From the NCBI RefSeq assembly GCF_000003815.2, contig NC_049996.1, positions 7,467,960 to 7,531,959 on the forward strand: 64,000 bases of DNA, read 5' to 3'. The notes beneath the pieces are model-generated. The model saw only the letters and a program-made list of their open reading frames with translations, made no database searches and was not told where the DNA came from. Shown here in pieces: positions 1 to 64,000 of the stretch. Each line of letters begins with the position of its first letter. The stretch's first letter is position 1. Source of the DNA: Branchiostoma floridae. Taxonomy: Eukaryota > Chordata > Leptocardii > Amphioxiformes > Branchiostomatidae. Position numbers and translations under genes: made by a program.

Positions 1-428
1 TGGTACTGTGCTCTTTGGAATAACCACAGGTACCCATAATCCCTGCGGAGGGGGTGGGGCTCTTCTTTTTATCTCCTGTCCTCCCCTCACCTGGGGGGCA
101 TGATGGGAGTTTCTGATAATCCAGAAAATCCTTTTGATAGTAAATCCCCTTGAAATGAAGTTCCCAAATCAAATCTGCAGGAAGTAAGTCCACAAAATGT
201 AAGATTTATGTATAGGTTTACAGAAGCAGGTGTTTGATGTAGGAATTGTTGTACATCCTACGTGGTCCTCACAGATTTGATAATAGATTGATTATGTCTT
301 TTATGTATGGTAAACTACAAATGTACAACTTAGTACAAGTCTGGTAGTGTGAATACTTAATGAATACATGTCAGGCAGTGTCAACTTTTATTGATGTGTG
401 GCTTGATCTAAACACTCCTGCCTCCTTA

Positions 429-926
429 GGGACCGTACGGCGTTTAGTGAGGGGGGAGGGCCGGTCGCCAGGGGGGGGAGGGCCAAGCAAAAAAATATTT
501 TGCCAGGGGGAGGGCCTAGCAAAATTTTTTTTACTTGGGGGGAGGGCCAAGCAAAAAAAAAATAGCTTGGTCTGCCAGCAAAATATGTCCCTTAAAATCC
601 AAGAAACGGCGTTTCAGAGGGTCAAGATTTCAAAATTTTTCTAGACCTCTGCAAGGGATCGCCCGAGGTTGGCGCTCGGGACACAGTGAAAATGTGTAAG
701 GGAGGGGACGGGGCTTATGCATGACGCCCTCGAAAACCTTCTTCACGTACAGAAATGTTATTAAACTCTAGACTAGTCTGCCAGCAAAATTTACCCCTGT
801 CTTATTGCCCTCAAAATGTAAGAAATGGCGTTTCAGAGCTCGAGGGTAAATATTTGCAAATTTCCCTGGATCCCTTTTGACGTGACCGGCCTCGCGCCTT
901 TGATGACCGACATCGTGATAATGTGT
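429..926 (+). mobile_element. Truncated copy of PIF/Harbinger-like non-autonomous element (copy 1)
   Basis: Begins with GGGACCGTACGGCGTTTAGT directly after a TTA triplet (426-428) and matches 48910-49407 at a constant offset of 48,481 with no indel that I can see. The match stops abruptly after the shared ATGTGT at 926, where the full-length copy continues for about 1 kb to an inverted terminus. This copy therefore lacks its right terminal inverted repeat and probably could not be mobilised alone. It includes three G-rich subterminal repeats (GGGGGGAGGGCC followed by AAGCAAAA). The 94-residue open frame across it is a by-product of these repeats and resembles no transposase. Confidence 0.85.
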
Positions 927-3900
927 CTTGGAAGTCAAGTTAGAATTGCTGAACTCCAACAATTTCCTCAAACATTTATATGCAAATCTTCTTTGTAAAC
1001 TGTCCTATAGTATTTCCAGGTCCGCCATCGCATCTGGTCTTTAAATGCAAACATCTTGATCCTAAAAACTCAGCATGGTCATAAGAAAACTCATATTTTT
1101 ACCAATACGAAAAGCAGAGGGCATGTTTGTTGCAAAGCTCCGCTCTCTGAGAACACTGTCTTGGCCTAAATGGTGGCATTTCAGCACGCTAACTGCCTCA
1201 ATTCAATGGAAATTGGTAAATGTCCACCCCTGAAATACCAGACTTTAACTGACCCTTACATAAAATGGTATACTTTACCCAGTGGGGTGTAGGCGTCTCC
1301 AGTGATTTACTTTAACTACTGCTGAGGGCGAAGCCTTTCTCACCCCAGAATGTCTTGAAGGTCGTTTAGGGGTCAGTACTTTTGAATGATGGAAAGCAGA
1401 CTTAATGTTTGATAGTCTGTCTGACTAGACAAGATGAGCCAAAAACCCAACAGTGGTGTTATGTTTATCTCCTGGTATTGAAGTTCTGCAAACTTTGACA
1501 CTAAAAAACTGTAACAAAAATGCCCCTGCAGTTCCAGGGGGACTGCTGGGGGGACCAAACCTATGCCACTATTCCTGACATCAAAAGCTACCAACTAAAT
1601 AGTAGACTCATCAGGACAAAGGATATAGAAATTAGTGTTGGAGTATGCAAAATAACATGCATACTAGTGCAGTAAATTCATTTATTTTCTGGGTAGAACT
1701 GGAAAGGAGTTTTTGCTGTGCTTTAAGTTTCCACAATTCTGTAGTGCAGTAGCTGTATGGTGGAATGTCCCTATTGAGGTAGCCTATTCTATCCATTGGC
1801 AGAAGGTGGTTTTCTTCATCAGCAGGGAAAAGGACAAAGATTCTAATCTGCTGCATCATCAGGAAATTTTGCCTCTCTAGAGTGCATATCCTAGTTGTAA
1901 CATAGCCAAGTTTTTCCTCTTTTACATGACAGGACACAAGTCCAGTTTGTTGTTAACAGGACTCAGCTGACCTCACACATTGAAATGGGCTCCAGGTGAG
2001 GATGTCAGAATACAGATGAACAGACAGTATAAAGATTGTACAGGAATAACAGTCTAAAAGCCATAAGATGGGCTGAATATCATCATTGTCCTTAGCCTGA
2101 TCAGTTAGCAGAGTACATAATGTATTTCTGTACAGTCATTGAGTAATACATTAACCCGACCCCCCCCCCCCCCCAAAAAAAATCATTGAAACCTGTTTCA
2201 GCCATCAAGTAAAAAAGCAGGAAATCTCACGGACAGTACTAGAAAGGATGAATGACTCTAACATGCCCTGAATGACCTCTCCAGACCCACTGGTCAGTGG
2301 CTGAAGTGGATTTCCCAGAGTCCACTAGACTTCCCGTCAGGTGGTCTTGTTGCTGGGGTAGAGGAGGCCCTGAAAAGTTGATTCTGCATCAGTCATGAGT
2401 CAACGTACATGCTTTTATTGCGTTTCCATACAGTAATTTTAGTCAAGAATGTTATATAACATTCTTGTTTAAGTGTACAGAAGTTTTATAATTGTGTGTG
2501 TCTGTATGGTTGCTTGTGACGTTGTGTGTCCATAGTTATTGGAACTCAGTAGAGTGTCTAGTGTCTGTATGCTAATAATGTCAGGAACACTGATAGGAAG
2601 TTAGAAACAAAATATTAAGAGATTGTGTTGTGACTTGTTTTTGTTTTTTTAGACTTACTGGTATTATGAACTTTGTGATGTCATTACTATATTATAATTT
2701 TGTTAATTTTATGTATTGCTATCTTGTACTTTTCACCATCACCTACCGGTATCATGAGATCTAGAAGAAAACTTTGCCAGAAAGCCCAAACCATTCCTTG
2801 ACTAAAATTGAGACTAAATAAACAAAACTTGTATCCGTAAGGTAGTGTAGGTCATCTAAGTATATATACCCTAAATACCAGTTTGTGCTTTGCAATGACC
2901 TACAAGACACAGAAGGTATCACAGACACAGTGAAACATCTGGAACATCTTCATAACGATGATACCACTGCTAACTTGCAAGCAATGTACATAAATGGATT
3001 TACTTCTGCTGTGTTTTTCAGGTAAAAAATTCAGTCACAGCTCTGGCGAATTTTGAATTTGGAAACGTTAAACAGTTACGACAAAAGACAATTAAAAACA
3101 ATTATGGCCAGAGACGTCAACTGAGTGACAGAGGCAGTGTAAAAGCTAGACTGTTGAAAAGAGAAATATGTGTGGTTACCCAGACCACCTGACCCATCCT
3201 GACCCTTGTCCATTGCTATTTGGGGCAGGGGATGGTCACTTGTCTGGAACAACTTTCATCCAGAAGTGTGGTCTGGATAGGGCCGAGGTTCTTGTGCATG
3301 TAGATGTTGACTGTGTTTCCTTAGCTGTAAGTTACTAAGTATGCATCCAAAGTATGCTCTGCTCCACTAGAACAGAAACAACTGAGTTGCATAAGGAGTT
3401 GTTTTGGTTCAGGAGTTGTGGATGGACAAGATGCCATCGAAAAGCAGTTAGAACTTGAAGTTGGAAATTTTGTACTTGGAAGCTTGACCACTTGTACAAA
3501 ACAGTGTACATTATAACAGAAGGAAAATAGAAGGTGTATTTAAAAAGTGTCTGAAGGGCACAACTTTCAAGCCAAAACAAGAAGCGAAAACCTCTAACTG
3601 CATAAAACATTGTGTCTGCAAGATCCTGCCTAGAAATTCGAATGGCCATCATCCCCAAATTCTAGTAGACATGATAAAATAACAGTAACAGTTGAAGATC
3701 TGCTGGTTTTATGACCTTGGCCACAGAGTTCAAGACAGTTCCAAGGTCGTGCCCCAGGGTGTCTGTAATGGGAATTCCAACATGGTGGAACATTGACAGT
3801 GGCAAGAAGGTCAACTGGTCCATCCCTGCTTGATAGACAACCTGGGCGTGACCACAGGGAGTCAGTCTACTGTCACTTGGACAGGAACTTGGCCATCTCT

Positions 3901-4628
3901 GAATGTAGGGCATCTCTCATGCAATGTCTTCCTTCTCCCCCCCCCCTCAGAACATTAGGTACATATACATATGTACCTTACTGAAGACAGTGTTTGTATG
4001 TTTGTTTGTCCTTGTGTGTGTTGCAGACTTTTCCACTGTCATTTGAATATTTCAGAGTGGCAGACTTTGAGACAGAAATGGTGTAACTGGAGACCAGAAG
4101 TAAGGGAAGGCTGGTTTGGCCTTGGTCCAATGTTGGGGCTGCAGCCTAAGTCTCACAGGAAGGCTGGAAAAGGCACAGACAGAATTAACAAGATCAGCAT
4201 AAGAAAAACATAAAACATCTCTGAATACTTGTTGATGTAGACCAGTAAAATTTAAAAGCTGAGGACAGACCATGTGTTCCTCTCCTTTCTGCATTCCTCG
4301 TTCAATTTCCTTATACCTGGGTCAAGGAGAAGATCATGTCAACAATGGAGGCAGCCCTTCTGTTCCTTGTTAGAGACAGTTCAGCATAAGAAAAACAAGC
4401 CAAGCTACACCTACATGTCCCATAAACTAGAACATAGATGGTATAGACTGTCCAAGAACATTGCTCAAGAGAAACTTAGCGTATAAAACGGTGTAGTTTG
4501 AACCCATGCGAGAGTGTAAGTTGCCCTACTTTGGACTAGTTGGGTTAACTGTAAATCAACCTGTAGAAAGAAAATTTGTTTCTCTTCCTTAGAAAGGTAC
4601 ATGTATATTGTTGGTACAGTTCAAGCAA
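927..4628. other. Non-coding stretch, no exon recognised
   Basis: I see no exon that joins in frame to the collagen exons downstream and no recognisable protein. It holds a C15A8 homopolymer junction near 2160-2182 and a segment around 1680-1770 that resembles 41640-41760 (shared text ACAATTCTGTAGTGCAGTAG), so part is dispersed repeat. It may be intron or 5' flank of the collagen gene; missed short exons cannot be excluded. Confidence 0.4.
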
Positions 4629-4797
4629 CTTCATTGCACGGCCCATTTGCCAGTGAATTTCATGCAATTATCCGGCTGTTGCAATGATGCAGTTATCCAG
4701 CTGTACCGCACAAGTTTGGGATTTGGAGATTCTGTGCAGTTAACAGAAGTGTGCATTAACCCACTGTGCAATTAACTGGCTTCTACTGTATTACAAT
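4629..4797 (+). repeat. Short dispersed repeat, Tigger/pogo-like end (copy 1)
   Basis: The right end reads TTAACAGAAGTGTGC and then AATTAACTGGCTTCTACTGTA. It is matched in reverse complement by 12780-12905 inside a collagen intron. The ACAGTAGAAGCCAGTTAATT terminus and TTATCCAGCT-like interior are reminiscent of pogo/Tigger miniature elements; the family is an inference. Confidence 0.45.
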
Positions 4798-5517
4798 TAA
4801 GGCTTTTTACAAGTGGCACAGAAAAGAAGATATGAGGATGTCCTTAACCTATGCAACAATAGTTACTTATTTTCACCGGAGTCAAGGAAAGAAATACGTA
4901 TAGAGTCCCTTCCAAATGCACAACATTGGGGCCTGCTATGGATAGAACTCAGAACCTCTAGATTCTGACTAAGTCAACAGCCCTAACCACAAGTTCCTGC
5001 CTTTCTAAATGGGTCTATTTTCTACCCCTAAGTGTAAGTGACCTTGTGGTAAAACTTCAAAATCTTCTGTAATGTCGCAGTAATAGGTTACTCAGCAAGA
5101 AACCATCAACACTCCTATTGCAGAAATTGCTTGGTTTGTAGAGGTTAGACCTCCGGTTAGATAAACAGGTTTTGTAGGTTCTCCTTTGGCACTGGGTCAA
5201 GTTTCTAGTTCCCAATACTTGCACTGCTGTTATCACTGTCAAAAAGAACCAGAGTTGGACCTATTCCTGTATTTTTGCTTGTGAAGCTTTTAGTTTTAAT
5301 GCCCGACTGTGCCTAACTTGGGCTGTGTAAAGTTTCAGCTCGCAAGACCATAAAATCTTTTATGTTCCAATTGCAGAAACTTAGTACTGTTAGCTTAATG
5401 GTATGCTAGCAGTATCTTGCATACAATGTACATCCTCTCCGCTTTTGAAGCAAATAATGCCCAAACAATGTGTTGCTTTCTACTGTTACCGATTTACAAG
5501 CTACAAATCGGAATATA

Positions 5518-5925
5518 TTATACACCTTTCTCACGCGGCGGCCATGATAGATCGAAGAAGAGGTCAATGAGGCAAACAGACAAAACTTATTTCTAAAATC
5601 AGGTCCCATTTAGTTTTCCCCCAAACCACACAAATTTTCATCATATAAGATAGAATAATAAATACTACAAGAAGTGTTATGCACCGAAAGATGTAGCAAT
5701 TTATAGTAGTGTAGACTGACCCCATAGTCCCTTAAGAGATGCAAAATAACAACATAATAATGCAAATTTTTAACGAATTTGCAGCCATTCACTTATTGGT
5801 CGATTTCCTGATTGGCAGGCTACCATTGGTCGAACTGCTAATTATGATGGACAGCCTTTTGTTTGCCACATTGAACTCGTTTTCGATCTATCATGGCCGC
5901 CGCGTGAGAAAGTTGTATAGTCAGG
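5518..5925. mobile_element. Foldback (MITE-like) element of about 0.4 kb
   Basis: CTTTCTCACGCGGCGGCCAT continuing to GATAGATCGAA near 5528-5558 recurs in reverse complement near 5882-5913. The arms continue inward with weaker matching (AATGAGGCAAACA against AATGTGGCAAACA). No reading frame inside resembles a transposase. The terminus carries the sequence GCCGCCATGATAG. Exact ends and target duplication are not resolved. Confidence 0.6.
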
Positions 5926-6781
5926 GTCTCATGATGATTGCATATGAATTATGATAGTCTTGCATATGTCACACAAGCTTCAGCTGTCTTTGATCCTTAT
6001 CACTGATTGGTTCTACCACAGTCTACTAGAAAATCATACGAAAACAGAACAATGACCTAATATAATGACAAATTTGACCCTGCTGTAAGAATCCAGCAAA
6101 GCCCAGTCTTTGCCCAAGTTAATGACGTTTAATCCTCTACCTTACCTACTACCATTGACTACATACACACCATCCTTCAAATCCAAGTGGTTTCCCATCT
6201 GTTTCTATTGAGCTCGCTTTAGACATCTGGGTGGCAAAGCTTTTGACTTCTCCTTTATGTGATTGAACCTGTCTCGTTACTGCTTGCCCCTGTAAACCTT
6301 TCCATCATCGCCCACTTTTGGTCTTAAAGTAGACCAGTGTCTTCAAACACTGGAGGATTTCTTAACCATACCAACATCTGAAGAACTCGTTTCACATGTA
6401 CATTATTGAACAATCTTAACTAGATTGGTATTATGTCCTTGTTCAGCTTTGTTTGTGTCCTTAAAAATTTACCTATTTCTTATAGTTGTACTCATCATAC
6501 GTAGGCCAAATTTAAACATTAAAGCAATTGAATTTTATGGATGTGCATGCAAAGATCTTTGCCTGATTTAAAAAAAAAGGAAATTTTGCAATAAAAATAA
6601 CATATGTCATGCCATGAGTACATATTACGTAAAAGTGAAATGTTTTGAAAATTTAGCCATCCCCCATCTTGTCCATTTTTTTCAGTCTCATTACATTGTA
6701 GATATGGAGTCTGCAGTTTATTGTCACTACATCTATATTATAGCTACACGTCTGATGTGATGTGATATTTGCAGCAAAGTT
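5926..6781. other. Non-coding stretch before the first recognised collagen exon
   Basis: AT-rich with no recognisable exon. Most likely the intron that precedes the exon at 6892, because that exon opens with a splice acceptor in mid-protein rather than a start codon. Confidence 0.45.
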
Positions 6782-6888
6782 GTTGTGTCTAACTGAGACT
6801 TTGTTGTTATGTCTAACTGAAACTTTGTTGTTATGTCTAACTGAGACTTTGTTGTTGTGTGTAACTGAGACTTTGTTGTTGTTGTGTC
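6782..6888 (+). repeat. 24-bp tandem repeat, about four copies, abutting a splice acceptor
   Basis: The unit TTGTTGTTATGTCTAACTGA plus GACT repeats at exact 24-bp spacing. CTAAC or GTAAC cores lie at 6789, 6813, 6837 and 6861. Each unit supplies a branch-point-like CTAAC and a T-rich tract, and the last branch adenosine (6864) is 27 nt before the AG at 6890-6891. An open frame runs through the repeat as an 8-residue peptide repeat, but it is joined to the exon in the wrong frame and is not coding. Confidence 0.8.
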
Positions 6889-6891
6889 CAG

Positions 6892-8490
6892 GGTACTGTG
6901 TCAGGCAGTGGAGATGGAGGGGAGGAGGGGACCATCATCACCATCCCTGGTACTGTCATCCCTGGCAGACCAAATACTCCTCTTGCCACTCAAGAAACAC
7001 CCGTAAGTAGTCTTCATACTAACAGGAAAGTTCAGGACTGTTGGATGTACTGTATGGATCAGGAAATCTGTTTCTATCATGAACGGTGATGAGGGGGGAT
7101 ATGGACTCAGTCATGTTTAGGAATGTATTCTTCACACTGCAGCAGCGACACCTAGCTGCAGTACAAAGATGAACCAGTCAGTATTGCCCTTAGAATGTTG
7201 ACAGATTGTCACAAAAACATTGACAAGGTATAAACTCATTGGTGGTGTAGAAAGAACCTTGTCGTCCAGTGATCTACTAACCAAATGAAACTATTCGTAG
7301 ATAGTTGAATGTTGATATTAATGATAGCTGAGATGCATTTCAGCACAATGAATTAAACTTGCTGACTTTTCAACTGTAATTTTGACAATGATCCTTTTAC
7401 TGTAGAGGAGTGAAAAATTTGTGAATTTTCCTTTGTTATTGTGTGAAATACATCTAGTAGGCTTCATGCCAAATATTCATTCTCATATTTCCAGTTGATA
7501 TTTGTCCCTATTCTTCTGTGTTTGTTCTTTGTCATTATTTATGATTGACATCTTTTATCACCCTCCACAACACCATATTTAGCTTGGATGAAGAATCTAT
7601 ATCCATCCATAAAGACTGGGTGTTATTCTTAGTATTTTACAATGTTTATTTGGCTTAGTGGTCATATACTATACAGTGTCGCCATCAGAACAAAGTTGTT
7701 CTAAATGTCCAGGCCTAAGTTACTTTATGTTTACAGCAGAAAGAAAAATGATCTCTTTGAGCTTCTTATATTCACTATACTATAACTTTAAAGAATGTGT
7801 AATTGATATGTAAATGATGTTGAAATAAGGTATAAATATACCACTTTCATTTGGTTACTGATCATGAAGATTGCATCATATTGCACATGCCCACTTCAAA
7901 CTGTGATCTAGCTAATTGTAAAAAAAGATTCACATTGTTTTCTTTATTTGCCCTTTGTTTAGGTTGATGGCCCAGATGTGAACGAACCGTACCCAGACAC
8001 CAGCAACATGGAGCGCCACGATGGCGACACGACCGGTTGGCCGGAGCTGCCCGAGGGTGGTGCGAACACGGGACTGGCCGGGCTGCCTGGTTTACCCGGT
8101 GTGCCGGGACCAAAGGGAGACACCGGTCCTCAGGGTCCGCCTGGGCCAAGGGGAGAGAAGGGAGAACCGGGAGATACCACTTTGGTCGAGGGGCCGATAG
8201 GTGAGGGACTGACTTGGTTTCATGTAGCAAAGATCCAACTCTCAATGTCTTGAGAGAATATTCTAAAATTGACAGACTCCGAGCAGGATGTCAACTACCA
8301 CTAGAATCTTTGTCCTTAGAGACTTCATTGCAATTCCTACTGGTAAAAAGAGTCAATGTGCCATCCCTAACCTGCATATCATAATATCTCCCTGTATGCA
8401 GGTATACCAGGTGATCCTGGCCTTCCAGGTTTACCTGGACCTAAGGGTGACACCGGACCTGTGGGCCCACCTGGTGAGAGGGGATTGCAG
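6892..8490 (+). CDS. Collagen exons 1-3: acidic non-collagenous segment into first Gly-X-Y block
   Basis: Exon 1 encodes an acidic Gly/Thr/Pro-rich stretch with [17 protein letters not shown], of the type that links the N-terminal domain to the collagenous part in multiplexins; its SG dipeptides next to acidic residues are possible glycosaminoglycan sites. Exon 2 moves from [20 protein letters not shown] into [20 protein letters not shown]. The exon 2/3 junction splits a Gly codon (phase 1); the other junctions are phase 0. Exon 1 starts at an acceptor without Met, so upstream exons must exist. Confidence 0.88.
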
Positions 8491-11400
8491 GTGAGATTCA
8501 GACACTGTGTACCTTATTACTATCACAAGTCTTGTGAATTGCAGCAGCCTTTAGTATCAGCTTTTGTGTACAAGAGTAGGGTTATCAAAATAAGCTAATT
8601 CATTGTTTAAACTGAGCATGCGCAACAAGATATAAAGTTGTGGGTAATAATTCAAATTAAAGGCAGTTAGAATCTGGTGTGTTTTGCATATTTTTCTACG
8701 GTTTTCACCTTTGACATGTCTAATATACATTTCTTGCTAGCTGTGTATGGGCGGTTTAAACAGGCTTATGATCTATCCAAAACCCATCGTCTCTTTAGAC
8801 GGACGGAGGCCAATGATGATGATCTGTATTGTATCTTTGTGTACTGATTGCTGGTATACCGGTACATCATAATGGTCCAGTAACATACCAGCTTGAACAG
8901 GAATGGAGTTATGTTTTTCTGAATGGTTGAAAATGATGTTTCAAATTGTTTGTTTGTTGTGTCAGGGTGAGAGAGGAGAAGCAGGACTGAAGGGTGACCC
9001 AGGAGTGGGGCTAACCGGCCCGCCCGGGCCACCAGGACCCCCAGGAGTTGTCACTGTTGGAGATACTGTAAGTTTCCTACTATAGCCAACGTCATTAGAA
9101 ACCTCCATCCTAAGGCAAAATGTCTAGGTACATTTTATAATGCTTCTAGAAAGAGGCTTTTCTAAACAAAGTGATGGTCAAATACATGTAGATACTGTAA
9201 CCAGACTTGTTGTAGTGGAGAACAAAACACTGCTTATTACCATAGATTTGCATATCATATGATTCAACTGACATCAGCAATTAAAACAAAGAGTTAAACA
9301 TGCTTTAGTTGAGGGAAATTAATTTTAACTGATATATTGTTTTCAGTCAAGTAGCAGTACAGTATAATAAAACATGACTTTTATATACCCTTGCTAAGTT
9401 CTAAAATTAAACTATGCATAAATGCATATATATGCTGCATATTTTTAATTTTTACATTTTTTTAGCTTGGTCTGGGATTAAGCTTTTTATTTTTTCTGTC
9501 ACATTTTCATGATTTTTTATTTTCATTTTCACATCCCATTTCCACCCTGCAACATTTTTTTGTGCATGATCATTGTGCTGTCTATACCCCCCTCCCACTG
9601 CACCCCCTCCCACCTTGCACCCCCCTCCCCACCTCACACCACCCACCATATATGCACAGGATCAGGTGATCTCTGGAACCCCAGGGTCTAAGGTGAGCAA
9701 CAGAAAGCAGAACATCACACAACACAGAAACATGCCTAACATTTCACTGATACAAGGCTTCGAACCTCCTTTCCATATTTCTTTTTTAAACTACTGTCAC
9801 AGAGTTTTTTTGATGGCCAAATCTACATGAACAAGGTGTTTCACATCCCTTGTTGTGTTTTTGATCAAATCGCTCATTTTTTTTAATGCATCAACTATAT
9901 AAATGTGTAATTCCTTACTTTGACAACCAACATGAACAGAATTGAGAAATAATTCAGTAAAGGATAAAATGACAATAATGTGTCACTGGTATTAAAATGC
10001 ATCAAGGCTGTGCCTTTAAAAATCTGTACATCACAAGAGGTTAAACACTATTGCTAACTGACTAATGATGTGCAATACCTATACAAACAAACTAATCTGA
10101 CTGATCAATATTTAGAAAATGAGTCCTCTGATAACCAGGAACCTTAAGTTAATAATTGTAACTTTAAATGTCTCTAACAGTTATGTGCTTTCTGTGGGTT
10201 GTTTGCATCTATATCTACCTGATTGTGAATTTCAAATCATATTCCTGCTTTGAAACTTGCTCTATTACCACTAAGTGATTCTCTTTCGATTTCACCTTTT
10301 GTGATGATCATTGTGGTGCAGTACTGCCTCCTAGAGAATATTGCATGAACTGCATGTGCGTTTGTTTTACAGGGAGAGGCTGGAGCACCTGGCCTGCCGG
10401 TAATTACAGCATCTTGTTTCGAACTTTGTTTTTAATTGCAATAGATCTAGGTTTGGGGAGATGATAAATTCTGTTGATGACGGCTGTATAAATTCCTATG
10501 GCATATTTTATAGTTAAAATATAATCTTGTGTGAGACATTGTGTTTTGCATGCTAAAATGTACAAAAGACGTAATGGAAATTTTTTTCAACATGAAACAT
10601 GAATTGTAAATGACTTACATTGGTATTTGTATGACAGCTTTTGTATTGATACTTACTTACTTTGTATTGACAATGTGTTATTTTGGTTTGGCTCGCTCTA
10701 TAACCATATTCTGCTTGTGGATGCTTGCACTGCATGTAGGGTCTACCTGGGCCTGCTGGCATCACAGGAGCAAAGGTATGCATGCACATGATACTGGTGT
10801 CTGGAATTTACAGACATACAACTACAGAAATATGTTGTTAAGTACTAGACTAAAATTGCCCATTTTAAAACATTCAGACTGCCTGTGTCATCAGATGCCC
10901 TATATGGGAACTTAACACCCTTGTCTAGCCAGGCCCAACAATTGCTGATTGGCATATATACATGTACGTGATGCATGTATGAGGGTCCCATATTTTTAAT
11001 GGCTTGAGGTATTATATTGAAGGCCCTTTAGTTGTAAACATTTCTTGTCCAGGCCATGATTTAAATGCATATTTTGTATATGTCTCAGGCACCGTCAACC
11101 TTGTCTTATTACCCACAGTGCACAGTTCAAACCATGAACTAGCATATTCAATAGCTATTGTTAGCATAGTTGTGTCTGTGCCCTACTGTCATGGACACAT
11201 TATGCAAGGGTTTTTTCATACATGACAAATAAACAAATAGACTGTACATGTATTTTCATTAGTCTAGCACCAGAATTACATTTACACGTAGATAAAGAGT
11301 AGACATACTCTTGTTCACAGTTTGTGTAAAAGAGTAAAATGTAGTATTGATGTTGTCTTTCAGTGATTTACGTACATTTTGCTGTGTGTTTGATTAGGGC

Positions 11401-14400
11401 GAGCCTGGAGAGTCTATTGCTGGGGTTGCTGGCCCACCCGGACCACCTGGGCCGCCTGGACTACCTGGCCCACCAGGGCCCTCAAACGGCTTTGTACCAG
11501 AAACAGTGTGTATTATCTTATAATGGTCTTATATAATTATCATGTACCTTTTTACCATTTCTGTTGTTTTTTCCATACCATGCGGCACGCTCTGTTCCTT
11601 GATAAACCTACCAGGACTAATGCAGAGTTTCTTAGAACACTTTGACAAAGCAACGCACCCCCACCCCCAATACAGGCTTTTCATTTTACGTCATCTGCGT
11701 CCTGTTGGATTACAGCGTATGTCTGTTAACCACATGAAGATGCTACTGCTTAATTCAATTATCCGCCAACATGGTCGTCGGAGGATTCAAATTATAATTA
11801 GTATGATGTCAATGAAAAGCCTGTATTGTCAAAGGGCATTTTTTTTGCAAACCCCCAGAGGTGTAGGCATTTACTGAGGCAGTTTGAGGTCGTTAAAACC
11901 CTGACTCCCTTTTGACACTGGTAGTTGCAAAGAATGGTAATTTAGCTTCTGAAGAGGCAGATAGTTTCTAACTTCATAAACACATTATCAATTTGGGTTG
12001 GGCTTGCAGTCAACAGCCTTCTTGTACACATATATTGGATAGAATAGAACATGATGGTGAAAAGGTCTTTAGTGCTTTGAGAATTTGGAATGTTGATTGC
12101 AGTTAGTTCTTTGACTTGCATTAATTTTGTGATGACAGCATTTTCACAGCTTGAAGCATGATGCATTCTGGCAATGATGCATGTTTTTACCTTGTACCTT
12201 TATTTGTCGAAACATCAGGCCATTATTGGACTTGAAGGCTCGGGATATGAGTTTGCTGGGCAGGTAAGACTGGAGGAATGGAATACAACTTACTCTCTTA
12301 TATTTGAGACCTACATGTAGGTATGCATGCATATGTCACAGAATCATGTACTAGTGCATGTTATGTATATATAGTTTGTGTAAACCAAAACTAACTAAGT
12401 CTTAAAGTCTAAAAGCATTTTGAAAGGATTTGCATTGACTTAAACTCTTGCATTGTAATTAATTTCCTGTCATATTCTTTCATTTAGATCCATACATGTA
12501 TGTCTTTTTGTAGTCACGCACAAGTGAGTTTTTCAACCTTCTGTTAAGCTCTATTCTCTTCTTTTTCTTCTGGAACGATAGGGTGTAGCCGGCCCCCCAG
12601 GACCCCCAGGACCACCCGGTATCCCAGGACTGCCGGGCCCGCCTGGTTTACCCGGCCTGCCAGGAAAACCGGGTACTTTTGGCACCGGAAACATCACTAA
12701 CGGGATCCAGGGCCCTCCTGGTAGAGATGGTGTGGACGGATCCGCTGGGCCACCTGGGATTCCTGTAAGTATTATATAATACAGGAGAAGCCAGTTAATC
12801 GCACAAGGGATAACCGCACACTTCTGTTAGATGTAATTTGACCGAATCCCAAAAATCGCAAACCACTGCAGTCCATCTGCATAACTTTGCATAATTGCAC
12901 CTCTCGGAAAATTTCTAACAGTTATATCTTTATCCACGGATGTTTTCCTTCATTTGCATCAAAAAGCTGTCAAATTACAAATTGATGGGCACTGAACACA
13001 TGAAAAAGAGATTGGGAAAGATTTAACTAGCTCTAATTATATCATTAGAATTGATTTCTGCCTTTTTCTTCCAGGGTATTCCAGGACAAGATGGACCAAT
13101 AGGACCAAAGGTCAGTCTGTCTAGATAATTGCTAGAGTCAGGTTCAAGTAAAATGGGTTTTCATATTGACATGTTTTTTTCACCCCATACATGTACAACA
13201 AGGTCTTGTCAACGTTGCCATGTGTTGTTTTATCACATCCTGGCCACCCCTTGTGTTGTTGTGTTTTAGTGTGTTGTGTAAAAGCAGTAATTTTTCATTT
13301 AAGCATGCAAAGAAATTTGTTCTCTTTAACTGATTTGACATTTGTAGACTCATAGGAGCAGTGTTCAAGTTGTCTTCACAGCAACAAACATTTACTGACT
13401 GCATATATAAGTTTAATATCCCCAACTTCATGTGTGAACTCTGCAGCTTGGGTGTGTCGATGGTGGTACATGAACCTGTACTTAATCATGTAATCATCTA
13501 CTTGTTGTACCATTGCATATCAAACCCATGTCCCCTCCTTCCTTACCATAAAGTCCTGTTGAAACCTGGTAGCTGATATTTGTGTCCTCATCATGACTTT
13601 AATAAATGCCTTGTGCTCCCGTACTTGCATGTGCGTTCCCCCTCTAACCTTGGCAACCTACCCTTGTATTAACTTCATGTACAGGGTGAAGCAGGTGTAC
13701 CTGGGATTGAGGGGCCAGCTGGAACTAAGGTAAGACATCATCGGTGATAGAGCTGCAACAACACTGTCTACGGTATAGCGTGTCAATCAGAACTTCCTTC
13801 ACATGTGTTATACAAATATGCAGAAACATGTTGTACTTATTTACTGTTCTGTGTTGGAGTTATTTTGGGGGGTGCTGGAACATAGGTTTTTAACTGACCA
13901 AAATATGTAATTAGTACAATGTACTTTACTGACAGACCGAAGGAATGTTCTGACCAGCCTGTTGCCATGTTGTTTTAGGGAGAGCCTGGACTGACAGGAG
14001 CACCTGGACTGCCTGGTCCACCCGGACCTCCTGGGCCCTCTGGTGGTGGTGGAGGAATATTTGTAAGTCTGATGTGTTACAATTATGTTATGTGATGTGA
14101 TATGTGTATACAGTACGTTATGATAATGATTGTGATGTGGCATAATAAGCGATTCTACTGTTAGGGATCATGGTCGGGATCTATTAGATTAGTTGATTCT
14201 ACTGGTTGATGTTTGTACTAAAGGAAATCTTAGAACTTCAATTACGCATAAATCATTGGATGCTGGTGTTTTTAAACCTTTTTTATATCTAGCCTATCAA
14301 GTAGACAATAGTTAGCCAGAAGTGTACCTGAGTTGTAATAGTGACCCTATCTTCCTGTGTGGTTTCAGGGCTTTGGTGGCTCATCGGTAAGTACATCGGA

Positions 14401-17400
14401 GAGTATGTTTGTATATATGTTGAGGTAAGTGTAGAGTTAGTAGAAGTGCACACAGCCATTACAGAAGGATACAGACAGGAGTAATAAGCCTGTTCATGGT
14501 TCCAACTGCACATGCACAGCTGAGATGTATTGTGGGTAAATGCCAAAGGTGAAGGCCCCTGATCATGATTTCTAAGACAGCTCTTTGACATATTACCCAC
14601 AATACATCTCACTGTGCAACTACAGTTGGAACAATGAAGAGGATTATTACATGTCAGCCCAATAGGTGCCATAAGGTCCCCTCGGCCCTGGGAGAGAACA
14701 TTAGGTTACGCTCATAGCTCAGACTTTGCTCTATTTAGCAATTAAATGCTTTGTTGCCTGCTCACAAACTGATATCTGTCATGCTTTCAACTTGTAGTGC
14801 AAACGCATGAACTGAACACTAAGCTATGATCTCATGTAATATTTTGCCATTCATTTCACTGCACCTTTGTACATGTACATTGTATGCTTCATTTGTGTGC
14901 TGCATTGAACCATATGCCTTGTAGGGCCTGTTCACATTTGTTGTCCAATCATTGCATAATGACAAGCTGAGGGTACTCTTGGTTTTGTCAAAAATTCAGT
15001 ATGTATAAAATTCAGTAACATGTACAATGTATCTTGATTTAGAAAAGACTGTCTTAGATTCTTGTTGTTTGTGGTGAAGAGTCTGTGACATTGAAATTGT
15101 ACGATGACCTACAGCAAATGTAACCACGCCATTATGTATGCATCACAGCTTACCCATGATTGCTTGTCTGTGTTCTCACTCATCATGAACAAAGCTCCAT
15201 CCCATTACACAGTGTGCTGTGCTTTACCCTATGATATAAGCCCTGCTTGTAGCACTTTCCCTTGCTGAGCTGCTAGTCTGCACACTTACAGGGGGGACCT
15301 GGACCTGCGGGGGAACCAGGGATACCAGGAAACCCTGGGCAGAAGGTGATGATGGGAAATGGGAGGAAATGTTGGAAATTGTATAAAATGAGCCTGTTCA
15401 TTATAGTTCCAACTGTGCATGTGAATTTTTGTATTAAATGTATGTGAATCAGATGATGCCTCTGTGTATGTGCATGCTACCCAGTGAAATGAGTGATGAA
15501 ATTCGACTTGACTAACTTGTCCATGGATCACCTCATGACATATCATGTGAATGTCTTATTTCTAACTCTGTATGGTTTGCATAAGGAATGCTGTCAAGTG
15601 ATACAAATGTATGGGGAATATTTCCAGCTGTTAATAAACAGGAAAGTTTGGGCAAATTTGTGTACATTTTTGTGATTGGCTTCCCTAATCTAGCTAAAAT
15701 TGTTTTTGCGGACAATGTCAACAGTTTAAGTTGGAAATATTCTGAAAATTGAGTCTCTTTAGTGTGCATATATGAGTTATGAAAACAATGCAAGTGAACT
15801 GGATGTATTTGTGTATTTCAGCAATGCTGTTACTGGCACGATGTTGATGTGAATGGGACATGTATTGCTAAAGCCTGCCATTGGCTGCTGTGTTTAATCC
15901 TATTAACAACTTATCCGTAGGGTGAACAGGGAACAGCTGGACCAGAGGGGCCGCAAGGAACACCTGTAAGTGGTACCCTCTAGGAGACATTCACATATTA
16001 CTGAAAAGGGAAATAGACAGATGACAAATGAACTTGTTCTGAAGTTTTAATTTCCAACACAAAAATTGGACATACTCCAATTTTTGACCATCTAACTCCA
16101 GTTTTTGTCAAGGAACAATCAATCCACTGCCTACATTATGCAGATAGCGTATGTCACTCGATGAGCAGTGGAAAATAAGTTACAGAAAGTTAATGGCTTC
16201 CCCGTTTAGCCAGTGTTATGATCCATTGCTTACCAAGTCATGTTGTGTTATATGTATATCTGCATAACATGACATCACAGAAGCAGTAGATTTTTTTTTT
16301 CCTGGAATGACCATAAGATATAGCATCATCATCAAGATATAGCAAGAAAAAAATAACACAGAATACATGGAATTAGCATTGAGGAAACAACTTCAACTTG
16401 AAAGTTCCAGGAAAGGAAACAATACGATAACGCTGCATTTCCAACAGTGGCTATGACTGCTGAGCAACTGATAGATTTCTTACCTTTTGCATGTATGTTT
16501 TGATACTTCTGTATTGAATATTATATTCCAATTTAATCTTATAATCAGGTCACTTAAATGAAGTTTTGGTTGCTCAATGGTCGCCCAGCAATCACAGTTG
16601 AGTGGAAAGGGGGCCCAAGAGTTACAGTACCTCTATGATGTACCTCTGTTCATCATTGTTGAACCCTGTATGTTCCTGTGCTGTGCCTGTATAGGGCTTA
16701 CCAGGGCCAGTTGGACCACGTGGACAGAAGGGAGACCCAGGCGAGGCTGGCATTGTTGGACCTCAGGTGTGTTACTGTTAATTTATTTATCTTTGCAGTG
16801 GCTTAATTTCACAGTAGGAGGGTAAGGGTTAGTGTTAGGGTACTTGTCTCAAGGCAAAACCTCATAACAGTTATTATGCCTTAAGTTATCTATGATATTT
16901 TGTATTTGTGCAACAATGTTTCTAAAGAAAAATGTATTGTGTTTTTTATAGGGACCCAAAGGTGACATGGGACCAAGAGGACCCGCTGTAAGTATTATAA
17001 CTGTAATTTGCCTTGAAAAGATATTAGACAATGAGGGACAATCCTTCCGAGAAAGGATTTATATTGTTTTTCAGAAGATCTTATGTACTGATAACTGACA
17101 GTGTGTTGTTTTTTCTTGTGCTGCATCATTCTATGTGGTATACCTTGCAGAGGTTTGTAAAATGAAGATTGTCTTGTTACAGATAAGGCTGTCTTAGATC
17201 ATTGTTGGATGTCGGTTCTGTCATAGCATGCTTAAGATCAACATCAAATTCGTATGATGGCCTATAGTCAAAGTGACCTTGTTATTCAAGAAAATACCAA
17301 ATTGAATGACAAGTACAACTGAACTTAATTAAATTACCCTTTGAACTGAAAAGGTAATTCGATGACATACACAGTATTCAGCAAAATCTAGGTATCGTTT

Positions 17401-20400
17401 AATCTCATAAAGGAGTGACATAAAGGAACAATGTGTGCTTGAAGACATGTTCAGTGTCCTCATTTTTACAATACCTTTTCTTCCTCCTGACAGGGTGAAG
17501 CAGGCCGTGACGGTGTCGGCCTCCCCGGCCCCCCTGGCCCGCCCGGACCCCCAGGGCTGCCTGGAACCATCTCTGTACTCCCTGGGGATGATGAGATGGT
17601 ACAGAAAAATGTTTCCTTCTTTGTTTGAAATAGTTGGTCCAATATTGATTGCTATGATTTTAGTAAAAATTTTCATACTAAATGCAAGCTGATAACATCT
17701 GCTATTGAATATGATTGCACTCCATTTGTTTAATATGTTTTTTGACATGGGAAGATGCCTTCTTGGATTGTGAAGTTGTAGTATTCTGTATTGCTGTGAA
17801 TTATTATATTTGCTGTGATGAAAATCTGGAAAGTATTCAGGAGTTTGCATGGTTTATGAAGGTGTTTTGCTATGCTTGATAGCTGTTGAGTATGCCTGAT
17901 GTTGAGTTGCAAATGAACAATGCCATGCTGTGTTTTATGGCTGTTGCCTATGCCAGATGTTGAGTTGATTGCGTATGAACATGCCATGCTGTGTTCTCAC
18001 CTGTTGTGCTTGCACCGTTTGTTGTGCACATTTCTGCATGCAGACTGTCAGCCCAGGCTTCCGGCCAACTGGAGGAGAGGTGAGATTTGGTCCCATTTAG
18101 TCGCCACTCTTTCAAGAGCTGTATGAAACGTGTCGGGTATCTGCATCATGTCCAAAGTTTAAAGTTCATCCTTCTGAAGTGAAATACCAAGCAGCAGATT
18201 TTAATCAACATAATAGCGGTACTCCTAGTATATATCAAATACAGGTCAAAAAGACATTAGATACAGTCAAACCCACCCAAGAGGACAACTAAGGGGACAG
18301 ATCAAATCTTGTTTATGTGGACAGGTGGTCACTATAGGTATGACAAATTATCTGAGGGACTATACCAAGCCCTTTGTATGATCTTCATGACTGTTGTGTT
18401 GACAATGCCAAATGGCTATGCTGTGATTGACACCCTCCTGTTTATCTGCAGGGTGAGATGACTGGTGGTTTTCCTGGAGGACTGATCGGACCTGCAGGGC
18501 CTGAGGGGCCACGTGGACCTCCGGTAATGCTTTTATATTCTTAGACTTCTGTATTGGTTTTGTGACAATATCTTTCTTAATGATTCATCCTTTGTGTATA
18601 ATGTATCAATCCTGAAAAGAACTGTAGATAATGATATGAACTCAAACATCTTACTGTTTGAAGTTGATACTGTAAGAGGTTACTTTTCATGCTTTATGGA
18701 TGAGTCAGTTACATAATCATTAAGAACAGATTTGTTTTGAGCAATTAAGGACTGTTACATCCAGCTAAATTGTATCTTTCCCTTTCAGGGCATTGCTGGA
18801 CCTCCTGGACCAATAGGCAGACCTGTAAGATATTTCTGCACTTTTTAAAAAAATTTCCAACATTGTTCTTGATTTTCATGTGTTTATAGAGGTACTGCTT
18901 TAATTTGCCACTAACCGTGTTGTTTGATTGTTGCCAGGGTGATGACGGTGCTCCTGGTCTAAAGGGAGACAGAGGAGACTCAGGAGAGGCTGGGCGCAAG
19001 GTATGTCCCTAACATATACATCTCAGTTTATTTCTTTTTGGGGACCTCCACTTTGAGAGAATGCCCCCAACCAATGATAGGTACTCATTTTCACCTGGCT
19101 GAGGAAAAAAGTCGTTTCTAGCAAAGACACAACATTGAGATCTGTTAGGGATTTGAACCCTGAACATTAATATTCTAGGTCAACAACCCTTGCCACAGAC
19201 CCCATATCTGATGTATTGTACATTTCTGTCCCCTCCACAGGGTGATCGCGGTGAGCCAGGCCCTGCTGTGACTGTAGATGGAGATGTGCTTCAGATCAAG
19301 GGTTCTAAAGGAGAGCCTGGTCTGGATGGTGTGGAGGGACTACCTGGCATTAAGGGTGAACCTGGAGAAGCTGTGAGTCCATAAGATCTCTCTTGTAACC
19401 TTTAGCACACTCAAGTAGCTACCAAGATCTCAAGAATTTACCCTCATGGCAGATACCATTTAGTGTGTCATGAATAGGGATGACTATAGCTAGTAAATAG
19501 TCATATTTTGTTACCAGGCGTACTGTACGTAGGGCACACATTTTTACAATGTATATACATGTAATATCTCATATTTACTTTTTTGTACTATTACTCTTTT
19601 AGGGTATCCAAGGACCAGAGGGACCTATTGGACCAAAGGGCATGATTGGTGAGGTTGGATTCCCTGGCAGAATGGTAAGTTTGACTTTTTTTGCAAATGA
19701 ATTACATGTATTTTGTGGAAAAGCTAAGTATAATGTTTCGCATATTTACATACCTTTGTGGCAGTACTAATAGTACTTCATCATCCATAAATTTTTCTCA
19801 TAGTCATATACCTTTTGCAAGATCACCTAACTTTTTTTCTACAGGGTCTTCCTGGTGTCAGAGGTCAGAAAGGAGAGAAGGGTGACACTGTGAGTGCTGC
19901 AAACATTTTGTTGTTGTTGTTCTAGATCTTTTGATTCTTGGAGTTACATAATGTAATAGTACTAGTATACAGACAATTTTCAAATGGTTTGAGATGGTAG
20001 CATTATCTTTGGTACAAATTGTTAATCAATGAATTTGTGAATACCATGCATCTGTTCATTAACCATGAAATGTCTACTTTACAGGGTACTGGCTTACCTG
20101 GACCCCCTGGCCCTCCAGTAAGTATTGTACTATTTTTTTATGTAGTTATCATTTGTGCAGATCTGACAGTGTATCTCGCTTTTTATAAGGTTGTAAAAAG
20201 ATTGAATATGATCATGCAAGCAAAGTTCCAAAGATTCAATGTAGGGTCTGTGACTTTTCCCTTCATTTGACATGTTAATTGAGATAACCTTGTGTTCATC
20301 AGGGTCCTCCTGGACTACCCAGTGGTGCTTCCTTCCCAGCTGGCAGCTTCCCTGTGGTAAGCTTGCTATATATATAGTTGTCATTTTTATGTAGTTTTGT

Positions 20401-23400
20401 CTTGATATTATTTTTATTCAAGTCTTTAAAGGAGGTTGTCTGGTATTTCACTTACATCTTACCTAATATGTTTTTGAAATCCTTCTTTGAACAACTGCGT
20501 TATTGATAGATATTTTGCAATTTGTTACATTGTTGTAACCTTTGTGAAATATAGAGGAATTGTTTTTGGTCCGTCTGTGTTTCTGGAAATTTTTGGACAC
20601 CATAACTGAAGAGCCTCTAGATGAATTGTTATATTCAATATGTCTGTGGTTTTTTTTGGAAGATGAATATTAAGGTTGATTACAAGCCTCCTGGTGACTT
20701 TCTTTGTTCCTATACAGCTCCAAAAGGGAGAAAAAGGAGACATCGGACCCTCTGGTCCACCTGGGCCACCTGGAGCTCTGGCGTCTGGACCTGGGCTTTC
20801 GTTTGGAGGTGCAGGTGTGTGATTCAGGATTTCGAATATTTTATTTTTATGATTTGGTGAAAGCTATATACTGTAGATTTGTTTAGTACTTTTATTGCAA
20901 CTTAATTTTGTGGTAAGAGAATTTTTGTTTTGTTTTAAGTTTGCAGCAGTTGAAACAATTCAGTAGTAATACAATGAATATGCATATTCTTACGGTCATG
21001 AATTGTGATGCCAAGATCCCCTCGAAAGATGTTTCAAGATGTATCGTATTTAAAAGATCCAAAGAGAAGTGTTGTTTAGCAGAGTTGCCATCTTTGTTGT
21101 GTCCTTTGACCAACTTCAGTTCTGTCAATGCTAAGTGTACATTTGTTGGAACTTCGTTTATTTAAATTCATTGTTTGAAGTTGTTTCAAAAACTCAAGCT
21201 ACTGTTGTGTCTCTTTCAGGACTGGTGGGGCCTGCTGGTCCAAAGGTTTGGAATCATATCATTATGTAGATAGGAAGCTTTTTTGTCCCTAGTACATGTA
21301 CTATTAGCTTCTGTAGGCTTCTACGTAGTTGCCCTTGTATAACATGCAGTTTAGTCTTACTGCATAATTTTAGACAAAAGTGTATAGATTTGATGCACAT
21401 TGTGCCAGCTAGCTATAGCTTCACAAGCAGACATAACGTCACTGTACACAGCATTCTGCCATTTGCAGTAGCAACTTTAATGCTTCTGGCAAGTCACTGG
21501 CATGACACATTTTAGACTTGCTAGGTATTCTCCAAGAACATTGTGTATTTCTGAAGATGTTGGGAGAGTTTACAAGCAACGATTGGCTTGAAAAGTTTCC
21601 CAGCATTATGCCAGTTCTTGGAACAAATCTAGTGTCACGTAAGCTTTAGCTTAGCAACCTAGTGAAAGCTTTGGTGGAAGGCTTGTTGGAGGGCATGCCA
21701 ACTATAGCTTTAACTATTAGCCCAACTAAGCATGGTCCATCTTACTGCTTGCTCTATCGCCTGTCCTGTCTCTTTACTAATGTCTTTAACCAAACTTTCT
21801 TTGCCATTTCACCCCGTTCCCTGCCTGCTCACTAACCAACTGAAAATAAAGAAGCATGGGAATACATGCCTGAGGTCATGCCCATGGTAAGACTGGTAGA
21901 GATTGTAACTACACTGGGTTTCTTCAACTCTGGGAAATCCTTTGGTTGAAGAAGCCTAGTCTAGAGACTAAGTCTACCCGTCTTAACCAGAGATTAATGT
22001 CATGCAGATCTGGATGATGCATCTTGTTGCAAACATTTTAACAGATATATTATTGACAAGAAATTGATGTATTGAAAATTTAAGATTGAATAACTTTGGA
22101 TGAAAAGAAACTTGAGCTGTAATTTTAAAACTGCATGCTGCACCAATGAGAAGTGCTCTCTGTTCCTTGTCATGTGCAAGTAGATCCTTGGTTGGTTGTA
22201 GAGTAGAGAGAACCTGCCGATTTACAACCTTGCTTGTTCTTACTTGCAACCAATCTTCCTACTGCACGCTCTTGCCCCACTGCCGCGGATTACTCTCTGC
22301 ACGTGTGACCCCCCCACTGTCAACTTGGACTTTCCCCCCACATCCTGGCTCGGTCTCCAACTCTTGTTCACACCGGATTACCTCCGTTTGGGCGGCAACT
22401 GTCCCAACTGTCTCCCAACCCTACACCTTGTACCTCCCACCTGCACCTTCCCACCATGCAGGGGGAAAAGGGGATGATGGGAATCAGAGGACCATTAGGG
22501 CGACAGGTAAATGGATTAGTTGTTTTGTTGTGCAGCAGCCGGTAGTGCTGTGACTGAACTGTTGTTGTGATCGTGTTGTTGTCATTCAGGGTGAGAAGGG
22601 AGACTCAGGACTGCCAGGATTCGAGGTAAGGATGTGGTCAAAGCTGCTGGGGTGATACCACAACTCCAGTGTTTGAAGTCATGCATGCAATCAATCCTAT
22701 GGAAAGGTGGACAAAAAGGTGTTATAACTTTTGGAATCAACACTTGGAATCACCATGAAAACTTGCACTGGAAAACTGTCCACCAGCAAGTCCTATACGG
22801 CCATTTTTGCAAATGTGGCCCCCTTACTAGAGCACTTGCCCCCTTACTAGAGCACTTGCTTTGGTCCTTTTGGTTCTGAAAGTCAGCTAAAAAAAGATCA
22901 TTCCACTACATCTGGAGTGTCAAAGACCTGAGAGAAAAGCTAATTGATTAAAACTACTTAAACATGTTTTAAGTCAGGAAAAGTCTTTCCTGTCATATCC
23001 GCCACAAGAGTGTCAAAATTTTACAAGAAAAAGGATTTTTAACGTTTTAAACCCTTGTTTATTTTTGAGCTCTCTAATTGTTGGGTCTATCTAGGCTCTT
23101 GTGTTGTGTCTCCCTGCTGGCATGGTGTGTGGAAAGTTTGAAATATGGAAGATGTTGTTACAACCATAATGTGTTTTTGTGTTGCAAAATGTAACTTGAC
23201 ACAGGTGTATGTGTTATGTCACCGATGAAAGATTACCATACTGTAGTAGGGAGTCGGAGATAAGGGTATGTTGTGGGGTTGGCAAAGCAATAACTTATGG
23301 AATTATACATGTAGCACTCATGTAATTAAAAGATTTTAAAGTTAACACAACCATTCTGGCTAAAATGTCTTAAACAACATGAGTGGAAAGAGATGACATG

Positions 23401-26400
23401 TGTAACAATACAGTTTTTTATCCACCTCCTCATCTCCCTAGCATTGTGTATGTTTTCATGTATCAAACATGTTAGTCATATGTACTGGTGTCTTTTACAG
23501 GGAAGGAAAGGAGAGATTGGCTTACCTGGCAGGAAAGGAGATAGGGTATGTTTTCATTGGTTTATGTCAACCTTTATGTGACAGCAATCAAATATGATGA
23601 TAGCTTTATTCCAACATTCATGTGCATTGCTACGTTTTTAAAGTAGTTGATAATTCTTACTTCATGGATCATGGATTTGGGGAGCACATTAAGAGATTGG
23701 TCTCCTAACAAAATTGTATGTCTGTCAATAGGATGTTGTTAATGTTGCCATAAACATGTATATGCATAGTATTTACAATACAGGAAATGTTGACAAATAA
23801 ATATCAGCATTATTGATGGCATTATCAGTCCAGGATTGATGTTGTTAAGAAAATTGTGGTTTCCCCAAGAACAACCATGGAGTGCATTTTTTTTGTCACC
23901 ATGAATGGTAGGGGCATTGTCACTAGATAACTTCAAAAATGCCTGCAAGTTGTTCAGTGTAATATAACCAGCTGTTGCTGCGCTGCATGCCTCCAAAGCT
24001 TGTTTTTCATGCTGAAATGTCATGCATATACAGACAACCTTTTTTGTATGACAGGGAGAAGCAGGTCCCCCTGGTGCTCCTGGTGGTTTCTTCGGCGGCA
24101 GCGGACAGGTTGTGCAGGGTCCCACCGGCCCCCCTGGACCTCAGGTGACGTTTCTTCTTTGTTGTGTACTCTCATTGCAGGATAATCATTAAACCTTATA
24201 AAGGAACACCTCATTCAGCCTTCTCACTCCTGCATCTTGTCGAAAATGCACTGATTATTACTTATGGGTTCTGTCCATGGTGCTGAATGTTTGGTAGTTG
24301 ATAGGGGTGCTGAAATGCCATCACTACGTTCATACCTTTGGTTGGAATTTTTAAAACTGATTTTTTTTTCAACATGAAAAGCGAGAAAAGTTCTGCTAGA
24401 CAATTTTCCAGTCTAGACTCACATAGTATTTTCATCAACATGCTTTGAACTGTGAAGATGTTATTCTGGAATTCATTGTAAATTTTATGAAATGTCAAAA
24501 AAAGATGTCTTAAATTCATTTTGCCTTTATTCCATTCTGCAGGGTCCTCGTGGGCCACCTGGCTTCCCTGGTCGCGGCCCGTCTGGACCACCTGGCCCAC
24601 GTGGTCCGGCTGGCCCGGCAGGAATCGGAGCACCTGGATTACCTGGCCCACCTGGCAGACCCGGACAGCCAGGTGCCAGCATCGGCAGTGGGATCATGGG
24701 GCCTCCCGGGCCACCTGGCCCTCCTGGAAGAGCTGCTGGGGTGAGGGAGAAGTGTTGTTACTGTTACACACAGTTTTCTGTTACAGGTAGTTTATTCAGT
24801 AGTAGATGGGTTGGAATGACTTTGTTCACAGACTAGACTTCACATGCGCAATGAGTTACGTCGTGAGTCAAAGGTAAAGGACCCTTATCTCAGTCATGTT
24901 TCATTTATGTCTCAGGGGCCTTCAACTTTGACTGTGCTGTGCATGTGCAGTTTAATCAGTGTAGTGGCTTATTGGAGTTTGTCTGTCAGAACTGACTGTA
25001 TCATTCAACAATTAAATAAAAAATGAGAGAACTAGACCTGGATGAGTTTGATATTGTTCCTTTTGAAGTCTTTACTGCTTTGGGGGTTCCACACTGATGG
25101 ACAGGGAAGCCATTTTAAAGCATGCAAGGTGGTGTATTTATATGTACATGTACATACCCTGCATCCAAGGTAATAGCAAATATAACCATTGCAGAAAAAA
25201 AGAAAAAGCATCTTAGCAACATGTCAAGGATACTTGGTGTAAATGACTTTCTTCTATGTACACATATGCGAAGTTAACTCTGAAATATGTTTTCTTCTCT
25301 TGACAGATTGTCACCTTCAATAGTGAAAGCCACCTGCTGCGCTCCCCACCCTCTTCACCAGGCACCCTGGCCTTCGTAGCAGACACAGAACAACTGTACC
25401 TCAGAGTAGGGGGCGGCTGGCAAATCATCCTGGTAAGGGCTGGGAACCCCCTTTTCTGGAGTGGTACCTTCCAGAACTTTTACTCTGTTAATTTGTAAAA
25501 CCAAGGATGTTGTATAGGACGTCTTGTGTATTGTTCTTGGAAAAATTGTTTTTGAAAGCATACGTCTGCACTACCATTATTGTCCGATGTATTTTGTCTG
25601 TGTTTTCCAAGAAAAAGTATACATTAGGCAATTCCAATGTTTAAGAGGGCATTGCGATATGCATTGTACATGATATGACAAGGGTAAAGGCCCCAAGACA
25701 AAACCTGTCTGAACTTTTTCTAAGCATTTTTTTACACAAGGACTGTTTACAAGTTATGGGCTTTAACCTTTGACATATCACCCACAATGCATCCGGCTAC
25801 ACATGCACAAAACAATTCATGTGGAGCAATGAACTAGCTTTTTGTGACTTTAATGTTGCACTCTGTTTGTGCAGACATATGATTGGATGATCTACGTGTA
25901 GTTGAGATGTCAATGTATTGTGACTCAGGAAAATCATGCAAATGTGTTGGCATATTTCATTTGCCTGTCCTACAAAATCTTTGTTATGTTGATTAATGTC
26001 CCTTTTGTTTGTTATGATTGTTAAGATTTTTGTCTGATGTTTTAAGCACACAGAGTTTAGTTCAGTTTGAGCTAAATTTTATCTTAAATTTTGTTTCCTT
26101 GCACCCTTGTGTTTTTTGTTGTCACAATGCTTTAACCTTGTCCTCTTCTCTACTGTCTTAGAGCTCTGGGTTATTTTCTTTTTGCATTCTAAATTTGTTC
26201 AGCTGCTAAAAATATCCACACCATATAATTTGTTATCGTAGTTATCTGCAGCGCTTGAAATATCAGCCTAATAACAAAACTCATTGGCAGTTTCTGGCCA
26301 TTCAACGTCAAGCACCAAGTAGAACGACAGAACTCTATAGTGTGGTGCAGCTATAGTTTTGAGAAACAAGCTGCTCAAAATGGAGAAGACAACAACCATG

Positions 26401-29400
26401 TAGCTTATTTGAAATGTGTTCAACACAACAAATGCAAATGAACAGGAGTTTGGTATACAAAAGCAATATGTTGTAATAGCTAAGTGCCCAATTTCAGACC
26501 ATGATGAAATTTCAGACCAAATGTATTATTCATATTACACTGTAAAGTGGCCCTTTTCAGTTTCACAAATAATATCCCCTTCCAAAAGAAAAGGTTTTCA
26601 ACATTTGAAATGTCTCTCACTGTGGAAGACAGACAGCAGGATAGGCTCAATGATGGTGTTCTTTCCTCTCTTCCCCCTTTGCATTCTGGGTACCAAAGAC
26701 ACAACCCTTGAGACCGACTGTTCAGGTACACCTCTGTCCACCCTGTTGTTGACCAGTTCTGTAATGTTTAAGTTGAATTATCTTTTTAATAAATGATAAA
26801 TGACATGGGGAATTTTAGCTTGTAAATTGTTTAAGGTAAAAGCATGAATTGCAAGGTACAACAGTAAGAAATACTGAAATGCTCTTTTGTAATGCATGGC
26901 CCTGTGTAAAATGTTGAAATCATTATTAAACTCAACTGAGGTGAAGCACATTGTTTTCAAGCACTCCAGTAGTGCAATACGGCTTCTCAGCTGCTTGCAT
27001 TTTTGTTGATAGACATTTGGTCACCCCGACTCTTCTCAAAATGTGTTGGGTTATGGTGTCTGGGTGGTGTAGCAGTCTACCCACTCTGCCAATTGCAAAT
27101 CTCCTTCGAATTCTGTGGAACCATCAACCTGGGTTCAAACCTGGGTTTGACACTTTACATGTACAAATGTACCATGAAGACATAATGTGGTTGTCTTAAA
27201 ATGTAAGCTGTTGTAAAGAGGCATTGCACTACCACGAGCTACTTGAAAAGCCGTCTTGCTTCACCTCAGTAGTGATGACTGTTTCACCTTAATCAATTAC
27301 TTAATTTTGCATAAGGGCATCTTTTTCTTTTGCTGGGTTCAAAATGCCACATGAAAGTTCTTGATAGTGTGGAACTGCTTGCTTGACTTATAAAAAAAAT
27401 GGTTAATTTTGCTTCTTCCCTGCCAAAGCAGTAATGCTACAACAAAGCTCAACAAAGTTGGTTACCATGACAACAACCCCCTTTTGGTTCCTCACATTTT
27501 GACAGACATCTTCTTTCTCTTTTGTCACAGGTTGGGAAGATCATGTCCATTCCTGAGAGACCTCCAGTAGTGAGTACATCATCATAATTATGATATGGTT
27601 TTATTAACCAGCCTTCTTAAGCTGGCATCACACACCAGGAAAATAGCGTACCCGACAAATCTTTCAGCTCTACATGACTTTGTATATAAAGGACATCTGT
27701 GTCGGCACAACAGCCGGTGTCCAATTAATTTCTGCTCAAAATAGATCTGCCAATATTGGCAAGTCACTGAGTCCATCAACTGTGATGTGGTAGATTTGCT
27801 GGCAAATATATGCGCAACTCTCCAGTGATTGTAGAATTTGGCACCTTCCAGCAATTAACAAAGTCGGATGAATGTCTTCAATTGTGTGATGCCAGCTCTT
27901 GATAATAAGTTGATTCTAAACTTTCTGACAAAGTAGAGGAAGGCCCTTGGTCTCCCATATGAGATAACTTCTGTAACCTTAAACTGGAGGAATGTCTACA
28001 AATGTAACAGTCTTAATCAACTCAGTTGCATAAGCTCTTGTTTGCAACATTATTTTTGGACATTTCTTTTTGCTTGACGGTGTGAACGGATTGTATGTGT
28101 AATATATTAATGCCTCTGTTTGAATTGTGGTTTGTGCAATGATTAAGTTGCATCTCTTATGATTTTGCTTTCTGCATTGTGGTAATAAGCCTGTTTACAG
28201 TTTAAACTGCACACGTGCAGTGAAATTGTGGACAATATGTCAAAGGTGAAGGCCCCTTGTAAACAGTTCTTATCTGGACCATGCTTAGGGTACCATGCTT
28301 CATTAATATATGTTTAGACATGTTTTGTTTACGTCTCAGGGGCCTTCAACTTTGACATGATGCCCACAATGCATCTTGCTGCTCATGTCCAATTTAATCC
28401 ATGAACTGGCTTATTGATTTCGGTGTAGCTCTGACTGCATCTGTGAAATCTGTGCAGCCAACTCGTAGCATGGCTGTTGTGATTCCCCTGCATGAAATGT
28501 TTGTTTGCTTTCGCTTCAACCCCCCCACCCCCTGCCCCCCACCCTAGCAACCCGAGGCCTCGGCTGAAAACCCAGGGCATGCCAACAACGGGTTCAACAA
28601 TGGATTCTTTGGATCAGAAGTAAGGCTGCTATGATTCGTCCATTCGCTGCAGTGTCTAATTAATAATGCGCATAATTAACCTTTGTGAGGGGATGACAGT
28701 AATGCTGAGACTAAGGCTTTGCCAGCCCTTTGTTTCCAATGTTAAACATATTAAGTATTATGGAGCTCTCTGAATTTGGTGGCCAACGGACGATGTAAGA
28801 TTGCACATAAACTTGATAATTCTTAATTCCACCAAGAGCATTATACATGTAATGCTAGTTCACCTTTATCCACTGGGTATTTAGCGATATCAAGTCTGTT
28901 GACTTCATATATCCCTAAATTAAGTAAATACCGTTTCAATACAGCTTTTAAATGCAACGGATGAAGTTACCCTGCGGACAAAGGTGAACTAGTGATATAT
29001 GTAAATTTGATAATCAGGTCCAAGTCTAGCTCCTGTACTTGATGCCTTGTCTGTGATTTTACTGTCATAACTACATGTAGGTAAGTATAGCCATATTGTC
29101 AGATGATAAGGATCATTTACCAAAGACATGTGTTGATAATTTGTTCCACTTGAGATTTAAGTACAGAAATCTCTCACCAAAAACAATTAACCAATAATTG
29201 AACATCATATGCTCTTCAAAGGTTTAAAGAATATAAATGCTATTCCAATAGTTTTTGCTGCAGAAAAAAATTGAGGAAACCAGAAGAGTGGTAAAGCCCC
29301 AAATGTCTGAAATGCAAACATACTTGGTATGTGGTTAAACATGTCTGTTATGTCCATGTACTTAACATGCCTGTACTTTTTACAGGTGGATGCTCCCACT

Positions 29401-30915
29401 GTACAGCTTGTCGGATCACCTGATAGTAACTTGGGCAAGGCTACTGGAAAAAGGGTATGTGTTGCGTTTCTTGGGTCTTCTAGAGTTCTCCTTGTCCTTG
29501 GCTTTACTGTAGTTCATCAACTACAAATTCTTCACGGAGGTATGACTGAGATCTTTCATTCCTTTGTTTTATCTGTGCAGTTACATCTCATCGCCCTGAA
29601 CGAGCCAATGACAGGCAACATGTACGGGATCCGTGGAGCGGACTTCAAGTGTTTCCAGCAGGCTCGGCAGGCCGGACTGCGTGGGACGTTCCGCGCCTTC
29701 CTGTCCTCCAAGGTGCAGGACCTGAGCTCCGTGGTCAGCAGAGGGGACAGGGACGGCATCCCCATTGTCAATCTCAAGGTCAGGTTCATTCAAGTTCACG
29801 TTCTTTCAATATAGAGCATTATTGGGATTGGGAACCAGGGAAAACCGGGAAAGCAATCAAAGGCGTCAAAAACACATCTGATGCAGCCAAACAAATCCTC
29901 AAAAATGAAGAAATCTATTGCGTTACTAGCTACTTGACTACATCGTAGTAGAACATGTTTTGAAAAAAGGCTGGTAAATAAATAGCTAGTCAATGCTATT
30001 ATGTCTAAAATGCAGTTCATTTTACAGTTTGCATTTTACAGTTTGCTTGTGAAATTATCAAAGGGTGGAATTCCTTGCCACCAAGTAATGTACGAACATT
30101 TCACTTAGGTGACACTTCACCTAGATGTTCAAAGGTTTAATTAGGTGTGACAGGTCGTTCAGTCGTGTGCCTGCAAAGCTGGTGTGTTTTATGTTTACAG
30201 AATGGCGGTTATACCAGCTACTAACAGACCACATGAAGATACAGAAGCTAGCATGTACATTTTGTGTAAACATGTACACAGAGGGGCGTTATAGATGCCA
30301 TACAGAAAAACATGTTTGTTTTTTTACACACAGGACGAGATTCTGTTCCCATCTTGGAACTCCATATTTGAAGGTGAAAGAGAGACCAACGAGTACAAGG
30401 GTGGAGCCTTCGATATTAACACAGCCATCTACACCTTCAACGGGACACAGCCTCTTCTAAACCCAACATGGTGAGATTGTCTATTGTTTGGGATTAGAGA
30501 TGGCCTCTAAACTAGAACAATTTTCTTCCACAATATATATTGTACATCATATTCCAATCATAAAATCAAGGGTCGTCCACCGAATTTTGGCCACTGGACC
30601 ATCAACTCTTATGCTGTATTTCCTTCATTGTGACAGAGAGTTGTTTGTAGATTGTCAACAAATTGTGCTGACTTGTTTTCCAGGCCACACAAGCGAATCT
30701 GGCACGGCACAAACATGGATGGCCAGCGTCTTGGAGACCACTTCTGTAACGCCTGGCGGGAAAACGACGTCAGCTTCGTGGGCATGGCGTCCTCCCTCCA
30801 AACCGGCATGCTACTAGGACAAGAACAGTACAGCTGTTCAAGTTCCTACATCGTACTGTGCATAGAAAATACCCACAAAAGGCACCACAGAGTTTACAAC
30901 TATAGGAGGAAGTAG
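6892..30915 (+). CDS. COL15A1/COL18A1-like: Collagen XV/XVIII (multiplexin) gene, 3' part, 42 exons
   Basis: Basement-membrane collagen whose C-terminal endostatin can be released as a matrix signal. Exons: 6892-7002, 7963-8200, 8402-8490, 8966-9067, 9660-9692, 10373-10399, 10740-10775, 11398-11505, 12219-12263, 12582-12764, 13075-13110, 13685-13729, 13979-14062, 14369-14386, 15292-15345, 15921-15965, 16695-16766, 16952-16987, 17494-17598, 18044-18079, 18452-18523, 18789-18824, 18938-19000, 19241-19372, 19603-19674, 19845-19889, 20085-20117, 20303-20356, 20718-20814, 21220-21245, 22462-22506, 22590-22625, 23501-23545, 24055-24144, 24543-24740, 25307-25432, 27531-27569, 28548-28619, 29386-29454, 29581-29778, 30334-30470, 30684-30915. 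All have AG/GT borders; total 3,420 nt, in frame to TAG. Interrupted Gly-X-Y, a trimerisation domain and endostatin define the family. The N-terminal domain is missing from the window. Introns hold several foldback repeats. Small missed exons are possible, especially at 21246-22461 and 25433-27530. Confidence 0.93.
8966..12764 (+). CDS. Collagen exons 4-10: interrupted Gly-X-Y domains
   Basis: Seven exons with [10 protein letters not shown]-type blocks separated by short breaks such as [11 protein letters not shown] (exon 5) and [15 protein letters not shown] (exon 9), the frequent interruptions typical of multiplexins. Exon 8 ends at a GTGTGT donor, weaker than its neighbours. Exon 10 (183 nt) has an uninterrupted run followed by [17 protein letters not shown], which contains an N-glycosylation sequon (NIT). 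Confidence 0.88.
12780..12906 (-). repeat. Short dispersed repeat, Tigger/pogo-like end (copy 2), intronic
   Basis: Reverse-complement relative of 4629-4797, starting right after the exon 10 donor with ACAGGAGAAGCCAGTTAATC. It lies wholly in the intron between 12764 and 13075. Confidence 0.45.
13075..17598 (+). CDS. Collagen exons 11-19: interrupted Gly-X-Y domains
   Basis: Nine phase-0 exons, many of 36, 45, 54 or 72 nt, so each encodes a whole number of Gly-X-Y triplets. Exon 13 ends in a Gly-rich break (PSGGGGGIF) and exon 14 is only 18 nt (GFGGSS). Exon 19 closes a proline-rich block with the non-collagenous [11 protein letters not shown]. Donors are mostly GTAAGT or GTGAGT; exon 19 uses GTACAG. 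Confidence 0.87.
14481..14650. mobile_element. Foldback MITE, dispersed family member 1
   Basis: GTAATAAGCCTGTTCATGGT at the left is mirrored by an imperfect reverse complement ending GGATTATTAC at the right. The arms also share GAGATGTATTGTGGGTAA. Relatives in this window lie at 15388-15426 (fragment), 24838-24975, 25685-25850, 28181-28415 and 37000-37200, all sharing text such as GTCAAAGGTGAAGGCCCC or its complement. It is about 170 bp with no coding capacity. Confidence 0.75.
18044..20814 (+). CDS. Collagen exons 20-29: Gly-X-Y domains with an RGDS site
   Basis: Exon 20 is non-collagenous ([12 protein letters not shown]). Exon 23 encodes [15 protein letters not shown] with an RGDS tetrapeptide at 18971-18982, a classical integrin recognition motif, here inside a triple-helical stretch. 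Exon 24 carries the break [20 protein letters not shown]. Exon 28 ends in a non-collagenous Ser/Phe/Pro stretch and exon 29 ends in phase 1, completed by GA at 21220. Confidence 0.87.
18262..18370 (+). repeat. Possible Tc1/pogo-type miniature element end
   Basis: ATACAGTCAAACCCACCCAA followed by GAGGACAACTAAGGGGACAG resembles ends of mariner/pogo-type miniature elements. Only one end is evident, so the boundaries are uncertain. Confidence 0.3.
21220..24740 (+). CDS. Collagen exons 30-35: last collagenous domains
   Basis: Exon 30 is just 26 nt (GLVGPAGPK after the split Gly). Exon 34 has the break [18 protein letters not shown]. Exon 35 (198 nt, 66 codons) is a long, nearly continuous triple helix, with [18 protein letters not shown] in the middle, ending GRAAG just before the trimerisation domain. 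The 1.2-kb intron before exon 31 shows no extra exon that I can support. Confidence 0.88.
24838..24975. mobile_element. Foldback MITE family member (partial)
   Basis: Shares AGGGGCCTTCAACTTTGAC and a GTGGCTTATTGG terminus with the 28181-28415 copy; the left terminus is missing. It is intronic. Confidence 0.55.
25307..25432 (+). CDS. Collagen exon 36: NC1 trimerisation domain
   Basis: 42 residues beginning [13 protein letters not shown] and containing [20 protein letters not shown]. This matches the small trimerisation domain of collagens XV and XVIII, whose hallmark is (F/L)xVxxxExLYVRVxxGW. It nucleates chain trimers at the start of NC1 and sits, as expected, directly after the last Gly-X-Y block. 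Confidence 0.93.
25685..25850. mobile_element. Foldback MITE family member (degraded)
   Basis: Contains GGTAAAGGCCCC at the left and TTTGACATATCACCCACAATGCATC at the right (split here as TTTGACATATCACC and CACAATGCATC), the conserved arm of the family at 14481-14650. It is intronic. Confidence 0.5.
27531..29454 (+). CDS. Collagen exons 37-39: protease-sensitive hinge
   Basis: Exon 37 is [13 protein letters not shown], exon 38 is Asn/Gly-rich ([17 protein letters not shown]) and exon 39 ends GKATGKR. The region is low-complexity and non-collagenous, as expected for the hinge between the trimerisation domain and endostatin. The dibasic KR at the very end, just before LHLIALNEP, is a plausible processing point; that is inference. 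Confidence 0.85.
28181..28415. mobile_element. Foldback MITE family member 2
   Basis: Left terminus GGTAATAAGCCTGTTTACAG, right terminus AACTGGCTTATTG. The arms share GTCAAAGGTGAAGGCCCC and its complement. A spacer of about 100 bp separates the arms. It lies in the intron before exon 38. Confidence 0.65.
29581..30915 (+). CDS. Collagen exons 40-42: endostatin domain and stop
   Basis: Exons 29581-29778, 30334-30470 and 30684-30915. The sequence shows [63 protein letters not shown] and SYIVLCIEN, all diagnostic of endostatin. The four cysteines of the two nested disulfides are present (FKC, HFC, YSC, VLC). Of the zinc ligands described for the vertebrate domain (His1, His3, His11, Asp76), only the counterparts of His11 (LHLIALN) and Asp76 (NLKDE) can be seen. 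An RGD lies at 29740-29748 where human endostatin has RAD. After VLCIEN comes a basic tail ([12 protein letters not shown]) and then TAG. Confidence 0.97.
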
Positions 30916-33391
30916 TTTTAACCATTCTTCTCGTACCCTCAGTCTTGTATATTATTTGACACCCTTGTATGTATGAAGAACTAGGCTGATATGGTATGTG
31001 GTAGTCCAGCCCTTGTAGTTTTACATGTATATTTGTTGGAGATATATTGCGGGATTGTGATAACTACATTGTGTGGCACGACAGTACACAGAGATACGCT
31101 TGTCTGGCTGGAGGGACTCCTGTGCTTGTTGCAGAGAGACAGTGGATATTGTAGCTGAAAAAGTTTTAATTTTAACTGAAAAATATTGCATTTCTTTACT
31201 ATATACATGTAGTGTGACCATAACATGGAAGTTGACTTAGCAGAAACTCCGTCAAAAAATGAGATCAATGTATTATATGATTAAATCTTGCTGGTGCCAA
31301 AACTTAGTATTTGTAAAACATATATATTGATTAGTATTAACGTTTGCTAGGTTTCCAATGAAAATAGAAAGTCTGTGATTGCGTTTTGTTGATTTGGAAG
31401 ATAGTGCTATGTTTTTTAGGTTCAAAGGAGTTGTTTTATAAGTCGACTTAACTTTTATGGAGCATAGATCTAGAACATGTTACCAAACCTTTTGTCATTC
31501 CATGACCAGAAAAAAAGCAACTGTCAAACTTTGAATAATGGATAGTATATAATGTAGCTGTGTGCAAGTTTCATTCATTTTAGATGTCATTCAGGGCAGT
31601 TTTTAAAAACATTTTAGAAAGGTACTGGTAAAGATAAACTTTTAATGAAGTCGGAACAAAGACATTGTTCGTAAGATGATAAAGACTTTGGAAGGCAAAA
31701 ACTGTTTTAAATAAAATCAAGACAAATAATTATAGGAATTTGGGAACAAAAAGTATCCAGTATTTTACCATACCTCAATGTCTGGAAAGTAAGGGTTAGC
31801 CTGATTGAATTGTTGTCATAGCAAAATGCATGAATTAGCTGGATTTTAGTATTGCAAAGACATGTAAGGCTGCTTTTATCTCAATCTTCTCAGTCATTCA
31901 CATAGTGAAGCACTCATCTTGCCTAACCTCCTTTGAAGGATCCACAAGTCTGACTTTTATTGGTTTATAATGTGCTGCTTCTTTCTGATGGCTCAGTTCT
32001 ATTTGTACTCAGTTGTTTAGGGATCGTCTTTATATAGAGTTTGCTGCTATCATTTGCAGAACATTATATTGAAACTGTCCACATGTAGAATTAGATCTGA
32101 CATGCCATCAGAAGAAAGGCTCATTACAGACCACAAAAATAGCTTGACTTGTAGAGTCTGTTCAGGAGGATACATCTTGCCATTGTACATTGTAGCTGAG
32201 ACATGGTAGAAATATGTACATTTGTACATGTAACATTAACGTTACATGTATACTCTCTTCTTCAGTAAGACAGTTGTACTTACTATGGAAAGTATTGTAC
32301 TTACATGTACCACCAGGTTCTGGTTCAAACATGATGATAACAACATCCAACCACTCTACCCTTGTATTGTTTAGGAAATAAGATGTACCATTGTCTAGCA
32401 CAATAGTCTTTGAAATTACTATTAGGATTCTGACAAAAAATGCCCCTGCAGTTACCTAACTAGGAGATAGGGGGTTCAGGCTCATCACTGTCTGATAGAT
32501 GAGCTAGATAGTTATAGACTATAGGTCTTCCTCTCACAACTTTCACAAAGGTGCTATGACTACATATAACCTCCCAGTATTCAATATAATATATCTATAT
32601 ATATGATAATGGTGCTTGTTTATAACTTTGACAATTGGTCAGTACTGGTAATATAGAAACCCAACAGTGCCTTAGTATTACTCAAACTCAGTACGTTTTC
32701 TACAAGTTAGTTTAAAAAGATTAACATAATTATAAAGGTAATAGTTTGTTTTTTTAACTCTGGATAATACATATGTTTGATGTTCTGTGTTTTGTGAGTG
32801 GATGTAGTGTATGTATCTTTAAAGATCAGCGGACAATCGTGACAATGAAGTTTTTGCAAAGGTTTAGATTGAAGATAACTAAAACTGTATATACATGTAT
32901 ACAACATCGTGGATATATTAGTTCCCGACCTGATATTAGTTATTATAATCTTATTCCTGGTTAGATTTTAACTTAGAAGTCCAAATATTTCACTCCTATT
33001 GACAGTAAAACAGGATAAATGTGTTTTCATTGATGTTGACTCACTTCTAGTTCACTATGCACCATTTATTACAATTGTACCTTGTTCATCTTAAATATTA
33101 GATTCTACTTAAACATGTACCTCATATTGTTTTAGTGCTTAACGGTTGAGTTGCTTCTATATTAGCATCTATTTTTTCTTGAAACAAGAAATTTACAAGT
33201 TTGTTTTAAGGGTGGACTTTGCCATGGAACTGTTTGAACCTTGTAGACCATCTTAAGTTATTTTAGTTCTTTATTTGAATATTACAGCAGTAAACGTGAT
33301 CTATGAAGTGTCCTTTGTGCTATCAAGGATATTTTGTCATTGCCAATTCAGCTGTGTAAGTGAAATGTATTATTTTAATGATATTAATAAA
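30916..33391 (+). other. Probable 3' UTR of the collagen gene
   Basis: AT-rich, no coding potential. AATAAA hexamers occur at 31710-31715 and 33386-33391. The second is followed by GGACACAACACATAGTGGTT and a T/G-rich stretch (TTGTATTTTGTGTTTTT), typical downstream polyadenylation context, so it is the preferred end. Confidence 0.55.
33386..33391 (+). terminator. Polyadenylation signal AATAAA
   Basis: AATAAA in an AT-rich context, with a GT/T-rich element starting about 20 nt downstream. It is the last good hexamer before the minisatellite at 33738. An alternative is AATAAA at 31710. Confidence 0.5.
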
Positions 33392-33737
33392 GGACACAAC
33401 ACATAGTGGTTGTATTTTGTGTTTTTACATCTGTACAATGTCTCCACACTACTGGATGATTTTAAAAACAGGTGTCATTCACTAAAATGTGATAATTAGA
33501 GCTATGGCCTTGGGCTATACCACAAAAATCATTTAGACAAGGTACAAAATATCGGAACACCATAAAACGCTTACCGATACTGTATCTAAGTAGACTTGAA
33601 CTCAAGTATATGACGTTGGATTTTTGCCCCGCACATTTTTCAGTTTGATTGATTATTGCAGCAATTAACTGACTACATTATAAGGGTATGACAAAAACCC
33701 ATCGCTTTTCTTTCAATTGCCCAATTAGGCAAACTGT

Positions 33738-34068
33738 TCCTGGTGCTGAACACCATACACAGTACACAAATGTCTCTGGTGCGAAACACATACATTCAGG
33801 CAAACTTAACTGCCCTTGGTGCTGAAAACCATCCACACACAGGCAAACATAACTGTCCTTGGTGCTGAACACCATCCACACACATACAAACATGCCTGCC
33901 CTTGGTGCTGAAAACCATCCACACACAGGCAAACATAACTGTCCTTGGTACTGAAAACCATCCACACACATACAAACATGCCTGCCCTTGGTGCTGAAAA
34001 CCATCCACACATAGGCAAACATACCTATTCTTGGTGCTGAACACCATCCATACAGTCAAACATACCAG
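33738..34068. repeat. 43-bp minisatellite with an 86-bp higher-order period
   Basis: Seven to eight copies of a 43-bp unit built on CTTGGTGCTGAAAACCATCC followed by ACACA. Adjacent units alternate between AGGCAAACATAACT and TACAAACATGCCT endings, so the true period is a dimer of 86 bp. Because 43 leaves remainder 1 on division by 3, each unit shifts frame and all three minus-strand frames stay open, giving overlapping Cys/Trp/Val-rich reading frames that are not genes. Confidence 0.88.
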
Positions 34069-35414
34069 TTATTAGATATTTCACTCCCAATCAACACCAA
34101 GAGAAGTTATCGTAGATCGGTATCGTAGGAATGTATGTGGAAATCACTCGTTGTGGAGAATTATAAATTATAGTGTGTATGAATCTACAACAGGATGAGA
34201 ATTTGTTTCATGTGTGTAACGTTAACGGGACCCGTTACACTTGAAAAAGCACCAATGCTTGTCACCGATTCGTATTGCACAATCTCATATCAAAACGAGG
34301 CCTGGGACACGAGCCAAGAACGACAGACAGAAGACATTGCGTTTCGTCTTGTACCAGCAGTTCTCGTTACGATAGCGAGAAAAAACTGCCATATCACGAA
34401 ACCTCGCAACAGACACCGCTGCGTTAATATGGATCGTCAAGGTATAGCCTGATTAAATCTCGCTTATAGCAGCCCGCCAATCATCCGCCGGGAGGGGCCA
34501 GTTACAGCCCTGGACAGCGGAGTTGTGTTACACAGACTAGTCAAGGTACATCGGGATAAACTTCAAGGTACTGGTTATTCTCACTTTATGTCGTAGTGTT
34601 TTGGTGGGTGTAACGTTACGAGTTGGCGTTAGGGCAGGGGCGTTTATGCGGCGTCACTATAGCTTGCTAGTCTTCTTTCTGGACAAGTCCGTACTGCACG
34701 AATGTCATACTTTTTTCTCAGAATATGTTCAGGATGGTCTCTCATCTGTAAACCCTGAGTTTCAAGTCGATCCATTTTTCCGAAGTGGCATAAATCGAAG
34801 TTTATTACGTCTTCTCCAGGCCATTCGCCACCCGCACACTGTCCTATCTCTACTGTTATAATTATGTTGTGTAAAGTTGTTTTTGTTTTCAATGTGACGA
34901 AAGCCTTGATTAGAAAAGCACACTCTTGAAAGAATATAAGATTTCTATGTGGCATTTCCTCACGCAATAAAATCAAATCTGCACTAGTCAGTGACGACCC
35001 CTAGCGATTCAAGTAATACTTACCGCTGTTCGGTGCGTTTACTTCCTTCCAGCCGCGTTTTTTTATGCAATGATTTCAGCTCTTAGATGGGGACTATAAC
35101 GACCATCATCTTTGACATGTGATTAAATTTGGGCATTAATTAGGTTGGACCACATGGCAGGTGTTACATATGTGAGCCCTGATTGGCTGGTGAGAGTTGC
35201 ACTAACAGGTTCCATTAAACAAATCAGTCAGTTGGAGACATGGACTCAGGTAGGTGTGAAAGTTGTAGATCTCTCTCTGTAGATCATAGATTGCATGTGT
35301 TTGGTGTGACCCTACATGTATCTTCTCAGATCTCCTATCTGTAACACTAAGCTAGACCAGCTGTTCTACTGTATCTTTACTAAGACTTGTTAAAGCTAAC
35401 GTTACATGTACATG
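34069..35414. other. Intergenic stretch, no gene recognised
   Basis: Short reading frames on both strands resemble nothing known to me and lack supporting splice structure. Nothing else stands out. Confidence 0.35.
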
Positions 35415-35754
35415 CAGGGCTCGAAATACTTTTTTCAGCATACCTGCACTGGTGCAGGTAATATTGAAAATTACCTGCACAAGAAAAATTGCACCTGCAC
35501 CACTCTGAACTTAAGAATTATCAAACTAAAATTGTTCAGGAACCATGCATTGATATTTTTTTTTTTTTGATACTTTATCAGTGCAGCTTATACCAATCCA
35601 TACACACCTACATACATCATGAATACAGACATTTATGTATAAAACCCAGTACATGGACCAGTGCAGATTAGGTGCAGGTAGACACCAGAAAAACCTGCAC
35701 AGCTCCAATTTTACCTGCACTAACCTGCATATGCAGGAGGTATTTCGAGCCCTG
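35415..35754. mobile_element. Miniature hAT-like element with CAGGGCTCGAAATAC termini
   Basis: Starts CAGGGCTCGAAATAC and ends GTATTTCGAGCCCTG, perfect inverted termini. Inside are repeated ACCTGCAC and GTGCAGGT words that pair with each other. It is 340 bp, non-coding. The flanks share only ATG (35412-35414 and 35755-35757). A relative lies at 43153-43517. Confidence 0.8.
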
Positions 35755-36744
35755 ATGGGAAAATAGGCAATACCTGGTATTAGAGTAAGACGCAGATTAA
35801 TCAACAGTCTCATAGACAGAAATCAAACTGGCTTGGTTACACTTATATAGATACTAAGACCAGAACTACTTTCAATACATTTGATTCCAACTCCACGTCT
35901 GTGAATAACCATGTTTAAAGCTCTCATCTCAGCAATGTGATCAACAATATAAGCTTTGACTTTCACATAGTTGCTGCTTTGTGCACAAAATGTACTGTGT
36001 GTTGCAATGTTTTATGTCAACCAGGATACACCTGCGAATTTGAAAGGAAGGGGAACACATTGATTCCTGGTGATTTTTTTGTCGAGATAGAATGTTGTAT
36101 AGCTTCTAGTTGATGTAGTTCTACAAAATCAGGGTTGAGCTATTACGAATTAGGACATTTACCGACCCAAGTGTGCACGTGTAGGTAAAAGGTAAGAACC
36201 CTCCATACAAACAAAAGACATCTTGGCATTGTTACACAAACTGATTGACAGGGGACATGTACATGTGTAAGGCATGGTTGAGACACAAACTGTTAAAGTC
36301 TGCACCTTTGAGCTGTACATGAGCAGTACGAGCGATAGCGATGGTGTCACATTGACGCAGTGGTAGGCAAAAAGGAGTTTTTTTGCAAAATATTGATTTA
36401 AATATTAACCAGTAATTTGATCTGCTAATTCAAATGTCAATTTTTAAGCCAATCTACTGACATCCTGGTAGGCACCAGCCGTAGTATACCCCATATATAA
36501 ACAGCAATAGTATACCCCATATATAAACAGCAGCAGTGAGCGCTCCTGTTGGATCCATGAAGCTGCATCTTCTCCAACAGCCCAGTGAGAAGTTTACACT
36601 GGACCCTTGCAAATCTTCTACTTCCAGTTGCTGTAAAAGAGTGATTTTGCCAGGCTTCTTCCTGCACAATCGTTTTTACAGCTAACTGACTCCAAAGTTC
36701 TGACTAGATAAAAACTTCCACATGGCCATTTAAAATCATGAAAG

Positions 36745-36750
36745 TTTATT
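36745..36750 (-). terminator. Candidate polyadenylation signal for the reductase gene
   Basis: AATAAA on the minus strand, the first such hexamer I find downstream of the reductase stop codon (38478). This would give a 3' UTR of about 1.7 kb; no transcript evidence is available. Confidence 0.3.
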
Positions 36751-36999
36751 GAATGTACATTTTCACATTTCTTACAGTAAGTACACATGTTTTGCTGTCA
36801 TGATTTATCAAGTATTGTATATACAGTTTCATCAGTATAAGTTTTCACTGAGGAAGGAAGGTGGATGCCTTTCGAAACGTCTATTAAAATTTTTAAAGTA
36901 TCCAGAAGTAAAGAGTGATTCTTCTTCAATTTTAACGATACCTGGATGTCTAATCTTCACAAACGCATCAGTACAAAGGTATATGTCTGTTCATATATT

Positions 37000-37200
37000 A
37001 CTTCTGCATGCACTTTGAGATACATTTTGGGTAATACATCAGAGTCTCTGGAACGTAAACAAAGCCCATCTGGACATGTATCAAGCATGTATCAATTCTA
37101 AACAAGAACTGTTTACAAGTTAGGGTCCTTTTCCATTCACTTATTACCCACGGACAATGTATCTCAATGCATGTGCGGTTGGAAACATGAACATATTAAA
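37000..37200. mobile_element. Foldback MITE family member (degraded)
   Basis: CTTATTACCCACGGACAATG and TGCATGTGCGGTTGGAAACATGAACATATT (second given in part: GTGCGGTTGGAAAC) match the right arm of 14481-14650. The left arm is diverged. Confidence 0.5.
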
Positions 37201-38477
37201 TGCAAGGTCTCATACTAGCATTATCAAACATTGCAATACCTTCATGCTTTATGTCCAAACACAATGATTGTAAGTTGCAGTTAGAACGTTTCAGTGCTAT
37301 CACTACATATTACATTGTAAGAGATGTTAAGGCTAAAGTTTCTCACCAGTACATGTGCCCCCAAAAGAACTATAAATAAAATGATACAAGAACAGAGTAA
37401 TATACAATAACATTCAAAATCTCCAGGAACCTAACTTACAATTGTGGGAGAAGTTACAGACAAAACAAAAAAACAATAAAAACTCTGATCTTTGTTGAAG
37501 TTTAACATTGTAATTAATAATTAATTTAACTGAAGTTTAACCTTCAGCTTGCAAAGGTTACCATTTTCCACAAATTTGTATTCAGTTATGGAGTTAGGCA
37601 GAACTGCAAACCACAACAACACAGATGCTTTCAACCATTTAACCTTCTCCCTGATACCTAACTTTGTAACCAAGGCATCACTGTGTATGAAAGGCTACTT
37701 CAGCTGGAAGGGAGGTCAAAGCCAAAATCAAACATGACAGGCATGAAATTATATCAGTAATTTGTAATTTACACATTTAAAGTTTGTAGTACATGTATGA
37801 GACAAAAACAAAAAATGAACATTCTTATTGGACTTTCTCCCCAAAAAATAAAACCTATATAAAAAATTAGTAAGAAGTTTGAGTTAGTGAAATGCAAAGT
37901 TATCCTTTTTTGTTGGACATATACATTGCTGCCTCACCAAAACTACATCTAAAATATCAAATAATTCCAATAGAACATTAGTAGAGATACTGTAAAATAT
38001 CCAGCTCCTCTAATTAATAGGCTCTAAAGGCTTCTTCTATACTCAAAATAGCAAGTTTGATGAAAAGGTGTTTCAAGGCAGTAACTAAAGGTTTTAGTTC
38101 ATGAGACCTGTAGTTAATGCTATGTAGTACCTGGAAATTTTTGTAGACATACAATAAAACGTCCACCTTCTCTAAAGGCTTATTTTAAACTGAAAAAAAC
38201 ATTTTGAAGGAAAGGTGTTTTGACATGTACAATAAAGGTTTTGCCTCTCAAGACTAGTAATCTTATACAGTGTAGAAACTGGGAATTTGTTTTGTTGTCA
38301 TCTTCAAAACCATTGTCTGATATTTTGTAAATATCTTCCTTCATGCAATTAAAATATGCAGGTCATACCAAATATTTTGCCAAGAAAAAGGGTAGACCTC
38401 ATTTGCAAGACATTCTGTTGGGTGGTAGATTTCCTCGCAAGCACACCCTTGGAAGACATTTGGAACAGCCCTGTTCT

Positions 38478-38575
38478 TTAGTCCTCCACATGGTTCTTGA
38501 CCTCCCCCATTCTCCTCAGCTCCTTGGTACGGTCCTCTCCAGCCTCCACTGCATCCATGAGAAGTGCACGAAAAC
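38478..38575 (-). CDS. PYCR: Reductase exon 7: C terminus and stop
   Basis: After a 5.9-kb intron the acceptor CCAG leads to [20 protein letters not shown] and then [12 protein letters not shown] and TAA. The GFR(A/S)LLxxAVEA motif is the expected C-terminal helix of the enzyme, and the phase (1) fits exon 6, so the exon belongs to this gene despite the distance. Confidence 0.9.
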
Positions 38576-41500
38576 CTGGCGAAGTTGAGGGGAAAATAAG
38601 TTAGAATGGGATTTTGATACGTTAAATACCTCTTCTGCCAGATGGGTAAAACAACTCTTTCCCTAAAATTGACGGGGAAAGATATACATCCATCTTTCAA
38701 TATCTATAGTCAAATTCTTTTAATGTATTGTATATAACATGGAGACAGACAGGACAGACGGACATAGGCTGCTCTACATCGCAGCAAGGCTAATCCTAAT
38801 GAATTATATAGCATCTAGCTGGCTGGGTACCTCAGTGTTACAGCATCTGGTTGTAACATTGCGTATTACAGTTAGAGTTAGCTGCAGCAGTTAATTGCTA
38901 AAGGTGATATCTCACTGCACTTGGTGCGCCGGTGCGGCACTGCGGGGTTTGTTCACTGCGGCACTGTTGGGTTATTTTTTCCCATTTTTTTTTTTATAAT
39001 TTAGATATTGCGTAATACGTAAAAGTATGACTTAGAAGACAATAAAATACACAAAATGAAAGAAAATTTGTTCTTTATCCAGGGGTGCCTAAGTAATCAT
39101 ACGATCCTTACGGAAAACATAACGGCACTGAACTTTAATCCAACGCAACTTTAATCCAACACTTTTCAGAACCCATCTGTCAGTCAAAAACTAGCTCCGG
39201 TTTGCAAATTCTTTTGAGTGCTTTTCAAGACCAGTAAGGTATACGACTTAAAACCTTGTAAGTTTGAGCTCACAAAGATCGCATGTTGCAGCGAAAAGTT
39301 AATCAATCTTCTGGTATGTTTTCATGCTGTTAATCAAGCCGTGGGAAGTGGGCAGCGATTGTAATTTCAAGCAACCCTACTCTTCGTCCTCACATTACAC
39401 AATCATCATCACAGTAAATATAGTGAAATATCAATAAACTGTCCATCCAACACAACCAACATGCCTTGAAGTATCCCTCTTTAAAGTACAGGGCCAGGCT
39501 TTGTTACACAAATTCAGTGGAAATCCGAACACGCGCCATTTTGAATCATATTTCAGCACGCCCCTTCACCCCTATTTTTGAAAGTGATCACATCCAAAGG
39601 CCAGTAGGACGGATCTCACTGGCGATACCATTACAGCCCCACATGGGGGACGTGCTGTAGGGAGTTTGTACTGTGTTTTGCGGGGATATTTTTTGGGAAC
39701 CATTCACAAACAACGTATTTTGCCACCATTTGCTGACCAAACAACGGATGAAAAGTTTGATAGAACGTCATAACTGTGTAGTGGAACAGCAGAACGGATT
39801 TGCCGCTGGTTGATGTATTTTCAGGCCGTGTTTTGATCGCTGCTATCAGCAGTTTACCGACATGCCGATTTGCCAATTTAACCTTGAGTAAGTGCCTGCC
39901 GATTGATACAAATTTGTCGTTGTAAATATGAAATCCATAGATAAACAGCCTTGTTATATTATTGTGTTGGATTAAAGTTCCACTGGGAATAGAATCCCAA
40001 AGGACTTGCTATCAGTTACACTGTCTTTGAAATGTTATTTTCTCGCGACACAACAGAAAGTGGCAGACCAATGCATGTGTAGCAATGGCCGGGGAAACAT
40101 AGTAAACAATGCACTTAACAGTTTCCAGAATGCGCTAAAGCCCGCTTGTTTATTCATGGTTCAGTTTAGAATTTGTTGGAATGTGTTGGATTAAAGTTCA
40201 GTGCCGTTACGATCCTTACGGAAAACATACGATCCATTACTAGGAAACATACGATCCTTACGGAAATCATACGATCCACTACTAGGAAACATACGATCCT
40301 TACAGAAAACATACGATCCACTACTAGAAACATACGATCCTTACGGGAAACATACGATCCACTACTAGAAACATACGATCCTTACTAATCTTTTGGACCA
40401 ACGCATGGGTCACGTCACACAAGCGACAGATTCACTATGGTGGCCTCGGGATTGCTTATTGTTCGTTACCATATCTTTGCATACGAGGCTTAACACATCC
40501 TCCTAAACACCAAAACCCCAATCTACACTGCTGACTTCTTAGCCGGCAAGAAAAGGAAGTTCTCCAGGGTCCGCCATCTTGAATTTGCCGCTGATGTCAC
40601 GTGGTCCAGCAAATTAGTAAGGATCGTATATTTCTAGTAGTGGATCGTATGTTTTCCGTAAGGATCGTATGTTTCCTAGTAGTGGATCGTATGTTTTCCG
40701 TAAGGATCGTATGTTTCCTAGTAGTGGATCGTATGTTTTCCGTAAGGATCGTATGTTTTCCGTAAGGATCGTATGATTACTTAGGCACCCCTGTTATCTT
40801 TGAAATTTGTTGAGCATCTTTCGAACTTCGCAGTGCCTCACCGGTGCCGCAAGTGCAGTGAGATACTGTTGCTGCAACTTTTGAGCGATCTTTGCGCAAC
40901 CATAGATTAACTGAATTTCATAGACAAAGAATAATTCTTGAATGATGTGTATGTTTTGGTGGACTTAATACAATTTTTGAATGATTTGTATGTTTTGGTG
41001 GACCAAATACAATACTCTGTACAGACAAAATTGACATATTGGTGTGCAGGTACTACACAAGGGTAACTGCCCATTAAAAACAGTCTGTACAAAGAGTAAA
41101 ACAGTTCTAATATTATAATATATAATAGTTATTATTGCAAAAGAGATTCAGGAAACCAGTCTCCAGTAATTACCTCTGTGAGGGTGAAGGAGGCTCATCT
41201 TCGATGAGGTTTTGTTTTTCGTTGTGCTTGTGTGTTTGCACCTATAACTGAAGATCCTTTTCATGAAATTGTATCAATCTTGGTATGAGGGATTGTCCCA
41301 GGTAATTGTTGGGGTCCAAAGAGACATGGAGATTTTGGGACTCAGACTGGATTTGTTTTTGCATTCTGCACCAATCACTGAGTGACTTGCCCCAAATCGT
41401 CCTAACCATCCACATATAACCAATTAAGTCCTTTACAATGCCTGCAAGCAAGCAGCTAGAAGCAAGATGGTGGCCACACAAAAACCCTGACAAAAAAACA

Positions 41501-44500
41501 TAATCATACTTTTCTAAAATCTTTGTTTCCTTTCTATAGATCTTGAACCTGTATCTGTATTTATACTAATCAAAGAATATTCCTTCAGCATAATGAACAA
41601 AATGTGCCATATTTGCAGTGGCAATACTGTCAATTCACAGATTTTCATGGTGACTTCATTTTTCAGTTGAATGAGAGGGAAAAAGGGATTTTTTGCTGTA
41701 TTTAAAGTTTGTGGTTGAAACAATTCTGTAGTGCAGTAGTACATGTTTACTGTGTCATGAATTTGCAGTGAATAGACAAGTGAGAAAACTATCCTGTACA
41801 TTTTAACATTTTACAGATTTACAGTATATCATAGGACTTGCCAAACCTTATAATTTCAATCACTTGGCTTTCTCTGTTGCTACTAGCTGAGCCTTGCAGG
41901 ATGTAGAGACATCATATTTCAAAAAGGATATTTACCACCAGATATGCAAAACTCAGGCAAAAGCATCGGAACATTTGACAAATCAGGTTAGATTTGTTAC
42001 CGTCTTGTTATTCTGTACTTTTTACATGAGCAGTAACACTCACACCAGGATGGTCCCCTACTCTTTTCAATAAGTTAGATGGGATCTTTGTGTTTGAGGT
42101 GTGGCTCTCCCAAAACACGGGACCTCCTACTTTACATCCTATCAGAGAGGACATCCCTTACCAAAGCATGGAACTTCTTTTTATCTGATTTGCGTGAGGT
42201 AGTACTAGTAGGTATAAAGTACTTTTCCCAATGGTACAACACTGGGGACTTCTAAGGATCTGAACCCATGAATTAGAACCTTTTGAGTCAAAAACCATAA
42301 CCACAAGACTACCTAATGCCAACTTTGATTTTACACTCTGATAGTGATTAAGTTTTTGTGTGGCCAGAACCATCTCTGTATCTAGAGGTACATGTAGCAG
42401 GAGGGATAAAACTGTTACCTCCACGATCCCTACTACGTTTCAACAGCTTTGTGTCGATACCTGGGAGGCAAGAGCCCTGTCAGTCATCATCAACTCAAAA
42501 CTTCCCCATGTGTGTCCAAACGAAATTGAGTTGGTTATAAAGCCATCATCAACTCAAAACTTCCCCATGTGTCTCCAAACGAAATTGAGTTGGTTACAAA
42601 GCCATCATCAACTAAAACTTCCCCATGTGTCTCCAAACGAAATTGAGTTGGTTATAAAGCCATCATCAACTAAAACTTCCCCATGTGTCTCCAAACGAAA
42701 TTGAGTTGGTTATAAAGCCATCATCAACTAAAACTTCCCCATGTGTCTCCAAACGAAATTGAGTTGGTTATAAAGCCATCATCAGCTAAAACTTCCCCAT
42801 GTGTCTCCAAAGGAAATTGAGTTGGTTACAACCATACTGTAAGCCTGGAATCAATCCTACACTAGTTCAATATTTTCAGGAACTGCAGCATTACAAACCA
42901 ACACCCCCTTCTAGCGAGGTGAATGACCTCAATTTGGGACACCCAGGTGGCATAGGAGCATCAACTGTTATAGCAGCATATGATAAGGCTAAGGATATGG
43001 CATTAAGAAATTCCTCAATTTCTTGTTTTGGGATTCAAATATTTCACAGAAGCAGCACCAAATGCCCCTTTGAACCACAGTGCTACACTCAAAGCTAATC
43101 AGAACTCTTGTCTATATTTTAAGCAAACATTTAAATGCAAATCATTCTCTATCAGGGCTCTAAATACTGGGTGCATGTGCACCCAGGTGCACCTAAAATT
43201 GAGCTGTGCACCCAATTATTTTCTGTGGGTGCACAGGGTGCACCCAAATATTTTCTTAGGTTTATGTATGGAAAGATATCAAGTATACTAGTATACATCA
43301 TATTCTTGACATCTGAGTGTTAGAAAGATAATAAAAAATGTCTGTCATGTTACTTGTTTAAGAATTTGATAGCTTGTAACTAAGTTTTGTTATTAAGGTT
43401 TTTTTTTACATTCTACTGAAATTTTAGTGGTGCACCCCAAAATTTTTTGGTGCACCCAATTTTTTAAGCTGGGTGCACCAGTGCACCTAATTCCCCAAAA
43501 GTGAATTTCGAGCCCTGTCTATCAATGGATGCCAAACTATTCTGTAGAGACACAATCAAAGGAGTGACGGGAGCCAGAATAGGATAGATACCAGGCTATC
43601 ATACAGCATGAGAAACAAAGAGAGATAATAAAAAATTTTGCCAGACCCCATTGTTAAAGTTTTGTTTTGTTTTTCCTTTTTTACTGGATGTTCAATTTCA
43701 TTTGGATTGAGTTTAGTGTTTTACTTTTAGTTGACTATATCTACATTTTAGTCTCATGACAACTACTTTACATTACTTGTTATCAAAATATGAATAAGTA
43801 ATGAATAAATCACTAAAATACTACACAATTTTTTGATAGTTTTTTTTTTTTATAAAATGTTTCCACTTCATTCTAAAAAGGAATTGTTATAAGGTTAGTA
43901 TTATGTACAATTTCTGTTAGATCTTGCTATGGTCACAGCAAGTCAATTTTATGGATGACATCCGTGTGCGCATTGACTTTCTACTCGTATTGACTGGTTT
44001 TGAAAAATTTTGTTTTGTACACCTTTGGCAATGGTCGACACGATAATAAAATACCTAAAATGGGAAGATAGCCTTGTGGTATCCTTGATTGTACTTCTCT
44101 AATACAGGAATAAAAGACTTGTTTTGTTGATTCAGTTTTTGTTATAATGTTTACGGTCTCTGTTTTGAAAAAAAATAGACATCTTTCTTTTTTGTGCTCT
44201 AGCATTAGAGTTGGAGTTTGCAGATGATGCCATCCATAAAATTTACTTACTATGGCCTAATTCACACAAGATCAAACTGTTATACTTTTGTTTTAGATAG
44301 TAACAGCCTGAAAGTGACAATGACTAAAGAATGGCTGATCACAATGAACATACAACTGAGAGAGCTAATCTTGCAACTGACCAATCAACAACTTGTATTT
44401 GATTAGCCACACAGCTCAAGCTGTTCCTGATTGGTCACTCATAACACCCAATCAGAGCCAAGATTGCCTACCTCCTTTCTCCATCTTGTGAATGGCTGAG

Positions 44501-47500
44501 AGTGCTGATTGGCCGAGAATGTTGTTGGAGCAGACCTCATCCTTCAGCATGCTGGGGTGGGCACCAGTCTCCAGAACTCGCTTGGCAGCATTCTGAAGGA
44601 AGTAAAAAATTTTACGTTTCAACACACAAATCAGAGTAGTTGTTTTCAGCAGTTCTGTGAGTAGCGACTATACAACTGAAGTATGAAATATTTTGTCCTA
44701 GACCTATATGGAAGTATATATGTTAGGGTAGGGATTGTGATTTATTTTGCTGATAGAAATTTGCTGATAAAGCTTGCTGATTTTGCTTTTCCCTCTGTCA
44801 GCTTTTCAGGACAGAAATTGAAAAAGGCAAAACCCCCAAAAAGATAATTTTCGTCCTGACCATTCAATCAAAGCTTCTTTGTTTTGCAAACCATTTTGTT
44901 TTCTTGAAATAACTTAAGTACAATACCAAGTGACATTGAACCACGTCATGTGCCAACATTTTCCCCATCTCTACCTGAATGGTTTCTGCAGCGATCCTGA
45001 GTGACTCCTGTCTGGATAGTCCCATCTTCACCCCACCTGTGGCCAGGGCATCGATGGACAGGAACACCTGTACAGGAAGGACAAGACATCAAAGTTCTTG
45101 TGAATATCTAATAATGCCTAGTACATGCTACAGCACTATAACACCTGATGCTAAACAAGTCCCAAGCCACCCAAATTGAGGTCAATGAGGACATTACTTT
45201 CAGAAAGGGGTTATTGGGCAGAAATGATGCAGTACTTGAAAATACTGCTAGGGTGTCCAAAGTTGACATGTTTTTTTAGGGTCTCAACAACTACCCACAT
45301 ACCAAAGCTAATAAAAATCCATCTAAAGGATCATAGTTCTAGGTGTATACATAATTAAAAACAGCACCTCCATCGGAGGTGAACCCAGGCTTTTAGCCAG
45401 GCATGTGTCATGTCGTCACTTACCGCGACTCACCAAGGAATTTGGACTCCCTATAATAAAATCCTAGCTAAAAGCCTGGGTGAACCTCCTTCCCAGAGAT
45501 ATCTATTGCATCAAATAATTGATTACTTATCAGATACAGCAGCTGACAAATTTGTAACACTTCTTACATATGCAGGTCCGCTCCCACTCAAGCCAGTCAC
45601 GGCGTCCATGTAATCTTCTTTCCCCTCGAAACACCAGCCGACATTGGACAAAAGAACCTCAACTGTCTCGCCGTCATGCTTCGTGGCGTGCTCCCCACGG
45701 GCGTACACCGTCGCCCCCTCCCCCACCACCAGGGGGGTGTTGGGCATCATCCGGATCACTCTTGTTTCAGGGGGTAAGGACTGTAGGTGTTGGGGAAAGG
45801 TGCACTGTTGTTAGATGTACATTGCCATACTACATTTATAGTTTGAAATAGACTAGGAAGCATCCAGTGGCAAGAAAAGCGAACAAGAACTTGACAATCA
45901 AGGAAGTGCACCTAACATTGGGGCATGTGCACATTCATGCATCCGAAATTGGAGATGTGTACGTAATTTAATAGCCTAAGTATCATCCTACTATGGTACT
46001 TAGGCTATTAATTTATAACATTTGGAGCACTTAGTGTACCCAAGTATTTGTATAGGGTTACATGTATAACCGTTATACATGTATGTACTGCCATACGTAT
46101 ACTATGGATATTATTGTACACCAGTATACAGCATATCAATCACATAGGTGTTAGAAGAGAAGAAAAAGAATATATAGAAATAGAAGACAATATATAGAAC
46201 AAACACAGAACAAAACATATTTCTTACCTGTTCAACTGATTTTATGGTGACGCCAGCCATGGGAGTCACAAAGAGATGTCGATTGGTGACAAACGGCGCG
46301 ATCTCCTCCAGCACGTTTTTCACCACATTTGCTTTGATCGCCAGGAACACGACGTCCGACTGCGACACTAGCGCTGTGTTACTGTGGGTCACTTGTATGC
46401 CAAGCTCCTGTGTAAGACAACAAATGAGAAAATAATAGTAAACAAGAAATCAAAGATCTACTACCTCTGTAATATATTTAGTGCTTTTGTCAATGCCTTT
46501 AATAGTCCTAACCTCTTCTACTTTGGGGTTACTCCCTCAAATAGCCCTGCAGTGGGCCAACGTTGGGTAAGGGCAGCCCTCCTAACCATTACAGATGTTA
46601 CTTAGTGAACCTCCCCTACCCCAGCAATCTCCCTCCCATAAGGGATTATCCATGGACTATACAACAATACTGTAACTTCAGACCCCTCCTGAATTTTCTA
46701 TTAAGCATTACCAGGCCTCTTAAATATACCATCAAGCACTGCTGCATTACCACAATCCACTATTGTAACGTAAGGTTACCAGTTTACGTGCAGGACCAGT
46801 TTACGATCACTTTGGGCACTGGTGCAGACTTCGAGGTGAATTGTGAAAAAGAAAATTCTCTTCAGTAGGCAAGAAGTACGTCTATAGGATCTATGTGATT
46901 GTATCTTATTTGTGATATATGCTTGCATCCAGGAAAGCAGCCGACTAAACGTTTGAAAAGCCTGACAACAATTTAAATTGACGATGTATGATTGTTGAAC
47001 ACTGTTACAGATGGCCCGGTTTTGATCGTAATTCTCAACCGCTAACTTCGTCTCCTCTTTCTAAATCCTACAAATTCTATATCAATTGCAACATCGTCTG
47101 AAACCAAACCTATTGTTAGATCCTTTTTATTACTTACCAGGCACTAAATTTTTCACAACCATTTTTACCTTGATGTTTCTTAACTCTGCTCTTCCGACCA
47201 GGTTGTCAGGGGCAGAGGCAAAGATGTTTTCAGCAGGCACAGCTCCTTTAATAAAAAACAACAAAAGTGTCAATCTATGTAAAATTAGCACTTCTACTGG
47301 ATCCATCATTTTTAACGGAACAATATTTGAATGTTGTACTTGTAAAAGGATTCATAATTTGTTTACTGTTTTCACAAATAAAACAGTTAACAACTGATGA
47401 ACACATCAAATCCACAGATGGTATGACATGTAAAAGTAGAAATATCAGCAAATTGTTATATAAATTTCTTAATGTCATAACCAATATTGTCATAACCAAT

Positions 47501-48089
47501 ATAAATACCCCTTCCCTTCCTTCCATCAATTCCAGGTATGATCCCTCCCATAATTAAGGCTTCATTCATCAGGGACCACTGCCCAGCAGCCCATGGACTG
47601 CCCCACACTTCCTTCAGGAAGAGAGTGTTGCCCTGTAATTCTATAATACCTGAAAATACTGCTAGGGGCCCCAACTCACCGGGTTTCTATCTTATGCTAC
47701 CGTAGTATCTGCTTGAAGGTTACACAACTTTATTTTTATCAAGGAGGTTATATTCAGATATAAGCTCCTTGTTTTTATCAACAGGATCTTGAGTTTTAGG
47801 TGCGAACACACAACAACAACAACAACCAAAACAGTATCCCTCCCCCTACGTAGGTAACATTCGTAACTATCAGAACTGTCTAGTGCTTGTCCAACATATG
47901 TTCAATCCAAGATTAAAACAGCAACTGTTTAGGGTAGCTGTGTTTTCCCACCATCTGGTAGCCCCCCTCCCCAACACAAAATATTCAGCGATCAGCGATA
48001 AAAATCTCATCTTTCTCCTTACCGGCTCGTATGAATCCCTTCGCCATGGCCATGGCCAGTCGGCCTGCTCCTATAAATCCCACACTCAT
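38478..48089 (-). CDS. PYCR: Pyrroline-5-carboxylate reductase, seven exons
   Basis: NAD(P)H-dependent reduction of 1-pyrroline-5-carboxylate to proline, the last step of proline synthesis. Exons in transcript order: 48089-48023, 47245-47169, 46407-46228, 45780-45568, 45067-44975, 44592-44472, 38575-38478; 282 codons plus TAA, all with GT/AG borders. The N terminus [19 protein letters not shown] is the Rossmann nucleotide-binding motif. [18 protein letters not shown] and [13 protein letters not shown] are family signatures. The length and lack of a presequence resemble the short cytosolic PYCR3 type. Oddity: the catalytic-domain loop CSPGGTTI is replaced by [11 protein letters not shown] in exon 6. 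The last intron (38576-44471) is 5.9 kb and full of transposons. The gene is convergent with the collagen gene. Confidence 0.93.
39080..40793. mobile_element. hAT5-like element inserted in the outer MITE
   Basis: Termini CAGGGGTGCCTAAGTAATCA and its exact reverse complement, with perfect inverted ends of about 40 bp. Flanked by TTATC on both sides (39075-39079 and 40794-40798). The uninterrupted MITE has TTATC once at the matching place, so the 5-bp duplication is demonstrated by an empty site. Both arms are built of alternating CATACGATCCTTACGG and CATACGATCCACTACTAG words in opposite orientation. No transposase. hAT-type termini with a 5-bp duplication fit the hAT5 group. Confidence 0.82.
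39122..40207. mobile_element. TA-target element inserted in the hAT5-like element
   Basis: Ends are 23-bp perfect inverted repeats starting ACGGCACTGAACTTTAATCC. Flanked by TA on both sides (39120-39121 and 40208-40209). Removing it and one TA restores GGAAAACATACGATCC, exactly the repeat unit of the host element. 1,086 bp; further inward copies of TTAATCCAACA/TGTTGGATTAA occur (39150-39163, 39964-39975). No transposase frame. The TA duplication suggests Tc1/mariner-type transposition. Confidence 0.8.
42483..42832 (+). repeat. 58-60-bp minisatellite, six copies
   Basis: The unit contains TCATCAACTAAAACTTCCCC followed by ATGTGTCTCCAAACGAAATT and GAGTTGGTTATAAAGCCA. The first two copies carry an extra AC and one TGTGTGTCC variant. 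It lies in the last intron of the reductase gene. The reading frames across it are by-products. Confidence 0.88.
43153..43517. mobile_element. Miniature hAT5-like element, 365 bp
   Basis: CAGGGCTCTAAATAC at the left, GAATTTCGAGCCCTG at the right, and a 5-bp TCTAT duplication on both sides (43148-43152, 43518-43522). The interior has GTGCACC words on both strands, pairing arm to arm. It shares termini with 35415-35754. Confidence 0.82.
44472..44592 (-). CDS. PYCR: Reductase exon 6, with altered substrate loop
   Basis: Encodes [20 protein letters not shown] then [20 protein letters not shown]. Family members have C(S/T)PGGTTI before the helix that ends IHxLExGG. Here PGG is replaced by NNILGQ (three residues longer) and TT by SA, while both flanks are well conserved. 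The frame stays open and both splice sites look normal. It may be a functional divergence, a lineage-specific change or a sequence error. Confidence 0.88.
44975..45067 (-). CDS. PYCR: Reductase exon 5
   Basis: 31 codons, [20 protein letters not shown] then [11 protein letters not shown]. The [12 protein letters not shown] stretch matches the DALADGGVKMGL of the family. Confidence 0.93.
45375..45489. repeat. Inverted repeat of 115 bp in reductase intron 4
   Basis: Arms of 27 bp, GGAGGTGAACCCAGGCTTTT and AAAAGCCTGGGTGAACCTCC, with three mismatches over the full arms. Probably a small MITE. Confidence 0.7.
45568..45780 (-). CDS. PYCR: Reductase exon 4: catalytic signatures
   Basis: 71 codons with [20 protein letters not shown] and [15 protein letters not shown]. 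The latter forms part of the substrate site and starts the dimerisation domain. Donor GTAAGA. Confidence 0.94.
45968..46011. repeat. Perfect 15-bp hairpin in reductase intron 3
   Basis: TTAATAGCCTAAGTA, a 14-nt loop, then TACTTAGGCTATTAA. It is followed 48 bp later by a 25-bp palindrome (46059-46083: TACATGTATAAC, C, GTTATACATGTA). Confidence 0.8.
46228..46407 (-). CDS. PYCR: Reductase exon 3
   Basis: 60 codons, phase 0 on both sides. Includes [19 protein letters not shown] (the VFLAIKP-like strand, here with Ala in place of Pro) and [16 protein letters not shown]. Its 5' flank contains a hairpin and a palindrome (45968-46083, intron 3). Confidence 0.92.
47169..47245 (-). CDS. PYCR: Reductase exon 2
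   Basis: Encodes [20 protein letters not shown] then LRNIK after the split Gly. The ASAP segment follows the second beta strand of the nucleotide fold, as in PYCR3-type proteins. The exon is short (77 nt). Confidence 0.9.
48023..48089 (-). CDS. PYCR: Reductase exon 1: start and Rossmann motif
   Basis: ATG at 48089-48087. It encodes [20 protein letters not shown] plus RAG and ends in phase 1 at GTAAGG. The GAGRLA glycine-rich turn follows Met so closely that no mitochondrial targeting sequence is possible from this start. Confidence 0.93.
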
Positions 48090-48218
48090 GTCTGTAACGG
48101 CGTTAGTTGAAGGAAAATATGGGGAAATTTGTGGACTTCACTGCCACATCACAACATCGTGTTGCGCCTAAAAGGTCAATCTTTGGTCATTGGGTGATAC
48201 CAATATAAGCCAATAGGG

Positions 48219-48309
48219 TATATGAATAGTTGATTTTCATAATTATACAGTAATTGTTACTCTTCATTACACAATTACTGTATAATTATGAAAATCAACT
48301 ATTCATATA
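48219..48309. repeat. Perfect 39-bp inverted repeat upstream of the reductase start
   Basis: Arm 48219-48257 starts TATATGAATAGTTGATTTTC and is perfectly complementary to 48271-48309, with a 13-nt loop between. It lies 130 bp upstream of the reductase ATG, so in its promoter or 5' UTR. Most simply a small foldback transposon with TA-rich ends; a regulatory hairpin is possible. Confidence 0.9.
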
Positions 48310-48909
48310 AGTTATGACTAGTATTATTTTATTTCTTATGATGATTGAACTTTTGTAGAACATAAATAACCCCCTTAAATGTAAAATGTTATATCTCAGG
48401 AATGTTCCATACAGTTGGCGGGGTGTTCAAGGCTTCAACGCAGGGATCAGTGTTTTGGCATTCGAACAAAATTCTTCTTGATATTCAGACTTTTATAACT
48501 TGAAACATTTTGGTTATTGATTGCAAAAGAATATTCACGTGAATCTAATGCGTTGCTATCAGTTGTTTTTAATAGTGTGCAAACTTTGGCAGATCTTTCC
48601 TCAGATCTAAGCAGATGTAGGGAGGCAAAATCATAACGTTTCCAAGCTCCCGGTCCTGTGGCGTATTAAACTTGCGGGTTCTAGATAGGAGAGACTGAAC
48701 CAGTTTGGGACTGGACGTTGTAATTTTGCATTATATCATCTGCTAGGAGATTACGGATATTCCACCAGTGAGAAATTATACAAGTAACGTTACATGTACC
48801 AGGAATCCGCGGAGTCGCGGGAAAATCTAATCTTATCTATAATCAGGAAACTGTTCTTTCTGTACAAAGTCACGCCACTGCAGTGAGTTATTTCCTCAAC
48901 TTCTGCTTA

Positions 48910-50427
48910 GGGACCGTACGGCGTTTAGTGAGGGGGGAGGGCCGGTCGCCAGGGGGGGGAGGGCCAAGCAAAAAAATATTTTGCCAGGGGGAGGGCCTAG
49001 CAAAATTTTTTTTACTTGGGGGGAGGGCCAAGCAAAAAAAAAATAGCTTGGTCTGCCAGCAAAATATGTCCCTTAAAATCCAAGAAACGGCGTTTCAGAG
49101 GGTCAAGATTTCAAAATTTTTCTAGACCTCTGCAAGGGATCGCCCGAGGTTGGCGCTCGGGACACAGTGAAAATGTGTAAGGGAGGGGACGGGGCTTATG
49201 CATGACGCCCTCGAAAACCTTCTTCACGTACAGAAATGTTATTAAACTCTAGACTAGTCTGCCAGCAAAATTTACCCCTGTCTTATTGCCCTCAAAATGT
49301 AAGAAATGGCGTTTCAGAGCTCGAGGGTAAATATTTGCAAATTTCCCTGGATCCCTTTTGACGTGACCGGCCTCGCGCCTTTGATGACCGACATCGTGAT
49401 AATGTGTTTGGGGGGGATTTAATTTTGTATTTCTAAATTGAAATGCTATTAAAGTTAGCTTTGTTTGTCAGCAAAATATCCCCTCAAACTGAAGGAAATA
49501 GCTTTTAAGAGGGTCAAGATTTCAAAATTCTCCCGGACCTACCTTGCGATTCTTCGTGCCTTTGGCGCCGAACATGGTGTTCGGAACGTCGTTCTCAAAA
49601 ACTTGAAACCCTCGTATTTTTTTTTTCATAGAAATGTCATCTAACCAGCAAATTTTCCCATAAAAAAGCAATGCAGGAAATCGTGGCAAAAAAAGCGTGG
49701 CATTTCTATCTCCTGCAAGTCTGCGGTCTCACGCCCGCCGGCGGCTAGAGAGAGGCGACCGGTCTTACCCCGCCGTGGGAAAATCAGCTTCACGCGTCAG
49801 CGCCCCCCTCCCCACTACAGTTTTGGAAGTCGAATCGTGCTGTCGTTTTGGTTTTCATTTTTTCCCCCCGATTTACCGTAAGTTATTTCTACCACAGAAC
49901 CAAGAAAAAGTCCAAAATATATGTAAATTGAAAATAGTTTCCGTCAAGCCGCTCAGGCCCGCGAGCTTGAAATACGTAAATTTAGGGAGCGGGGCGCGCA
50001 CGGCGGCGCACCGCTTCGTGGCGCAAATCTACTAGAAATCCAGGTACAAATGCTTTTTAGGTGTTGATTTAATATCATAACAATGAAATAGCTTCTATAA
50101 AACAAATATTTATGCCTCTATGAAGCAGATATTTATCCCTCTATTAAGCCAAGGAGCTTTTATCGGGGTGAGAGATCTGCTTCTCGATGAAAATCATAAA
50201 GTATGACGCAAAGCACATTTCCAAATGCGGAAGCGCAGTGTTTTATTGGCGTCTTGAATATTTTTTTTCAAAGTTGATAGGAGGGGGGAGGGCCAAGCAA
50301 AAATATTTTGTCTTGGGGGGAGGGCCTAGCAAAAAAAAATTTACCTGGGGGGAGGGCCATGCAAAAATTTTTTGACCCGACCCTCTGGCGACCGGCCCTC
50401 CCCCCTCACTAAACGCCGTACGGTCCC
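48910..50427 (+). mobile_element. Full-length PIF/Harbinger-like non-autonomous element (copy 2)
   Basis: 1,518 bp bounded by perfect 43-bp terminal inverted repeats (48910-48952 and 50385-50427) that begin GGGACCGTACGGCGTTTAGT. Flanked by TTA on both sides (48907-48909, 50428-50430), the 3-bp target type of PIF/Harbinger. G-rich subterminal repeats lie in the same orientation at both ends. The interior holds about four diverged tandem units of roughly 180-208 bp, starting near 49051, 49257, 49465 and 49645 at CAGCAAAAT-type words. No transposase can be recognised. It lies between the reductase gene and the receptor genes. Confidence 0.88.
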
Positions 50428-52180
50428 TTAAGTGATCTTGCTGTCATTATCACAGATCCGTTTATATATCGTTGGCGCACATTTTTCTGACCCTGCACGT
50501 GGATTTCATATTTGGAATATGAATAATAGAACATCATAGAAATTTTTTTTGCAAATTCTTTGATTGCAGATAACATGAAACGGTACAAATGAAAACGGTG
50601 TGTAAGAATAATGCACAATGTGTCTACTCGAGCCTTTAACTACTCTTAGATTCTGAGTTATTAGGTTCGACTTCTTTTCCGTCGACAGGGCAGAAGAATG
50701 ATCCCACCGTAAACAAGAAATCTTTTTAAAAAAGCTGTGCCTTGCCGCGTATTTTATGTTATTTTGGTAAGTTAGACTAGATTCTACGCTTAAAAATCCC
50801 GAGTTCCACATGTCGCCCCCCTCCCCCTCATTATCATAATTTATGTCAGATGAATTATTGGCACATTAAACAGGTTTTGTAAAACTTTTTGACCCACAAT
50901 GAATATGCATTATTTTTTATTACAAACTAAGTTCCTTCTGATGCAATTTGTGATATATATTTATATGAACATGGTGAGTTAAAGCGTAGATTTATTGCGC
51001 TGGACCACATACAGTAACATGCGTCTAGAAGAGCGTTTTAATACTCGTCTGGAATGTACCATTGTCTAACTAAGCCATGAAACTCGGCAAGGAAAGAAGG
51101 GCCTTTGGAAGGGGCTTTGGAAGGGCTGGGTTAAAAGGTCCGTCCATTGATCCATGGAAAAAAGCTGGCGTAAAGCCTTGCCTGGCGGCAAGGCAAAAAC
51201 GTTCTTTGACTTGTGATGAAATTTGTTGAGCTGCGATCTGCGAAATATTTGGTAGCGTATTTAGGCAAATGAATCGCAAATATAGTGATAGTTTCAAGCG
51301 TTTAATGTTTTCTAATATAGTAGATTCTGAGTTATTGGGTTCGACTTCTTTTCCGTCGATAGGGCAGAAGAATGATCCCACCGTAAAAAACGTTCTTAGT
51401 CTTGTGATGAAATTTGTTGAGCTGCGATCTGTGAAATATTTGGTAGCGTATTTAGGCAAATGTATCGCAAATATAGTGATAGTTTCAAGCGTTTAATGTT
51501 TTCTAATATGTTACACCCTTTAGTACCAATTCACTACCACATTACCTTATACACAAGTGTAAGATAAACACGAATCATGCGTGTTTTAGACGTTTCTCGT
51601 ACCAGAGCTGTACATTATACCTTGGGGACGCTCTGCTAAACCAGCTAGTCTTAGTGGCCTACATATATTCTGCTGTCAGCCAATCAGAGAATCGCCTAAA
51701 TGTTTTCCTAGGTATAGCCTCTAATTGGCTAGTTACAGACTATCAAATATGAGTTTTGATACAATTCAAGCTGATGCAATGATAAAATACAAAGGTAAAA
51801 ACAAATCTATGGTCACGACTGCTTATATACAAAATACAATGCTTTAGCCTGTTTTCCTTTTTACAGTGACTTTCTCCGTGGAGGCCTGGTCCACATCCCA
51901 GCATTCTTTGCAATACACATACCACAACACACATCCTATCTGGAGTGCCTCAATACATTACCTAATTTCTATGGCCATGAAAATACCTCCTCGTGCCATA
52001 CTGGTTTCAAATCTCAATCATTATATATAGATAAATATAGACTCAGTCTTGTATCATATTTCTGTCTTTGCAACATCCAACATGTTAGTGTAGTAATATG
52101 TCATAGTGGTTGTATTACGTTATTCATTGTTTTTGTAACCATTGCTAATCTGTTGTCTAATATGTTCAGACTAAACATAT
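50428..52180. other. Intergenic repeat-rich stretch
   Basis: No gene recognised. 51211-51318 is repeated at 51402-51509 (offset 191 bp), and 50647-50713 recurs at 51321-51387 (offset 674 bp, includes GGGCAGAAGAATGATCCCAC). The 129-residue minus-strand reading frame at 51070-51459 runs across these repeats and resembles nothing known to me. It probably includes the 3' UTR of the receptor gene that ends at 52181. Confidence 0.6.
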
Positions 52181-52646
52181 CTAGTTGTATCCATATAGGT
52201 CATTGTCGACAAACGCTTGTGGGATAGAGGGTTCCCCGTTGTCAGCATTTGCGTCATCCCCCTGGTCATATCCATACAGATCGTTGTCTACAAAGTGCTG
52301 GTCTTCGGGAGGAGGGGGGTCTTCATAATACGGAAAGTCACTTTGTTGATCCTTCTTCTTTTTCATTGGCTGAGCGTACAGCTGACGTAGTTCCTCCTCC
52401 CTGTCCGTGACGTCATCACCGGTCTCCAACAGTCCGACTTCTGACTCCTCGTAGTGCGCATGCTCGTTCTGTTCAGTCTCAGGCGCCTTCTTTGGGATAA
52501 AGGTGACGTTCTCGGAGGTGAGGGTGACGTCAGGAGTGACGTCAGCAGTCGGGATGACGTAAGGTGTTGGGGAGGAGATGACGACCGTGCTGTCCAAGTG
52601 GATTCTGGGATAGTTTGGTGCGTATCGCTTGGTCGACTTGGCTTTT
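52181..52646 (-). CDS. Receptor C exon 7: cytoplasmic tail and stop
   Basis: About 154 codons to TAG at 52183-52181. Acidic, Pro- and Thr-rich, with a KKKK cluster, PYYEDPPPP, and the decapeptide FVDNDLYGY(D/N) twice, 27 residues apart, the second copy at the very C terminus. Repeated tyrosine motifs suggest a docking function; no kinase or known adaptor domain is present. Confidence 0.88.
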
Positions 52647-55600
52647 CTGTAAGAAATATATGAGGTACTATGTCAAATCCTTCATTAATTTTCCACACAA
52701 TTTTGTTTAATTTTTCATTGATAGAGATAGTGAACATTCAGTATTGCTTCCTAGGCCTGCTATGCATTAGTTGTATCATACGTACCTCTTAGCTTACCTG
52801 TCTTTAAAACTGACCACTGAAATCACAAAGAGCATTGAAGATTTCTGCCATAAGATTTCTGCCTAAACAATGAACTTTTTTGATATGACAGCCATTCACT
52901 GCCAGCAGACTAGACCCTGCTGTAGTGTCATATACAAATGTGTGGCCCAAGGGCTACTGAAATGGAGATTGGCACCACCCCTTTGCACCTGCTACAGACG
53001 CACGGGTAACTTAAATTTAACTTTTAACCCTTACCTTCTCTTCATGACGAAATACACAGCCACACACAGCACAGCGAGGAGGATTAGCACTGCAAGCACG
53101 GACACAATGACAATCACTACTGTCGGAGTGGTGCCTGTGGCAGGGAAAAAGAGAATCTTAGGAGGTGGTTGAGAAAAGATATAAGTTTGCTTTACAGCTA
53201 CAGCAAGGACGTCTTATATAACATCCTTGGCTACAGTAATTGGTTGATATAAACAAAAGACTACCGTTGACATTCTAGTGTCTACCGCTTTGAAGCTCTA
53301 CATGCTATATATAGAAAAGCTCAGAAATGAAAGGCATTGTCACCTCGCGCTTGGTCGCCGGCAGCGGCTGTGCCCATACTGACCGTCGTCATTTCACCTT
53401 CAGTAGAACCTGGAGAAGAAAGTAGAAGAACAACTTTGCACTGACTTCGAAAAACACAATCTTTAAACATACAGCGATGTATGAAACTTTAGTATCTGTC
53501 ACTGATTAGAGAAATGATCACTAGGTTGGCTCACTTGGTAACGTTGCTATTTTATAAACTAGAGGAGAATCTACTGAAGTTTAAAGAAGATAGCACTAGA
53601 TGATGATTGTTGACTCACTTGTACAGTATATCCCCGTTATGTTGAAGACCTTGTCTTGTAGACACTCCACCACTGTCTCTATCCCGTCCGTACACCTTAT
53701 TGTTACCTCCTGCCCGACGGCGAAGTTTCCTCCATGTGAAGGAGATATCCGTGCGATACCTCCTGAACTAGCAATACCTCCACAGTGGTCTACGGCTGAA
53801 TAAACAGAACAGTACATTGAATATCAATGTCATCAAACTGACACCATTTGTTTGTTTATTTCGCACATATAGAAACAATAACAATAAGTATAGAAAAGTA
53901 AATAAAAGTGCCGGAGGAGGGGAGAAGCCTGAATGGCTTGTACAGTACCTTCCTACACTTAACTAAACGAATACTAATCTTCATACAAATGTAGAAATTT
54001 GTGTGCATTATTCCTGTTAAGTATCATTGAATGGTTAAGCCACATCGTTTGACAATGAAACGTTTCCTACCTTCATACTGGACAGCAAATTTTCCATTTA
54101 CACGCTTGTCGTCTGATAGAAAGTTGACCGTAACTTCATTGGTCCAAGCTGTGTCCATGTCCGGTCCGAGTGTCCTGGATTGCCCTGACGTGTCCGTAAT
54201 GACCAGTCTGTCCCCGGGTGCGACGTCCCAAAAGTTGAAGTAGAACTTGATAACCTTGTCTGGGTCAAACCTGATCTCCCAGGTACAGTTGTCCGAGTGT
54301 GGGTATGTCCCAGGATACTTTGGCGAATAGATAGCTCCGGTCGTTTCCCTGTATCCACAAACACCAACCCATGCTGTTGTACAAACGAAAGAAAATAAAA
54401 CATGGCAATTTAGCTCAATATATCCATTAAACGTTCCTATATGTAACGTTAGTGTGCTCAATCAACATCATGGTATTGAACTGTAGCTAAATGCCAGGTA
54501 TTACCGCATTCCTTCAGGAAAATTAAGTACATGACTTCTCTTGGATCAAATCATCAAATAGTCTACAAAGGCAAGGTTTTATAGATACAAGTACTAATGA
54601 GTACGTGTCTATGTTCAAGGTAGAGGATAATTAGAATCCGTACTGCTTTTGCCCATTATATAAAGCATGTTGGCTGTCACATGAGTTATTTTATCATCGG
54701 TCACTTTGTGATTTTTATTGCGACCAGGGCAACTTGTGACCTAGGCACCTGGTGTCACCCCTACGTAACCTGAATCACTCCACCGTTCAACTCACTTGCC
54801 AGCATGCCAGCAAGATTTACAGTTTAACTAACGAAGATGTCTTTACTTACTAGGCTCGCATGAGCTCTATAGACTATACAAACGAGCATCGGGTATTGGA
54901 GTGCAACAGTAGCACTGTAACCTGTTCACTAGGACATGTATTTGCAAAGGAGACGATCCACTTACTTTGGTATACGTCAGCTCTCCCCAGCCGATGTAGC
55001 CCGGGTCTGAAAATAGCAAGGTTATTTAGACTCTACCTGAATAGAAGAGCGAAGGATAGGTACAATTATAGCGTTAGATGCATGTAGACAGAGTGGAAAC
55101 TTGTGCTAATTCATATGCTGTTGTATTAAAATTAAAATTCCTTACCTGCACAACTTATTTGTACGTACGGAGCGTTTTTCCACTCTCGTGTTTCAGGGTC
55201 CCAAATCTTGAACGATTCTTCAATGTTATTTGCATAGACACTTGAGTCTTCCACGTACAGTCCGTTTTCTCCAGGCGTTGGGTACGGACCCACGAACCAG
55301 GTAGGGGTGTTTTGGGGATAGGGGTTGGATGCGTAGTAAATACTCATACGGTCATCTGTTGTGCTGGTGTATACAGGTCTATTCACTCCCGTAAACTGTT
55401 CTGTGATGGTATATGTCGTCATCAGGTGTGTCTGTAGCCTCGTGGAACCGGAAATACGGATCTTCTGACATCCTGCAAACAAAGGAACACACCTGTTGGA
55501 ATGGACATGTCTCCTGTTCTCTCTCAAACCACATTTCCTCCAGTATTAAGGTGGTATCTCACTGCACTTGCGGCACCGGTGCGGCACTGCGGGGTTTGAA

Positions 55601-57049
55601 AGATTACTCAACGAATTTCAGAGATAAAGAACGAGTTTTCTTACGTTTTATGTATATTGTTGTCTTCTAAGTCATACTTTTACGTATTGCGCAATATCTT
55701 AGTTATAAAAAAATCGGCGAAAATAACACAACAGTGCCGCAGTGAACGAACACGTACCGCAATGTCGCACGGGTGCCCCAAGTGCAGTGAGATACCACCT
55801 AAAGTTTTAAGGTGTCCCGCCCGAACAAGAAATATTCATCTTACAGCCTTTAATGTTAAGACAAAGAGGCATTTATTTAGGCTTAATCTTTCTCTCACAT
55901 TGACCGAAAATATTTTAAATGTAGTTGGTTCAATCAGTCTTTTCTGAACTTGCCCGACCTTTGGATTTAAAACGTCCTGTTCTAAAGATTACCCAGGCTT
56001 AGGTCACGCTAACACTGTTTGTAACTTCCTGATTTCATGGTTGAAAAACAAGCTATATATAGACGGATGGTTGGTTCTTCCGCAAGGGAAATACACACAG
56101 AGATTTGTCTAGATTTCTGTAGACACTGTGACAACTTTCAATTTCTTACAATGCACCACAATTATACATTTGTATGTTTTAGTTTAAAGACATAGAGTAC
56201 TACTATTCATCCCCATATCTGTGTCGTAGTAAGATGTTTGAAATATAACGTTAAAAGTCGATACTGACTATTGCCCCACCCCCGAAGTTTTGACAGCCCA
56301 GTCTTTGCCAACGACAAATGTATGTTAAGTAAATACAACCTTTCGATTTCCTTTGCTTCTTAACTAAATGTATATATTATAAAATATTTCAACAACAAAA
56401 TGATAAGGAAGAATTAACAATACAACATCATTACGTAACGCAACAATTTTGGTGGAAAAGATACATGTAGTAACAAAAGTCTATAGAAAAATATAAAAGA
56501 CTTCCATTACATAAAAACTACCAGCATAAGACAACAATATAATTACAAGACAAGACAATTTCAATGGAAACTATACAGTAGTAGCAAAAGACTGTAGCAG
56601 AATTACAAAACTCTGTTAACATAAAAATGTCTTATTATTTTCTTCATGGGCACAGCTATACGTACAGAGTTCTACGTAGTATGTGAATCTATTGACAAAC
56701 ATGATAAACAACACCACAAATCTTACGTCCACGAGGACAATACAATAAGATCATACGCGCTACTAAGCAAAACAATCGTGCTTCGGGGCATTTTTCCAAG
56801 TATACAGGCCATACAGGTGGTAATGTATTGAAGTTTTCCTTATCCCGGTATCGGACATTATCTTATTTTTGAACACTTATTTTACTTCCTCCTTTAAGTA
56901 TAAATCTCGATCTCTGGCAAACCTTTTCCTCAAAAGTGAAAGTACGACACTGTGTACTTACCCGGGTTTTGTGCGTTCGTTGGAAGACTTGTGAAAATGA
57001 CAAAACACAAGGCGCTGAACGTCGCTGTACGGACGACCCTAGGTTCCAT
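52181..57049 (-). CDS. CUB-sushi transmembrane receptor with unnamed N-terminal module (receptor C)
   Basis: Single-pass type I membrane protein, 508 residues, ligand unknown. Exons in transcript order: 57049-56962, 55472-55146, 54373-54071, 53795-53619, 53409-53344, 53134-53035, 52646-52181; total 1,527 nt in frame with GT/AG borders. Order: signal peptide (about 1-27), module of about 108 residues (30-138), CUB (140-239), sushi-like (240-298), Thr/Ala-rich stalk (299-320), transmembrane helix (about 325-347), tail of about 155 residues. All extracellular junctions are phase 1, the exon-shuffling class. The gene 1.35 kb upstream on the same strand shares the CUB-sushi-membrane part and its phases, so the two are probably tandem paralogues. 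Confidence 0.85.
53035..53134 (-). CDS. Receptor C exon 6: transmembrane helix
   Basis: TTPTVVIVIVSVLAVLILLA then VLCVAVYFVMKRR. A clear hydrophobic helix with a basic stop-transfer end. Phase 1 in, phase 2 out, as in the neighbouring gene. Confidence 0.87.
53344..53409 (-). CDS. Receptor C exon 5: stalk
   Basis: 22 residues, SSTEGEMTTVSMGTAAAGDQ then AR, Ser/Thr/Ala-rich, a probable O-glycosylated stalk. The neighbouring receptor lacks such an exon. Confidence 0.72.
53619..53795 (-). CDS. Receptor C exon 4: sushi-like (CCP) module
   Basis: 177 nt, phase 1-1. Four cysteines in CCP spacing: DHCGG, VTIRC, VVEC, GIYC, with GGNFAVGQEVTIRC as the recognisable core. The usual Trp before the last Cys is absent. 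Same length as the sushi exon of the neighbouring receptor. Confidence 0.82.
53860..53975 (-). repeat. Possible retroposon 3'-end fragment
   Basis: TTTGTTTATTTCGCACATAT, an A-rich stretch, then GTGCCGGAGGAGGGGAGAAG and CCTGAATGGCTTGTACAGTA. The A/T-rich start with a conserved downstream block looks like the 3' end of a LINE on the minus strand; low certainty. It lies in receptor C intron 3. Confidence 0.3.
54071..54373 (-). CDS. Receptor C exon 3: CUB domain
   Basis: 303-nt phase 1-1 exon. VCGYRETTGAIYSPKYPGTY, NCTWEIRFD, FWDVAPGDRLVITD and GKFAVQYEG are CUB landmarks. Only the first disulfide pair is present; the third and fourth CUB cysteines are missing. NCT is a likely N-glycosylation site. 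Confidence 0.92.
54966..55006 (-). other. Cryptic or regulated exon in receptor C intron 2
   Basis: Excellent acceptor (CTTGCTATTTTCAG) and donor (AAA then GTAAGT) enclose 41 nt that read PGYIGWGELTYTK in the entering frame. Inclusion would shift the CUB exon out of frame. Using a weaker donor 4 nt on would make it 45 nt and in frame. Not placed in the main model. Confidence 0.35.
55146..55472 (-). CDS. Receptor C exon 2: unnamed cysteine-bounded module
   Basis: One phase 1-1 exon of 327 nt. It starts with GCQKIRISGSTRLQTHLMTT and ends with WKNAPYVQISCAG, so a single Cys lies at each edge, probably bonded. Marks inside: GVNRPVYTS, MSIYYASNP, TPTWFVGPYP, GLYVEDSS and ESFKIWDPETREW. The (PVY...YYY...WxVG...W.VWD...W) layout resembles a module I associate with uncharacterised invertebrate deuterostome receptors, but I know no family name for it. 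Confidence 0.8.
55550..55799 (+). mobile_element. Intact 250-bp MITE (copy B), empty site for the nested insertion
   Basis: GGTGGTATCTCACTGCACTT at the left, its reverse complement at the right, and TAA on both sides (55547-55549, 55800-55802). The reverse complement aligns with copy A at 38903-40870, and its GAGATAAAGAACG stretch shows the site without the hAT5-like insertion. It lies in the first intron of receptor C. The TAA duplication and GG-starting termini suggest PIF/Harbinger. Confidence 0.88.
56962..57049 (-). CDS. Receptor C exon 1: signal peptide
   Basis: ATG at 57049-57047, MEPRVVRTATFSALCFVIFT then SLPTNAQNPG: a basic start, a hydrophobic core and a likely cleavage near TNAQ. 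Phase 1 at GTAAGT. Confidence 0.8.
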
Positions 57050-57329
57050 TGTCGGTACGATTCGACACTGTTGTCACTTGTTACTAACGTTAAACTAGTA
57101 CAAATTGTACACTTAGCCAGAAAACCTGCTTTTTGTCGTTGATTCTGGCTGACAAAAACCTTCTTGGTTGTCCCACTGGTGTGTCAATCAAACTAGTGCT
57201 GTGTCATGACGATCTGACGTGCCCCCGCCCCCATGACTCACCCCGACTTCCTCCGACGTTCCCACTTTGTTAGCTGGGTCAGCTAGAGTGGTCTGTGGCG
57301 GATATTAAACCGTGCAGGGTCTTCATGAC

Positions 57330-57537
57330 TTAGCCGAAAACTTGCGGTCTGAGTTCCGTGTAAACCGGAAATACGTCTGTTGTCACCGCGCCAGGCCCTC
57401 GGATAGAAACCACAGCACTTAAATCATAGTAAACATGAACTTTGACCTTCAAGGCACCTGACGCGTAGGTTTCCTTCCGATCTACCCACATAGATATACC
57501 CAAAAAAGACAAGCTATAGACGATGTCTTTGTACTTG
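57330..57537 (-). other. Orphan reading frame with tyrosine motifs, possible alternative last exon
   Basis: A frame of about 60 residues ends KVHVYYDLSAVVSIRG, then DVFPVYTELRPQVFG and a stop, with YYDL and YTEL motifs. A CTATAG at about 57519 would enter this frame in phase 2, the phase that the transmembrane exon of the upstream receptor requires, but the site lacks a pyrimidine tract. It may be a relic exon, an alternative tail, or chance. Confidence 0.25.
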
Positions 57538-57549
57538 CCAAAATCATCA

Positions 57550-58403
57550 CTGTTGTATTTTCAGTATCAATTTTAGGACTTTCCACCTAATTGCTAGTTT
57601 AGTGCGAATTGACTCCGCTTTAAACTGGCTGAGAAGTACAATCAGGATGAAAGCTTTCGTAGCCCAACAAACCCATTTTCACACTAAAGAACAGTGTGCA
57701 ATAATATCATGGTTTCGGAGGGAATAAAGCTTGTCTGTTATATCTACATGTATACATTCATAGGTTCGACTGTAACATTACTTAGGCACCGGATGTTTGA
57801 ATAAATTGAGGCTATATTACAAAGGTCAATTTCAACACTGCCAATTAAATGCATACAAAGAAGGTACTCGTCGTGAAATTCGTTGTAATTATGCTATATG
57901 TATGAAATAAAACTCAAAAGAAATGCAATGACATACAAGAATGTGACCAATATTGTTCTTCTGTTCAAATTAAAACTGTTCAAACATCTATATGATTATG
58001 TGAAACAAAATATCCATGATAGAATTGCATGTAGAAACGAATGCTTTTAAGTTAATGCTAAACTCAGGACTAGAGAGTGCTAAACAAATTTCAAATTGAA
58101 AAGTGTACATCATTAAACAAGACACGCAAGTCATGAAGTATAATAAGAATCCTGAAGTGACCTAGTTCCGGTGGGAAATATGCAGTCGACGGCGTCTATA
58201 AATATGTCGTTTACATCACTAATTCCAATAGTTCACTTCCGGTTCTGTCTTGTGTAGGTGTTGCAGGTGTATCCTGTGTAGGTCTGACGTAAGTGTTGTA
58301 ATTGCCTCCGTCCATGCGCACTTTATTAGTTCTTTTTTTAACAGTTGTTGGCTAGTTTTCGACGACACATTCTCAACATTTTCACCTATCTTTCCAAATG
58401 TGT
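57550..58403. other. Intergenic stretch between the receptor genes
   Basis: AT-rich; nothing recognised. Must contain the 3' UTR of the upstream receptor and probably the promoter of the downstream one. Confidence 0.4.
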
Positions 58404-58701
58404 TCAAAATAGTTCTAAATATTCGTGAGTGTTCTCGTAGTCTGGGTCGTCTATATAGGTGCGGGTTGTTGTCAGGCTCATGTATTCACTGTTACACATG
58501 GTCCTGGGGTCCAGTGCCTGGTAGTCCGAGTCAGACCGGGTTCCAGAGACTCCGAGTGGACGAGGAAATGTTGGCGGGGCTTGTGGACTCCGGGCCGGGA
58601 GACGGGAGTCCTGTGTGCAGACCACCTCGTACTCGTCATTGGAGGTTCCTGGGTCCACCATGTCGTACTCATGACTGGAGGCTCCTAGCTCTTCCGCGGC
58701 C
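58404..58701 (-). CDS. Receptor D exon 7: tyrosine-rich tail and stop
   Basis: 98 codons and TGA. Tyrosines at about residues 454 (EYDMV), 466 (EYEVV), 502 (DYQAL), 515 (EYMSL), 524 (TYIDD), 530 (DYENT) and 536 (EYLEL). The first and third pairs form YxxV-x8-YxxV and DxDYxxL-x9-YxxL, both ITAM-like. YENT is a Grb2-type YxN site. RSPQAPPTFPRP is a possible SH3 ligand. The tail is in one exon. Confidence 0.9.
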
Positions 58702-61700
58702 CTGTCATACGAAATATCAGTTAAACTGGTATTCCACTGCAGAAGGGAGTGTTATTTTCCAATAGATAATGTAGCAATAAATATATATTCAGCCGACCTT
58801 TGGCGGAATTCCACTTGTGGCGAATTACGCAACGTGTGTTTGTAAAACAATATGACACTCACTTAGCCCATGCAGACCCTACGCATGCATTCCTTATACG
58901 TGTGGACACTTCCGATATTTTCTGCATAAATGAGGGACGCTAAGTACACTAAGAAGGTCAATTGTTCACAAGATATCAAAGAATACATGACAAGACGTGT
59001 TTTTCTTAGCGCCCCTGAATTTAGTTTTGTAACCTAACTTACGCTAGGCGATGTCAGACACATTGTATTCAGCTATAGGCTGAGATTGATTGATGTAATT
59101 AGAAGGTACTTGGGGAGTTTTGTAGAAGACTGAATGCTTTTTGATGCGCGTGGGGCTAATGGGTACTTAATCGTTTAATGTAAAGTAGTATGCATTTGTT
59201 ACTTCCTACAATTAATATAATTCGGAAAGTAACACTCCCTTCTGGAGTGAAATGCCCGCGGTATAAGAGCGCGGTTATAGTCGTTTTATGTACGAGTACC
59301 AAGTGTCAGTTCATCCCAGAGTTTCCCCATATTCGATGGATATAGCTAGGTGTATACCACAATACATGTCGCTGCCCATGCGCACTTAGAATCGTGAACC
59401 TACTTATTAACTTGTCTCTAAGGAAGGTTCAATAGACTCGTTTTTCTAGAAACGAGGGGACTTGGCTTACTAAACTAGAAGATTACACATATTGCACGGG
59501 ACACTAACCTCCTACGTTTGATGATGCAGAAAACAGCGACCTCAACTGACACAAGAAGAACGGCCGCCATGATGGAAACAGGGACTGCCCACACCACTAC
59601 CTCCTGTTCATCGCCTACCGTAGCCTCTGTAGAAGCAAATGGACAATGATATCAATGATGAGCATGGCGCGTTTCTTATAGCATAGTTTAAACATTAGTA
59701 GTCTGTTATGACAATGCATGAGTCGTTTCGCGGATTGGACAGCGCATGTGGGGCGAGCCTGATCTAGATGCATCGTGAGCAATATATCAAGGTCTAATTT
59801 GTTTATAGTTTTTGTTTCGATTGTGCTTAATACATGTCCAGGCGTGTCTTGTTTATGTATCAATGGCCAATGCCTATGACGTACCTGTTAACCCCAATGT
59901 ATAGGAACATTTTGAACTGTCTCGTTATTTCGCGGACTTACCTATACAGTAAGGTGTTGGCATGTTGAAGGTTCCGTTCTTCTGACACCGTACCGTAACA
60001 TTTTGGCCGTTTTTACACGTGATGCTCGCCTGTTGGCCAATAGCGACGTTTCCTCCATGGTTAGGGAAAACGGAAGTGACGTCATCGATCACTTCTACTG
60101 GTCCGCAGAGGCCAACAGCTAGAAAAGATGTGGGTATGGCGTAAATCTAGTATATGTGTTTGCTTTACTTCTCCTCCTGTGACCAAGGAGTATTTGAAAG
60201 AATTCCAGAAATTCCTGTACAATTCTGGGAATTCTTGCCAATCGGACGCATACTATACTGTTAGGCTCGCCCATGAGACGTCGCCAAAAAGTCTAAACCA
60301 ACCCACCTTCATAACGCAGGATAAATCCGTCCGTTTGCTGCGCTCTTCGCGGCCCAGCTCTGAACTGCAGGCTGACATTACTGCTGACACTGATGTATTC
60401 CGTCATTGACGTACCGTTAAGAACAGTAACAACAGTCCGTGAAGATCTCTCCTCTATAATGGTTAAGCTGTCCTCTGCAGAGATGTCTAAGAGTTCTAAA
60501 CTGACCCTTATGACGTTTTCAGGTGCTACTTGTATGTTCCATACACAGTTCTGATCTAGTGGGTACGGTCCGGGGAAATCCGGGGAGTAGATGGTCCCTT
60601 CATTTGCCTTCAGATCGCCACCACAGGCTCCTATAGACGCTGTGAATAGAAGAAAATAAAGACATTTCATTCAACGCCAATATATGATTATTAGTTCACA
60701 GGTCAGCCCGTAGTTGGTCGACATCTCCAAGCAGATTTACCGGTGGCATGGGACAGTATCAAAAGGGCCAAATCAGTATCCATTTATGCCACCGGTTCAT
60801 CTGTTTGTAGATTGATATCGTCCGCGATCTTTTGATCTGTTTGTAGAATAAATCCTGTGCTCGGTTCCGCATTACGTAGTACTGCATTGTACTGAATTGT
60901 TTTAACTGGCGCAAGTTATCACCTCTCATACACATCTACATCAGTATATAATCTATGAAAGAAAAGGCATCGAACAGCAGAGAAAATACCAATGGAAAGC
61001 ACAATTGAAAGGAAGGGAAATGGTTGATTAACTCTTGATGCACAAGTACTTAATTTCTTAAATAAATTTTCTGGACTATCGCGTGACTTATGAATCGGCA
61101 CTATGGACAGATCCAATTGTGAGAAACCATTCAGCACTTTTAAACTGTTAAGAATGAAATGTCTTACTTTCAAACACTTTCATTCCTTTACTATCTCGCC
61201 AGCCTCCACAGAACCGGGACGCTTCTCCCTTACATGGTGCAGTACACTCGGTGATCGGCAGTCGGCGCCAGGCAGCATCTTGTACTTGGTTCCCGCAATA
61301 ACATCTAAATCTGTCGGCGACTCCAGCGTACCGACAACTTTGGAGTCGACAGTATGATATACACTCTTGGACCGTCAAGTATATCGAATAAGGCTCAGAG
61401 GGCCTAGAAGTACATGTACCAGACAGCAGGGGGTTGTTGACTGGGTCGTCCTGATAGCAGCCTAGCGACATCGGAACTGGGGTAGATATCATTACATTCA
61501 GTGTTATACAAGGCCATGCAACTTTAACGAGCTCAAGAACTAAAAACAAGTTTCAGATGAAATCAGCTTGCCTTTTCTCAAACGATCATTATATTCAATC
61601 CTTCCCTAATTATGTCTATGCCTTCCTGTAGAAATTTGGACCTCGGTTGACCCTCTCGTGACGCGCCAGATTAGGCGCCCGGCCAGCTTTCCCATCCTGC

Positions 61701-63536
61701 ATGTAAGAATTAGTGCCCACTCCCTACAAATCGAAAAGGGTAGACATCACAACACACCAGCCAGTGAGAGACTGTGTCCAACATGCCATGATAATATTGA
61801 AAATGAATCCCACTTTATAATGGATTGTCCAACTTATGATAGAGAGAGACAAAAAAATGTTACAGTCTATTAAATGCAAATCTGATACAATGTTACCACC
61901 TACCAAGACAGAAATGTTTAATATGTTACTATCATGTCCTGCTGATATATCTGCCTATGTCGGTCAATTTATATATAACTCATTTAAAAAACGAGACAAT
62001 ATTATACTATCATGAACCAGCACATAGGGCTAGCCTGATTGTAAATATTATATACCATGTGTAAAATAGATAAGTCTCTTAGATTTTTAGATACTAGTAA
62101 CTCATGTAGTTAAACTGTTCTGTATGTATTGTATGTACAAGTTGCCAAACACTGTATCCTCTACAGTTGTCGTGCAATAAAGTTCTTCTTGTCTCTTCCG
62201 AAGTTCCGACTCATTTGCTGCTAAAGTGGACCCGGATTGGCGAGAAAAAGAGAAAAAAAACACAGCAAATGTAAGACAAACAAAGCTAAAACAATTCCTC
62301 CGCTTTCACCGAGGCACTCACCATTTACACACTTGTGCTCCACTCTAAGAGACTTGCCGATATCCCGCTCGGCATAGTCACACGGTTGTAATGTGCAGTT
62401 TCCCCTGGCACCGCCACAGCGTGCGTAGACTATACGTATGGGGTTATTTCTGCTTATCCAATCACACCCCGTGCAGTCTCCCTCTCTTTCTGTACACCCT
62501 GACAACTTACACTCTCGGTCCCGTTCGTACGTAGTACGGACTATCAGGAGTTTCTGAAAGTCCGGTCGGGGACACCGTATGGTTTTCCTCTCGCCGTTGC
62601 AGATTTTCGTCCTCTCTGGCGGAGAAAAAAAGGAGGGATCACACTGTTAATTAACACCCCAACAAACCATAATGGGCTTGCTTCCTTTGAGCGTCGCCAA
62701 AAATGAAATAATTACGTAAATTATTAATCAAGTACTGCATTAGTAACGTTGAGTCTCTTAGGCGAACGGAAAGCCACACGCGCTTTCATAATGTGATCGT
62801 TGTTGTAATATGTCAACCCCTTCTCCCCATCTGTATTTGCTACTAACCAAATGGAGAAAGGATATCCCCCTTTGTTCTCGAAAAGTTGTGCTACCCGGAA
62901 GTGGGGGAGGTGCGCATGCATGTAGTCTGGTGACTATGCTTTTTTAATCAACTTATTTCATCTTGTCATAACACAGTGAACAAGGCAAAATACATCAATT
63001 ATCATATCGTTTGTCCAACTTGAAATGATATAGGATCCTTATAATACTACAAATAGATGATACGACTGAGAAAAGTACATACAAGTTGACAAGTACACAC
63101 AAAAACGAACAACTAATTGTTACGATAGAGTGCAGTTAGACTTGGGTACAACGAAGGCTTGAGGAAGTCCGCCAAGATTATATATATATTGAGGAGCGGA
63201 TCTAGTAGAAATGAGGTTGCTATATTGGTGAGTGCTTTTGACACCTTTCTTAAAAAGGCGAAATGCTTTCCAATGAATTTGAAATATTTGCTTAGTATTA
63301 CAAGCACTTGGATTCTTTAGACGGTACGTTATACTAAACAGTTGCCAAGTTGATGTCGATGAATAAGTTTAAACGGATGATTACGCATCGTAGAAAAATC
63401 ATGTAGAGCCCACAGATGACTAACACCATAAGTAGAACGTACCTGCGCCCTTGAAGGGAACCAGGAAGCCCCAAGCCGTGAGGAACAGCACACACACGGC
63501 CAGCCGCCCTCCCGTCCTCCGTACCTGTCCCGACAT
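58404..63536 (-). CDS. Lectin-WSC-CUB-sushi transmembrane receptor with ITAM-like tail (receptor D)
   Basis: Type I membrane protein of 540 residues (561 with the longer exon 3). Exons in transcript order: 63536-63443, 62615-62322, 61476-61168 (or from 61539), 60639-60307, 60118-59942, 59626-59509, 58701-58404. Order: signal peptide, rhamnose-binding-lectin-like domain (about 34-129), WSC (131-232), CUB (233-343), sushi-like (344-402), transmembrane helix (about 412-434), tail with seven tyrosines (436-540). WSC next to CUB recalls Kremen, but there is no kringle. Extracellular junctions are all phase 1. The tail suggests signalling through SH2 proteins, possibly Syk-type; ligand and function are unknown. 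Confidence 0.87.
59509..59626 (-). CDS. Receptor D exon 6: transmembrane helix
   Basis: EATVGDEQEVVVWAVPVSIM then AAVLLVSVEVAVFCIIKRRR. The helix carries one acidic residue (Glu in LVSVEVAV), unusual in a single-pass segment and typical of receptors that pair with partner chains. Phase 2 out, as in receptor C. Confidence 0.87.
59942..60118 (-). CDS. Receptor D exon 5: sushi-like (CCP) module
   Basis: 177 nt, phase 1-1. VGLCGPVEV, HGGNVAIGQQASITC, NVTVRC and TPYC. HGGN(F/V)A(V/I)GQ is shared with the sushi exon of receptor C (53619-53795), the clearest sign of common ancestry. Confidence 0.85.
60307..60639 (-). CDS. Receptor D exon 4: CUB domain
   Basis: 333 nt, phase 1-1. GACGGDLKANEGTIYSPDFP, NCVWNIQVAPENVIRVSLE, LLDISAEDSLTIIEE and DGFILRYEG. 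Like the CUB of the neighbouring receptor, it has only the first cysteine pair. Several NxS/T sites (LNGTS, SSNVS). Confidence 0.92.
61168..61476 (-). CDS. Receptor D exon 3: WSC domain
   Basis: MSLGCYQDDPVNNPLLSGTC, TVQECISYC, RYAGVADRFRCYCGNQVQDA and ASRFCGGW: ten cysteines in WSC order, including the RCYCGN and CGG landmarks. WSC domains are thought to bind carbohydrate. Two acceptors fit the phase: CTACCCCAG at 61477 (chosen, as the domain starts just after it) and TGTTTTTAG at 61540 (better pyrimidine tract, adds 21 residues). Confidence 0.88.
61640..62195 (+). mobile_element. 5'-truncated LINE retrotransposon 3' end, antisense in receptor D intron 2
   Basis: The plus-strand frame at 61658-61873 reads LHVRISAHSLQIEKGRHHNT, then ERLCPTCHDNIENESHFIMD and CPTYDRERQ. 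This RISAH-LxIExGR...CxxC...H-F...CP pattern is the cysteine/histidine segment after the reverse transcriptase of many animal LINEs. A run of A at 61852 breaks the frame, and C-terminal-like sequence continues in the next frame to about 62015. AATAAA at 62178 lies near the end. Confidence 0.8.
62322..62615 (-). CDS. Receptor D exon 2: rhamnose-binding-lectin (SUEL)-like domain
   Basis: 294-nt phase 1-1 exon. KICNGERKTIRCPRPDFQKL, LIVRTTYERDREC, RIVYARCGGARGNCTLQP and SLRVEHKCVN follow the order of the SUEL/L-rhamnose-binding lectin fold (Cys-x-Gly start, IxC strand, YxR and Cys, then C-G-x-x-x-C and VxYxC end). The canonical YGR and DPC(x)GTxKYL motifs are diverged, so sugar binding is uncertain. 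Extra cysteines (GDCTGCDW) occur. Confidence 0.75.
63443..63536 (-). CDS. Receptor D exon 1: signal peptide
   Basis: ATG at 63536-63534: MSGQVRRTGGRLAVCVLFLT then AWGFLVPFKGA. Basic N terminus plus a hydrophobic core. Ends in phase 1 at GTACG. Confidence 0.8.
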
Positions 63537-64000
63537 TTCTGCCGTGGTTCATGCAGACTTCCGAGAAAGAAAGAAACGCGCGCCCGAGTCGGGCTTAAAA
63601 TGCTCGGCTGTCCGATCTGTCCAAATTAAACGCCCCCACAGTTTCCGTTCCTGTTTTAGCCGAGTTTCCTTGTACATGTACTCCTGATATACAAGCGACG
63701 TCTAATATTTCTTGAGAACGGGAGATGGAGTCTATTTCTACACATGACTCACTCTACCCATGCCACGAGTACTTAGCTTTTTTTCTGAGCAAATGCTGTG
63801 TTTATTTTCCATATTTGGTTCAATCAAAGACTTAGTTTCATGCTCCTCTATCAGAACCTGTCACTCCAAGTTCAAGCTTAGGCGCCTGACCGGGAATTGA
63901 CCCCGCAAGTCAGGAAGTATGATGTCATACCCCCCCCCCCCAAAAAAAATTGAAGTCTCGTGATTGCACCTACCATCATGCGCGGAGAAATCCACTCGAC
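63537..64000. other. 5' flank of receptor D
   Basis: Probable promoter and 5' UTR. No clear TATA box. Contains a C12A8 junction at about 63931-63950, like the one near 2160. No further gene seen. Confidence 0.4.

Follow-up and report, generated by a model that had tools for sequence, protein, structure and literature searches.

A predicted amphioxus receptor with lectin-like, WSC, CUB and sushi-like domains and an ITAM-like, seven-tyrosine tail

The window, i.e. the whole stretch of 64,000 nucleotides of Branchiostoma floridae DNA that was analyzed, carries two tandem paralogues on its minus strand, labelled gene A and gene B. Seven exons of gene B between 63536 and 58404 join in frame via GT-AG sites and, according to this splice model, encode a type I receptor of 540 residues with the predicted order signal peptide, SUEL-lectin-like, WSC, CUB and sushi-like domains, membrane helix and seven-tyrosine tail. 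Further homologous genes or tails are denoted C (L003/L005), D (L002/L004), E (L014) and F (L027).

52181..57049, minus strand: gene A, exon model with signal peptide, CUB domain, sushi-like domain, transmembrane helix and YxxP-type tail
63443..63536, minus strand: gene B exon 1, phase 1 with a GT donor, reading in frame from the start codon through the signal peptide (MSGQVRRTGGRLAVCVLFLTAWGFLVPFKGA)
62322..62615, minus strand: exon 2, diverged SUEL (rhamnose/galactose-binding) lectin-like domain, by homology to paralogues
61168..61476, minus strand: exon 3, WSC domain (Pfam PF01822, 2.4e-13)
60307..60639, minus strand: exon 4, CUB domain (Pfam PF00431, 1.1e-13)
59942..60118, minus strand: exon 5, sushi-like domain (exon alone: PF00084, 7.6e-4, 20.3 bits, cut-off 20.7)
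59509..59626, minus strand: exon 6, juxtamembrane segment and transmembrane helix with one glutamate, hydrophobic span preceding KRRR
58404..58701, minus strand: exon 7, cytoplasmic tail of 98 residues with seven tyrosines, and stop codon, which ends at 58404
58322..58327, minus strand: candidate polyadenylation signal AATAAA, 77 bases past the stop, where its position fits

AATAAA occurs 80 times across the window, with about 84 expected, and is therefore not enriched there. That the tail exon at 58701 is joined to the transmembrane exon, on which the first-pass annotation depended, finds sequence-level support in two homologues, whose splice sites match: the junction is of phase 2 (GT..AG), and the phase-2 donor and the acceptor context AG/GGC[CT]GCG are common to gene B, C (L005) and D (L004). 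F has a phase-2 junction at the equivalent position, too. At the other end, the signal exon of gene B is 90% identical to that of paralogue E. Since the model is in frame and paralogue C, 11 Mb away, repeats the full SUEL-WSC-CUB-sushi-TM-tail order, ectodomain and tail belong together. Gene A is 32% identical to gene B over CUB, sushi-like domain and transmembrane helix and contains one further domain without family assignment between signal peptide and CUB; its sushi-like exon alone gave no Pfam Sushi match, and its model excludes a possible exon near 54990, which fitted no phase.

The ectodomain had been described as lectin-WSC-CUB-sushi, of which WSC and CUB are confirmed by Pfam, while the lectin and sushi assignments are weak in gene B itself and are backed via its paralogues. 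For exon 2, Pfam returned nothing meaningful and PDB nothing at all; the exon is 54% or 59% identical (two comparisons) to the equivalent domain of C and 61% to that of E. Given alone, the domains of E and C match PF02140 (SUEL) at 8.1e-7 and 9.1e-5, respectively, both below the cut-off, and a more distant gene on C14 matches it at 6.8e-9 (36.4 bits), above the cut-off. By way of these paralogues exon 2 may be classed as SUEL-like and hence lectin-like. The sushi-like exon of E reaches 22.0 bits, above the PF00084 cut-off of 20.7. In the genome-wide CUB search 150 of 334 candidates were scored, and the resulting count of the receptor family is an "at least" figure.

The WSC-CUB stretch aligns contiguously to Kremen1 (1.1e-31), and Kremen1/2 are likewise type I membrane proteins with a contiguous WSC-CUB core, which raises the reading that gene B encodes a Kremen-type Wnt/Dickkopf co-receptor whose tail is incidental. 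Kremen1/2, however, carry a kringle in front, and the accessible part of the published layout names no sushi domain, whereas gene B has a SUEL-like domain in front and a sushi-like domain. No kringle appeared among the Pfam matches of the gene B protein up to E 1; a kringle in exon 2 was considered and dropped, there being no match and the paralogues matching SUEL instead, and a separate kringle-kringle-WSC-CUB-sushi gene is present on C4. According to the accessible part of PMC5014086, the Dkk-binding domains of Kremen1 are its kringle and WSC domains, and the Kremen tail of 60-75 residues can, together with the membrane span, be replaced by a GPI anchor with Wnt antagonism retained; the tail of gene B, in contrast, is constrained in the comparison with C (see below). 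Membership in Kremen proper was rejected, and a Kremen-type co-receptor appears highly improbable.

The first-pass annotation had also pointed to a glutamate in the transmembrane helix. The residue is real in gene B (codon 59543-59541), but it is private to this gene among the seven related transmembrane exons compared (1/7), the homologous exons of C and D being without it. Because the glutamate is not conserved, a partner-chain role, i.e. CD3/FcRγ/DAP12-like adaptor pairing, was rejected.

The tail itself agrees with its earlier description as ITAM-like, with seven tyrosines in 98 residues encoded by one exon, and all noted motifs were found at their place within 58404..59626:

58620..58667, minus strand: pair 1, YDMV-x8-YEVV, with V at +3 and its first tyrosine missing in D
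58473..58523, minus strand: pair 2, YQAL-x9-YMSL, a recurrent ITAM-like unit that the genome has at 7 open-frame loci, this one included
58428..58439, minus strand: YENT, a YxN site, kept in 3/3 homologous tails
58410..58421, minus strand: YLEL, C-terminal YxxL, kept as YLEL or YVEL in 3/3 homologous tails

YxN is a Grb2-type site. Of the two YxxL/I-type pairs that had been proposed, pair 2 stands, matching YxxL/I-x(6-12)-YxxL, whereas pair 1 (YxxV) fails the ITAM consensus and has lost one tyrosine in a homologue. In 20,000 shuffles of the gene B tail two disjoint YxxL/I/V pairs with a gap of 6-12 arose in a fraction of 0.0001; when only L/I was allowed at +3, one pair was left, with a shuffle fraction of 0.016. 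The same scan of the six tails A-F detected no strict classical ITAM (L/I, gap 6-8) in any of them and no pair in A and E. The spacers of the two gene B pairs are alike (shuffle fraction 0.00065), which would fit an internal duplication; eight spacer comparisons were made, with shuffle fractions from 0.0002 to 0.034 that are uncorrected for their number. A search for PDB homologues of the tail returned chance matches only (best E 1.5).

Tail identity is 73% between B and C and 62% between B and D. For B-C, dN/dS amounts to 0.25 in the tail and 0.24 in CUB, compared with 0.52 in the lectin-like and 0.51 in the WSC domain; tail values for B-D and C-D are 0.77 and 0.39. Of the tyrosine and +3 columns 9/13 are invariant, compared with 40/81 of the remaining tail columns, a difference short of significance (Fisher p 0.15), and special conservation of the tyrosine columns was consequently discarded. 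Pair 2 itself differs in its gap between B and C (9 vs 11). The pattern YQ[ADE]L[ND]PxT occurs at 11 places in 513 Mb, the reversed control at 0, and seven of the 11 places sit in open frames of at least 104 residues. All seven of these loci possess a second YxxL (x9 in six, x11 in one) and a methionine after the T, both of which lie outside the search pattern. With a gap of 9 or 11, the pair 2 unit is also present in genes whose ectodomains are of other kinds; in D the cassette may be joined to fibrinogen/Ig/FN3 exons. Shuffles, reversed-pattern control and recurrence in other genes together contradict the idea that the paired motifs arose by chance.

A different reading of the same tail is a LAT/Gab-like scaffold on which SH2 proteins would dock independently of one another, Grb2 at YxN and others at YEVV/YDMV, with no tandem-SH2 pairing. 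It would account for three sites that persist throughout the homologous tails B, C and D, namely YxN, the C-terminal YxxL and the second of the pair 1 tyrosines, although D has lost the first. Independent sites are nevertheless disfavoured because they would not be expected to yield two YxxL motifs that keep nearly the same distance in genes otherwise unlike one another, and we consider a scaffold distinctly unlikely.

Residues flanking the motif tyrosines were counted for 22 tyrosines in 11 paired units, each tail contributing one or two; pair 1 of D, which lacks a tyrosine, and additional pairs of L035, L037, L038 and L039 were set aside. At position -2 S is present in 8/22 and I/V/L in 0/22; the latter speaks against a classical ITIM, which was rejected, and a conserved I/V/L/S at -2 is absent across the 11 units. 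Position -1 is acidic in 14/22. These counts bear on the reading of gene B as an inhibitory receptor, whose YxxL/V sites, once phosphorylated by Src-family kinases, would recruit the phosphatase SHP-2 or SHIP and dampen signalling from other receptors. SHP-2 sites usually lie further apart than x9, a spacing that is nearly fixed within the pair and is of the kind read by a compact module of two SH2 domains. An inhibitory role would fit the S at -2 of both pair 2 tyrosines in gene B and the precedent of the amphioxus receptor BbLcLRR, which according to the accessible part of PMC8211107 inhibits via DDYATV and HDYSEV, sites as loose as pair 1 of gene B. Given that -2 is not kept among the 22 tyrosines, we regard this role as rather unlikely.

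An endocytic scavenger or lectin receptor would use the YxxL motifs as AP-2 sorting signals. YxxL fits the AP-2 consensus, and a lectin/CUB ectodomain would suit uptake; this reading does not, however, explain the acidic -1 residues, the spacing of the pairs, the P and T that recur in the gap or the YxN site, for none of which we know of a sorting role, and it is very unlikely. The tail is probably of the SH2-docking kind.

FcγRIIA/IIC is an antibody receptor with an Ig ectodomain, and the long-spaced ITAM of FcγRIIA docks the two SH2 domains of Syk. Like gene B, human FcγRIIA/IIC carries its own long-spaced ITAM in its tail (YMTL-NPRAPTDDDKNI-YLTL), with a gap that starts N-P-R, vs D-P-R in gene B, and comprises 12 residues (11 as counted in PMC6189171) vs 9, the likeness being one of the motif. 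The gap of 9 had previously been noted to exceed the classical 6-8. It is no obstacle, since the consensus as printed in the accessible part of PMC6433993, YxxL/I(6-12)YxxL, spans 6-12, with FcγRIIA at 12 (YMTL-x12-YLTL), and a functional moesin ITAM has a 10-residue spacer (PMC6189171).

The earlier statement that no described family with such a layout was known is weakened, as it overlooks, besides Kremen, Draper and its mouse relative Megf10, an ascidian two-ITAM protein and the amphioxus LRR-WSC receptor. Draper/Megf10 (CED-1 family) resemble the gene B layout as single-chain receptors of invertebrates and vertebrates; they act in engulfment through ITAM tails recruiting Shark or Syk and differ by an EMI-EGF ectodomain and an NPxY motif, in contrast to the WSC-CUB ectodomain and NPxY-free tail of gene B. 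A self-contained hemocyte membrane protein with two ITAMs from another invertebrate chordate, Halocynthia roretzi, compared by description only, is linked to phagocytosis and aggregation in the accessible part of a review (PMC5465252). BbLcLRR, as far as the available text of PMC8211107 describes it, is an amphioxus receptor that has a WSC domain and a tyrosine-bearing tail; Lck phosphorylates this tail, and the receptor binds SHP1/2 and SHIP1. It is inhibitory, with ITIM-like motifs that are not textbook ITIMs, and has an LRR ectodomain. It is the sole experimentally tested amphioxus WSC receptor that we found in print, and it is inhibitory.

The genome that contains gene B also contains a Syk-family kinase with tandem SH2 domains, encoded at C15:6.24 Mb. 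The tandem SH2 region matches SYK best (6e-47), as does the kinase domain (4e-90) once a single EGFR row lacking a qualifying stretch is set aside. We favour, with a probability of roughly 40%, a Syk-coupled activating receptor of type I for recognition, with a long-spaced ITAM in the manner of FcγRIIA. Its outer part would consist of a Kremen-like WSC-CUB core and a sushi-like domain, with the lectin-like domain in front replacing the kringle, and its last two exons would form a transmembrane-plus-tail cassette shuffled between receptors. Clustering by a putative ligand would lead a Src-family kinase to phosphorylate the tail; doubly phosphorylated YQAL-x9-YMSL would then dock both SH2 domains of the Syk kinase, the YxN site would add Grb2, and phagocytic or activating signalling would be the presumed outcome. 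Of the self-contained recognition-signalling receptor originally envisaged, the layout, the SH2-docking-type tail, the YxN site and the Syk gene are retained, and pair 1, the transmembrane glutamate and the claim of an undescribed layout are weakened or lose support.

YxxP is a Crk/Nck-type output. Since close relatives keep the ectodomain yet carry a YxxP-type tail, it is plausible from the sequences that the helix and tail exons form a cassette exchanged as one piece; YxxP tails are those of genes A and E. More tentatively, YQxL-[DNI]P-x-T-x5-Y-x-x-L with its near-fixed gap of nine may represent one portable Syk docking unit on many differing receptors, spread partly by swaps of the two-exon TM-tail cassette, with the same lectin-WSC-CUB-sushi ectodomain wired to either ITAM-like (YxxL-x9-YxxL) or YxxP output. 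If true, an invertebrate chordate would have arrived, without adaptor chains, at a counterpart of the module sharing seen among immune receptors of vertebrates. The findings bear on how paired-tyrosine immune signalling originated before adaptive immunity, for one amphioxus genome contains Syk together with several membrane proteins with recurrent paired YxxL at non-textbook ITAM spacing. Gene pairs with a common ectodomain and differing signalling tails are natural tail swaps, informative on tail function. Related paired units occur twice in the tail of paralogue F; of two weak matches to this tail L030 looked like chance, and L031 is a tail with the unit.

Gene B, the minus-strand receptor gene studied here, was assembled from seven exons with GT-AG sites at every expected place. 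Its last intron is of phase 2, all others are of phase 1, and the predicted product comprises 540 residues.

Assembled model of gene B
63536-63443 (-), exon 1, signal peptide
62615-62322 (-), exon 2, SUEL-like
61476-61168 (-), exon 3
60639-60307 (-), exon 4
60118-59942 (-), exon 5
59626-59509 (-), exon 6, membrane helix
58701-58404 (-), exon 7, tail

As the first-pass annotation had stated, seven tyrosines lie in a tail encoded by one exon, 58701-58404 (-). The joining at 58701 appears settled from the sequence, since the relatives share the phase-2 junction: the donor sits at one position, with AG|GGC[CT]GCG as the acceptor context, in B and its homologues C and D, and the corresponding junction of paralogue F is likewise of phase 2. 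Profile searches recovered CUB (Pfam 1.1e-13) and WSC (2.4e-13), the sushi-like exon reached 20.3 bits (cut-off 20.7), and exon 2, proposed to be a lectin domain, gave neither a meaningful Pfam match nor a PDB match. The window itself corresponds to C18:7467960-7531959, and searches of the whole genome (513 Mb, 431 contigs) yielded the following paralogues.

Paralogues of gene B from the genome search
C18:18.51 Mb, paralogue C (locus L005)
C18:7.68 Mb, paralogue E (locus L013)
C18:11.87 Mb, paralogue F (locus L027)

The exon-2 equivalents of E (8.1e-7) and C (9.1e-5) resemble SUEL_Lectin, both under the Pfam cut-off, and a more distant relative on contig C14 matches above it (6.8e-9). Because these relatives match and exon 2 of gene B does not, the lectin label, as judged by similarity, fits the family and is in doubt for the diverged gene B copy. 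The C14 gene has the order SUEL-WSC-CUB followed by a sushi-like exon seen by eye and unscored by Pfam; paralogue C has the complete order SUEL-WSC-CUB-sushi-TM-tail plus one extra unassigned domain at the front. Paralogue F carries WSC and CUB, and a SUEL exon was looked for in its vicinity and not found. Gene A (52181-57049, -) is a tandem paralogue with a YxxP/NDLYGY-type tail; C and E carry its unassigned N-terminal domain ahead of SUEL, and no copy of that domain was found in gene B.

The WSC-CUB part of gene B aligns contiguously to Kremen1 (1.1e-31). Kremen has the layout kringle-WSC-CUB (PMC5014086, PMC3927609), so that the core is common to both and the fronts differ, kringle in Kremen1 and SUEL-like in gene B. 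Since a separate gene on contig C4 bears the order kringle-kringle-WSC-CUB-sushi, kringle and SUEL domain appear to be alternatives to each other at the front of a common core. Four WSC matches cluster at C4:13.50-13.52 Mb (L022/L060), at least one of them within a two-kringle-WSC-CUB-sushi gene, as candidate Kremen relatives.

Between B and C, dN/dS was 0.25 for the tail, 0.24 for the CUB exon, 0.52 for the lectin exon, 0.51 for the WSC exon and 1.25 for the TM exon; tail values were 0.77 for B-D and 0.39 for C-D. Kremen's Wnt antagonism is reported to survive a GPI anchor in place of membrane span and tail (PMC5014086), and the constraint on the gene B tail consequently points to a use other than Kremen's. 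Five tyrosines are invariant in the B, C and D tails, namely the second of pair 1 (YDMV-x8-YEVV), both of pair 2 (YQAL-x9-YMSL), and those of the YxN site and the final YxxL. D has lost the first tyrosine of pair 1, and among the three the TYIDD tyrosine occurs in B alone. Conservation of the tyrosine and +3 columns was not significantly higher than that of the remaining tail columns (p 0.15).

Two disjoint YxxL/I/V pairs arose in a fraction of 0.0001 of 20,000 shuffles of the gene B tail. A strict classical ITAM (L/I, gap 6-8) was present in none of the six tails tested, and the nine-residue gap of pair 2 does exceed the classical 6-8, as had been noted, but lies within the consensus YxxL/I(6-12)YxxL printed in PMC6433993. 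There the FcγRIIA gap is given as 12, wider than that of pair 2; PMC6189171 counts it as 11 and describes a functional ITAM in moesin whose spacer is 10.

A genome scan with the pattern YQ[ADE]L[ND]PxT returned 11 places (reversed control: 0). Seven lie in open frames of 104-188 residues, all with M after T and a second YxxL, at x9 in six and at x11 in C; the other four lie in frames of 13-88 residues without the pair. The seven loci are not independent, as B, C and D share homology and L038 lies close to L039 and resembles it in the tail, and they form four groups, to which F, found separately with two units (YQEL-x9-YTRL and YQVL-x9-YTSL), adds a fifth. A hydrophobic span immediately precedes the tails in L043, L044 and L045, and by eye also in L031. 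Colinear open frames, not transcripts, gave the outer parts, which differ among the genes compared.

Outer parts of genes bearing the paired unit
B, C: SUEL-WSC-CUB-sushi
D: two fibrinogen-like (one 2.6e-63), EGF-like, Ig (Ig_3 1.1e-11), FN3 (fn3 3.9e-21)
L043: LDLa (1.2e-7) and mucin-like repeat
L044: mucin-like repeat
L031/L046: mucin-like, SEA-like piece (Pfam 0.02, under cut-off), EGF-like piece unscored by Pfam

In gene D (L007 4087-4896 and L004 9-8735, +) the run of fibrinogen-like, EGF-like, Ig and FN3 exons ends in a B-type TM-tail cassette. At C18:2.17-2.19 Mb, the adjoining loci L031, L045 and L046 encode mucin-like membrane proteins that bear YQALNP-x-TM-x4-YTxL plus another YxxL, at x12.

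A complete homologous tail was found only in B, C and D when the genome was searched with the B and C tails. TM exons of these three score 88-123 among themselves and 19-38 against A and E, which score 64 with each other. E nevertheless shares 89% of its CUB with B (CUB dS 0.12) and has a YxxP-type tail. From this grouping, helix and tail exons appear to behave as a unit exchanged between ectodomains. YxxP-type tails occur on A, E and the C14 gene (A-E 5e-8, E-C14 4e-5; a direct A-C14 match was not found). Because the C14 gene is the most distant gene of SUEL-WSC-CUB architecture found, this type is the likelier ancestral state.

A putative partner is encoded at C15:6.24 Mb. For its SH2 pair, pieced together from open frames, the best match is SYK (6e-47) and the next ZAP-70, and its kinase domain matches SYK at 4e-90; one higher-ranked EGFR entry without a qualifying stretch was set aside. 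Since no ankyrin repeats were seen by eye between the SH2 domains, Shark identity was dropped and the gene is read as Syk. Invertebrates are described as having one Syk-like gene besides Shark/HTK16 (2023 review, PMC10253181). The SH2-pair and kinase exons lie at C15:6.243-6.253 Mb (L053-L054), with a long run of N farther downstream.

In the proposed mechanism, a ligand would cluster the receptor, a Src-family kinase would phosphorylate the tail, and Syk would dock on the x9 unit and Grb2 on the YxN site, with an activating or phagocytic output. The chief rival is an inhibitory receptor, for which the amphioxus LRR-WSC receptor BbLcLRR, phosphorylated by Lck and binding SHP and SHIP (PMC8211107), offers a precedent; a classical ITIM is disfavoured, however, by the -2 position, which is I/V/L in 0 and S in 8 of 22 motif tyrosines. 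The transmembrane glutamate reported earlier is present in gene B and not conserved (one of seven TM exons), which gives no support to a CD3-like partner chain.

The lectin-WSC-CUB-sushi layout with an ITAM-like tail had been thought to belong to no described family, and no description was found among the open-licence PubMed Central matches listed. Self-contained ITAM receptors outside vertebrates are, however, already known from the Draper/Shark system (PMC8092387, PMC9388098) and, in an ascidian, from a two-ITAM membrane protein (PMC5465252).

Fragments resembling a LINE reverse-transcriptase C-terminus were seen by eye in introns of gene B (61610-61873) and gene D (L004 ~8043-8261). Elsewhere in the window, frames at 45523-46449 and 47130-47351 (-) resemble pyrroline-5-carboxylate reductase exons by eye, and short tandem repeats at 40166-40390 and 42460-42850 have open frames reading through as repetitive peptides.
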